DNA of 64,000 bases, from NCBI GenBank assembly GCA_963678705.1, contig OY783204.1, positions 3,482,701-3,546,700 on the forward strand, read 5' to 3'. Shown piece after piece: positions 1-64,000 of this stretch (positions are counted from its first letter, which is position 1; every line of letters begins with the position of its first letter). The stretch comes from Panorpa germanica (Eukaryota; Arthropoda; Insecta; Mecoptera; Panorpidae). The notes beneath the pieces are model-generated. The model made no database searches. It saw only the letters and a list, made by a program, of their open reading frames with translations, and was not told the origin of the DNA. Made by a program: the position numbers and the translations under genes.

Positions 1-566
1 CAATTGTTTTCATGAGTTAGGTCACAACCCTTTTTTGGAATTAATATTGTCCTGTTTCGAAGCCAAGCTTGCGGGTAGATCTTTAGTAATATTAGTGCAT
101 TAAATAGCTTTGCCAGCACAACTTCCAAACCTTCTACTGTTATGAGGTGAAGTTTCTTTAGTCGATCTAGACCTGGTGCAGAATTCTTTTTTAACAAAAA
201 GATGGTATATTTGACACCCTCAGGGTCAATCGGTGTTAGTTCACCTAGTTTAACCTTATGCTTCTGCGAGTATTTGTACGTAGTTTGGTTCGGAGTGCCC
301 CAAAGCTCCTTGTATATCTTTTCAACTTTCGCTGGATTTAACTTATTAGATGTTGCTAGACTGGGTGTATCATCACCCGTTACTATGTAATATGCAAGTT
401 TTCTTGGGTGTTTGTGGAACAAGTTCTGTTGCATCGCATGATTGAACTGTTTTAAGGCTGGACCTCGAGGGTTTGTGTTTTCGACGTATCCGTCTTTTCC
501 TTCTGCCCGCTACCTTCCGCACTGAGGTCTTATCTGCGGGTAGCAACAGTTTTTGCAGATGTTGCG
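1..566 (-). mobile_element. R2 LINE fragment (left arm)
   Basis: Reverse strand encodes the region before the reverse transcriptase core (LTPID, SAPGLD, FNALILLKIYPQAWLRNR, ILIPK) as in the R2 copy at 60367. It is interrupted and cut by the window edge, and joins BEL/Pao gag sequence near 570. Confidence 0.8.
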
Positions 567-589
567 CTGCGATTCTGAATATTAAAAAA

Positions 590-1135
590 TGATGTGATGT
601 GAAATAATTTTGCGTTTGTTATCATAGGTATCAAGAAGAAGCTGCCATGATAGCTCATAATTTTTTTCATCGATTTCGATTGAGGTGATAGTGTCAAGCG
701 CTTCTCCTTTTAAACAACTTCTTGTGGTCGTCGAATCTGGATTGAGCATGTATTAAACTGATGTAACTAGATTTAAAGGCATGCCACTGTGACACATCGC
801 CACTAAACTCAGGGGCCGAAATTCGAGGCAATTCTATAGCACTATCATGAGAGTGATTTGAATGTGCTTATTATTTTGTTAAATTTGGCTATGAGGTCTG
901 TATATTTTATGGTGACGTCAGTAAGCTCTTTTTCAATTCGTATACTTTCGACCTTATCCTCACTAATTAGTTCTTGTAATTTCATACACGTGTCTTCGCA
1001 GGCCTACTGCAGCGGCAGACAAATACCTATGTGTACTTTAATAGTCTCTAAGTCATTTGTACGAGGGTTATCAAGTTTGATATTATTAACTATGTTCATG
1101 TACATGTCTACCTGGTTGTATGCGACTGCATAGTT
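590..1135 (-). mobile_element. BEL/Pao gag fossil fragment (left arm)
   Basis: Reverse complement of the gag-like piece at 59780-60348, whose PQFSGD and W-FKS words are typical of BEL/Pao gag (DUF1759 type). Fragment only, with several breaks. No LTR is assigned. Confidence 0.55.
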
Positions 1136-1319
1136 GCATACAAAAGCTAAATATTTGCAGGAGCTCAAAAAACTAATTGACTAAATAATAGTTATACTAA
1201 TAATAGACTAAATAATAGCTAATAGCTAGACTAATATAAAATACTCTTCTACTCATAAAATATCAACAATTATCAAGAACAATCGATAGGCCATGACGTA
1301 ATCCGTACACAATAGAATT

Positions 1320-1769
1320 TCAATATAATAAGTCAATATGATCAAAAATATATTGTTTTATACTTTTCATAATATTAACCTCATTACTAATTTTCGGCAA
1401 AATATTTTGCAATATTCTGCAAATAATAATAAATTGCTTACTAAAATTAGTATGAAGGAGACACAAAGCATTAGGACTATATCGCCTTGCTATTATTAGC
1501 TCATGCTCCGGTAGCTCTACATCAGAAATCATATTTCTTCTGCAGATTTCACATTTTTTACTTTTTCTTTCTATTTTCTGAGCAACAAAGCCAGACACAT
1601 ATATTTTCGTGCTTCTTGACATTTTAATTAAATCTATTGATGTCAGGGAATCAGAGGATTCCGTTGCACAAGCTGGCGAGTCGTCAGCAATAAAACTTTT
1701 CAATAACGCTATTGTGTAATCACTCTCACAGTTTGTTCCTACAGCATTAGATGACACCAAATTATTCAA
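1320..1769 (-). pseudogene. P-element/THAP-type transposase C-terminal fragment (left arm)
   Basis: A 149-codon open frame ends at 1320. It carries IYVSGFVAQKI, a CEIC pair, ELIIAR and LC-HTNFSKQ, a pattern seen in the C-terminal part of P/THAP9-like transposases. This copy holds about 100 bp more upstream coding sequence than its right-arm twin. The rest of the transposase is absent. The family call comes from motif memory only. Confidence 0.5.
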
Positions 1770-2144
1770 TAATAAAGTTTTAAAAGAAGCACTAAAAGCA
1801 GTGCATGATGGATTACAATCAATTTAGTTAGTAGAACCCGTCGTTGTCGTAGAACGTAGTATATAGCATTATTGCCTAGTTCAAACTTACCGTCACAATA
1901 AAATAGATATAGATATTAGAACCATTGTTCTAGTATAAGACAACAAATTATTCGTAGTAACAAGAAATATTATATTTCTCTGTCAAGTTAACAAATCATA
2001 CAGTCCACTTTAAATCTAAGACCTAAGCAACCAACCGAAAACTCTTCAATAATTTAGAGCATTAAAAGGTCGCATACGTCGTGTACAACTAATTTAAATT
2101 TAGATTAAACATATCTCTACAACCTGCCCTACATTTTCTTATTA
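1770..2144. other. Unassigned AT-rich stretch of the left arm
   Basis: No coding pattern. It is matched by 58850-59170 in the right arm and may be non-coding Copia or transposase flank. 1136-1319 is likewise unassigned, with short repeats of ACTAAATAATAG. Confidence 0.4.
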
Positions 2145-2935
2145 CTAATAGCGGTAGTAACTCTTAAGTAGTATTTCTGAATAGTCTACTCCATATTTTT
2201 GAGTAAATCCTTTGACAACAAGCCTTGCACGGTATCGCACTGTATTATCACATTCATATTTTTTCCGCAACACCCACTTACCCTTTACTATTGTAAAACT
2301 TTTAGATGTATCTAGTAGCTCCCACGCATTGTTATCGTCAAAACACTTTAACTCTTCTCGCACTGCCTCTAATCACTGCTGTCGTTCTGATCATCTCAGC
2401 GTCTCTTCCAGGGCCCCTTTCAGATCAAAGTTATCATCCACATAACTAACACATGTATTTGTGAAACCATATGTTTCAGGTTGCTTTCTTTGCCTTTGAA
2501 AACCACGTGGTAATTTAGTGGTAATATGTACTTTGAGTATTGTCTGTACTATCACTTGTGTTAGGATCTTCATCTAAATAGGGTATATATATATTTCATC
2601 TTCATCAGACACTATGCTATCTTTATGTTCCGAAAACTTTTTCTTTTCCCTACTGAATATAATAGATCGTTAGAAGTGAATTGAATTGTCTACATCTACT
2701 GTGGTTTCACCTGGTGAAGGATTATCTTCAATTATAATCACATCTCGACTGACACAACTCTTTTCTTAGAGTTGTAAATACGATACCCCTTCACAATTTC
2801 TTGATATCCAACTAGGATACATTTTTCAGCTTTTCTATCCCGTTTTTTTCAATTTATTTTGGTACATGGACCATAACTGTGCTACCGAAAATTATCAAGT
2901 GACTTATGGTTTTCTTGTAGTAAAAAGTTCAAAAG
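2145..2935 (-). mobile_element. Ty1/Copia fossil fragment (left arm)
   Basis: Reverse strand shows the end of an integrase region (KCILVGYQ type) and the start of a Copia reverse transcriptase (NAWELLDTSK, KGKWVLRKK, VRYRARLV-KGFTQKYGVDYSE). No LTRs are visible. Fragmentary with several breaks. Same piece as 58055-58835. Confidence 0.75.
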
Positions 2936-2939
2936 GTGT

Positions 2940-4747
2940 TACGGTATAATTCCACCGTAATCTATTTTAGAGCGGATCAAAGTTTGAAAAATATGCATTC
3001 GAGTTTTCTGTTCACTTCCCCAATTATTGCATGATATAACTTTCATAACATTTATGACAGTACTACAATTTGTTCTTTAAATTTTTGATATGATCGACCC
3101 AGGATAATTTTTCATATATAATCATACCCAAATAAGAAATTTGGCATGTTCTTCATTATATATTGTCAGCCTTGGAGAAAAAATAAGCTTCGGAGATTTC
3201 TTAAAAAGGATGTACTTATTTTTGGTAGTAGATAATATATCCTGTTTTATTGGATCTGTCTTCTTGGTTTTCAGTTTAGAGCTGATTGAAGTTTTCTTTA
3301 AGCTATTACTACGTCCTTGTTGCTGCAGTTAATAACTAAGTCTTCACTACATGTTTTATGTTATTGATTTTGTTGTTTATGAAAATTAGAAAACAATGTT
3401 ACACTAAGAACTGATCCTAGAATTTTCGCTGGTTTACTTTTATTGATTTTATTTTGTTCCATACTTGTTTGTGAATTTATGGAATATACAAATTGTTTCC
3501 TTGCTTGCTTCATGGTTTTTTGCGCTACTGCTTTTACAGTTTTGTGATGTTTGTATCTGTTAAAAGCTGTTTTCTTCATTTTAAGAGCATTAGCACATGA
3601 ATCATTTTACCAAGGTAGGTAGGGCCGGTTTGGGTAGGCCAATTTTCTTTTTTAAATCTGAGTTATTTGCTGCTGCTAATATCTTGGAATAAATAGATAA
3701 TGTTATTACATCTGTGTGATCATCTTCGTTAAATGTTATCTTATTATTAGATATTTCTTCAATTTATAAATTTCAATTCGATTTAGATATGTTCCATCTT
3801 CATCCTGACCAGTTCATATCTGTTATATTGCTTAAGATTTGAAGTAGAATTGGAAAATGACCACCTCCTTATAAATAGACATATAAATGGACTGGTAGGA
3901 CTGACCATTCTAGTGTCGATGCTACTTGCGGCTGGCATAGATTTAAATCAATTGCTGATGTACTTTGTAAAGAAAAATTAAAAGGCGTGCGTTGGCCGTC
4001 ATTCAAAAGTATTAAATTATTATTATCCAATAATCTTTCTATTAATTTACCTCTGTTACCTCTGTAATATAAAGGGGAGAGGTAATTGTGTTATGTGTTA
4101 TTGAGTATGTTTTCAATATCTAATATTATATTTTGACTGTTTGGTAGATATAGGTTATAAATAGTAATTTTTTGTGGAAATGTGCTCTGACCACGAGTTG
4201 GATTGTATAGTTATATGTTCCGAATAAAAATACTGTCTTACCAGTGTAGCCACTCCACCACTGGCGTGTTCCGTAAGTCGATCTTTTCGGAATATATTGT
4301 ATTTTTAATATTCAGTGTTTGTATTGGCTTAAAATTTAATTCTTGTAAACAGATTAAAATGGGATTGTAATCTATTGCAAATCTTTGAAAGTTTTCTAAA
4401 CAGCTAAAGAAGCCGTTTGAATTTCATTTCGCTTCCTGCTACTTCGCCGCGAGCCTCAAATTGCCTTAAATTGTAATCAGACATAACTTGTTGAATTTTA
4501 TTTTGTACTAATCTCTCACGGCAGTCTTTATCTGTTGCATGGTGGTTACCGCTACAATTTGTGCACCTTGAAGTTGTAGCTGTGCATGTTGACATTGTAT
4601 GTTTTGGTAGGATTTTTGCTACGCCAATATCTTCACATTGTCTAAGCTCATTTATATCTTTATCAAAGTCAAATTCCAGAAGAACTCCCCTATCTGTTAC
4701 CAGTCTTATTTTTCTAACCTTTATCTCCTTTAATTTTGGCTTAATAT
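2940..4747 (-). mobile_element. Jockey-type LINE fragment: ORF1 end, endonuclease, start of ORF2 linker and RT tail (left arm)
   Basis: Read on the minus strand: an ORF1 zinc knuckle (CTNCSGNHHATDKDC, about 4500-4560), then an APE-type endonuclease region (KDRL, GGVATLVR, LNDGQRTPFNFS; about 3780-4330), then the endonuclease-RT linker (RYKHHKTVK, KQARKQFVYSINSQTS; 3361-3600), then a late RT piece (SKIDYGGIIP; about 2940-3060). Most of the RT is missing. Frames are broken repeatedly. Confidence 0.7.
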
Positions 4748-5026
4748 TTTTTTTTATTATACCTATTATATTGTTATAACTAGTTTATATAAACTATCTA
4801 ACAAACATTTTTTCTAGTTAATTTTAATAATGGTAATATTTTTGAACTCAGAGTATTAACCATTATTGATACTCTTTTTCTGTCGGTCATCTTACTAGCT
4901 CAAATGGCTTAGTTCCCATTAGTCTTTTTGTCAGTCCATCCGTGTGCAGCACGTGAAATGTTTCCACGTTGATATGGTGTTGGAGACGTTGCTCGTGTTT
5001 TCTTGCAATTTCTTCAGATACTGTAT
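4748..5026 (-). mobile_element. Jockey ORF2 C-terminal tail (left arm), cut by the 91-bp array
   Basis: Minus strand encodes EEIARKHEQRLQHH and TDGLTKRL-GTKPFELVR, the typical jockey ORF2 tail, followed by an A-rich 3' end. It loses homology to the right-arm twin at 5026/5027, where the array starts. Confidence 0.75.
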
Positions 5027-7756
5027 CAATCACCTTATTAAGAAATACTCGTACATTAATTTCTATCAAATTGTCCGTTTTGCTTAATTACAGGTACTTG
5101 TAATCCTCTCTTCTCTTCAATCACCTTATTAAGAAATACTCGTACATTAATTTCTATCAAATTGTCCGTTTTGCTTAATTACAGGTACTTGTAATCCTCT
5201 CTTCTCTTCAATCACCTTATTAAGAAATACTCGTACATTAATTTCTATCAAATTGTCCGTTTTGCTTAATTACAGGTACTTGTAATCCTCTCTTCTCTTC
5301 AATCACCTTATTAAGAAATACTCGTACATTAATTTCTATCAAATTGTCCGTTTTGCTTAATTACAGGTACTTGTAATCCTCTCTTCTCTTCAATCACCTT
5401 ATTAAGAAATACTCGTACATTAATTTCTATCAAATTGTCCGTTTTGCTTAATTACAGGTACTTGTAATCCTCTCTTCTCTTCAATCACCTTATTAAGAAA
5501 TACTCGTACATTAATTTCTATCAAATTGTCCGTTTTGCTTAATTACAGGTACTTGTAGTCCTCTCTTCTCTTCAATCACCTTATTAAGAAATACTCGTAC
5601 ATTAATTTCTATCAAATTGTCCGTTTTGCTTATTTACAGGTACTTGTAATCCTCTCTTCTCTTCAATCACCTTATTAAGAAATACTCGTACATTAATTTC
5701 TATCAAATTGTCCGTTTTGCTTAATTACAGGTACTTGTAATCCTCTCTTCTCTTCAATCACCTTATTAAGAAATACTCGTACATTAATTTCTATCAAATT
5801 GTCCGTTTTGCTTAATTACAGGTACTTGTAATCCTCTCTTCTCTTCAATCACCTTATTAAGAAATACTCGTACATTAATTTCAATCAAATTGTCCGTTTT
5901 GCTTAATTACAGGTACTTGTAATCCTCTCTTCTCTTCAATCACCTTATTAAGAAATACTCGTACATTAATTTCTATCAAATTGTCCGTTTTGCTTAATTA
6001 CAGGTACTTGTAGTCCTCTCTTCTCTTCAATCACCTTATTAAGAAATACTCGTACATTAATTTCTATCAAATTGTCCGTTTTGCTTAATTACAGGTACTT
6101 GTAATCCTCTCTTCTCTTCAATCACCTTATTAAGAAATACTCGTACATTAATTTCTATCAAATTGTCCGTTTTGCTTAATTACAGGTACTTGTAATCCTC
6201 TCTTCTCTTCAATCACCTTATTAAGAAATACTCGTACATTAATTTCTATCAAATTGTCCGTTTTGCTTAATTACAGGTACTTGTAATCCTCTCTTCTCTT
6301 CAATCACCTTATTAAGAAATACTCGTACATTAATTTCTATCAAATTGTCCGTTTTGCTTAATTACAGGTACTTGTAATCCTCTCTTCTCTTCAATCACCT
6401 TATTAAGAAATACTCGTACATTAATTTCAATCAAATTGTCCGTTTTGCTTAATTACAGGTACTTGTAATCCTCTCTTCTCTTCAATCACCTTATTAAGAA
6501 ATACTCGTACATTAATTTCTATCAAATTGTCCGTTTTGCTTAATTACAGGTACTTGTAGTCCTCTCTTCTCTTCAATCACCTTATTAAGAAATACTCGTA
6601 CATTAATTTCTATCAAATTGTCCGTTTTGCTTAATTACAGGTACTTGTAATCCTCTCTTCTCTTCAATCACCTTATTAAGAAATACTCGTACATTAATTT
6701 CTATCAAATTGTCCGTTTTGCTTAATTACAGGTACTTGTAATCCTCTCTTCTCTTCAATCACCTTATTAAGAAATACTCGTACATTAATTTCTATCAAAT
6801 TGTCCGTTTTGCTTAATTACAGGTACTTGTAATCCTCTCTTCTCTTCAATCACCTTATTAAGAAATACTCGTACATTAATTTCTATCAAATTGTCCGTTT
6901 TGCTTAATTACAGGTACTTGTAATCCTCTCTTCTCTTCAATCACCTTATTAAGAAATACTCGTACATTAATTTCTATCAAATTGTCCGTTTTGCTTAATT
7001 ACAGGTACTTGTAATCCTCTCTTCTCTTCAATCACCTTATTAAGAAATACTCGTACATTAATTTCTATCAAATTGTCCGTTTTGCTTAATTACAGGTACT
7101 TGTAATCCTCTCTTCTCTTCAATCACCTTATTAAGAAATACTCGTACATTAATTTCTATTAAATTGTCTGTTTTGCTTAATTACAGGTACTTGTAATCCT
7201 CTCTTCTCTTTAATCACCTTATTAAGAAATACTCGTACATTAATTTCTATCAAATTGTCCGTTTTGCTTAATTACAGGTACTTGTAATCCTCTCTTCTCT
7301 TCAATCACCTTATTAAGAAATACTCGTACATTAATTTCTATCAAATTGTCCGTTTTGCTTAATTACAGGTACTTGTAATCCTCTCTTCTCTTCAATCACC
7401 TTATTAAGAAATACTCGTACATTAATTTCTATCAAATTGTCCGTTTTGCTTAATTACAGGTACTTGTAGTCCTCTCTTCTCTTCAATCACCTTATTAAGA
7501 AATACTCGTACATTAATTTCTATCAAATTGTCCGTTTTGCTTAATTACAGGTACTTGTAATCCTCTTTTCTCTTCAATCACCTTATTAAGAAATACTCGT
7601 ACATTAATTTCTATCAAATTGTCCGTTTTGTTTAATTACAGGTACTTGTAATCCTCTCTTCTCTTCAATCACCTTATTAAGAAATACTCGTACATTAATT
7701 TCTATGAAATTGTCCGTTTTGCTTAATTACAGGTACTTGTAGTCCTCTCTTCTCTA
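5027..7756 (+). repeat. 91-bp satellite, 30 units, each carrying a splice acceptor
   Basis: Thirty contiguous near-identical 91-bp units (2730 bp). Each contains TTTTGCTTAATTACAG followed by GTACTTGTAATCC. In the last unit this is the true acceptor (AG at 7731-7732) and first bases of the modSP Wonton exon. Acceptor positions are 5093 plus multiples of 91, ending at 7732. The unit is therefore about 67 bp of intron plus 24 bp of exon. A few units carry GTAGTCC or TTTCAATCAAA variants. Confidence 0.95.
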
Positions 7757-7939
7757 CATCATTAAACTTCGTCTGCTACTTCCAGGACAAAGAGTTAGAT
7801 TGTGAACAGCCGTTGCCCTATGGTGCCGTGGCAGTAACTGAATGCAAAGAACATTACTTACCCAAGGAAGCTGCTGTTGGCAACGTAACCTGCAAAGACA
7901 GTGGCTTTTGGAATATACCTGACGTTAAGTGTATTGCTG
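7733..7939 (+). CDS. modSP: modSP exon: Wonton domain 1
   Basis: Exon of 207 bp, the same length as the Wonton exon at 24867-25073. It enters and leaves in phase 1. Cysteines follow the same pattern as the downstream copy: TC-PL near the start, then CY, DC, EC and VKC at the end. The acceptor is the last of the 30 repeated acceptors of the 91-bp array, and the first 23 bases of the exon lie inside the array. The donor is GTAAGA. An AG at 7784-7785 could look like an acceptor, but it would remove half the domain. Confidence 0.8.
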
Positions 7940-10900
7940 GTAAGATTATGAGGATTTATATATTTACTAGCTTTTACCCCCGTCGCAAGCGACGTCTGTT
8001 TTTTGTGAGTGGCTTGAATTTCATGTCAAAATTTAATTCCATTTTTAAATTGAAATAATAAATAAACTCGTCCTATATTAATTTTACATTTAATGACAAT
8101 TAATTTTTCATACAAACTGACTAAGAAAATATATTTTTTTATATCAAAATAAAAAATATTTTTAATTTATGCGTTATTTGACCAACTTTTTTTCAAAATG
8201 TGGGATTTCTTTTTCGATTAGTAAATAAGTTATCAAAGTTAGCCTATATACAAAATTTCAACTTTCTAGCACAATTTTTACACTCGGAAAATACTGCCCT
8301 ATGTACCCCCAAATAAAATTTTGAATGTTTGAATTTTCTATTATTAATAATATACTTAATTATTCTAGAATCCAGAATATGAACTTTCTCCAACGTTCCC
8401 TACCGAGCCCCCGAATTTCTTCAACCCCCCCTTTTTCAAATTTTGAATTTCTAATTGTTGAGATATAGCCCGGTCAAATTAAACCAAAAAATGAGAGTAA
8501 AATTACATAAATTCCCACCAAGCTGAAAATCGGTAAGATTGTTTAAAATATCATTAAAAACAAAATTTGAAAACTCCCCATCTCTCCCCTGTGAGGAAAA
8601 ATTTTTATTTAAGGTCATTAAGGCGATTTTCAGCAAAACGGTAAGTTTTATCATAAAAATACCTCAGACAAAAATTGTAGATCATAAAATTATCTACAAA
8701 AAATTTATTAATACTTTTTTCTCTACGAGCTACCGTTTTTGAGATATAACGATTCAAAAAGTTGTAATCGTCATAATATGCATGAGTACGCCACGTATAT
8801 ATGACCATTTTTCTATCGGTCATTGTAACTTACACTACTAATATAAAATATACAACAACGGACAATATATATCAACGGACATGGTAATCGAGCAGTCTAT
8901 GATGAAAGCCATGAAGACAGATGGAGGTATTGCTCGAGGGAGAAATACAAAAGAGAGTGTCATAAGTAAATGGGTTTATAGTATGCATGCTATGAATACC
9001 GTTTGTGAAAAATTAGAAGATCTCGCTAACGTTAGGATGGATACGACCGAGCAGCATGTTGATGCAAGTGATTCGCGAATGAAAAAAGATGCTAAAGATG
9101 TACGAAAACTTTTAGAGTATTTCTCAACGCATGATCCTTTTCCAGACGTTAGCAAAATTGTTTCTATTGCGAGTGGTGTCGTTGGTGATGATAAAATCAA
9201 TTGTTATAAAGCTCGTGAAGTTGGGCTTGCTTCTATGGCAAAAATGACAGGACTCACATTCAATAATATTAAATTAAAACGCTCTGACAAAGTTGTTCCT
9301 CTTTTAGCTATGACTAGTACCATAAAAGTTCATGAAGAAAAAGTACCTGTTGACCCTGTATTGTTGTTCCAACGCATGTGTATTACTGCAGCATTTCAAG
9401 ATGAAATAGAAAACTATTTTCAATATGAACTATTTCCCTACCCTCTATCGTTATTTGATGACATCGAGATGCGTAAAACACAGAAGTCTGCAATTTACGA
9501 TTGTTTCGAAAAGGTAGACTTTGATATTAACAACACAAATGCGACATACATCATTGACGGAGGATACTTACTACATCGCGTTGTGTGGGATAGTGAAGAA
9601 ACATTCAACGTTATATTAGATAAATACGTACAGTATGTACGTCGACATTTTGGTTTCCGAGTTACTGTCGTATTTGATGGCTATAATGATTGCACGAGAA
9701 ATACCAAAGCTGCAGAACAGCGTCGTCGAACTTTAGCAACATTTTCATCAATTGATATTTTATTTGATGAAAATATGACAGTTCCAACCAGCCAACAAAA
9801 ATTTCTTTCTAATACTCACAACAAGTCTCGGTTCATTTCAATGTTGAAAGAAAGATTTACTACGGAAAATATATTGGTAAGACAAGCTAATAATGATGCT
9901 GATGTATTGATAATTGAAACAGCAATTGAGCAATTCAATTTGACAAATACAACTATTGTTGTTGGTGAAGATATAGACTTACTCGTATTACTGACTGCTC
10001 GAACTCCAACTGAAAAAACTATTTTCTTCTTAAAACCAGGAAAAGCTCAACATCAATCGGAAACGTATTCATCAAAAAGTTTATCTACTTTTGCAAAGTG
10101 TCAAAATCATGTACTATTTTTACACGCAATAACTGGCTGTGATACGACATCTGCATTTTACAGGAGGGGTAAAATAACAGTTTTCAAACTATTTGAGAAA
10201 CAAAATTTAATTGAATGTGCTGAAGTTTTTAAAAATATTAATTCTACTCGACAAGAAATTATTACTAACGGCATTTGCTTTCTTCTTTCTATGTACGGAG
10301 CTCTTAAAAAAACTACCTGCTTAGATAAGTATAGATATGCATGTTTCGTTAAAAACACCAAAAGTAAAAAACAAGTACAATTAGCTTGTCTTTGACCCGT
10401 GGAATAGGCCTACTGGAGAAACCACGTTAAAAAAAACGCGCTAAGTACACTACCTCATAGGTGGCGAGGAAACGTGTGCATATTATGACGATTACAACTT
10501 TTACAACTTTTTGAATCGTTATATCTCAGAAACGGTGGCTCGTAGAGAAAAAAGTATTAATAAATTTCTTGTAGATAATTTTATGATCTACAATTTTTGT
10601 CTGAGGTATTTTTATGATAAAACTTACCGTTTTGCTGAAAATCGCGAAAAACTCATTTCGTTGACCTTTGACCTTGAATAAAATTTATTCCTCACAGGGG
10701 AGAGATGGGGAGTTTTCAAATTTTGTTTTTAATGATATTCTAAACAATCTTACCGATTTTCAGCTTGGTGGGAATTTATGTAATTTCGAATGTCTAACTT
10801 GACCGGGCTAATATGTCAGCATTGAATACCTTAATACACATGCAAAATTTCAACTTTCTATCTTTTACGAATTAAAAGTAATACAGCAAAAAAGGCTCAC

Positions 10901-13900
10901 TTTTTTTTCCAGTTTTTCCAAAATAACGGGTTTCTAGGAAATTCAGGGAAAAATCCGGGGATGCTAGAGGTCTTAGAATTTTTTTCTCTTTAAAGTCTCT
11001 TTAAAAGTCAAGAGTTTACCCCCGTCGCAATGCGACGTCTTTTTGGCGTGTATGATTTGAATGCAATAAAATAATTCGTAATTACATTTCATATTTAATT
11101 CTATTTTTAAATTGAAATAATAAATAAACTCGCGCACAATACATTAACACATATAAATTGACTAAAAAAATAATTTTTTTTTATCAAAATAAAAATTATT
11201 TTCAATTTATGTGTTATTTGACCAACTTTTTTTCAAAATTTGGTATTTTTTTTTTCGATTCGTAAATAAGTTACCAAGGTTAGCCTATATACAAAATTTC
11301 AACTTTCTAGCACAATTTTTACACTCGGCAAATACTGTCCCCGTGCCCCCAAATAAAATTTTGAAATTTTGAATTTTTTTTGATTAATAATATACTTAAT
11401 TATTCTAGAATCCAGAATATGAACTTTCTCCAAAGTTCCCTACCGGGCCCCCGAATTTCTTCAACCCCCCCCTTTTTCAATTTTTGAATTTCTAATTTTT
11501 GAGAAATGTCAGCATTGAATACCTTAATATAGATGCAAAATTTCAACTTTCTATCTCTTACCAACTCAAAGTAATACAGCAAAAAAGGGATCACTTTTTT
11601 CCAGTTTTTCCAAAATTACGGGTTTTCAGGAAATTCAGGGAAAAAACCCGGGACGCCAAAAGTCTTAGAATTTTTTCCTCTACGAAATAGGAAATTTTTA
11701 AAAACTTCCCTGGAGCCGTTTTCGAGATGCCATACAAAATTCGAACCAAACATATAAACACATAAACATATAAGAATATAAATATACACCTGGGACATTA
11801 TAATATACTTGAGTTTACCCCCGTCGCAATGCGACGTCTTTTTGGTGTGTATCATTTGAATCCAATAAAATAACTCGTAATTAAATTTCATATTTAACTG
11901 TTCTATTTTTAAATTGAAATAATAAATAAACTCGCGCACATATACACACATATAAATTGACTAAAAAAATATTATTTTTTTTTCAAAATAAAAAATATTT
12001 TCAATTTATGCGTTATTTGACCAACTTTTTTTCAAAATTTGGGATTTTTTTTTTCGATTCGTAAATAAGTTACCAAGGTTAGCCTACATACAAAATTTCA
12101 ATTTTCTAGCACAATTTTTACTCTCGGGAAATACTGCCCCCGTGCCCCCCAATAAAATTTTGAAATTTTGTATTTTTTTTTAATAATAATATACTTAATT
12201 ATTCTAGAATCCAGAATATGAACTTTCTCCAAAGTTCATACCGAGCCCCCGAATTTCTTCAACCCCCCCTTTTTCAATTTTTGAATTTCTACTTTTTGAG
12301 AAATGTCAGAATTAAGTACCTTAATACATATGCAAAATTTCAACTTTCTATCATTTACGACTTAAAAGTAATGCAGCAAAAAAGGGATCACTTTTTTTCC
12401 AGTTTTTCCAAAATTACGGGTTTCCAGGAAATTCAGGGAAAAATCCAGGGACGCCAAAAGTCTTAGAATTTTTTTCTCTACGAAATAGGAAATTTTTAAA
12501 AACTTCCCTGGAGCCGTTTTCGAGATGCCATACAAAATTCGAACCAAACATATAAGAATATAAGATCATAAGATCATAAATATACACCTGGGACATTATA
12601 ATATACTAGCGCTTCGCCCCGTCGCAAAGCGACGTGTATTTAATATTTGTAAATAAAAAAAGTTATTTGATTATTTTAAAATAATGCAAAATATTATTTT
12701 TAAGTAATTTTCGCTAAAATATATCATTTTTTAAATTTATATTTCCTTATTTTGTTCTAAATCCTTTATTTACAGTAATAAAGCACTGTATTGACCAGTC
12801 TCCAGTACCCCCGCCCATAAGCCCCAATCGTCCGAACTTTTAATTTGATTCCTTTAAACTTCCTCCCCAATAATCCCCGCTCCTGAAATAAAATTGTCAA
12901 ATTTTAGGCATAGCAATCTATTTTGCTCGTAACAACTCTCTCTACCTTTATCTACGTCTACTTTTATAAATGATCGAAATTTCAAAATTGAGTTCTTTGG
13001 CAAAGCTTTTTCCCGCCCCCACTTCCCCAATTTCACGCCGCTACTAAAGTTAAATTTATTTTTCAAATATGCACATGCATAGTTTCTATTTTTTCGCTTC
13101 TTCTATTATTGATATTTGGGGCTGTTAACTATTACCCCACTATACCTCTCACTCCTGTTTGATTTTACAGCACAACAAACGCACCAAAAATCAATTCAAC
13201 TCTACTATTGAATGTAATTTGACTATCTAACTTATAGAGAACTATTGTGCTTCTATTTATTATTCTACATGCAAAATATCATCGTTGTACCTCTATATTG
13301 TTCTTATACTCGGTTTATCACCCCCCACTCTAATGTTGAACTAAAGAAAATGTTTTTTTTTTTATATTTTCGTAATAAATATGTCAATCTATATCTGCAT
13401 ACTAAATTTTAGCTTTGTATTTATATTTTAGCATTAAAACCCCCCACAAACCTCCGCTTCTGAACAAGTTTGTTAAATTTTAGCACGGGGATCTATTTTA
13501 TTTGTATCTAAGAACATGTTTTTTTAAACTATAGCCCTTCATCTCTATATATTTCATATTTCTGGTTTTTAGCCCCCAGCGCCCGCCGCCTCTGGAAAGT
13601 TTTCTTTAGTTTTTCTTTAATGATACTCTATATAAGGCCCACGTTCCAAATATCAACGTTCTAGCTCTGTTGCGACATTGCTCCCAAAAAATCACGCCGC
13701 TACTGAATTAAAATTTTGGTAATCCAATTATTGGCAAACATGCGCAATTAGTGTCTCAATACATACCCTAAGTTTTAATACTACTTTTTCAATATTTCTG
13801 GCTTTTACTGTGTCACCTCCCGCCGCCACTGGAAATTTGGGGCTTTTTATTTTTTTTTCTTTAATTACTGTCTACAGCGAGCCTACATATTAAATTTGAA

Positions 13901-16900
13901 CGTCCTAACTCTTTTCTAACATTGCCCCCTGAAACTCGCGTCGATACTGAACTTAAATTTCAAATTTCCAACTATTTGCAAATGTGCACTTTTATGATCT
14001 CAATACACATACCAAATTTCAGTTTTCTATCTTTTCTAGTTCGTCAGATATTTACAAAAGTATTTTTTCGAATTTTCCAGTTTTGTTAATTTTAGCATTA
14101 GAGCCTCTCACATATCTCCGCTACTGAATTAAAGTCCAAATATGTACCTCTTTATCGTACTTATCATTAGTTTATTACCTCTGCCCTAATGTTACACTAA
14201 AGAAAATGTAGTTTCTTTATATTTTTATTATTATTGTCAATCTATATCTGCATACTAAATTTCAGCTTTGTATTTAAATTTTAGCATTAGTACCCCCACA
14301 TACCACCGCTACTGAACAAGTTTGTCAAATTTTAGCACAAGGATCTATTTTATTTGTATCTAAGAATATATATTCTAAACTATAGCCTTTCATCTCCATA
14401 TATTTCAAATATCTGGTTTTTAGCCCCCAGCGCCCGCCGCCTCTGGAAAGTTGCAAATTTCTATAGTGTGTCTTTAATGACACTCTATATATGGCCCCCG
14501 TTCCAAATTTTAACGTTCTAGATTTTAGCACGAGGATCTATTTTATTTGTATCTAAGAATATATATTCTAAACTATTGCCTTTCATCTCCATATATTTCA
14601 AATATCTGGCTTTTGGCCCCCAGCGCCCGCCGCCTCTGGAAAGTTGCAAATTTCTATAGTGTGTCTTTAATGACACTCTATATATGGCCCCCGTTCCAAA
14701 TTTTAACTTTCTAGCTCTGTTGCGACATTGCCCCCAAAAAATCACGCCGCTACTGAATTAAAATTTTGGTAATCTAATTATTGGCAAACATGCGCAATTA
14801 GTGTCTCCATACATACCCTAAGTTATAATACTACATTTTCAATATTTCTGGCTTTTACTGTCTCAACTCCCGCCGCCACTGGAAATTTGGGGCTGTTTAT
14901 TTTTTTTCATTAATTACTGTCTACAGCGAGCCTACATATTAAATTTGAACGTCCTAACTCTATTCTAACATTGCCCCCAGAAATTCGCGCCGCTACTGAA
15001 CTTAAATTTCAAATTTCCAACTATGGGAAAATGTGCACAATTATGATCTCAATACACATACCAAATTTCAGTTTTCTATCTTTTCTAGTTCGTCAGATAT
15101 TAGCAAAAGTATTTTTTCGAATTTTCCAGTTTTTCCAGTATAAGTTTTTCCACGGAAATTCAGGGGAAAATTCAGGGACGTAGAAAGTCTTAGAAATTCG
15201 TCCTTTACATCGTACCAAAATTGGAAGAACTTTGTAGGCGCCGTTTAGAAGATACCATATACGATTTTGTTACCGGATATATAAATATATATCCATATAT
15301 CCATATATATATATATATAAATATCTATGAGTTCTTATGGGTTTTCCATGTTAAATTGGAACATTACGAACATTATAATAGTAAGATGACTAGCGCTTCG
15401 CCCCGTCGCAAAGCGACGTGTATTTAATATTTGTGAATAAAAACAGTTATTTGATAAATTGAAAATAATGCAAAATATTATTTTTAAGTAATTTTCGAAA
15501 ATATATATTATTTTTTAAATTTATATTTCCTTATTTTGTTATAATTCCTTTATTTACTGTTATAAAGCACTGTATTGACCAGTCTCCAGTGCCTCCGCCC
15601 ATAAGCCCCAATCGTCACCTCTTGGCTCCATGCTTTCTTACGTTTCCGAACTTTTAATTTGATTCCTCTAAACTTCCGCCATAGAGCGCCTTCTACTTTT
15701 AGCACTCTGCATCGCTTTTTCCCTGAGCATCGTCGGTCCTTAAAATACTTCCACAGCGCCCCCGCTGCGTAAAATTATCATTAACCATAATGAAGCACAG
15801 TATTGATTAATGTCCACTGCCCCGCCCCTAAACACCAATCACCTCTTGGCTCCATGCTCTGTATCGTTCTTGCACTTTTAATTGTATTCATCTGCATCTT
15901 TGCCACAATGCGCCCACTTGCAACACTACATGCTACCTGAGCATCATCGCTCATTAGGGTACTTTTCTATCCCCCCCGTTTAGCGCAATCATTAAATAAT
16001 CCTGCGCTTCCACCCCCTGCGTACTAATCTCTTAACAATTAGTTTTCAAAATTAATACTATACTGGCAACCTGCATACTAAATTTCATCCTTAGAAGTAC
16101 ATTATTTTTTAATAATTATTCGATAAGATAAATCTTTGATAAAATTTTCACTAATTTCAATGTAAACCTACTAATTACATCAATTCATTTATGTTTTTAA
16201 GAAAGCCTAGCAGTTCCCTCCCAATAATCTCATCTCTAGGCCTTTTCCTTCCCGTTATTGCACTTCCCCATACCCCGCCACCCACACTTTCAGCACCAAA
16301 GCACATATTCTACAACACGGTTACCTCCCAGAGCCATTATAATCTATCGCCACAACTTCTAACACCACCGTTACTTAGTACTGAACCCCAGCGCCACACT
16401 CTCTTCCAATCAGGCACTATTAATTCGATATTATAGCAATTCATTTACATGAATAAAACTGTACTGTAATCTTACATTCTATATTTCGTATTTATATTTA
16501 CGTTATAATATTAGTCACCCCATTATAGCGGGGGCTCCTGAAATAAAATTGTCAAATTTTAGGCATAGCAATCTATTTTGCTTGTAGCAACTCTCTCTAC
16601 CTTTATCTACCCCTACTTTTATAAATGATCGAAATTTCAAAATTGAGTTCTTTGGCAAAGCTTTTTCCCGCCCCCACTTCCCCAATTTCACGCCGCTACT
16701 AAGGTTAAATTTATTTTCGCAAATATGCACATGCATAGTTTCTATTTTTTCACTTCATCTATTTTTTGATATTTGGGGCTGTTAACTATTTCCCCCCTAT
16801 ACCTCTCACTCCTGCTCGATTTCACAGCACAACAAACGCACCAAAAATTAATTCAACTCTACTATTGAATGTAATTTGAATATCTGACTTATAGAGAACT

Positions 16901-19900
16901 ATTGTGCTTCTATTTAATATTCTACATGCAAAATATCATCGTTGTACCTCTATATTGTTAATATACTCGGTTTAACACCCCCTGCTCTAATGGTACACAT
17001 AAGAAAATATAGTTTGTTTATATTTTCGTTATTAATGTGTCAATCTATATCTGCATACTAAATTTCAGCTTTGTATTTTTTTTTTAGCATTAGTACCCCC
17101 CACATACCTCCGCTACTGAAGAAGTTTGTCAAATTTTAGCACGGGGATCTATTTTATTTGTACCTAAGAGCATATATTCTAAACTATAGCCATTCATCTC
17201 TATATATTTCATATTTCTGTTTTTTGGCCCCCAGCGCCCGCCGCCTCTGGAAAGTTGCAGTTTTCTATAGTTTGTCTTTAATGTTACACTAAAGAAAATG
17301 TAGTTTCTTTATATTTTTATTGTTATTGTCAAACTATATCTGCATACTAAATTTCAGCTTTGTATTTAAATTTTAGCATTAGTACCCCCCACATACCACC
17401 GCTACTGAACAACTTTGTCAAATTTTAGCACGAGGATCTATTTTATTTGTATCTAAGAATATATATTCTAAACTATAGCCTTTCATCGCCATATATTTCA
17501 AATATATGGTTTTTGGCACCCAGCGCCCGCCGCCTCTGGAAAGTTGCAAATTTCTATAGTGTGTCTTTAATGACACTCTATATATGGCCCCCGTTCCAAA
17601 TTTTAACGTTCTAGCTCTGTTGCGACATTGCCCCCAAAAAATCACGCCGCTACTGAATTAAAATTTTGGTAATCTAATTATTGGCAAACATGCGCAATTA
17701 GTGTCTCCATACATACCCTAAGTTATAATACTACATTTTCAATATTTCTGGCTTTTACTGTCTCAACTCCCGCCGCCACTGGAAATTTGGGGCTGTTTTT
17801 TTTTTTTAATTAATAACTGTCTACAGCGAGCCTACATATTAAATTTCAACGTCCTAACTCTATTCTAACATTGCCCCCGGAAATTCGCGCCGCTACTGAA
17901 CTTAAATTTCCAATTTCCAACTATTGGCAAATGTGCACAATTATGATCTCAATACACACACCAAATTTCAGTTTTCTATCTTTTCTAGTTCGTCGGATAT
18001 TAGCAAAAGTATTTTTTCGAATTTTCCAGTTTTTCCAGTATAAGTTTTTCCACGAAAATTCAGGGGAAAATTCAGGGACGTAGAAAGTCTTAGAAATTCG
18101 TCCTTTACATCATACCAAAATTTCAAGAACTTTGTAGGCGCCGTTTAGAAGATACCATATACGATTTTGTTACCGGATATATATATAAATAAATATATAA
18201 ATATATCTTACTATTATAATGTTCGTAATGTTCCAATTTAACATGGAAAACCCATAAGAACTCATAGATATTTATATATATATATATATGGATATATGGA
18301 TATATATTTATATATCCGGTAACAAAATCGTATATGGTATCTTCTAAACGGCGCCTACAAAGTTCTTCCAATTTTGGTACGATGTAAAGGACGAATTTCT
18401 AAGACTTTCTACGTCCCTGAATTTTCCCCTGAATTTCCGTGGAAAAACTTATACTGGAAAAACTGGAAAATTCGAAAAAATACTTTTGCTAATATCTGAC
18501 GAACTAGAAAAGATAGAAAACTGAAATTTGGTATGTGTATTGAGATCATAATTGTGCACATTTTCCCATAGTTGGAAATTTGAAATTTAAGTTCAGTAGC
18601 GGCGCGAATTTCTGGGGGCAATGTTAGAATAGAGTTAGGACGTTCAAATTTAATATGTAGGCTCGCTGTAGACAGTAATTAATGAAAAAAAATAAACAGC
18701 CCCAAATTTCCAGTGGCGGCGGGAGTTGAGACAGTAAAAGCCAGAAATATTGAAAATGTAGTATTATAACTTAGGGTATGTATGGAGACACTAATTGCGC
18801 ATGTTTGCCAATAATTAGATTACCAAAATTTTAATTCAGTAGCGGCGTGATTTTTTGGGGGCAATGTCGCAACAGAGCTAGAAAGTTAAAATTTGGAACG
18901 GGGGCCATATATAGAGTGTCATTAAAGACACACTATAGAAATTTGCAACTTTCCAGAGGCGGCGGGCGCTGGGGGCCAAAAGCCAGATATTTGAAATATA
19001 TGGAGATGAAAGGCAATAGTTTAGAATATATATTCTTAGATACAAATAAAATAGATCCTCGTGCTAAAATCTAGAACGTTAAAATTTGGAACGGGGGCCA
19101 TATATAGAGTGTCATTAAAGACACACTATAGAAATTTGCAACTTTCCAGAGGCGGCGGGCGCTGGGGGCTAAAAACCAGATATTTGAAATATATGGAGAT
19201 GAAAGGCTATAGTTTAGAATATATATTCTTAGATACAAATAAAATAGATCCTTGTGCTAAAATTTGACAAACTTGTTCAGTAGCGGTGGTATGTGGGGGT
19301 ACTAATGCTAAAATTTAAATACAAAGCTGAAATTTAGTATGCAGATATAGATTGACAATAATAATAAAAATATAAAGAAACTACATTTTCTTTAGTGTAA
19401 CATTAGGGCAGAGGTAATAAACTAATGATAAGTACGACAAAGAGGTACATATTTGGACTTTAATTCAGTAGCGGAGATATGTGAGAGGCTCTAATGCTAA
19501 AATTAACAAAACTGGAAAATTCGAAAAAATACTTTTGTAAATATCTGACGAACTAGAAAAGATAGAAAACTGAAATTTGGTATGTGTATTGAGATCATAA
19601 AAGTGCACATTTGCAAATAGTTGGAAATTTGAAATTTAAGTTCAGTATCGACGCGAGTTTCAGGGGGCAATGTTAGAAAAGAGTTAGGACGTTCAAATTT
19701 AATATGTAGGCTCGCTGTAGACAGTAATTAAAGAAAAAAAAAAAAAAAGCCCCAAATTTCCAGTGGCGGCGGGAGGTGACACAGTAAAAGCCAGAAATAT
19801 TGAAAAAGTAGTATTAAAACTTAGGGTATGTATTGAGACACTAATTGCGCATGTTTGCCAATAATTGGATTACCAAAATTTTAATTCAGTAGCGGCGTGA

Positions 19901-22900
19901 TTTTTTGGGAGCAATGTCGCAACAGAGCTAGAACGTTGATATTTGGAACGTGGGCCTTATATAGAGTATCATTAAAGAAAAACTAAAGAAAACTTTCCAG
20001 AGGCGGCGGGCGCTGGGGGCTAAAAACCAGAAATATGAAATATATAGAGATGAAGGGCTATAGTTTAAAAAAACATGTTCTTAGATACAAATAAAATAGA
20101 TCCCCGTGCTAAAATTTAACAAACTTGTTCAGAAGCGGAGGTTTGTGGGGGGTTTTAATGCTAAAATATAAATACAAAGCTAAAATTTAGTATGCAGATA
20201 TAGATTGACATATTTATTACGAAAATATAAAAAAAAAAACATTTTCTTTAGTTCAACATTAGAGTGGGGGGTGATAAACCGAGTATAAGAACAATATAGA
20301 GGTACAACGATGATATTTTGCATGTAGAATAATAAATAGAAGCACAATAGTTCTCTATAAGTTAGATAGTCAAATTACATTCAATAGTATAGTTGAATTG
20401 ATTTTTGGTGCGTTTGTTGTGCTGTAAAATCAAACAGGAGTGAGAGGTATAGTGGGGTAATAGTTAACAGCCCCAAATATCAATAATAGAAGAAGCGAAA
20501 AAATAGAAACTATGCATGTGCATATTTGAAAAATAAATTTAACTTTAGTAGCGGCGTGAAATTGGGGAAGTGGGGGCGGGAAAAAGCTTTGCCAAAGAAC
20601 TCAATTTTGAAATTTCGATCATTTATAAAAGTAGACGTAGATAAAGGTAGAGAGAGTTGTTACGAGCAAAATAGATTGCTATGCCTAAAATTTGACAATT
20701 TTATTTCAGGAGCGGGGATTATTGGGGAGAGGAATTTAGAAGGAAGTTTAGAGGAATCAAATTAAAAGTTCGGACGATTGGGGCTTATGGGCGGGGGTAC
20801 TGGAGACTGGTCAATACAGTGCTTTATTACTGTAAATAAAGGATTTAGAACAAAATAAGGAAATATAAATTTAAAAAATGATATATTTTAGCGAAAATTA
20901 CTTAAAAATAATATTTTGCATTATTTTAAAATAATCAAATAACTTTTTTTATTTACAAATATTAAATACACGTCGCTTTGCGACGGGGCGAAGCGCTAGT
21001 AAATATATAACGCTCTATATAAATATCTATGAGTTCTTATGAGTTTTCCATGTTAAATTGGAACATTACGAACATTATAATAAGTAGATAAGAATATAAG
21101 ATCATAAGAATATAAATATACACCTGGGACATTATAATATAGGATGAAAAGTGCGCCATTTATGAATAATTTGTTTCAGAGTGTGCTGGTAAGACATCTT
21201 ACGACGCTGTTTCCACCCCTGGGATCGAACCATATAGTACTTTGCAATACGTTGCTACAATCTATGAAAATATCACGCACGACGAGCCCACTCAGAGGGG
21301 GACTGGTACTATTGTTAGTGCAAAATTCGTTATTACAAGTAAGTACTTATTTTCAACAATAATAAAATGTACCATTTGTTGTTAAAATTGACTATCAGAA
21401 CCTTAAATGTCCAATTACTTATTAATATTATGGGAGATATTAATAATTATAATAGTATATAGTTATTTGAATCTCTTTCAACATTGAAGTGAGTAAACTT
21501 TATAAAAAAATAGTTTCATTATCTTACGTCATTTTAATTTTTACACTATCTTCCCATAAAATCTTCATTTCTAATGAATTGCCATTCTTATTAGAGAGTA
21601 TAACAGACATAGCATATTTATTTACTATTTATGTATATCAAATACTTAACTGATAGACCTGTTTCAAGCAACTCATAAAGTTTTGATTTTCTAAGGTGAA
21701 AAGCAAGTTTAAATAAAATCGATTACTTATTATACAAATAAGATATAGTTATATACAAATAATATATTACAGACGCTTTGTCCTTCTGGACCTTTGGAGC
21801 AAGATTAAATTTAACTTTCTTTACAATTGGTTACGGATTGAAACACAATAAGTGGCACCATCCGCTGAATCATGCTGCCAAATATAGTCCTGTGAAACGC
21901 CTCGTTTTTCATCCTAAGTATGTGCAATAGAAGTAGGCCTATCTCACACTGCAACCGACGCCAACATATTGAGTTTATTTTTAGTTATTTCACTTTACCA
22001 TAAGAGCACCTTCCTGCTGTGTTGTGAGTAACACAAGTGTTTATTATGTATCTGTGTCGTTCTCCTCTCAACGTTTCGATTGTAATGAAATAATAAACAC
22101 AAAAGACAGCTCACATTTTAAGGAATATGCATGCCAGCATGATCTGGATCTTCTTCTGCAGAAGTAAAAACCATATTATCCATACAGACGTATGCAATAG
22201 ATACATACAGTGAGCTAACGCGACTGTATGTACACTATGTTCCAAGAAACCGGTTGCAGTGTGATAGCGGCCGTTATCTTTAATTGTTACTTTTTAATAT
22301 TCACACTAGACATATTCTTACAGATTTATTGGTCACTTTATGAAACATTCCCACAATGTTGCAGTAGTTGAGTTATTACATGTTATACAATTTAATGCTT
22401 TTGTAAAGCCGGCGTGTATCCAATGGAAAGAAGCACTGAACCACCAAATTGCCACACCAAACACTAAAGGAGAAGTACGTAAATCATATAATTACAAATC
22501 TTAACTGTGTGCGTGTGAAATTGCTTTATTTTTTAACAGATGTCTAATTGGAAAAATATCAAACCAAGCGATATTCCAAATGACGAACTAAGGACAACTG
22601 TGATTTCAACGATATCTACAGATGAATGTGAAAAGATTATAAAGGGAGAAGTTAACATGAAAGATAATATGTTTTGCGGAGAAATTATTAATGGTAATAA
22701 ATGAAAGGTTTAGTTTATACGTGTATACTCACAGGTATAGGTTTGATGTTATTTGTATCAACCTTCAGGTTCAATATGTGTGGGTGATATAGGCGCTGGA
22801 CTTGTCGTTTTAGACAACTACCAAGATCGCACCGTCTATGTCCTTAAAGCTATGTTCAGTCACGTTCCAATTATTGATGAAGCAATGTTCTGCAGCGTTA

Positions 22901-25900
22901 ACCAAATTGCCTTCTTCTCGAAACTATCAGACCACACACCTTGGCTAAGGGAACAAAAGATACACATTGAACCAACTGAATTCAAATGCAAATCTGGGAA
23001 AATCATTATTGCTAGCGCTGTTTGTGATGAGGTAAGATTATAGAAATAGACTGCATCAATCTAAGGTCAATTCTGTTAGGATGTCTAAAACAACTCAACT
23101 TAAACATGACTCTATACTTGTTATAAGAAATATACCCTTTATTGAAATCTCGTCTGTATTTTACAGATTTGTCTTCTTCTCTTTTGATATTTTAATCTTT
23201 AGAATTAAGGGGTCTTCTCACTTTAGGCACCTCGAAAATAGGCTATTTTCGCAATTTTTTTTCGAGCCTTTTTGCACAAAATTATGGGATAAAATGGATC
23301 CTATGTAATAAACACATCTTTCAAGTACAAGAAAATTATTTTTTTTAATTTTTTTGAACAATTATTATAACAAAAAAGTAGTATCGAAAAACTCGTGTAG
23401 AAATGTAATGTTCGTGGCTTGTTGATGGTATCTCCGAGACAGGTCATTTAAAACAAAAAAATAAAACAGTTTTAGATTCAGTATATCAGTGGCTATAGCG
23501 CATACCATCAGATTTTTGATATTCGCGAAAATAACAAAATGGCGCACGTTTTTTGAAAAAGTACCAAAAAAAACGCGTTTTTTTGCAGTTTTTTGTAAAA
23601 AAAAATACTTCAAATCAAAATTTTAAAAATCTGATGGTATGCGCTATAGCCATAACTATGAAGAATATGTCATTTAAATTTCATGACAATCGGCCGGATA
23701 GTTTCCGAAATTTCTTCAACAAGGCACTGAAAAACCTTGTTTTCAGATAAAAGCGTTTAAAGTTTGCTCCTTTAAAGCCGGGTGCTATAAGGTAGTCACC
23801 TAACGGTCGCCCAAAAACGTAGTTAGACTTGTCCGATCTTTATGAAATTTTGATATAACATTTTTGATATGTACTTTCAAAATTACAAAAAAAAAAAATC
23901 GATTTTTTAAAATTTGCAAAGTGAGAAGACCCCTTAATGAATAACAAGATATAGAAAGTAACACATTTGTCTCTATTGCTTTCTCATTTTTTGTCTGCTT
24001 TCTCTATTCCTTTCTCTTTTGTCTCTTACCTTACTTTGGTCTACAACTTGCGGTTTCTCTCCCCTCTTCGTTTCTTCCTTATTTCCGCCATCCAACTATC
24101 TTCTTGGATCATTTTCTTGTAACAACAGTTTCTCCAAAATTTCCTCCATTTTCCTGCAAATCCTCCTCTCTTGCCTCCTTCAACACTTGCGGTCTCTCAC
24201 GTTATTCCTCAGATTGAATAATGCACTTACCTATTTCTATATTTTTCCGAAAATCTTCCTCGTTAACAGTCGTTTAATCCTCTCCTTGTATGTTGCTTTC
24301 TCTATTTTATAATTTTCAAATATTCGTAGGTTGAAGACTGCATAGATGGATCAGATGAAATACTGAACTCATGCATATATAAAGATATAACTAATCTGGA
24401 ATCAAAGTAAGTATGTTCTTTAGAAGTAATTACACCACACGGACCATCTTAATCCAAAACTTATTTTGAAAACTTCATAATTTAACTCTGGAGATATTAA
24501 TGATAGAATATGTTTTTCTAAGGTGAGATACTACTTTAAAAGTATAAGTAAGTATTGTAATAAACAATTTCCATTGCAGAGTTGGAAAAGGAAACGGAAG
24601 TTACATAGCTCCGCCACAATTAAGAAATGGCAGATATTCTTTGTTTAACACTGGATTAGTACCAGAAGTTGGTGCAGTGATCGACATAAACGAGAAAATA
24701 ATATTTAAATGTGACGAAGGTTTTGAACTTAGCAAAAAAGATGATAGTTTATGTACCAATGGGGAGTGGGTTCCAACTATACCTAGGTGTTTGAGTAAGT
24801 TCCATTAGCTTGGTCATCCCATATGTGGCAGTTTATTTACATATTTATGTTCACATTAATTTGTAGAAACATGTGAGCCATTAAAATCCAAGCATGTTCA
24901 ATACTCCTGCTATGTAAATTCTACGACAGAACGATCTTGCGAAGAGCGCGTTCCTGCTGGTACAGTTGCTTTTATTCGATGTAATCTGCATTACAAGCCT
25001 TTGAAGGATATAGAAAGCTTCATCTGTGATGAGAATGGTTCCTGGGGACGAACAGATTTCGCATGTGTCCCAGGTAATAAACTCAAATTACTATATTGTT
25101 ATTGTTATTGTAATGTACTTGTCCCAGTGTAAATCAAATGTAAACCAGAATTTTGATCTAGTGGCTTTGCTAAATGACAGAGCAAAATGTGACCTCGAGA
25201 TATCTAAAGTTGATACTCATTCAGGATTATTGAGTAGTACAATGAGTGGGCAAGAAGTAGATGCGTCCATTGCAAAAGCCATCATTATTCAATTTCTCGC
25301 TGAAGGTGTTAAATCTTTCGAAATGTTGAGAAGACTTCAAGCACAGTTCGATGGAGAAACCCTTTCAAAGACCCAAATGTTTGATTGGTATCTTTGGAGT
25401 TGTAATTCATTTAATAAAAATAATGAGTTTACAATTTAGTAGATTACGTAGAAAAATGATTGTATGTTTTAATTTACCCAATAAAATTTATAAAAAGGAT
25501 TCTGGTTTAAATATGATCCATTTAGGTATATCTTTAATTCTAATGTTTTGTTGTACAAGCTTTTTACTTTCCTATATTTTCAGAATGCGGAAAACTTTCA
25601 AAAGATGCTACCTCTTTAATCATTGAAGGTACGGACGCTGAAATAGGGGAAACTCCTTGGAATGTTGCAATTTATAAAAACATTGACGAGTGGAGTCACA
25701 TTTGTGGAGGATCTCTAATTAATGTGAACATTATTCTCTCAGGTAATTAAAAATATATTTATTTTAGGAGACAACTATTAAAGAAAACAAAGATTTTCAT
25801 ACATTGGCCAAACATTTACTGCGTGTGTAGCTCTGTTCTTTTTCAATTTTCTACTTTCAATATGTTGTAAAACTATTTAATTTTATATTTCCTAATTATT

Positions 25901-28900
25901 CAAGGCTTCTCCTCTATTTTGCAAGGCAGTGTTATGTTTTATTTACCAGATGTCGTACGGACACGAACAATTTTTATGTTGGATCATGTGCTATGTAGTT
26001 AGTCAAGATGCCGATCAGGTTCACAATTTAATAATAGTGTAGTTTTACAACTCAAACCAACCAACACCATAGATGTTGAATATGCATCCACCGTCGCTAT
26101 TTAATAACGCTGCGTAAATAATAATATCTACGATCAGTGGCCGATTTGCATAAAGACGGATGAGGTGTGCGCTACGGGCCTCAGCGATCAGCTCCCAAAA
26201 TGAAAGAAACATTTTTTTCATATAATGTCATATTAGAATATTTTTCAATAAAAACTAAAAAACAAACATTTTAAGAGAAAATTTACAACCCTTGAAATTT
26301 CATTTAAAATTAAAATGTATGTTTTGTTGTAGATGTTTTAATTTGAAAAAAATACCTTCGCTGAACTTTGTTGATTAGGTTTTAGTAAGTAAAATAGTAC
26401 TGGGTTTTATTTTTTAACACTTTTTATTACATTTTATTACACGCACAATTAAATAATAAAATACATATAATAATACAAAGGCGATGATTCTTTAATTAAT
26501 TCTATTTGCTCTTGTTGCTGGCTTGAGAGCTATGGATAAAGTGATTTGAAATTGCAACAGAGCGTTCAAACCTGAATATGAAACAAAGGAGCAAATCGAA
26601 ATTATATTTAATAACAGAAAATATATAATAACATAAAAGAAATGAATGAATAAACAAAAATAATACCGCGATTTTGCTTTAACAATGTACATATTCAAAA
26701 ATTAAAAACCAAATCTTGTGTCAGTTTGTATAGGATTAAGATAATAATAAACATAAAAACAACACACAAAGAACGCAACCGGAAACGTAACGTCCTTGGA
26801 AGGACGACAAAGGAACAAAGGGTGTATTTTTGTTTTCGAATTAGCAGCCAGAAGTTTTTTATAGTTTTACTTCATAAAAAGTAAAATTTAAAGTAGAGAT
26901 ATCGAGTATTGAAGAAGAGCATTACATTTACAGTTTTATCGTCAGATGTAAACAAAGTAATTTTAGCAAGTGTTGGTTGGATTGTTGCAATTTACAAAAT
27001 ATTAAAGAAGTACTAATCCAAATTAGTCCGCTGTACAATTTAATAATGGAATTGCGCCTCAGCCTTTTAAGTGATAAATCCGCCACGGTCTACACTGCAT
27101 ATTTCTAAATCACACGTCTAATATAATGTGAGTACGATTTAGAAATATGGTTTTCTGCATTAATATAATACGCTTTGAACTTCCCGCGCAGCTCCAGTCT
27201 ACTGTCAGCTATTAATAGAGTACTTTCAAATTGTAAGCAAGCTGTGTCATTTAGTTTGTGTTTAAAGCAGATGGATGCCACGATTGCGATTGAGTGTGTA
27301 GTCACCATGACAAAATCCATAAATTGGGCTACGACATGCTACACCATCCTGCATATTCCGGACTTTTTAACTTATTAGTTAATGTATTTGTATTGTATTG
27401 CATATTTATTAGTTGAGTGTCTTTCGGCTTAACAATCTACATTATATGTTATTTATTCTTATTCAAACAAAATTAACGCCTTTTTACAATTTCTTTGTCC
27501 ATCTTCCTTTTTCCCCAATCCTCGCAATAAAATCACTTCCAATTATTACTTTTAGCTTACTTTCTACTCTCTGATCAATTTTCTTGCATATTTCCTAATT
27601 TTTGGGCATTTTAAATAGTTAGAAAGACATTCATATATTCCTTTAATTTTACCTTTCTCTCCTATATATCTTGTGTTCCTTCCTTTGTCTCCACTTCAAC
27701 CAGATCTCTTCTCACTCCAGTGATTATGCTCCTCTTCGCTCTCTCCTTTACTATTTTCCTTTCTGCTTCTTTGCACTTGCCTTTTTTATATACCCAGCCA
27801 TCAATATCCTTATTCCAGTATCTCTCCTTCAAATTCTATCGGTATTTTAACAGTATCAATCTTCTCTCTCCTCAACTCATTGTTATTCTACCTCTCTTCG
27901 AAATCCCTCCTTCACCAGTTCCTTCTTCCTTTTATTCCATATACTTGCTTATTAGTTAATGTAAATGTAATTTCAGCGGCACATTGTTTCTGGGATTTTA
28001 ATAAACAAACTGGATTAAAACGAGATTTGTTTGCTGTGGGTTTGGGAAAAGTTTGGAAAGCCTGGCATCATCCAGATGACAAATATGCCGTATACAGGAA
28101 AGTTAAAAAGTTAACACTTCATCCAGAGTAAGAGACACAAAGTACTTTATCTTAACAAAAAAAAAAATGGAAATGTTGTGACATTTAATTATATTTATTT
28201 TTAGATATAAGGGCATAAAGTCTAAATATGCTTTTGACCTGGCAATAATTACCTTGGCTAATTTATTAGAATACAGTGTGGTTATAAAACCTGTTTGTGT
28301 CGAATGGAGTCACAAAGGGTTTGCGCAAAAAATACCTAAAGACGTTATTGGGAAAGTATGATATTTTATGTTCGGTTTTGTTCAGATCAATATTAGAATA
28401 CTAGAACCTTTCTATTTGGCACACCGTAATGGATACTCTTCTTCACAGTATTTTATTTATTTTATTGTTTGATAAAGAACAAATACATATGGCTGCCATG
28501 GCCTTTATTCAGAATTTTTACTGTATTTTTATACACATAAATTTTTAGGTCGTCGGATGGGGCCAAACAGAGTTTGGAGTTCCAAGCAACAGGTTAAAAG
28601 AAGTCAGTCTGCCCGCAGTTTTAAGACCGGAATGCAAAGAAAAATCTAGCAAGTCTTTCTCGGATTTTATAACGTTTGACAAAATTTGTGCCGGTTATCT
28701 AGATGGTAAAAAACATTAAGTTCAATTATTCCTTAAGAGAATTTTCATTTATATAACATAAATTTCCTAAGGTAAGGTAATAAATTTCCAAATGTAATTA
28801 TTTCTTAACTTTTTAGGTTCAAATGTTTGCAAAGGTGATAGTGGTGCAGGGCTGTGTTTTCCGCAAGAGAGTAATGGAGAGACATTATATTACCTAAGAG

Positions 28901-30674
28901 GAATTGTTTCTATTACCGATATTCATGAAAAAACTTGTAATGCAAAATTGTATGCCGCATATACCGACGTATTAAGTCATTTAACTTGGATGCATAGTTA
29001 CAATGTAACGAAAGAACCCGATGTCTTCCGATGTAGTTCGGGAGAGAAGATAAGTAATGAATTTGTATGCGATAACGTAAGTATACCTTGTAATTGTTTA
29101 ATGTAATCTTCTTATTTTTTCAACAAATTAGCATGATGTTCGCTATAATAAAGAAACCAGTAACTATACAAAGCTAAAGCGGTTGCATCATGATCATATA
29201 CACAGGTCTGGCAATGACGAAACGATCTTGCGTTTTTAATATTATTGTATTAATACACAATAAATTGCTCCAATAATGGCAAATCATCAAACCAGTTTGG
29301 TAATATGGTATCCAACCCTGGGGATACTCAAAGAAAACTAACATAGAAATTATACAACGTGTTCAAAATAAAGTACTGAGAGATATAGTAAACGCTCCTT
29401 GGTATATTCGAAATAGCAACCTCCACCGGGATCTCCAGATAGAGACCGTAGCCAAATAAGTAAATAGATATGCTTCCAAGCATCATGTGAGGCTGCACTG
29501 TCATCTGAATGACGACGTACTCCAGCCGTTGAACTACCAAGCGTTAACTAGAAGAATTAAGAGGAAGAACTCTTTCGAACTACAATGACAATTATGAAAG
29601 TAGTGTAAAAATAAAAATATGAACAGTGTAATTAATGGTAATGGACGATGCTTAATAACTTAACCTTTGAAAAGGTTAGCGAATTCAAATACCTCGGAAC
29701 AATTATTCACGTTCAAAACAAGCTGAATGCCGAAATTGCCAAAACAGCAGAATCAAATCAGCTAATAAATGTTTCTTTGGACTAAAAAAACAATTAAGGT
29801 CCAAATTTATCAGCAGAAAATCTAAACTGAGGCTATACAAGACACTTATACTACCTGTGCTGCTGTATGCTAGCAAAACCTGGACATTAAGCTTAGACAC
29901 CCAGCGAGCTATGGAAACTTTTGAAAGAAAAGTATTAAGAACTTTGTTCGGGCCTGTTTAAGAACAAGGGTGCTGGCGAACCAGATATAATTTTGAATTA
30001 TACGGACTTTATAACCAACCTCAAGTTACACAGGTCATCCGAAGCAACAGGCTGAGATGGCTCGGTCACGTCTGGAGATCCCCTGAAGACAACCTTACTA
30101 GATTATACACTTTTAACAACCCTACGGGATCCCGTACCCAAGGACGACCACCTACAAGATGGTCGGACGACACAGTAGAGGATATCAAAACTTTGAAAGT
30201 AAAAAACTGGCAAAGAGTTGCTTTGGACCGATTGAGTTGGAAGAAGCGTGCTGTTGAGGCAGCTAAGACCTGCAATAGATTGTTACGTTCTTAAAGAAGA
30301 AGAAGATGCTTAATATCGTATGTTATGCATTGGTTATGGATAAATTGCTGGTTGGTCATTAGACCAGCTGCAATAACGTAAATGAATAAAAAAAATGTGC
30401 AAAGCGAAAACCGAAGTTGACGCGATCTTGGCCGACTAAAAACGAAAAATGCGATAAATTTTTCATAAAGAGTGTCACTATGAAAGTTGCCAGACCTGTC
30501 TATAGGAAAATGGGTCGTACCATCCTTTATATGAACTATTTAATACTGCACAAAAAAATTTCAAAAGTATAAATTTTTTTTTAGGAACCAGATTGCAGTG
30601 ACAAATCCGATGAAGATGACGAATTATGCATTAAGAATATATTAGCACTTTTTAATTCAAATAGTTTAGGGTGA
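7733..30674 (+). CDS. modSP: Modular serine protease (HP14/ModSP type) with an internally duplicated Wonton-protease-LDLa block; 5' end outside window
   Basis: Fifteen exons with GT-AG borders and fully compatible phases: 7733-7939, 21180-21338, 21773-21917, 22324-22474, 22540-22693, 22769-23031, 24330-24406, 24580-24794, 24867-25073, 25584-25742, 27977-28127, 28205-28355, 28549-28705, 28817-29076, 30585-30674. With one base from an upstream exon they give 849 codons including the stop. Domain order is Wonton, protease-like domain lacking the triad, LDLa, Sushi, Wonton, intact protease, LDLa. Exons 1-7 match exons 9-15 in phase and nearly in length (207/207, 159/159, 145/151, 151/151, 154/157, 263/260), which shows an internal tandem duplication. 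The family is known to be secreted and to initiate Toll and prophenoloxidase cascades after pattern recognition. Upstream exons (signal peptide, further LDLa, first Sushi) are expected beyond the left edge. No in-frame stop was seen, so the gene looks intact. The symbol rests on domain architecture. Confidence 0.85.
8466..10810 (+). mobile_element. TIR DNA element with PIN/FEN-like nuclease gene (Academ-like?)
   Basis: Long imperfect terminal inverted repeats, about 320 bp (8466-8783) and 334 bp (10477-10810), starting TAGCCCGGTC and ending GACCGGGCTA. An ATA direct repeat flanks the element (8463-8465 and 10811-10813). The empty site is preserved in H2 and H3 (TTGAGAAATGTCAG against a predicted TTGAGATATGTCAG). 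At 2345 bp it encodes one 504-residue nuclease-like protein and no recognised transposase, so it may be an internally deleted form. Academ elements are known for an XPG-type nuclease and 3-4 bp target duplications. The assignment is inference. Confidence 0.7.
8881..10395 (+). CDS. PIN/FEN (XPG)-like nuclease domain protein of the TIR element
   Basis: Uninterrupted 504-codon frame between the inverted repeats. Residues 1-200 are of unrecognised, helical-looking type. From residue 222 a PIN/FEN-like core appears: YIIDGGYLLHR (Asp226), VVFDGYND (Asp266), NNDADVLIIE (Asp339, Asp341, Glu346), GEDIDLL (Asp364, Asp366) and HAITGCDTTSAF (Asp421). The acidic set is what a metal-dependent FEN/XPG-type nuclease needs, and nothing catalytic looks lost. 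Proteins with the ITGCDTTSAF word are widespread as uncharacterised repeat-copy genes in animals (from memory). No introns or host-gene context. Its role is presumably in movement of the element, but a captured or domesticated nuclease is possible. Base composition resembles the surroundings. Confidence 0.75.
   Translation: MVIEQSMMKAMKTDGGIARGRNTKESVISKWVYSMHAMNTVCEKLEDLANVRMDTTEQHVDASDSRMKKDAKDVRKLLEYFSTHDPFPDVSKIVSIASGVVGDDKINCYKAREVGLASMAKMTGLTFNNIKLKRSDKVVPLLAMTSTIKVHEEKVPVDPVLLFQRMCITAAFQDEIENYFQYELFPYPLSLFDDIEMRKTQKSAIYDCFEKVDFDINNTNATYIIDGGYLLHRVVWDSEETFNVILDKYVQYVRRHFGFRVTVVFDGYNDCTRNTKAAEQRRRTLATFSSIDILFDENMTVPTSQQKFLSNTHNKSRFISMLKERFTTENILVRQANNDADVLIIETAIEQFNLTNTTIVVGEDIDLLVLLTARTPTEKTIFFLKPGKAQHQSETYSSKSLSTFAKCQNHVLFLHAITGCDTTSAFYRRGKITVFKLFEKQNLIECAEVFKNINSTRQEIITNGICFLLSMYGALKKTTCLDKYRYACFVKNTKSKKQVQLACL
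11014..11806 (-). mobile_element. Helitron-like non-autonomous copy H2
   Basis: Head-to-tail with H1 and H3. The terminal hairpin GTCGCAATGCGAC is at the left, and the 5' end at the right reads (plus strand) CACCTGGGACATTATAATAT. About 79% of H2 is shared with H3 by eye. No open frame is supported. It holds the empty insertion site of the TIR element near 11505. Confidence 0.55.
11807..12605 (-). mobile_element. Helitron-like non-autonomous copy H3
   Basis: Same structure as H2: a left hairpin beside CTTGAGTTTACCCC, and a right end CACCTGGGACATTATAATAT abutting the CTAG of the next copy. It carries a second empty site near 12300. No coding sequence. Confidence 0.55.
12606..15389 (-). mobile_element. 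Helitron-like long copy D
   Basis: The minus-strand 3' end reads hairpin CGTCGCTTTGCGACG, spacer GGGCGAAGCG, CTAG. The 5' end begins TC at 15389, directly against the CTAG of copy E. The body consists of divergent modules with a recurring core TTCAGTAGCGGCG (minus strand), plus a 193-bp tandem duplication at about 14331-14716. It is nearly identical to inverted copy D' at 18206-20999. Small open frames in it are not coding. Confidence 0.6.
14331..14716. repeat. 193-bp tandem duplication inside Helitron-like copy D
   Basis: Two consecutive copies starting near 14331 and 14524, each holding the same ATCTATTTTATTTGTATC segment and the following GCCCGCCGCCTCTGG block. Also present in the inverted copy near 18875-19260, so it predates that duplication. 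Confidence 0.7.
15390..18205 (-). mobile_element. Helitron-like long copy E
   Basis: Begins with the same CTAG and hairpin as D. Between about 15640 and 16500 it holds sequence not in D, and elsewhere it follows D closely. The right end stops in an AT microsatellite, where it meets inverted copy D' head to head, forming a large palindrome centred near 18200. Confidence 0.55.
18206..20999 (+). mobile_element. Helitron-like long copy D' (inverted)
   Basis: Plus-strand copy starting TC near 18206 and ending hairpin, GGGCGAAGCG, CTAG at 20999, followed by T. It matches D almost base for base, including the 193-bp duplication. One small indel near 20735 distinguishes them. Confidence 0.6.
21000..21140 (-). 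mobile_element. Two truncated Helitron-like 5' ends
   Basis: Short remnants: one of the D type (GAGTTTTCCATGTTAAATTGG and following) and one of the H type (CACCTGGGACATTATAATAT). They close the array next to the splice acceptor of the following exon. Confidence 0.5.
21180..21338 (+). CDS. modSP: modSP exon: start of inactive protease domain 1
   Basis: 159 bp, phase 1 in and out, like the paralogous exon at 25584. It begins with EC (the linker Cys) and ends in VSAKFVIT, the position of the strand before the catalytic His. It has no IIxG activation site and no CGGS loop, so zymogen activation by cleavage seems lost. Confidence 0.8.
21339..21772. other. Intron of modSP without recognised elements
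   Basis: 434 bp of AT-rich sequence between two exons. Nothing recognised on either strand. Confidence 0.6.
21773..21917 (+). CDS. modSP: modSP exon: region of the lost catalytic His, protease domain 1
   Basis: 145 bp, phase 1 to 2. The start reads NALSFW where the second domain has AAHCFW, so the catalytic His is Leu and its disulphide Cys is Ser. It shares WHHP and the closing L-F/L-HP with the second copy. Confidence 0.8.
21938..22270. mobile_element. Small MITE in modSP intron
   Basis: Inverted ends CACACTGCAACCG (left, about 21945) and CGGTTGCAGTGTG (right, about 22251) surround roughly 300 bp without coding sequence. No clear target duplication was found, so the family is open. Confidence 0.45.
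22324..22474 (+). CDS. modSP: modSP exon: region of the lost catalytic Asp, protease domain 1
   Basis: 151 bp, phase 2 to 0, identical in length to exon 28205-28355. NVAVVEL stands where the active copy has DLAIITL, so the catalytic Asp is Asn. KPAC-QW matches KPVC-EW of the second domain. Confidence 0.8.
22540..22693 (+). CDS. modSP: modSP exon: protease domain 1, third segment
   Basis: 154 bp, phase 0 to 1. It matches exon 28549-28705 with conserved TDEC and MFCGEIING, against PEC and ICAGYLDG in the active copy. It opens MSNWKNI where the active copy has VVGWGQT, so the canonical GWG loop is not kept. Confidence 0.8.
22769..23031 (+). CDS. modSP: modSP exon: region of the lost catalytic Ser, protease domain 1, and start of LDLa-1
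   Basis: 263 bp, phase 1 to 0. GDIGAG replaces GDSGAG, so the nucleophile Ser is Ile. After the protease-like fold ends, FKCKSG and VCDE begin an LDL-receptor class A repeat that is finished by the next exon. The layout is the same in exon 28817-29076. Confidence 0.85.
23209..23933. mobile_element. TTAA-flanked fold-back MITE in modSP intron
   Basis: Terminal inverted repeats GGGGTCTTCTCACTTT and complement with TTAA on both sides (23205-23208, 23934-23937), the target of piggyBac- and Kolobok-type elements. Interior halves are also inverted (CTGATGGTATGCGCTATAGCC near 23490 and 23625), so the whole 725 bp can fold back. No transposase. Confidence 0.8.
24019..24310 (-). mobile_element. Possible LINE 3' fragment in modSP intron
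   Basis: The minus strand reads a charged sequence (RKMEEILEKLLLQEND) resembling the tail region of the LINE at 45205. It is pyrimidine-rich on the plus strand. Weak support. Confidence 0.3.
24330..24406 (+). CDS. modSP: modSP exon: end of LDLa-1
   Basis: 77 bp, phase 0 to 2. VEDCIDGSDE is the calcium-binding signature of an LDLa repeat, followed by the sixth Cys. Confidence 0.85.
24580..24794 (+). CDS. modSP: modSP exon: Sushi/CCP domain
   Basis: 215 bp, phase 2 to 1. It holds a Sushi core with FKCDEGFELS, a later LC, GEW and a closing PRC. Sushi modules of this family are known to take part in recognition-complex assembly upstream of the protease. Confidence 0.85.
24867..25073 (+). CDS. 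modSP: modSP exon: Wonton domain 2
   Basis: 207 bp, phase 1 in and out. The Cys pattern TCEPL, SCY, SCEE, RCN, FIC and FACVP, with PAGTVA between, matches the Wonton module described in Manduca HP14. It is a direct paralogue of exon 7733-7939, with the same spacing of conserved residues. Confidence 0.8.
25210..25410 (+). pseudogene. Mariner-type transposase N-terminal (HTH) fragment in modSP intron
   Basis: Translation gives AIIIQFLAEGVKSFEMLRRL, then FDGETLSKTQMFDWY, the HTH_48-type N terminus of mariner/SETMAR transposases. Only this domain remains. Frame is lost after it, and no inverted repeats were found. Confidence 0.75.
25584..25742 (+). CDS. modSP: modSP exon: activation site and start of active protease domain
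   Basis: 159 bp, phase 1 in and out. Contains ECGKL, then SLIIEGTDAEIGE, a typical trypsin-fold zymogen N terminus with predicted cleavage between Leu and Ile, and CGGSLI. A Leu at P1 fits an initiator that is not cleaved by a trypsin-like enzyme. Confidence 0.9.
26135..27088. mobile_element. hAT-type non-autonomous element in modSP intron
   Basis: Ends CAGTGGCCGATTT and AAATCCGCCACGG are inverted copies with two mismatches. Flanking octamers TCTACGAT and TCTACACT agree at six of eight positions, as an aged 8-bp hAT target duplication would. The 954-bp interior has no intact transposase. Confidence 0.7.
27415..27955 (-). mobile_element. LINE 3' fragment in modSP intron
   Basis: Minus strand carries a KCKEAERKIVKERAKR-like tail and ends in AAGCCGAAAGACAC, the same 3' end as the LINE at 45205-45660. 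Decayed, no long frame. Confidence 0.5.
27977..28127 (+). CDS. modSP: modSP exon: catalytic His of active protease domain
   Basis: 151 bp, phase 1 to 2. Joined across the intron it reads S-AAHC, with catalytic His and its Cys partner present. WHHP and LTLHPE follow. Confidence 0.9.
28205..28355 (+). CDS. modSP: modSP exon: catalytic Asp of active protease domain
   Basis: 151 bp, phase 2 to 0. DLAIITL carries the catalytic Asp. KPVCVEW provides the Cys expected to bond the linker Cys, which would keep the regulatory chain attached after activation. Confidence 0.9.
28549..28705 (+). CDS. modSP: modSP exon: active protease domain, VVGWG segment
   Basis: 157 bp, phase 0 to 1. It starts VVGWGQT and ends ICAGYLDG, the usual strands ahead of the catalytic Ser. 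Confidence 0.9.
28817..29076 (+). CDS. modSP: modSP exon: catalytic Ser of active protease domain and start of LDLa-2
   Basis: 260 bp, phase 1 to 0. CKGDSGAG contains the catalytic Ser. The residue six before it, at the base of the S1 pocket, is Asn rather than the Asp of trypsins, so specificity for Arg/Lys is not expected. FRCSSG and VCDN begin a C-terminal LDLa. Confidence 0.9.
29290..29582 (+). mobile_element. Jockey ORF2 C-terminal tail in modSP intron
   Basis: Translation shows IEIIQRVQNKVLRDIVNAPW, HRDLQIETVAK and a final KRKNSFELQ, which is the canonical jockey tail. One in-frame stop splits it. Rest of element absent. Confidence 0.8.
29645..30312 (+). mobile_element. RTE-type LINE 3' end in modSP intron
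   Basis: Encodes EFKYLGTIIHVQNKLNAEI, a later LILPVLLYASKTW-like stretch, LRWLGHV, GRPPTRWSDD and W-AL-R motifs in shifting frames, ending in GAAGAAGAAGA. This matches the tails of insect endonuclease-RT elements of the HmRTE kind. Many frameshifts and stops. Confidence 0.75.
30585..30674 (+). CDS. modSP: modSP last exon: end of LDLa-2 and stop
   Basis: 90 bp including TGA. EPDCSDKSDE completes the LDLa signature, followed by a short tail. An LDLa after the protease is unusual for the family and mirrors LDLa-1, as expected if the gene ends with half of a repeat unit. Confidence 0.85.
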   Translation, partial: EPDCSDKSDEDDELCIKNILALFNSNSLG

Positions 30675-30767
30675 CGTAACTGCGTTCGTCTGATTTATTT
30701 GATTTAAGTTTATATAATATTAAAACAAAACATATATATAAATGTGTATTATAAAATTTATAACATA

Positions 30768-30773
30768 AATAAA
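30768..30773 (+). terminator. modSP: Polyadenylation signal of modSP
   Basis: AATAAA about 94 bp after the stop codon, the first canonical signal downstream. From the stop to 30999 nothing else is seen. Confidence 0.5.
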
Positions 30774-30999
30774 TCATAACATATTAACAGAGCATAAAGA
30801 ATTCTATGTAACTGGTTGAGTTTGGACCTATGGATCTATATAAGCTTGAGGTTTGCTTATCTGCGATGTTGACGGTTTCCAATTCTCGGATTGCTTGATT
30901 GCATCTAACTCCTTTGATAGCTATAGATTGCGCCAAAACTTCTCGAAGGACCTTTTTGTTATTAAATAATTAATAACAATTTTTTATTTTTTCTTTAAA

Positions 31000-31601
31000 T
31001 GGTTTAATCCGTGTCGAAGGATCAAATGATTACACAAGTTAACGTTTGCAAGAAAAGGCAGCGAAATGCAAGAATTTTACATAAAAACATTTATTATACA
31101 AATACACTTGACGAATTACAATAATTGAAACTTAAATGAATAATTATATGTATCAATGTTACTGCGATACAATTTCACTATTAATATCTTTTATTATAAT
31201 TATTAAACTGTTGAAAGTTGGAGTTGATAATTTAGATGTTTACTGTTCTAGATGATAGCTAATAAGTTAAAATATTAAGTGATGTTTATTGTATGAAGTT
31301 TGAGTTAATAATGAATATTTTAATAGTGTTTTAACAGTACATTGGTACAAAAATGCATTTGGCAGGCCAGCTGGTGTCCTTGGTACGGGCTGGTACGGTC
31401 GAATAAACAATGCCAGAGTAACAATGACAATAACTTTGTTAGTTAATTCAATAACAAAGAAAGATAAAATATTTGATTAAACAATAGAATTATTACAGAA
31501 CTTAAGAACTAAAAATATACAAAATTAGATTCTAAATAAAATATATTAAAGAACGTGAAATATCTATATAAAAATATGGGTTGTGCATGCGTTCTTTACC
31601 A
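31000..31601 (-). repeat. BEL/Pao LTR (downstream on the minus strand)
   Basis: 602 bp bounded by TGGT and ACCA, matching 35877-36465. Differences cluster at the low-coordinate end. Confidence 0.8.
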
Positions 31602-33518
31602 TACTCCCGCGCGTTGAAAATTGGAAGAGTCATCTTGGTTTTTCAACTGATGTTCTGTAAGTAGCGGAACGAGATATTGCACTAGACGCTTTGTTTTTCC
31701 CTTAGCTGTCTTGATAGTGGCTGCTCGAGTCGCTGAAACTTCATTAGCACTTAATTTCACTTGGCTACCCAACATCCATTGTGATGGAGGAAGATTTGGC
31801 TTCTTGATTAAGACCAAAGTTCCTTGCTGCGGTACAGCATCCTTTGAAATTTTCCACTTCACGAGCTGATTACAGCGTCCTAGGTATTCGCTTGACCATT
31901 GTTTCCAACAACTTTGAATAAAGTCTTGAAATTGTGAGTAGCGCTGCGTTCGGCTTAATTTAATTGGAGCGTCCTCTGCAGGAGCGATTCTTGTGATCTG
32001 CCGTCCTAATAAGAGGTGTCCAGGTGTGAAGGGAATAAGGTCATTGGGATTATTGGAAGCGGGAAAAAAGGGATGGAAATTGAGCATTGCCTCAATTTGA
32101 GTTTGCAGTGTATAAGTGTGTTTGAAGTTGGTATGATAATTTAATTTCGTTAGTTTGGCAAGTGGATAAAAATGTAAAATACTGTATTTAAAACAGTCAG
32201 GTTCAGAATGCCATTTAACGATTAAATTTTTGAAATATTCTATACCTCCTGGGTCGATATAGAAGAGTTTGTCATTTAAAAAATTGCGGTTGATAAATTT
32301 AAAATAAATACAAGAACCATATGCATTTTCTAACGCATCACAAAAACCATGAATTTCAAATGTTTTGGAATTCTTGATTAATGAATTTTGTGGTATGGAT
32401 GCATTGTTTAAGGTCGGTAATTGCTTTATTAAAGGAGTCCATGTTTTTACTGAATATTCTAGAATTTCAACATTCCAGTGTAGATTTGTTAGCCTTAATT
32501 GTTGTCTCAATAGCATAAACGGTTTGACGCAGGGTGATAATAATCCATGTGGATCAAAGATTTTGGCAATGAATGATAGAACATTTCTTATTGTTAATTT
32601 TACAGGTGGATCAAAAATGGCTATGCTGTATTTGAAACAGTCTGTTTTTGAGCACCATTTGACAATTAAAATTTTGAAAGGCTCTAAGTCTGCGTGATCT
32701 ATATAAAAGAGTTGGTCTTGAATAGTGTTGTCTAAATCGAATAAAATAATGGGATCATTCGACATCCATTTTCGTAAATAAGATCCTGCACTACTTAATG
32801 TTTCTATTGTTTTAATACAGCGTAGCTTGAATTCTGATAGATCATTTGATCCAGTCAGAAGCTTATCAACATATGAATCATTAAGGGTGGTGTTTGTGGC
32901 ATATGGATGTGAATTTGAAAATAATAATTTAGACCTTGTATGTAAGTTAATTAACCATAGTTGTTGTATCATTAATTTGCATGGTATGTCACAAGGCAAT
33001 AGTAATGCGAGTGGATCCAAGGTTCTAGCTATTAATAATAAAACATTTTCTTTGGTTAATTTCATAAGTAATTGAATTGAATTATGCAATTCCTTGACCG
33101 TAAATATGCCGTTTGTCTTGTTTCTAGAGTTTTGAATGAAACGTAAATAGTATGTGGTGACGCTATTGATCGATTTAAAATTTGAAAATTTGTCAAATAT
33201 AAAATTTGACTTGGCTATGGAGTAGTTTGACAATATGAATGATTTATGATGTTTACTAGTAACACGCTTTCTTTGTGGTAAAAGAAAGGGTTTAGTAATT
33301 GCTGATTTGGAATCTCCTATACCGTGATGCGGTAAAATATATGTAGGTTCGGATGAATTTTGAATAATGTTAGTGGTCATGTGACCTAATCGTATATATT
33401 CATTAATGAATGCAGAATACATAGATTTATGTTGTGTATTTCTATCAAATTTTCTTTCTAATGAAAGAAATTGTTTGGTAGCTGTGGTTTTGGTATCCCC
33501 TAGAGCTGATGTGGGCAA
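31596..33518 (-). pseudogene. BEL/Pao pol remains with integrase C-terminal tail
   Basis: Long frame of 640 codons. The C-terminal third shows LIPFTPGHLLLGRQI, RYSQFQDFIQSCWKQW and PPSQWMLG, the conserved end of BEL/Pao integrases. The N-terminal part has irregular pol-like words (FIAKIFDPHGLLSPC, PTLNNASIPQ) that seem rearranged. Fossil; it does not have the domain set of a complete pol. Confidence 0.7.
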
Positions 33519-33521
33519 TTT

Positions 33522-34469
33522 TTAAGGTAATGTAATTACGAATCTACCATCTGAGTGGCGAGTAGTAGTTTTGTTACAATGATCCTGGCATGCTTGTTCT
33601 TCTAAAGTTAAAGTGCTACATTCCTTAACAGACTCGATTTCCCAAAACTTGGAAATTTGAGTTTGTAGGGATGTGTGATAGCAATGCGCATGATTATTAT
33701 TAGTAAAAGATTTATATTTGGTTACTATCCAACCTAACGAAGTGTTTTGTAAATGTAATCGATTACTATATAATTTTGCTTTACCGACGCGTAATAGGTT
33801 CCAAAATATATCAGCTCCTAACAATAAATCCACAGATTGTGGTTCGTTAAAACTAGGATCTGCTAGCTTTATGTTATGCGGTATTGATAAATTGACAATA
33901 TCCAATGTGATGTGTGGAATTTTGTCGGTTATTTTGTCTATAAGCAGGCAATTTACAAACGTTTTGTAATTGTTAGTAGATGAATGCAAAGTGATTTTTG
34001 CTTGCTTGCTTATTTTAGTTTCGGAATTACCAATTCCTGTTATTATTACATCTGAATTAGTAATGGGAACGTTTAATTTTTGTAATAAACTTTTAGTAAT
34101 GAAGCTTGATGGACTACCGTTATCCAGAAGAGCGCGTGCAGTAATTGTTTTACCGTTTTTGCCAGGAATGTTCACCAAAGCGGTTGATAACATAACTTGA
34201 CTTGTCCGTTTGACTTGCGCTGTGAGTGTGCTGGAAGTGGCAGCTTTAGGAATTGAAGTGCTTGATGCTTCAATTAATTTAGACACTGAGATAATTTTAT
34301 TGATTTTGGTGCCTACTTTAACGTATTGCATAAAAAAATCAGTATTTTCTTCATCAATGCGGTCTATTTCAGCTTGATCCTCAGTTTGTTCATGCATTTG
34401 TTCATGAAGTTTATTAATGGAAGCCATTAGTGGTTCCCATTGCTTATGAAGAAACTTTATGTTTTCCAC
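33522..34469 (-). pseudogene. BEL/Pao gag-end and aspartic protease remains
   Basis: 315 codons. ARALLDNGSPSSFIT, then a later VDLLLGADIFW, mark the retropepsin-like DUF1758 protease of BEL/Pao elements. The upstream part is charged and gag-like. Fossil remains of the element at 31000-36465. Confidence 0.75.
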
Positions 34470-34621
34470 ATCGTAAGTGGATGGATCTTTTATATCAACA
34501 TTTTCGATGGCTTTACTGCATCGTTTTAATGATGATTTAATACAATGTATTTTTGTATTTTTGTATTTAAGATTTTTAAAGACATTGTGAATGGACCTTT
34601 AAAATCTTTATTAATATTTTA

Positions 34622-35250
34622 AATATGATATTTAAAACTAATTGTAAAAGTATATTATTGCTGATGCAAATAATATGAATGGTACTCTATTACGTACAAT
34701 ACGTAAAAGACTTCTGTGCAAAATACACAGACGGTAATTTTGGTTTGAACAAATGTATTCAAACGCTAAAAATGGAATAATGATATTCGCTATGTAAATG
34801 CGATTGGCGTATGTACTCTAAATGTCGTATTCCTATGAGAGGACGTTAGATGACCTATGTGAGACTATACTTATGGAACCGAATGTTCGCAACCAATGCA
34901 ATTAATGTATGTGTGCTGAATGACACAAATATAATATTTAAAAAATGATTGAAAAAGATATATTATTGTGGATGCAATAATATAAACGGTGATCTATTAC
35001 GTAACACGTAAAAAGGTTTCTGTGCAAAATACACAGATGAGTATTTTGATTTGAACAAATGTATTCAAATGCTAAAGATGGAATAATAATATTCGCTAAA
35101 TAATGCGATTGGCGTATGTGCTCTAAGTGTCGTATTCCTATGAGAGGACGTTAGATGACGTAATGTAAGAGGCTATACTTGTGGAATCTAATATTCGCAA
35201 CCAATGCAATTAATGTGTGTGTGTATGTGTGCTGAATGACACGAATACGA
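34622..35250. repeat. 310-bp tandem duplication in the BEL/Pao leader
   Basis: Two diverged copies, each containing GCGATTGGCGTATGT, GAGAGGACGTTAGATGAC and CGCAACCAATGCAATTAATG, lie between the coding remains and the upstream LTR. Confidence 0.8.
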
Positions 35251-35876
35251 GCCCTATAGATGGTCATTAGCTTGGTAACGCTAAATGACTTGACTAAAGT
35301 GGCAAGGATTTATTAACTACAAACAGAAAACTAAATATCGTTGAATGATTGATTAAAAAATATAATACAACAATGATACGAACTTATGATGGAAGTGAAT
35401 CATTGATGTCTAAACACCTTGGTAAAATGAAATAACGATTCAAACAGTAGTATATGTAAAAATTTGTAAAATATGAGATGTAAATGCAAAAACCCAAAAT
35501 AGAGGTAATAAAAGGATAGGATGGGAATTATATAAATGTTTTAGGATTACCTTGACACCACTGTCGTGTAATAGCTCTCGTTTCAAGACTGAATCCAGAT
35601 GCTGCTGCGATTGACTCGTGTGTGCTGTTGTACTTGGCGCCAAAAGTGAGATTTTTCTTGATTGTTCACCTTGCTTGATGAATCCTTTTCAAAGATGATC
35701 AGTGTGGGAATCCTCTTCAAAGATGATCAGTGTGGTGTGAATCTTCTTTGAAGATGCTCAATTGTTGGATCCGTTGATGAGAATGTTGCTTGAAGATGAT
35801 CAAATGGATGGAATCTTCTTTGAAGGATCAAAAATGCTGAATATCCTAGCTCGAATCCGGCTCGAAGACGACCAAA

Positions 35877-36465
35877 TGGTTGATCCGTGTCGAAGGATCA
35901 AATGATTACACAAGCCAACGTTTGTAAGAAAAGGCAGCGAAATGCAAAAATTTTGCAAAAAACACTTGCACTTGACGAATTACAATAATTGAAACTTAAA
36001 TGAATAATTATATGTATCAATGTTACTGCGATACAATTTCACTATTAAAATCTTTTATTATAATTATTAAACTGTTGAAAGTTGGAGATGATAATTTAGA
36101 TGTTTACTGTTCTAGATGATAGCTAATAAGTTAAAATATTTAGTGATGTTTATTGTATGAAGTTTGAGTTAATAATGAATATTTTAATAGTGTTTTAACA
36201 GTACATTGGTACAAAAATGCATTTGGCAGGCCAGCTGGTGTCCTTGGTACGGGCTGGTACGGTCGAATAAACAATGCCAGAGTAACAATGACAATAACTT
36301 TGTTAGTTAATTCAATAACAAAGAAAGATAAAATATTTGATTAAACAATAGAATTATTACAGAACTTAAGAACTAAAAATATACAAAATTAGATTCTAAA
36401 TAAAATATATTAAAGAACGTGAAATATCTATATAAAAATATGGGTTGTGCATGCGTTCTTTACCA
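35877..36465 (-). repeat. BEL/Pao LTR (upstream on the minus strand) with adjacent tRNA-like primer site
   Basis: 589 bp. Just inside it (35849-35874) the plus strand reads like a tRNA 3' half ending ACCA, as expected for a primer-binding site on the minus strand. The tRNA identity was not assigned. Confidence 0.7.
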
Positions 36466-37830
36466 GTAACAGTAATGGTGCCCTTCCTAAAATATAATTA
36501 AATCGAAGTTAAATCCTCTGTTAAACTTGCCCATTCATTCTCATATAATTTCCTTGTCCAACAATACATTGCCACGTCGCCGTCGCCGTCGCCGTTGGTC
36601 ACATTCTAGGAAGCAAAGTGGATTCGTGAAAAACACACGCAGTATGAGCAAAGGCTTTCATAGCTTAACATCGTTGTTTTTAATTGAATAAGACTTTAAA
36701 TGTTGTGCACCGTACATGCTCTTTACTGTAGAATTATGCCGCCGTCAACAATATACGAATTTTAAACAAACGTATGCCATATTTTCATAAAGACGCATGA
36801 GACAATTGAGGCACGCACCTCTGGTCACATAAATTCAAAGTCCTAAAAATTTATTTAAATATTTTTTATAATTTTTTTTTATTTTTATATATTTTTTACA
36901 TTTAATTTTATAAAAAACAATAGTTTAAGACAGTCGTAGTACAAAACGTTTAAGAAAATACATATATTTTTAAAATTCATATTATATCCTTCAATTATAA
37001 TTGTAGTGAAAGTTTACTATCTAATTAGTAAAGCAATCCTATTGGTTGATTTCATTCTCTTTATTAAAGTCTCGTACAGCGTGTATTTTCAAAAACGCAT
37101 TGGATTTTGCAAGTTTTAACTTACTTCAAAATGAATATCATTAAAACATATTACGATCATCTTAGTAAATACTAATTTTTGTATTTTATTAGGGAGAAAC
37201 TGTGTATGTAAAAACGAAGTCTTCTTTTCGGCTTATGTCGGAAATGTTCGGGATCACCGACACAGTAGATCAGCTTAACGCAATGCATTGAACACAGTGT
37301 CATTGAACCGTTACAATTTTTAGATAGATATATTAATGAAACAAATAACACGTCTCCTCTTACCTCACCCCTTTACGTAATTTTTAAAAAGAATTTCGCT
37401 TACTCAACGTAGTACTACGGCAACGAACTTAGTACTAGATATTATCGTTATATTATGAATCTTTTTATTTAATACATTAAGACAATATTGAAGATACATT
37501 AAGATGATCGACGGAATAACACTTTTACAGTGAAATACATAATTATTATTGATTACATGAATTTAAACAAGAATTGATCTAATGTTCTCTAATACTGTTA
37601 GCCCGATCTCTCAAGACGAAAAAAATAATAAATCTAGAAATAATAAAAGGTGACAATTCCAAAGGAATTATCCATAAAGAGACTCTTTTAACTGGTTCAA
37701 TGGTTAATGCTAAGTACCTTGGTGTAATTAGACATTTGCTAAGTGCAATTCGTCGTATTCGTCCTGAATATCGAAAACCACAAAGTTTGCGTTTAATGCA
37801 CCAGCACATCGTTCAACAATAATCACTGAT
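36466..37830. other. Unassigned AT-rich region
   Basis: No convincing gene or element end. A short run of CGTCGC repeats occurs near 36576. Some jockey-like words start after about 37780. Confidence 0.4.
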
Positions 37831-38945
37831 TCTTCCTCCAAAAATCAATTTTTTGCTTCAACATTTACTGTATTTGTCCGATTTAGTACCTTGTGCTAGA
37901 CTAATCTAAACCATAGGAAATCTTCAGTTGGCGATGTAATAACCGGTAATTCTGAAAGAACTACCTACCATAAGATAAAAATACTTGACACAACTATATA
38001 ACGCTATTATAAGAACTAGCTTCCACCCTCTCCAATGAAAGGGGCCACAAATCAATGATTCCTAAACCTGGAAAGAATCCGCATGATGTTACATATTGTC
38101 GTCTAATAAGCCTCCTCCCGTTTACTTCCAAAGTCATCTAAACATTGCTCCTCTTGAGATTGACACCAATTGTTCTAAGCGAAAAAGACAACCAGTTTGG
38201 TTTACGGTAAAACCACGCAACGATAGAGCAAGCTCATCGAATTGTGAATACAATTCACGGTAGTCTTGAGAACAAACAGTTATGTTCAGCTGCGTTCCTT
38301 GATATAACGCAAGCATTTGACAAAGTTTGGCATACCGGGTTTCTTTATAAAATAAAAAGGCACTTACCGATATACTATTATACGGTATTCAAATCATGCC
38401 TCGAGGACAGACACTTCCTGATAAAATACAACGACGCAACAACAAACCTGCACTAAATTAAAGCAAGTGTACCCCAAGGAAGTGCACTTGGCCCACTCCT
38501 TTACTACCACCCAACTCCCCTACTGTATACTAAGGATCTACATACAACGCCTCAAACAAACATAGCTAAGTTTGTAGACGATAATGTTAGCCGTGATCCT
38601 GTAATTGCTTCACAAAACCTTCAGCTAAATAACGAAGTCAACCAATCCAAATGCGAACACATAACATTTACGCTATAGAAAGGAACATGTCCGCCAGTGT
38701 CACTTAATAACAAAATCACACCACACGTGAATGGTGTTAAATATTTAGAAATTCATTTAGATCGATGCCTGACTTGGCAGAAGCACATTTTTTCAAAACG
38801 TAAACAACTTGGGCTCAAGTTACAAACAATGTACTGGCTAATAGGCAATAAATCTAAGTTATCTGTCGAATGTTGCTATCGAGCTATTATCGAATGCGGT
38901 ACGACAATTGTTTGCTTCTGCAAAAATATTTGTATTAATTAAGTG
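37830..38945 (+). mobile_element. Jockey-type LINE ORF2 reverse transcriptase fragment
   Basis: Broken frames encode LDITQAFDKVWHTGFLYKI (RT motif A region), SVPQGSALGPLLY, a KFVDDN catalytic box and KYLEIHLDRCLTWQKHI. The segment just after the catalytic box is shortened. Several frameshifts and stops. Neither end of the element is present. Confidence 0.8.
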
Positions 38946-39162
38946 TATAGTTTTGTGCGGTGCATATTCTGGTATTATACCCACCGATTACCAGGCTAAT
39001 ACAACCGTGAAGAAAGGGATTTTAGAAGTCACTCAAATAAAATATAAAAGTCTATTGGTTAGAACATTGTATATTTTATTAACAATTTAGCATCCATTGT
39101 TTAGTGACCTTAGCATTCAATAACAACAATTATTGAATATAAATTATATCGAACATTGTTGA

Positions 39163-39772
39163 TTGCAACAATTAAAAGAAAGAAAGGAATACTATGTGGG
39201 TCCTTTAGGGCCGAAGCACATAGAAGTTGAGTTTAGAAAAAATATGGCAGGTCATCAAAGTAATACAAAAACTGGAAATGTACATAAAGCACCAATTAAT
39301 ACTGATGCAACTAAAAGAATCATGCCTACTAGAGCAGCTGCAGGAGGGTTAGGAAATGAACCAAGTGCAAGCAGCGAGACCGAATCTAGTCCAACAGAAA
39401 AGAGACCCCTAATGAACATAGATGCACATCTGGGTATGATAAACATGAAAAAGAAGAAGAAACGGAGCCCTATGGCAAGAACGACCATGAAAACTAAAAT
39501 ATTTCTAGTAATAAGTGATTCTAAAAATCAGATAGTTACTGAAATAAGGAATTTTCTGATTAGATACATTGTGCCGCTAGAATTTAAAATGGATTTAATG
39601 ATTCATAAAAATAGAAGTTTAAATAATGAACTTATTAGCATGAAAAGTCAATATGAAGAGCACAAAGGTTATTATTTTTCGACCTAACCCATCAGAAGAG
39701 CGAAATAAACTAGAAACATGTCAAATTGTGCATAAGTTAGTGTCAATTATTGGAGAAGAATAACTTAAACAA
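39163..39772 (+). mobile_element. LINE ORF1-like fragment (uncertain)
   Basis: A 174-codon frame has a lysine-rich, Ser/Pro-rich middle (MNMKKKKKRSP) and a helical end. A shifted frame from about 39660 continues VIIFRPNPSEERN to a stop at 39763, reminiscent of R1/I-type ORF1 proteins just ahead of their knuckles. No zinc knuckle is visible. It could be another kind of remnant. Confidence 0.35.
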
Positions 39773-39984
39773 ATTTTGTCTTTAGACAAACCGTGTTTCG
39801 TCTTTCTTGTTGTAAAGTATTTTGTTGTCCTTAATTTATTATTTCGTTATAATTTTTGTAATTTCATTTTAATAAGTTCTTTGTTCAACAAATGTTACCC
39901 CAATTCGTTTGTATTTGCGCCACCAGAGACCTCTTTTATCAACCAGATTACAGCTGGTCACAATCCCTTCTCCTTTTCCTGGCC

Positions 39985-39992
39985 TATATAAG
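39985..39992 (+). promoter_or_regulatory. TATA-box-like promoter in LTR-like sequence
   Basis: TATATAAG with an initiator-like TCAGAGCAG about 20 bp downstream, in a T-rich stretch (39776-40210) without coding sequence. It resembles a lone LTR promoter. No matching second LTR was found. Confidence 0.3.
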
Positions 39993-40292
39993 TGACTGCG
40001 CTGTTATCAGAGCAGTTCTTACAGTCTCTTTACTTACGCCTCTTAGCTACTTGTTACTTTGTTACTACTTTATTATTAGCTATATTTAGTTATATTTATT
40101 TTATTAATAGTTATATTTTAAGTGTTAATTATTATTTATTATTATTCAAAACTTGTAAATTTCATATGATTAAATAAACAAGTGAATTGTTAAATTAAAA
40201 TTTAAGTGAAGATATTTAATTTCCTGTGCTTGCCCTCAAGAAATTTCACGTAGTGCTGAAAATACGCACGATCTGCTTATTAACAATTATTA

Positions 40293-40370
40293 AGCCACGG
40301 TAGCGTAGTGGTTAGTATAGCTATCTACAATACCTAAGGTCGTGCGATCGAATCCATCGTACTTAACATA
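40293..40370 (+). repeat. tRNA-derived SINE head (tRNA-like pseudogene)
   Basis: TAGCGTAGTGGTTAG resembles an A box and GTGCGATCGAATCC a B box, spaced about 35 bp apart. The acceptor stem is not complementary, so a functional tRNA is unlikely and a SINE head fits better. Confidence 0.5.
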
Positions 40371-40532
40371 TCAAGGATTCTTCACATAACAAGAACAAAG
40401 TGAAATATCGGGGCAAGTCTAACCAAAACAAACAAAAATAAAAAATGAAAATGGAGGAGAAGAAGATAAAAATTACCTTACAGGGGCCCGGAACCCCAGA
40501 ACCGGGACGTGGTGTAAGTATATATATATATA

Positions 40533-41080
40533 TGTGGAACGTAAAAATAAATCGAGCATACAAAGTAGGCGTAACTATAATACCCGAGCTAGAAAAGTCG
40601 TAAAATAGTGTGATTAATGGGTATATTGTGAACAGAAACCAAGTGAAAGGTTAAAGCAATTATAATGTGTGAAACTTTAAACCACTGATTGAATACGTGA
40701 GGGGAATATGCTTACCGAAATTAAAGAAACGTATTCTTAGAAGTAAACCTATTAAGTCTAGCTGAAAACTAATGTAGGACTGAGTATATAATAACTAGAA
40801 TTTAAGGTTGTTTGTGCATTCATTTGTTCTGTATTTGTAAAGTAAACACCAACGTTTATATTGTAACCTTATTGTATTATCATTATTATTATCATTATTA
40901 TTTTCATCGTTATTATTTTATTCAATAAATGTATTAAACCAATTATGTGATTCTTTATCATCCTGACAAACCAACTAAGATATTACATATTTGAATATTA
41001 ATTGAATTGACATTGCCCTAAATTAAATAAGAGTACCTTGATTCCACATCAGATTAGCGGATTGGTTATTGTTTTCCACA
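40533..41080 (+). repeat. Ty3-like 5' LTR
   Basis: 548 bp between TGTGGAA and TTCCACA. Followed by a leader with a short tandem motif AAGTGCGGATTAG (41100-41200). Confidence 0.8.
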
Positions 41081-42912
41081 TAAGAAGTTGGATAGTTCAC
41101 ATAAGAAGTGCGGATTAGTAACTCAAAGCGAATTGAACTAAGTGCGGATTAGTAACTCATAGCGAATTGAACTAAGTGCGGATTAGTTATCTACGAGTTA
41201 TCCACAAGTGAATAATACAGAGAAGAATAATACAAGATAGTTTTCTACAAACAGTGCTTCAAGTGATAGTTCATTAGCGGAATAGTCGAGAATTTATAAG
41301 ACGGACTTTATAATAGGACTAGCAAGTGAATTGTATCAGAAAAGTGTGTAAACTGTTTTACGAGGAGAAAATTGAAAATGGCGTATAACGTAAGCATTAA
41401 CGATACTACTGTGGAAGATAGTTTGTTAGCTGGACGCTCAGGTAACTCAACATCTAGTGAAGATAGTTGGTTGGGAGTGCAAGCAGAGCTGACGAGGCTT
41501 AGAACAGAACTATTGCAGTTGAGTATCGGGAACAGTACAATACAGGAACAGAGAATGAATCACCATGGGTTTATGCCGACACAGAACCTGGAATGCATAC
41601 CTGTGTTTAACCCAGCAACCACGGTATTGACGGCTACAGCTTGGGTGCGAAAATTGGAGGAAATTTTTAGTGTACGTAAGGACAGACCAAAAGACTTAAA
41701 CGCGATAAAATGTTTTAATTGTAATGAACTCGGACACAAGGCAAACGTGTGCCAAAAAAGCAACGAATACCTTAATAGTAAAAGAGATGAATCAAGTGAA
41801 AACATTAAAAGTGAAAGTAAAATAAAGTGTTTCAAATGTCATGAAGAGGGACATATTTCGAGAAATTGTACCGCGAATAATACGAGTGATGCTTTGTTAG
41901 TGAACACAAATAAAACATGTGATATGACAAAAGACATGAGCATAGACAGTAACAGTTTTAAATGTCTGATTGATGCCGGAAGTGATCAGAATTTGATTAG
42001 AGCTGACGACTATATTAAATTAAGTAACAATGCGGTTGTGCGTGAAAACAATATTGTATTGACTGGAATCGGAGGATTTCAAATCAAAGTTTTAGGTGAA
42101 TTTAGTGCTCAAGTGAAAGTAGACAATGAACAGTACTGTACTAACTTTTTAATAGTTCCATCAAGTACAACTAGACATAGTGTTGTAATTGGTAAACCTC
42201 TGCTAGATCAAGTAGAAACCACAATAAGTGTAGAGGGTATTTCCATGCGGAAAAAGTACGAGGAAAGAAAACAAAATAAAATATTATGTGTAGTCGACGA
42301 CGAAATCGTCATGGGTAATAATATTAGTCCAGATGTCAGGGCTAAAATTAAGGAACTTGTTGAAACCTATGAACCAAAAGTAACAAGGGTTACTGAAGTA
42401 GAAGCGAAAATATACATGACCGATGAGGTTCCTGTTTTTCAAAATTCGCGACGTATGGCTTACTACGAACAAGAAGAAGTTAATCGAGAAATGCGTGAGG
42501 ACGATTTGCAAGAGTTACGTGTTAACGACAAGAAACATATATTAAAACCACAGGAAGAGAATCGCAAGAATTTCAATAGAAATAGGAAACCAGCTAGGAC
42601 ATATAAAGTCGGAGACATTGTTGCCGTAAAAAGAACCCAGTTTGGTACTGGATTTAAATTACATAACAAATATTTAGGACCGTATCAGGTTACAGGAGTT
42701 GACCCAAATGAGCGGTATAGGGTAAGACGTATCGGTGCAGGGGAAGGTTCTTTTAATACACATTCAAATGCCGATCACATGAAGCCATGGGGCGTGTTCT
42801 CAGATGACAGTGATTCTGAAACTGGAGATGTTGTTGGGTCAGGTGCCGAACAGCAAACAGATGACCGCAGGGGCGTATCGTCTTTGGGGGCCAAAGAAAA
42901 GTTGGATAGCCG

Positions 42913-43620
<708 letters not shown>

Positions 43621-43758
43621 TATGTGGGATATTTTTTAAGATTTATTTTAAGTTTAAATATAATTAGTTTTAAGAAATAATAATAATAAGAAACTCTGTA
43701 GAATAGGTTAAAAACTTTGCTAAGATTAAGATAAATTTAAATGTTTTAAAGAATGACT

Positions 43759-44400
43759 TGTAGACCCCTATAAGCAGTTCGCTTACAGCGTCCAGAGAAC
43801 GCCTGAGGGAACGGGGCAGAAGACCGTTCGCTAGCTATTGAAGCTGATGACACATGTATGGGCGAGGTTCTAGATTGAAAAATGGCGATCAACAGAGATA
43901 CACAGAGTGTATGACGTCTTTAGTGAATTCAGGAATATGATATGTTAACGAGTGTTATTATCATTGTGAATTTAAATCCAGTTTAACTTTATTACTGTGT
44001 GTAATATTTGTTATTGTTGTCAGCGTAAATAGTTAGAGTTATGCATACAAATGTAATGTTAATTACTAGGGTGTATTTATCATTGTAAACCATTGTGTTT
44101 GTTAACTATGTACTATGGAAACTACGTATTTCGTGGTAACACGCAAAACATTGTAAAAGGACTCTAAATCTAAGTATTGTATTTTAATCAAGTGTTATTA
44201 TCTTTGTGAACTTTATTTTGATTAATTCGCTTTATTGAGATGTAATTGTATAACTTCGTGGAATAATTAAATGAACTACTATTATTCAAGTTATGTGTTT
44301 ACTCGTTTAAAATAAACTATATTGTTATTTTTGCACCACACTTGAGGATTCAACCTTAATTGTTACTTGCAAAACTACAACTTGGAGGCTCGTCCGGAAT
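43759..44400 (+). mobile_element. LTR with primer-binding site, Ty3/retrovirus-like fossil
   Basis: LTR candidate 43759-44379 bounded by TGTAG and CTACA. Four bases on, 44383-44400 read TGGAGGCTCGTCCGGAAT, very close to the tRNA-Pro primer site used by many LTR elements. No coding region follows, so only the LTR and leader start remain. Confidence 0.6.
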
Positions 44401-44488
44401 AGAATTATAATATCACACTGCAAATGGTAGTCTCAACAGGGATGGTTTAGAAGTTACACTACATTTATATTTATTTATATTTGAAGAT

Positions 44489-44755
44489 AGGAGTCATTGA
44501 AGTTAGTGTTTTATTTATATATATACAGGTAAATGCGACTATCAAACACCTCGAAAAAAACATATATTATACTACAGCTCAATGACACAATTTTGGTATG
44601 TGCATTGAGTATAGTATGTAGATTTATAATTTACTGTCAAATATTAAAGTCCACCCATTGGATTCGGAGCTACGAGTCTTTGAAGTTAATTTTTGATTCA
44701 TATATATACAGGTAAATGCGACTATCAAACATCTCAAAAAAAAACATAGAGTTAT
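44489..44755. repeat. Short direct repeat pair
   Basis: Two copies of about 85 bp (44489-44572 and 44672-44756) share ATATATACAGGTAAATGCG and ACTATCAAACA. Purpose unknown. Confidence 0.7.
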
Positions 44756-45204
44756 TTTGTTACCTACATTGTTAATGTCGTTTATCCCAATCATGACAAC
44801 CGCTTTTTTAATTTTTGCGTCACTTTCCTTAATGTGATAAATGCTTGCCTCCAGCTGCCGAACAATCCTTCCACTGACAGCTCTGTCAACCTTTTTCATG
44901 GTTGGCGGTATGTTGAAGTTTCCATTGTTGCAATATGAGTAAGGGTACTGAATATTCTATCTATCTTTAGTGTTATAATATGGTAATAAACTGATACTGA
45001 AGTTATGCACAGAACATGAGTGTTTTCTATTGCATCTTTTTGCAATAGCAGTCCATTTTTAACCTTACCATTTTATTAGAAGTGGTCTGCTACTCTTGTG
45101 GATATAATTTCAGTAATTGTTGATCTAATTAAAGAAACTGAAATAAATCGTAAGATAGTAGTAAGTAGTAGTATTATTATTATATTATATATATTAATTG
45201 TGTG

Positions 45205-45660
45205 TGCCTTTCGGCTTTACAATCTACAGTATTATATTTCTAATACATTTCATTCCTATATACATTCAAACTTAAAACTAAACTTAAAATATTCTAGACT
45301 TTTACTACTTCCAAAAGTGCTTTCTGCTTCTTCTTCTTTTGACCCTCTCTATTATTCTCCACCAGCTTATTTATTCTCCTGTTTTTCCTTTCCTTCTTAC
45401 TATTTCCGCCATCTACCTCTTTCCTTCACTGCCTCCCTTTAATAGCTGGCCAATATTCCTTTCGCTTGCTACTTTTTCCTTACACTCAAACTTAATGTGC
45501 TCCAGTGTTTCGTCCTCCGCTCCACACATTCTACACTTTCTTTCCTCACTCTTTTCCCAGTATCTGTTTCCTTTTTCCTCATTTCCCAATCTAAACCTTG
45601 CTGTTCTTCTTATGTGTTTTATGTCTTTTTCTATAAGGTACTGAGGCACATTATTTTCCC
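45205..45660 (-). mobile_element. LINE ORF2 C-terminal fragment with CCHC motif
   Basis: Minus strand encodes HIRRTARFRLGNEEKGNRYW and CRMCGAEDETLEHIKFEC, a CCHC knuckle typical of the ORF2 end in several insect LINE clades (R1/I-like). It stops at GGSEGKR and runs into a 3' end with AAGCCGAAAGGCACAC. 5'-truncated. Shares its 3' end with 27415-27955. Confidence 0.75.
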
Positions 45661-46940
45661 ATAACCTCTTATATCTTTCTTTAGAATTTGGAAACAGGGC
45701 AGTGTTCTGGGAATACGCGAGTCCTCAACCGTGCGTTCGGCCCGTCGCCGTGCAACGGGAGTCCACGCGGGCTACAAGAACCCACCGGGTGTGACGGAAG
45801 CCACTGAGCAGATCTGCCTAACTAATCTATTTGTAAACGAGTTACCAAGAAATGTATGTATTATATTATAACAGTACTGTAATAGTATACAGTAGTAGTA
45901 GTATACAGTGAATATACATAATGTGTTGGAAAAATCATTATGTTTACAGTAAATTAATAAATAATTTAAATATTACTAATTGACTACAAAATTATAATAT
46001 AAACAATATTTCATGATACATAAACAAATAAATGTAGCAGCTATACCAAGCGGGCAGGTGAGTACCATAGCCAGGAGGGGAAGGATAATAAGAAACTGGG
46101 ATTAGGAGAAGAAGGACAATTAGAAAACTGAAAAGATTAATACATAAAAAGCAACAATTTTGTTACACTAGTATTACGTATGTAAATATCACTATATTAA
46201 TATATGTACGAGTATATACCTACTATAAAAAACTAATCAGTAATAAATCTTTTAGAGCATATTTTAAAGATATATTTAATGTAAATTTAAATTAGTTGCG
46301 CTTCTTATTGTTTAACATTTTTTTTATTAATGCTAAAGGTTTATATATAGCCATTAAAAAGTTGATAACGTTATTGATAAACGGAGGACGACCCATTATT
46401 GCTTTTCAATAAACAAATATCAAATTTTAAAACTGTGTAAATACTTGGGAGAATATTACGAATATATGTGAGAACGTACAATTAGACTGGGGAAAGAGTC
46501 ATTTTTTAAAACAAATTGCCTTACGAAGTAACGCTTTGTTTTAGATTGGCACAGAAATCAAAACTCGAGATAAATTCTTTAGGGGCTTTGTTATAATATT
46601 TAACTTAACACATATATCGTCAAATTCAAGATTTTTAATGTCACCAAAGATATAACTATGTAATAAATCATCTTTCGAGTCGGTGTCACTATTGTATTCA
46701 CTTATTTTCCGCGAATGAAATTTCTAATAAAATTCAGATCCTTTTCAGCAAATATTACTGATTCCCTGGACAATACAATATATGCCCAAGCACACAAATG
46801 TAAATAAAAATATAGCAAAATACTGTGTGCGTAAAAATATAGCTGGGAGCGCACTATACAAAAAAAAAAAATATATGCTTGCGTAAAAATATAGCGGCAT
46901 ATATATTATTATATATATATATAAAAAAGTATTACACTCG
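45661..46940. other. Unassigned region with a GC-rich patch
   Basis: 45690-45830 is markedly GC-rich (CGTGCGTTCGGCCCGTCGCC and similar) in AT-rich surroundings and is not recognised. The rest, to 46940, is AT-rich without coding or element signals. Confidence 0.4.
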
Positions 46941-47565
46941 TTGGGCGAAAGGGAATCCGGTTCCTATTCCGGAACCCGGCAGCGAAACCGTTAAAAAGTC
47001 GGGCCCTCGAAAGAGAGTTCGTCGGGGTAACCCAAAAAGACCTGGAGACGCCGTCGGGAGATCCAGAAAGAGTTTTCTTTTCTGTATGAGCATTCGAGTT
47101 CCCTGGAATCCTTTAGCAGGGAGATAGGGTTTGGAATGCGAAGAGCACCGCAGTTGCGGCGGCTTCTGGATCGTCCCCTCGGACCTTGAAAATCCAGGAG
47201 AGGGCCACGTGGAGGTGTCGCGCCGGTTCGTACCCATATCCGCAGCAGGTTTCCGAGGTGAAGAGCCTCTAGTCGATAGAATAATGTAGGTAAGGGAAGT
47301 CGGCAAATTGGATCCGTAACTTCGGAATAAGGATTGGCTCTGAGGATCGGGGTGTGTTGGGCTTGGTCGGGAAATGGGTTGTGGCTAACGTGCCGGGCCT
47401 GTGCGAGGAGGACGACTCTCGTGGTCGCGATCTGAGTTCGGTCCCGTGCCTTGGCCTCCCATGGATCTTCTTTGCTGCGAGTCTTTTGATACTGATCTTT
47501 CGGGATCACACGATTGTTCTCTTCAGCCACCATTTAACGATCAACTCAGAACTGGCACGGACTAG

Positions 47566-47599
<34 letters not shown>

Positions 47600-47623
47600 C
47601 GATGGCCCTAGCGGGTGTTGACG

Positions 47624-47710
<87 letters not shown>
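46941..47710 (+). rRNA. 28S rRNA pseudogene segment upstream of the R2 site
   Basis: Recognisable insect 28S sequence, for example GGTAACCCAAAAAGACCTGG, GGTGTCGCGCCGGTTCGTAC and AAACGGCGGGAGTAACTATG. It begins abruptly after AT-rich DNA and ends at TATGACTCTC, where R2 is inserted. Substitutions against the conserved consensus show it is not a working rRNA copy. Confidence 0.9.
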
Positions 47711-48321
47711 CTGACTCTTTTTTTGTCCCGTGTGGTGACCGGGTGCTAAAAGAATAGTCCTAATGCAGCTCATGCATGTCGTAAGAGGCGACTAAAATGG
47801 GTACTATAGTCCCGCAGTGAGTTAAACTTGTTGGTTAGTTTAGTCTCCGTGACTTTAAACTGCATGAAATGTATGGTTAGCCCTGCATTTATTGAGCTAT
47901 TACTTCATTAAGTCAACCCGTGGTTGCTTCGGTCGAAGCGGGGAACTGACTAGCAAGATTGAAAACCTTGTACTTTTATTTATTTTTTTAAATGGATGAG
48001 ATTACTAGATCGAGATTGTCAGCACTTGTGGAGACAACGACGAACTATGTTAGTTTGGAGTGGTGCAGCGTGCGAAGTATACGTGAGTATATGGTAATGT
48101 ATGGCTAATAGTGACGAGCCATATTAATTATGATAACGCTAAGATAGGGAGTTGATTGGATTCGCAAGTACGACAATCCTCGGTCTCATGTGATGACTTA
48201 TCGAGATTTCTCTATACTGCATGCTAAGGTATGCTTTATAGGAGGATAGGGCGGATGGGGTTGACTACCCATCCGTACCTATCCGAAGTCACGTTAAGGA
48301 CTCATAATTATTAGAATGGTT

Positions 48322-48680
48322 CAGTCCAATGGTGAAACTCCGGCGGACATTGATATGAGAGATAGGGTCCTCATATCTTTCAAAGATTTGTTGCCCTTAA
48401 TGTTGTTAACACTGGCTGACTAGTAATAGGGAAGCGGTTGTGTAAATAATAGTCCAATGGGAAACTCCAGCGGACATTGATATGAGGCATAGGGTCCTCA
48501 TATCCTTTAAAGTTTTGTTGCCCTCAATATTGTTAACACTGGCTGACTAGTAATAGGGAAGCGGTTGTGTTAATAATACGTCCGTTTGGACATAGTTATG
48601 AGGATGGGGTCTCATATCTATTAATTTTGTTGCTCTAGCTCTGAACACTGGCTGACTCGTAAGAGGGAAGCGGCTGTGTA
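48322..48680 (+). repeat. Three tandem repeats in the R2 5' UTR
   Basis: Copies at about 48322-48445, 48449-48570 and 48580-48680. They share GACAT--ATATGAG, a TTGTTG block and ACACTGGCTGACT followed by GGGAAGCGGTTGTGT. The R2 copy at 63200-63440 has only two. Confidence 0.8.
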
Positions 48681-49021
48681 AGGATGCAGGACGTGACAGG
48701 GGCTCACCGACAGATCAAGTCATGGGCAAGTGAGCGACGGAGTAAAAGGTTACGTTGAGATCTCCGTACTGGGGGTGCTGTGAAGAGGTAGATTTTCAGC
48801 TAACTCATAATCAGCACCTTGGTGGCCCAGGAATGTTAGGAACTGGGGATCCCTAACATTTATGTAGTCCCACTTATGATAGCTTGGAATGAATACGGCT
48901 TTTGAAATGGACTACGACCCGATTTCTGGCCAAGGAGTGCTTCCTTGAGAAATATAAGCACAATTAAAATTTCTTATAATATTAAATATGATTAAAAATG
49001 GATTGATACGTTTATCTCCAT

Positions 49022-50221
49022 ATGTCTTTGGGTTCTAATAATAATATTAATAGTGGAGACCATGGCCCCGGTCTCCTTCGGACACAAGAGGGGGTTCAAG
49101 TTGACGACAGTTGCAAAATTAAAATACTCATCTCTAACAAGTTTGAAGATATATACTGTCCTATATGTTTGTTAAGAGGTACCAATATGCTCTGTGTAGG
49201 ACTACCCGAAGCGAACCGACACTTTACGCTAGATCATCCAACTTTTACTTTCGAGTACTGGTGTAACAATGGATGCAGTAAATCTTATAGGACGTACAAA
49301 GGAATAATAATACACTTCACGCACTGCAAGGGGCCTACTGTGGTTCCTGAGGAAATGTTCAAATGTGATACCTGCTGTATGTCCTTTAAAACGCAGAAGG
49401 GGTTAAGCCAGCATGCTAGGCATGCACACCCAGGCTTGCGCAATTCGCAACGTCTTGCAGGAACAGTATCCCATCCTGCGCCTAGTAACAGGGCATCAAA
49501 ATGGACAGAGGACGAGCTACAAGTACTAATATCAAATTTAGATCGGCTATCTAATATTAAGAATATCAATACTGAATTAGCCAAATTAATACCTACAAAA
49601 ACTGCGAAACAAATTTCAGACAAACGCAGATTAATTAAGTCAAAGCAAATATCTGCTTTAAATACTACCGAAACTGGTAACACTATAAATATACAAAATG
49701 TGACTTTGCGAGAGACTACCATGGAATCACCGCCTAGGGCGCGTATGGAAAGTCAAGCATGCACGTCAACACCGACAAGCCGAGTAGACCGACTTGTAGA
49801 GTTCTTCGATAACGTTGAACAGAATAATACGACTATGACTAATGAATCGATGGAGCGAGCTCACCGCAGTGTGCATGAGTTCATCCACGAAGAGATCGAA
49901 TGGGTTGGTACGGTGGAGGCGCTATGGAACGAGTGGAGACTCCCAGCAACAGCGTCACCTAGTATGCTGGTGATAGATCAAAACATCAATGATCTAGTAG
50001 GAATAGGAGCAACAAGGCTCGACCTACAAGTCTCCGTTAATAATAAAGCGAGACAGTTCCAGGAATTACTGCTGCCTAGCACTGATAAGCCCGTAAATAA
50101 TGAAATAACAGCTAGACGTAGGCGTAAATGTAAAAGAAATAAGTTAAACGCTCGGAGGGCAAAAAAAAGCATGTATATGCTACACAGCAGGACATGTTTT
50201 ATAACTGCCCGAAGAAATTAG
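49022..50221 (+). CDS. R2 N-terminal region: three zinc fingers and Myb
   Basis: 399 codons. Finger 1 CCHH (Cys46, Cys49, His67, His72), finger 2 CCHC (Cys81, Cys85, His98, Cys102), finger 3 CCHH (Cys115, Cys118, His131, His136), then a Myb-like segment from WTEDEL (Trp161) to KQISDKRR. The three-finger order is the R2 A-clade layout and serves target-site DNA binding. The frame ends just after a run of eight A at 50161-50168. The protein normally continues into the RT part in one frame. Here the continuation lies in the minus-one frame, by an indel or by ribosomal slippage. Confidence 0.85.
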   Translation: MSLGSNNNINSGDHGPGLLRTQEGVQVDDSCKIKILISNKFEDIYCPICLLRGTNMLCVGLPEANRHFTLDHPTFTFEYWCNNGCSKSYRTYKGIIIHFTHCKGPTVVPEEMFKCDTCCMSFKTQKGLSQHARHAHPGLRNSQRLAGTVSHPAPSNRASKWTEDELQVLISNLDRLSNIKNINTELAKLIPTKTAKQISDKRRLIKSKQISALNTTETGNTINIQNVTLRETTMESPPRARMESQACTSTPTSRVDRLVEFFDNVEQNNTTMTNESMERAHRSVHEFIHEEIEWVGTVEALWNEWRLPATASPSMLVIDQNINDLVGIGATRLDLQVSVNNKARQFQELLLPSTDKPVNNEITARRRRKCKRNKLNARRAKKSMYMLHSRTCFITARRN

Positions 50222-52554
50222 CTGATAATATAATCAGCGGTGTTGAGCACAATAATGGTGCATGTTCGAAAAATCTCGATCCAAACAAAATCGAAAGTCT
50301 GTATAAAAGCCTGTGGGGCACTAAAGGAAGTACATCCTATAAATTTAAGTCTAAGAATGATATACCGTTAAATGATCTTACGCCGATTGACCCGGAGCTG
50401 ATTAAATTCCTCATTTCTCAACTTCGCAAGAAATCTGCACCCGGTCCCGACAAAATAAAGAGAGAACACATTATTAAAATTGATGGAAATGAAATATTGA
50501 TTCCTAAGTATTTTAACGCGCTGCTTTTGTTAAGGATTTATCCAGAACAGTGGCTAGGGAATAGGACGATCCTGATACCCAAGAAGGGAGCGGACCCCAG
50601 TTCAGAAACGAACTGGCGACCCATCACTTTAGCTCCCTTGTTAGCTAAGTTATTTGCTAACGCGCTACATGACATGTTAAAATTTCACTTAAAAATAAAT
50701 ACTAAACAGCGTGGTTTCACCACCGAGAATGGGTGCTTAAACAATATCGTAATATTTGACGAGGTAATGAGAGAGGCGAAATTACGCAATGGAGCGGTAA
50801 TAACAATCCTCGACGTGTCGAAAGCTTTCGACAGCGTTTCACACGAGGCAATTTTTAAGGCGATGAAACGGCAAGGAGTCCCGCAAATTATAATAGATGG
50901 AATCGAGAACATGTATAAAGGCGCTTACACGAACATTGCGCTCGGTGCTTCTGAAATAAAGATGAATATTTTGAAGGGTGTGAAACAAGGGGATCCCCTA
51001 TCTCCACTCTTGTTCAACACGGTGCTGGACGCGGTGTTTGACGAACTGGAATCAACCGTAGGTTATAAACTCCATGGAGTCAATGTTAAGGCTCTCGCCT
51101 TTGCCGATGATATAGTTTTAGTGGGTAACAATATTGTAGATGCCCAAGATCAACTGAATATAGCATGTAGTACTTTAAATGCACTGGGCTTGAAAATTGC
51201 TGCCAAGAAGTCATCCTGTTTCATGATTAAATACCTGCCAGGGAAGACATTCGGAGTAGTAGATCCGGGACTGCTGGATCCTACAAATAATTTGAATATT
51301 CCGTTTACAGAATGCAGCGACGTCTTCAAATATCTTGGTATGCAATTCTCCCCATGGACCGGTATAAAAGTAGATAATGTTAGTAGTGAAATTGTGGCTA
51401 GCTTAGAGAGGCTTGGAAGAACGCGGTTAAACGCTCTCCAGAAATTGCATCTCCTAAGAACATATATATTAAGTCATTTCGTATATAGAATGCTGATCAG
51501 TCCCCTGACGGAAACCCAACTGAGGGAAGTAGATCAAGAAATCAGAAAAATGGTTAAACGATCTCTGCATTTGCCCGATGATACCTCATCAGGATTCCTA
51601 TACTCCTCGGTTAAAGATGGTGGTCTAGGAGTACCGAAGTTGGCAATAAGAAATAATTTTACAGTACTAAAAAGTTATGTTAAACTCAACATCACTCAGG
51701 ATAATGTAATTCAAGCTATAGTGACTAGCTCAAGGTTTGTTAATAAAGCGAAGCGTTTAGCCAGCAAATGCGGCATGGTATGGCCATGCCCGATCGAAGC
51801 TGTGGAAAAGGCCAAGCTGGAAGCAAGAAGACGCGAACACAAAAGATGGTGCAACCTAGCGATGCAGGGAGTAGGAGCTAAAAGTTTTAAAAACAACTCG
51901 ATTGTAAATAGGTGGCTGAAAGACCCGTCTCTGCTTGCACCAAATCGCTTTATCGACGCTGTGAGGCTAAGGACAAATACTTACGGATGCAAACTGGTAA
52001 ATTCTAAACGAGGTGGATCGCAAGATATTCTATGCCGTGCATGCAAAATCAAAACTGAAAGTCTAGGACATATTCTAGGTCAGTGTCACGTACTAAAACC
52101 GTTACGAATAGATAGGCACAATCAAATTTTAGAATCAATCATCGGTAAGCTAGTTGGCAAGTATAAAAACGGTATAGTGAGGAAAGAACCATGCCTAGAA
52201 TCACCATTAGGGTTACTTAAACCAGACTTGGTGTTCATAAATGATACAGTAGGGTATGTAATAGACATAACCGTCCGTTTCGAAAATAGGGATAGTCTGC
52301 TGCGAGCAGACAGCGAAAAACGAGATAAGTACACTATACTTATACCGCAACTCCTCCGGCAGCACAATCTGAATTGTGTGGAGGTTATTCCAATCGTCGT
52401 AGGATCGAGGGGCGCGCTACCAGCAAAAACACTATCGTACCTCACAAAATTAGGAATTGATACATACGATGTTAAACTGTCTTGCTCAATGATTGCCCCA
52501 CGCTCGTCATTAGAGGTGTCAAACATATTTTTGGACTACTATAGAGATAGTTAA
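50194..52554 (+). CDS. R2 reverse transcriptase and restriction-like endonuclease
   Basis: 786 codons open to the stop. RT core: LDVSKAFDS (about 206-214), GVKQGDPLSPLLF, catalytic AFADD (Asp305, Asp306). The thumb region follows. The CCHC knuckle is Cys614, Cys617, His626, Cys631, and the endonuclease has KPDL (676-679) and IDIT (Asp691). The protein would nick 28S DNA and prime reverse transcription from it. All catalytic residues are present. Continuous in sequence with the zinc-finger region apart from the frame break upstream. Confidence 0.9.
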   Translation: MFYNCPKKLADNIISGVEHNNGACSKNLDPNKIESLYKSLWGTKGSTSYKFKSKNDIPLNDLTPIDPELIKFLISQLRKKSAPGPDKIKREHIIKIDGNEILIPKYFNALLLLRIYPEQWLGNRTILIPKKGADPSSETNWRPITLAPLLAKLFANALHDMLKFHLKINTKQRGFTTENGCLNNIVIFDEVMREAKLRNGAVITILDVSKAFDSVSHEAIFKAMKRQGVPQIIIDGIENMYKGAYTNIALGASEIKMNILKGVKQGDPLSPLLFNTVLDAVFDELESTVGYKLHGVNVKALAFADDIVLVGNNIVDAQDQLNIACSTLNALGLKIAAKKSSCFMIKYLPGKTFGVVDPGLLDPTNNLNIPFTECSDVFKYLGMQFSPWTGIKVDNVSSEIVASLERLGRTRLNALQKLHLLRTYILSHFVYRMLISPLTETQLREVDQEIRKMVKRSLHLPDDTSSGFLYSSVKDGGLGVPKLAIRNNFTVLKSYVKLNITQDNVIQAIVTSSRFVNKAKRLASKCGMVWPCPIEAVEKAKLEARRREHKRWCNLAMQGVGAKSFKNNSIVNRWLKDPSLLAPNRFIDAVRLRTNTYGCKLVNSKRGGSQDILCRACKIKTESLGHILGQCHVLKPLRIDRHNQILESIIGKLVGKYKNGIVRKEPCLESPLGLLKPDLVFINDTVGYVIDITVRFENRDSLLRADSEKRDKYTILIPQLLRQHNLNCVEVIPIVVGSRGALPAKTLSYLTKLGIDTYDVKLSCSMIAPRSSLEVSNIFLDYYRDS

Positions 52555-53236
52555 ATTTTAATGGATTTGTAATAACGCTAGGCCTTGGTGAAGGCGGAGA
52601 ATGTTAAAAATTGTAATATTGTTTTAGAAATTGTAATATTGTTTTGGAAAAAGGCGCACAAAATCATAGCCATGAAAAGTAGTACAAAACTATAATGTGT
52701 AAAACAAAAAAGGCACCGGACAAAACATTTGCCATTAAGCGTCCTGTTGGCTTTGCCAAGTCGTTTTTTGTGTACTCCTAAGAGTGTTGTCAGTGGGTCC
52801 GTCACCCAGACACTCGGCCTAAGGCGCCTTCTGCAAGGAGTTGACGGCCGCCCGGTATGGCGCGATGGTCCCTTCTGGACTTTATTAGTATGGTTGGACA
52901 TAAGTTCCTAGGGGTACCTCCTCGTGGTCAAGCCTGGGCAGATAGAGTAATCGTGGGAGATTATTTTATCTGGCTAGTTCCCCGTCCTTTTAGCGTACCT
53001 AAGCGCTGGAGCCATATCTGAGTTGCCGTTAGGATTTTGGTAATCTTGGGGTGTCCCGAAGTAGTTCTAGATAGTAGTAGGTTTGCGTTCAGCAACATTC
53101 GTGCAATGTGCATGCGATTAGATGATAGACACCCGAAGGAGTAGTGTGATGTTTAAGTTTCGGAATGACGCACTTTCCGGCTAAGCCTGTACGAGGGAGC
53201 CGCAAGGCAGTGTTCTTGTGGTGGGCTCGCAATGAT
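52555..53236 (+). other. R2 3' UTR
   Basis: Region from the RT stop to the 28S junction. No frame. In R2 this RNA is bound by the protein to prime at the target. It ends in CGCAATGAT directly before TAGCC. Confidence 0.7.
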
Positions 53237-53309
<73 letters not shown>

Positions 53310-53654
53310 TGTCACTGTAAGGAGACATGAGAGGTGTAGCATAAGTGGGAGATAGTAATATCGTCGGTAAAATACCACTACTTTCATCGTTTCTTACTTA
53401 CTTGGTTAAGCGGAACGCATACGTTGTTAACTTTAATAGGTTTTCAACTGTTATGGAGTTCTAGAACCAAACGTGTAAGGGTGATGTTCTTTCAAGTTTG
53501 CATTTTTAATTCGAAAGTTTTTTTTTTGCTCGCTTGTTTCAAAAAGTTCATCAATTTAAGCCCCCGCGTGATTCGATCCGAGGACACTGCCAGGCGGGGA
53601 GTTTGACTGGGGCGGTACATCTGTTAAAGAATAACGCAGGTGTCCTAAGGCCAG
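53237..53654 (+). rRNA. 28S rRNA pseudogene segment downstream of the R2 site
   Basis: Starts TAGCCAAATGCCTCGTCATC and continues through AAGAAGACCCTGTTGAGC to GGTGTCCTAAGGCCAG. About 86 bases are missing after CGCGCATGAATG, the part holding the R1 target. Joined to an R2 fragment at 53655. Confidence 0.9.
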
Positions 53655-55622
53655 TACAAAACTTACAAAGGGGTAATACAGCATTTCAAACATTGTAAGG
53701 GACCCATAGAGGTGCCAGTGTTGGAATATAAATGCAGTGAGTGCGTAATGTCTTTTAAGACTCAGTGCGGACTCAGTTTGCACATTAAGCATGCCCATCC
53801 TATTGTAAGGAATGATCAAAGATTAGCAGGTCGAACAGCTCCTGCTTGCCATCAAAATGGATACGAATTAGACGTATTGTTGGAACACATGGACAGATTG
53901 GAGTTGGGAAGAATGTGAATAGGGAGTTAGCGATCCTCATACCAACTGAGACTGCAAAACAAATTTCGGACAAGCGGCGTTTAATAAAATCAAAACGGAT
54001 AACGGAAGCTGGACAACCCGTGAACAATAGCATTAACTTGCAAAACTTAACTAGTATTGACATAGTTAGTACAATAACACCGCCGCGAACTAAAACGCGT
54101 AGTAAGCAGGCACTAACGTCAACACACAGCGGGAGGGTTGAACATCTAGTTGAGTATTTCAACAACGTTGAAATACAAACCTCGACACCACGTAATACTT
54201 CACCTAGAAGTACGCTAGAAAGTATGCAAGGAAGTGTGATTGAAATGAGTCCGGACGAAGTAGAATGGGTAGAGACCGTAGAAGCCTTGTGGCAGACATG
54301 AAATCTTCCACCTGCTACTTCTACGGAATTAATACATATTGATAGTCTGGTTAATGACCTGGTGAATAAAGGAGCAACTAGGTCTGAGTTGCAAGATCAA
54401 ACAAATTTAATTGCGAAACATCTGCAAAAACTGTTGCCACCCGCAGATAACACCCAAGTGCGGAAGGTAGCGGGCCGAAGGAAAAGACGTATACGTCGAA
54501 AGCATAAAGACCCTCGAGGTTCTGCCCTAAAACAGTTTACTCATGCAATGCAACAGGACTTGTTCCATAAAAATCCAAAAAAAAACTAGCAGACTACATA
54601 ATAACAGGCGATGGATACACTCAGTTCAGTAACTTCTAGAAAATTAAATCCAGAAAAAATCGAGAAAATATACAAGGAGCTTTGGGGCACCCCAAACTAC
54701 ACTACATACAAGTTTACGCAGAAACATAACGTTAAATTAGGTGAGTTAACACCTATCGATCCTGATGGTGTCAAGTATACCATCTCTTTATTGAAAAAGA
54801 AATTCTGCACCAAGTCCGGACGGACTTAAGAAACCACACCTCATGGCAGTAGAAGGTTAGGAAGTTGTGCTGGCGAAGCTATTCGATGCACTTATATTAT
54901 TAAAGATTTACCCGCAAGCTTGGCTTCGAAATAGAAGGATACTGATTCCTAAAAAGGGTACTGACCTAAATCAAGAAAATAATTGGCGTCCAATAACCAT
55001 AGCACCATTACTAGCGAAACTGTTTGTAATATCGATACATGATATGATCAAGTATCATCTCCAACAAAATCACAAAATGGCTGTTTAAATAACTTAACCA
55101 TCTTCAACGAAGTGATAAGGGAAGCCAAAATGTCAGACGGAGTAGTTGTATCCGTTCTGGATTTAGCGAAAGCGTTTGATAGCGTTCCCCATGACGCCAT
55201 AGCTAAAAGTCTTAAACGCCAAGGCATACCCGAACTAATTATAAAATCTGTGTGCGTTTACCAATATAGCAGTAGGAGACACTTCAGTAAGGATGGACAT
55301 TCTAAAAGGAGTAAAGCAGGGCGATTCCCTGTCACCCTAATTATTTAACACCGTTTTAGACACTCTAATTGACGATCTCGAACCGTCAAATGGTTTTAAA
55401 CTTTATGGCAGACATCAAAGCCTTATCCTTTGCAGACGACATGCTACTAATACGTAAGAGCAAAGCTGATGCGCAAAGTCAATTTATCATTGCATGCCAA
55501 ACATTGCAGCAACTCGGCTTAAAAATTAATACCACGAAATCATCAACGTTTGAAATTACAGTTTTGCCAAATAAAACATTTGCGGTAGTAGATCCTGGTC
55601 TGAATGACCCCAACAATGGATC
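53655..55622 (+). mobile_element. R2 LINE fragment, second copy
   Basis: Begins inside zinc finger 2 (YKTYKG), runs through finger 3, Myb and much of the RT (RPITIAPLLAKL, LDLAKAFDS, SFADD). It breaks off at NDPNNGS, where jockey sequence takes over. At least six frameshifts or stops. Closer to the copy at 60367 than to the one at 47711. Confidence 0.85.
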
Positions 55623-56311
55623 GTTGCGATCGTGGACCGCATTAAACGAAACGAAATCGGTGCATGTTAATTTCACCAACAAAAGGACTAATTACATTCC
55701 GGTACTAATAAATGTCCAAGCTATTCCGTATGCGAATACAGCAAAGTATCTAGGTTCACGTAAAGCGAAAGAGAGATGAACTGGGAATAAGATATAAGAA
55801 AATGTACTGGCTAATGGGACGCAAATCCACACTATCCATACATAACAAGCAAATGCTGTATAAGCAAATATTGAAACCAGTTTGGACATATGGAATTCAG
55901 CTATAGAGCAGTACTAAGAAATGCAACATCATATGCATTCAGACTTTCCAAAATAAAGTTCTGAAGAACATAATGAATGCACCATGGCATGTCCACAATA
56001 GCGATATACATAGGGATCTCAAAGTAACTACAGTAGCTGAAGAAATTGCAAGAAAGCACGAGCAACGTCTCCAACACCATATCAACGTGGAAACATTTCA
56101 CTTGCTGCACACGGATGGACTGACAAAAAGACTAAAGGGAACTAAGCCATTTGAGCTAGTAAGATGACCGACAGAAAAAGAGTATTAACAATGGTTAATA
56201 CTCTGAGTTCAAAAATATTACCATTATTAAAATTAACTAGAAAAAATGTTTGTTAGATAGTTTTTATAAACTATAGTTATAACAATATAATAGGTATAAT
56301 AAAAAAAAATA
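55623..56311 (+). mobile_element. Jockey ORF2 3' fragment with A-rich tail
   Basis: Encodes NTAKYLG, YKKMYWLMGRKS, KPVWTYGIQ and the tail MNAPWHVHNSDIHRDL through KPFELVR, then a 3' UTR and an A-run near 56303. Multiple frame breaks. Its tail is shared with the left arm. Confidence 0.8.
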
Positions 56312-58045
56312 TTAAGCCAAAATTAAAGGAGATGAAGGTTAGAAAAATAAGACTGGTAAGAGATAGGGGAGTTCTTCTGGAAGTTGACTTTGATAAAGAT
56401 ATAAATGAGCTTAGACAATGTGAAGATATTGGGGTAGCAAAAATCCTACCCAAACATACAATGTCAACATGCACAGCTACAACTTCAAGGTGCACAAATT
56501 GTAGCGGTAACCACCGCTACAAATTATGGCTGATTACAATTTAAGCTATCATGAGGCTCGCGGCGAAGTAGCAGGAAGCGAAATGAAATTTAAACGGCTT
56601 CTATAGCTGTTTAGAAAACTTTCGAAGACTTGCAATAGATTACAATCCCGTTTTAATCTGTTTACAAGAATTAAATTTTAAGCCAATACAAACACTGAAT
56701 ATTAAAAATACAATATATTCCGAAAAGATCGACTTATGGAACACGCCAGTGGTGGAGTGGCTACACTGGTTAGAGAGTATTTTTATTCGGAACATATAAC
56801 TATACAATCCAACTCGTGGTCAGAGCACATATTCCACAAAAAATTACTATTTATAACCTATATCTACCAAACTGTCAAAATATAATATTAGATATTGAAA
56901 ACATACTCAATAACACATAATACAATTACCTCCCCTCTTCATATTACAGAGGTAACAGAGGTAAATTAATAGAAAGATTATTGGATAATAATAATTTAAT
57001 ACTTTTAAATGACGGCCAACGCACGCCTTTTAATTTTTCTTTACAAAGTACATCCGCAATAACTCTATACCAGCCGCAAGTAGCATCGACACTAGAATGG
57101 TCAGTCCTACCAGTCCATTTATATGTCTATTGATAAGGAAGTGGTCATTTTCCAATTCAACTTCAAATCTCAAGCAATATAACAACTATGAACTAGCCAG
57201 GATTAAGATGAAACATCTCCAAATCCGATTGAAATTTATAAGTTGAAGAAATATCTAATAATAACTTAACATTTAACGAAGATGATCACACAGATGTGAT
57301 AACATTATCTATTTGTTCCAAGATATTAGCAGCAGCAAGTAATTCAGTTTCAAAAAAGAAAATTGGCCCTTACAAACCAGCCACACCTAGATGGAATGGG
57401 ACATGTGTTAATGCGGTAAAAATGAAGAAAACAACTTTTAACAGATACAAACGTCACAAAACTGTAGAACTTTTTGTCTAATTCAAAAGCTTAAAAGCAC
57501 TACCGCAAAAAACCATTAAGCAAGCAAGGAAACAATTTGTTTATTCCATAAATTCACAAACAAGTATGGAACAAGTATGGTTCATTTCTTAGTGTAACAT
57601 TGTTTCTAATTATCATTAAACATGTAGTGAAGACTTAGTTATTAACTGCAGCAACAAGGACGTAGTAATAGCTCAAAGAAAACTTCAATCAGCTCTAAAC
57701 TGCCAAGAAGACTGATCCAATAAAACAGGATATATTTTCTACTACAAAAATAAATACATCCTTTTTAAAAATCTCCGAAGCTTATTTTTTCTCCAAGACT
57801 GACAATATATAATGAAGAACATGCATATACACGCCAAATTTCTTATTTGGGTATGTTTTTTTATGAAAAATTATCCTGGGTCGATCATATCAAAAATTTA
57901 AAGAACAAATTGTAGTACTGTCATAAATGTTATGAAAGTTATATCATGCAATAATTGGGGAAGTGAACAGAAAACTCGAATGCATATTTTTGAAACTTTG
58001 ATTTGCTCTAAAATAGATTACGGTGGAATTATACCGTAACACCTT
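56312..58045 (+). mobile_element. Second jockey fragment: ORF1 end, endonuclease, linker, late RT
   Basis: Follows the previous copy head to tail. ORF1 piece (VRDRGVLLEVDFDK, CTNCSGNH) at 56334-56600, endonuclease words (GGVATLVRE, LNDGQRT) at 56640-57200, linker (RYKRHKTVE) at 57296-57580, RT end (CSKIDYGGIIP) near 58000. Twin of 2940-4747. Confidence 0.7.
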
Positions 58046-58054
58046 TTGAACTTT

Positions 58055-58835
58055 TTACTACAAGAAAACCATAAGTCACTTGATAATTTTCGGTAGCACA
58101 ATTATGGTCCATGTACCAAAATAAATTGAAAAAAAAACGGGATAGAAAAGCTGAAAAATGTATCCTAGTTGGATATCAAGAAAATGTGAAGGGGTATCGT
58201 ATTTACAACTCTAAGAAAAAAGTTGTGTCAGTCGGGATGTGATTATAATTGAAGATAATCCTTCACCAGGTGAAACCACAGTAGATGTAGACAATTCAAT
58301 TCACTTCTAACGATCTATTAGATTCAGTAGGGGATAAGAAAAAGTTTTCGGAACATAAAGATAGCATAGTGTCTGATGAAGATGAAATATATATATACCC
58401 TATTTAGATGAAGATCCTAACACAAGTGATAGTACAGACAATACTCAAAGTACATATTATCACTAAATTACCACGTGGTTTTCAAAGGCAAAGAAAGCAA
58501 CCTGAAAGATATGGTTTCACAAATACATGTGTTAGTAATGTGGATGATAACTTTCAAGACGCTATTGATCTGAAAGGGGCCCTGAAAGAGGCGCTGAGAT
58601 GATCAGAACGTCAGCAGTGGTTGGAGGCAGTTAAAGTGTTTCGACGATAACAATGCGTGGGAGCTAGTAGATACACCTAAAAGTTTTACAATAGTAAAGG
58701 GTAAGTGGGTGTTGCGGAAAAAATATGAATGTGATAATACAGTGCGATACCGTGCAAGGCTTGTTGCCAAAGGATTTACTCAAAAATATGGAGTAGACTA
58801 TTCAGAAATACTACTTAAGAGTTACTACCGCTATT
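58055..58835 (+). mobile_element. Ty1/Copia fossil fragment (right arm)
   Basis: Twin of 2145-2935. Integrase end and RT start words (KGKWVLRKKYE, ARLVAKGFTQKYGVDYSE). Several breaks. No LTRs. Confidence 0.75.
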
Positions 58836-58839
58836 AGTA

Positions 58840-59170
58840 ATAAGAAAATGTAGGGCAGGTTGTAGAGATATGTTTAATCTAAATTTAAATTAGTTGTACA
58901 CGACGTATGCGACCTTTTAATGGTCTAAATTATTGAAGAGTTTTCGGTTGGTCGCTTAGGTCTTAGATTTAAAGTGGACTGTATGATTTGTTAACTTGAC
59001 AGAGAAATATAATATTTCTTGTTACTACGAATAATTTGTTGTCTTATACTAGAACAATGGTTCTAATATCTATATCTATTTTATTGTGACGGTAAGTTTG
59101 AACTAGGCAACAATGCTATATATTAGGTTCTACGACAACGATGGGTTCTACTAACTAAATTGATTGTAGT
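58840..59170. other. Unassigned AT-rich stretch of the right arm
   Basis: Twin of 1770-2144, with no coding pattern seen. 59546-59695 is similarly unassigned. Confidence 0.4.
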
Positions 59171-59215
59171 GCAACGGAATCCTCTGACTCCCTGACATCA
59201 ATAGATTTAATTAAG

Positions 59216-59545
59216 ATGTCAAGAGGTTTGGAGGATGAGAGGCTATTATATGGCACGAAAATATATGTGTCCGGCTTTGTTGCTCAGAACATAGTAAGAA
59301 AAACTAAAAACTGTGAAATCTGCAAAAGAAATATGATTTCTGATGTACAGCTACCGGACCATGAGCTAATAATAGCAATGCGATGTAATCTTAATGCTTT
59401 GTGTCTTCCTCATACTAATTTTAGTAAGACATTTATTATTATTTGCAGAATATTGCAAAATATTTTGCCGAAAATTAGTAATGAGGTCAATATTATGAAA
59501 AGTATAAAACAATATATTTTTGACCATATTGACTTATTATATTGA
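59216..59545 (+). pseudogene. P-element/THAP-type transposase C-terminal fragment (right arm)
   Basis: 109 codons with KIYVSGFVAQNI, CEICKRN, ELIIAM and LC-PHTNFSKT. It lacks the additional upstream coding stretch kept at 1320-1769. Confidence 0.5.
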
Positions 59546-59779
59546 AATTCTATGGTGTACGGATGACGTCACGGCCTATGATTGTTCTTGATAATTGTTG
59601 ATATTTTATAAGTAGAAGAGTATTTTATGTTAGTCTAGCTATTAGCTATTACTTAGTCTATTATTAGTCTAACTATTATTTAGTCAATTAGTTTTTTGAG
59701 CTCCTGCAAATATTTAGCTGTTGTATCTCTTTTTTTTGTTTTGGTAAGTCCAGGGTTTTTCAAATATCGCTGCCTTGAA

Positions 59780-60348
59780 AAAGTTGTATGCAACTATGCA
59801 GTCGCATACAACCAGGTAGACATGTACATGGACATAGTTAATAATATTAGACTTGATGACCCTCGTACATATGACTTAGAGACTATTAAAGTACACATAA
59901 TTATTTGTCTGCCGCTGCAGTGGGCCTGCGAAGACACGTGTATGAAAATAAAAGAACTAATTAGTGAGGATAAGGTCGAAAGTATACGAAAGAGCTAAAA
60001 GAAAAAAGAGCTTACTGACTTCACCATAAAATATACAGGCCTCATAGCCAAATTTAACAAAATAATAAGCACATTCAAATCACTCTCATGATAGTGCTAT
60101 AGAATTGCCTCGAATTTCGGCCCCTCAGTTTAGTGGCGATGTGTCACAGTGGCATGCCTTTAAATCTAGATACATCAGTTTAATACATGCTCAATCCAAA
60201 TTCGACAACCACAAGAAGTTGTTTAAAAGGGGAAGCGCTTGACACTATCACCTCAATCGAAATCGATGAAAAAAATTATGAGCTATCATGGCAGCTTCTT
60301 CTTGATACCTATGATAACAAACGCAAAATTATTTCACATCACATCATT
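59780..60348 (+). mobile_element. BEL/Pao gag fossil fragment (right arm)
   Basis: ISAPQFSGDVSQWHAFKSRY and a following SLIHAQSKF are typical of BEL/Pao gag, along with an ELSWQLLLDTYDNKR-like end. A few breaks. Joined to R2 sequence near 60360. Twin of 590-1135. Confidence 0.6.
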
Positions 60349-60366
60349 TTTTAATATTCAGAATCG

Positions 60367-62776
60367 CAGCGCAACATCTGCAAAAACTGTTGCTACCCGC
60401 AGATAAGACCCAAGTGCGGAAGGTAGCGGGCAGAAGGAAAAGACGGATACGTCGAAAACACAATGACCCTCGAGATCCAGCCCTAAAACAGTTCAATCAT
60501 GCGATGCAACAGAACTTGTTCCACAAACACCAATGAAAACTTGCATATTACATAGTAACGGGTGATGATACACCTAGTCCAGCAACATCTAATAAGTTAA
60601 ATCCAGCGAAAGTTGAAAAGATATACAAGGAGCTTTGGGGCACTCCGAACCAAACTACGTAAAAATACTCGCAGAAGCATAGGGTTAAACTAGGTGAACT
60701 AACACCGATTGACCCTGAGGGTGTCAAATATACCATCTTTTTGTTAAAAAAGAATTCTGCACCAGGTCTAGATGGACTAAAGAAACTTCACCTCGTAACA
60801 GTAGAAGGTTTGGAAGTTGTGCTGGCAAAGCTATTCAATGCACTAATATTACTAAAGATCTACCCGCAAGCTTGGCTTCGAAACAGGACTATATTAATTC
60901 CCAAAAGGGGTTGTGATCTAACTCAACAAAACAATTGGCGTCCGATAACGATTGCTCCACTACTAGCAAAACTGTTCTCAATATCTATACACGATATGAT
61001 CAAATACCATCTCAAAATTAACCCGCGACAGCGTGGCTTCACCACACAAAATGGCTGTTTAAATAATTTAACAATATTCAACGAACTAATAAGGGAAGCT
61101 AAAATTTCAAACGGAGTTGTTGTATCTGTTTTAGATCTAGCAAAGGCGTTTGATAGCGTTCCCCACAATGCCATCACTAAGTGCCTTAGGCGCCAAGGCA
61201 TACCCGAGCTGATTATAAAATCGGTACAAAATATGTACAGGTACACGGTGCAATCGAGTGAGTTCACGAACATCTCAGTAGGTGAAAATAATGTAAAAAT
61301 GGACATTTTGAAAGGGGTAAAGCAGGGCGACCCACTGTCACCCTTACTGTTTAACGCCGTTCTAGATTCTCTAATAGATGATCTTGAACTAACACAGGGT
61401 TTCAATCTTTATGGCAAAGACATTAAAGTCTTATCCTTTGCTGATGATATGTTACTTATAGGTAAGAACACCGCAGATGCACAAAGACAATTTAACACTG
61501 CATGCAAAACTCTCCAGCAATTAGGCTTGAAAATCAACGCCTCCAAGTCATCAACATTTGAAATTGCAGTTCTACCGAATAAAACATTTGGGATAGCACA
61601 TCCAGGTCTAACAGACCCTAACAATGGATCAATCCTACCGTTTAATGAATGTGACCAAATGTTTAAATACCTATGTATCACGTTTTCGCCGTGGGTAGGC
61701 ATAAAGGCGGAGAGCGTGCACAGTGAAATGGAGGCTGCACTGAACAGACTCGCGAAAATAAAAGTCACTGCTTTACAGAAAAATATTCTGCTAAACACCT
61801 ATGTATTAGGTCACTATACTTTTAAGATGACAATCTGTCCAACAACACCAGGACAGTTACATAAACTCGACCAAACTATCAGAAGTTTGGTGAAGAAGGC
61901 GTTACATCTCCCAGATGATACGTCAACCGGGTTTATATATACGCGGGCTCGGGATGGGGGTCTCGGAGTGGCAAGAGTAGAACTGCAGAACAATTATACA
62001 GTCTTACGTAGTTATGCAAAACTGTATGCACTAGATGACGAAACAATCCATGCGATTGTTATGGAGGACAGATTTAAGAACAAAGCAAGGAAACTTGCTA
62101 TAAGGTGTAATGTATCTTGGCCATGTACAACCGAAGAGGTGAATGACAGGAAAAAATGGCATAAACTAAATGTACAGGGAATAGGAGCGCACGATTTCGG
62201 TGATAGTGCTATAGCGAACCGGTGGCTCTGGGACAGTAACTTATTGCCCTCGAACCGTTACATTGATGCAATTCGATTAGGTACGAATACGTACGGTTGT
62301 AAGCGTGTGCTTGCAACTCGTGGTGGATCAGAGGACATAATGTGTGACGCATGTCACATTAAAGTGGAGACATTAGGGCACATACTGGGGCAGTGCTACG
62401 TCTTAAAGCCGTTAAGGATTAATAGGCAAGCTAGCAAGTACGCATAAAAACTCAGTGCTGCAAAAGGAGCCGTGCTTGCACTCACCCCTGGGATTACTCA
62501 AGCCCGACCTAATATTTGTCAATGATAAATCCGCTTACATCATCCATGTGACAATAAGGTTCGAAAATAAAGATAGTCTAGCCCAAGCTGCAAAGGAGAA
62601 AATTGACAAATATACGATACTTATACCACAGCTATTAACACTGCACAGTGTTAACTTCGTAAAAGTGTTACCTATAGTTATAGGGTCACGAGGAGCGTTG
62701 CCCAAGTTTACAATCACTAACCTAAACATCCTCGAAATCGATACGTATCAGCTGAAACTAACTATGTCAATGATCG
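60367..62776 (+). mobile_element. R2 LINE fragment, third copy
   Basis: 5'-truncated just before the RT. The main frame (60741-62447) spans RT (LDLAKAFDS, GVKQGDPLSPLLF, SFADDM) and the CCHC (CDACHIKVETLGHILGQC). A second frame (62455-62799) carries the endonuclease KPDL but has IIHVT where an intact copy has IDIT, so a catalytic Asp is His. Truncated at the 3' end about 25 codons early, with no 3' UTR. Confidence 0.85.
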
Positions 62777-64000
62777 TAAACTGCATGATGTCGGGTTAGT
62801 CCCGCATTATTGAGCTATTACTTCATAAGTCAACCCACGGTGCTTTGGTCGAAGCGGGGAACTGACGAACAAGATTGAAAACCTTGTACTTATTATTTGG
62901 ATGAGAGATTTAATCGAGATTGTCAGCACTTTTGAAGACAACGACGAACTGTTTAAGTTTGGAGTGCTGCAGCGTGCGAAGTATATTTTATATATGTAGT
63001 GGACGGCTAAGAGTGACGAGCCTAAGATAATTATGGAAACGCTATAGTTACAGTGAAGTTGACTTAGAAAGATGACAATCTTCGTGCCTATAGGCACTTA
63101 ACGTGATTACTTGCATTTGCAGACGGCCAGGGCGGATGGGGTTGACGACCCATCAGTTCCTGGCCGATATTACGTTAAGAACCTATATTTATTGAAATGG
63201 TTCTGTTCAATGGTGAAACTCCGGCGGATATTGATATGAGAGATAGGGACTCATATCTCTTATAATTTGTTGCCCTTCTGTTTGTTAACACTGGCTGACT
63301 CGCAAGAGGGAAGCGATTGTGTTAGTGGCATTGTCCGATGGACATAGATATGAGGATGGGGTCTCATATCTATTATTTTGCTGCTCTAGCTCTGAGCACT
63401 GGCTGACTCGTAAGAGGGAAGCGATTGTGCGAGGATGCAGGACGTGACGGGAGTTCACAGACTTATTAAGTCAGGGGCAAGTGAGCAACGGAGTATAAGG
63501 TCACGGGGCTAGTTTTTTATTAGCACACGATTAGTGCCTGAGTGGCCCACTATTGTTAGGAACTGGGAATCCCTAACAATTAAGAAGTCCTTCTGTTGAC
63601 TACCGGCCTGTATATTGACTCCGGTTTCGGCTTTTACTATGATTTTTGGCTAAGGTGTGTTGCCTTATAAAATACTAACACAAATTTATTTACTATATTA
63701 AATTTTCGATTAAAAACGGATCAGATGCATTCATCTTAGTATGATGTCAAGTCTCAATAATACAAATAGTGGAGACCACGACCCCGGTCTTCTTCGGACA
63801 CATGAGGGGGTTACCGTTGACAATTCAAGCAAAGTCAAGATATTCGTTTCCGATAAGTTTGAACATTTATACTGTCCGATTTGCCTGTTACGAGGCACGA
63901 ACATGTTGTGTGTGGGTTTACCAGACCACCCCACATTTACCCTGGAGTTTGTCTGCCATAAAGGGTGTATGAAAAGTTATAAAACATACAAGGGCATGAT
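62777..64000 (+). mobile_element. R2 LINE 5' part, fourth copy, cut by window edge
   Basis: 62777-63740 matches the R2 5' UTR at 47862-49021, with two instead of three internal repeats. Coding starts near 63741 (MSSLNNTNSGDHDPGLLRTHEG written in two halves: MSSLNNTNSG, DHDPGLLRTHEG). It continues into finger 1 (CPICLLRGTN), where about six residues around the His pair are missing relative to the first copy, and finger 2. Confidence 0.85.

Follow-up and report, generated by a model that had tools for sequence, protein, structure and literature searches.

A gene of Panorpa germanica that looks like a modular serine protease carries, in front of one of its exons, thirty tandem copies of its own intron/exon boundary. 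The array lies in what we call the window, the whole stretch of 64,000 nucleotides analysed here (contig OY783204.1). Each 91-bp unit holds the 3' end of the intron, a splice acceptor motif and the first bases of the exon, and the last unit runs straight into the exon itself. The best reading of this satellite is that it is an unusually long, young and mostly neutral minisatellite of the 'mirage' type: it probably arose from the gene's own boundary and is spliced out with the intron through the last acceptor. The rival explanations weighed below are not mutually exclusive. The repeat itself, established with Tandem Repeats Finder and by comparison of the units, is as follows.

5026-7755, + strand: tandem array of 30 x 91 bp; each unit consists of 68 bp of intron 3' end (ending in TTACAG) and 23 bp of exon 5' end

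Tandem Repeats Finder reports 5026-7755 with a period of 91, 30.0 copies, 99% matches, 0% indels and a score of 5362; the runner-up among its 28 rows for the window scores 946. Ten first-order Markov simulations of the window yielded no array with a period of at least 60 and at least three copies. The units are 99.5% identical to their consensus (14 differences in 2730 bases), and 18 of the 30 match it exactly. All of these figures describe one sequence in one assembly. The last copy shares 23 bp of exon with the consensus and continues directly into the exon at 7733-7939. The initial annotation had described 30 contiguous 91-bp units ending in TTACAG and the exon start, and both the program and the unit comparison bear this out. 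Its limits need small corrections: the array begins at 5026, not 5027, and ends by Tandem Repeats Finder at 7755, and the exon part is 23 bases long, not about 24.

Did the satellite come from the gene, or did the gene borrow its exon start from the satellite? The window holds a second exon of the same kind with which the first can be compared.

7731-7732, + strand: AG of the last acceptor, by homology with the paralogous exon the predicted splice site of the coding exon
7733-7939, + strand: Wonton/sushi-like exon, 207 nt, phase 1 in and out, donor CTG/gtaaga; Sushi match at E 1.7e-4, obtained only when the exon peptide is scanned alone
24867-25073, + strand: paralogous Wonton exon, 207 nt, phase 1, free of any repeat array (exon model, tblastn)

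The Wonton module, which resembles sushi and contains six cysteines, was first recognised in Manduca HP14 (PMC10036332). Translated, the two exons align by tblastn at E=2e-9 with 34% identity. They have a common start (T-C-x-P-L), phase and length. Because the array-free exon has these three features too, the start of the exon is ancestral, and the satellite was therefore derived from the gene and not the reverse. A satellite imported from elsewhere that supplied the exon start is rejected, since the first codons are homologous to those of an exon without an array. We also reject alternative acceptors inside the Wonton exon. It contains 13 AGs, among which only 7741-7742 scores above the array acceptor (5.8) and would shift the frame, while the six in-frame AGs score -7.2 or lower. 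Splicing into 7733-7939 is thus predicted by homology, and the earlier claim that the last unit supplies the real acceptor at 7732, giving an exon as long as its paralogue (207 bp), agrees with the shared phase and length. An exact scan of IMG/VR viral contigs with 36 bases across the boundary gave no match, in a search from which records of the window's own genome may be excluded.

The exon belongs to a gene that we modelled by hand as 15 exons with canonical splice sites, its frame open from 7733 to a stop at 30674. Beyond the two Wonton exons the model contains the following parts, all from the exon model and Pfam.

21180-23031, + strand: five exons encoding a serine-protease-like domain without the H, D and S of the catalytic triad
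24330-24794, + strand: exons encoding the end of an LDLa domain and a CCP (sushi) domain
25584-30674, + strand: exons encoding a serine protease domain with intact triad and a C-terminal LDLa, then the stop

By Pfam, the first half of the gene contains Trypsin and LDLa and the second Sushi, Trypsin and LDLa. The first protease unit has lost its H, D and S; the second has kept its triad. The set LDLa, CCP, Wonton and protease is therefore all present, the first, second and last by Pfam (LDLa, Sushi, Trypsin) and Wonton by exon homology and the published description only. The order listed for ModSP is LDLa repeats, CCP, Wonton and one C-terminal protease domain (PMC10036332). Our hand-made model has two protease units, each followed by LDLa, and its N-terminal part would lie to the left of the window. 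Because the order differs, we call the gene ModSP-like only. It looks like a modular serine protease with two protease units. That both belong to one gene is suggested by the continuous frame and the splice sites; two neighbouring genes are the alternative. A search with the 847-aa prediction returned no relative at E 0.001 or better among 7246 protein-search candidates.

The 13,240-nt intron after the Wonton exon is itself rich in repeats. It contains a 2.8-kb inverted repeat (12596-15387 and 18205-21010, 99.3% identical) and, at 8881-10395 on the + strand, a 504-aa open frame with no Pfam match at E 0.001. This frame is flanked by inverted repeats (8500-8767 and 10501-10786) and is probably a mobile element.

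Is the exon behind the array still in use? The first protease unit, that is the Wonton exon and a dead protease domain, might be a relic that transposable elements have cut off from its 5' part, in which case no acceptor of the array would be used at all. By tblastn, 1-7732 contains no CCP or Wonton exon of the first unit, and no upstream exon of that unit was found in the window. Nearly all of 1-5025 is a copy of a transposable-element block, and none of the three catalytic residues is left in the first protease domain. Yet the six exons between 7733 and 23031 are open, have canonical splice sites and lead in frame to the LDLa, CCP, Wonton and active protease that follow. Serine protease homologues without a triad are, moreover, common in insects. 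We regard the relic as quite unlikely.

If the gene is read, what happens when an early acceptor is chosen? With read-through into the following unit, all 29 earlier acceptors lead to a premature stop and none gives a productive message. The stop falls at codon 34 when the split first codon is counted as 1. The initial annotation had named codon 33; the stop is the same and only the counting of the split codon differs. The exon codon AAT, found in most units, becomes TAA in the shifted frame, and AGT, found in units 6, 11, 17, 27 and 30, becomes TAG, so both variants are stops.

These stops are what a splicing meter or poison array would need. Early acceptors would be used often, decay of the resulting messages would set the output of the gene and copy number would tune it. 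There is a human precedent of sorts in ABCA7, where a 25-bp VNTR includes a splice donor. In the tissues measured there, about 2% of transcripts are reported to retain one unit out of frame. Skipping of exon 19 rises and expression falls with VNTR length, although unit retention is described as unchanged with length (PMC5954066). Lancelet boundary repeats have the same anatomy as our array and are reported without aberrant mRNA (PMC3087553, PMC3902484). Nor do the units bear a sign of selection. An 11-base core is free of variants in all 30 units, but nine distinct changes would all miss it by chance with a probability of 0.31, and its invariance is therefore no such sign. A meter seems to us very unlikely, and the metering or poison-exon role put forward earlier is not borne out, given that the lancelet cases of the same anatomy are described as undisturbed (PMC3087553, PMC3902484). 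An effect on dosage is possible, given that the ABCA7 boundary VNTR shifts splicing with its length (PMC5954066).

An early choice may also be less harmful than the stops suggest. The earlier description of a satellite made of the gene's own splice acceptor was right about the anatomy, the read-through stop and, as judged by homology, the last acceptor, but it overlooked the GT that follows the AG in each unit. The motif CAG/GTACTTGT is present in 30 of 30 units, with AG/GT at every boundary. The stretch between successive acceptors thus reads GTACTT…TTACAG, 91 nt with both intron ends present.

5094-7732, + strand: 29 back-to-back potential GT-AG introns of 91 nt each (the first at 5094-5184), between successive CAG/GTACTTGT sites (splice-motif scan, U1 pairing)

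How good are these sites? The donor half compares well with those of the gene. Its best U1 duplex in any register has an energy of -7.1 kcal/mol, where the gene's 14 donors average -6.4 and range from -9.6 to -3.1, and of the 3295 GTs on the + strand of the window 2.1% pair at least as well. In a donor matrix it scores 7.1, against leave-one-out scores of 3.8 to 10.3 for the 14 real donors, and lies in the best 1.6% of 3280. The acceptor half is weaker. In a matrix made from the gene's 14 other acceptors, a small training set, the array acceptors score between 1.70 and 5.49; 27 units, including the last, have no variant among the scored bases and reach 1.87. The 14 other acceptors have a leave-one-out mean of 8.3 and a lowest score of 1.9, and 10% of 3306 other AGs match the score of the array acceptor. 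Because the array acceptors score this low, a strong site cannot be recognised from the motif by itself. As an intron the 91-nt unit would be ordinary for this gene: its A+T content is 69%, and the seven introns shorter than 200 nt measure 65-193 nt with 68-80%.

The array allows 435 internal donor-acceptor pairs. Each removes whole units, so the final message would be the same for any of them. It follows that a message begun at an early acceptor is not bound to be poisoned, since the retained units could leave as 91-nt introns and yield the same product. If the predicted AG/GT sites work, the array is splice-neutral.

A stronger version of this idea is a recursive-splicing ladder in which each CAG/GTACTTGT acts as a ratchet point: the upstream exon is spliced to an early acceptor, which regenerates a GT donor there, and what remains leaves in steps or one unit at a time. 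The presence of AG/GT in every unit and a donor comparable to the gene's real ones speak for it, and the recursive sites of Drosophila likewise set a 3' splice motif directly before a 5' motif around AG/GT (PMC6110457, PMC8605326). Those ratchet points, however, are described as conserved, mostly located in very long introns and generally strong in their motifs, and they are not satellites (PMC6110457, PMC8605326); in our array the donor half is good and the acceptor half weak, as judged by U1 pairing and by matrices built from this gene's own sites. The donor mismatches U1 at positions +4 and +5. After the first step its context would depend on the last bases of the upstream exon, which lie outside the sequence, and over the 64 possible contexts the energy therefore spreads from -7.1 to -0.7 with a mean of -2.4. 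Finally, if the ratchet donor at 7733 worked, the real exon's true donor would have a competitor. We judge a ladder unlikely.

The reading that we favour is a mirage-type minisatellite. A 91-bp segment over the gene's intron/exon boundary would have been duplicated in tandem, and slippage or unequal exchange would later have raised the number of copies to 30. The last acceptor would be the one mostly used, because it alone lies 207 nt from the donor of the exon, as exon definition would have it, and the array would be discarded with the intron. Occasional messages from early acceptors would go to nonsense-mediated decay or be repaired by removal of the retained units as GT-AG introns. If the array is neutral in this way, its growth over a splice site would become understandable even though the gene still reads as coding.

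Mirages are known from lancelets, where minisatellites lie over intron/exon boundaries in the Adh3, globin (BflGb6 and BflGb9) and troponin C genes (PMC3087553), with similar imperfect repeats in PGBD5. Their mRNA is reported as regular and splicing as undisturbed (PMC3087553, PMC3902484). Like our array they are tandem repeats across a boundary. In the published descriptions many of their units carry AG/GT, and they are homogenised inside and less so at the edge. In BflGb6 the repeats consist of the 3' end of an intron and the 5' part of exon 2. In Panorpa each unit spans the boundary with its 68 bp of intron and 23 bp of exon, and the gene's own boundary is kept at the edge of the array, where the last unit leads into an intact 207-nt exon. 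The array differs in its 30 units, where the two reported haplotypes of BflGb6 have 6 and 3 (arrays of this type typically vary in length from haplotype to haplotype), and in matching its consensus at 99.5%, against reported values of 81-100% between lancelet units. It also has AG/GT in every unit, sits in a gene of insect type and is known here from one DNA sequence. The kind is known; within it, this array is long and uniform.

The differences between units hint at how the array grew. There are nine distinct changes. Two linked variants are common to units 10-11 and units 16-17, a sign of multi-unit duplication. Six of the seven singleton variants fall in units 24-30 (permutation p 0.0005, the grouping having been picked after the data were seen), as do 8 of the 14 differences (permutation p 0.002, likewise post hoc), and the first five units equal the consensus in this single haplotype. 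The count of differences rises with unit number (rank correlation 0.39, p 0.03). Because singletons cluster in units 24-30, the units next to the exon look like the older ones and those at the opposite end like products of recent amplification. Units 6, 11, 17, 27, 28 and 30 carry variants in their exon part, 10 or 17 bases in. Assemblies are known to go wrong in near-identical repeats of 2.7 kb, and read errors or a collapsed graph might have made the number of units too high or too low. The nine variants, ordered and including the repeated pair in units 10-11 and 16-17, look instead like real repeat turnover, and we hold an artefact to be highly improbable.

The far side of the array ends at a mobile element.

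1-5025, - strand: composite transposable-element block ending exactly at the array start; inverted copy of 56029-60937, pieces 92-97% identical

In the copy at 56029-60937 the element continues past the corresponding junction. A whole number of units adjoins the junction, which suggests that the junction between array and element may predate the first duplication.

Further signs of mobile elements occur elsewhere in the window. Direct repeats at 40533-41098 and 42913-43476, 99.3% identical, lie at the ends of a stretch with a zinc-knuckle ORF (41372-42988), an arrangement that suggests an LTR element of recent origin. On the + strand, 46844-47811 and 53297-53671 match large-subunit rRNA models (two to the eukaryotic model, one to the bacterial), with a reverse transcriptase ORF at 50194-52554 between them. 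We take these to resemble an R2-type element in its rDNA target, located outside an rDNA array.

The comparison extends to introns that arise by duplication. In the potato RdRp gene an intron was gained by duplication across an intron-exon boundary, as 106 junction reads attest (PMC4974935). This fits the Rogers model, in which an exon-derived GT and the branch region and AG of the next copy make a new intron. Our array is likewise a duplication across a boundary and offers a GT and an AG from neighbouring copies in 30 of 30 units, with a good donor and a weak acceptor score. Potato has two copies; here there are 30, with the GT exactly at the old boundary, known from sequence alone. The fission yeast genes SPOG_01682 and SOCG_00815 also have tandem AGGT copies, with an intron across four or two duplicates, but their unit is a 24-bp exonic one without the ancestral acceptor (cited in PMC4974935). 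The ABCA7 VNTR in intron 18 resembles our array as a many-copy repeat that contains a splice site and shifts the frame when a unit is retained; it differs in being human, C-rich, on the donor side and built of 25-bp units (PMC5954066). A link with new introns is also reported for human minisatellites that lie in duplicated genes (PMC2812944). In the open-licence literature searched, mostly at the level of titles and abstracts, we found no many-copy array at an acceptor boundary outside lancelets, the donor-side ABCA7 repeat being the nearest.

What would such an array mean for the gene that bears it? How the spliceosome chooses among identical acceptors, whether it takes the first past the branch site, the nearest to the donor or the first transcribed, has mostly been tested with a few engineered copies. 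Panorpa presents 30 acceptors in a row, and the exon-part variants named above would let RNA reads tell some of them apart. Should the ladder hold after all, each 91-bp unit would be a self-removable intron, and a splice boundary would have been multiplied while the message stayed the same. The satellite would then be splice-neutral because of its period, and the gene would hold a native counting device for acceptor choice. More generally, the array may illustrate a route of intron multiplication: because the boundary reads AG/GT, each duplication adds a removable intron, at a cost that would be low if splicing copes.
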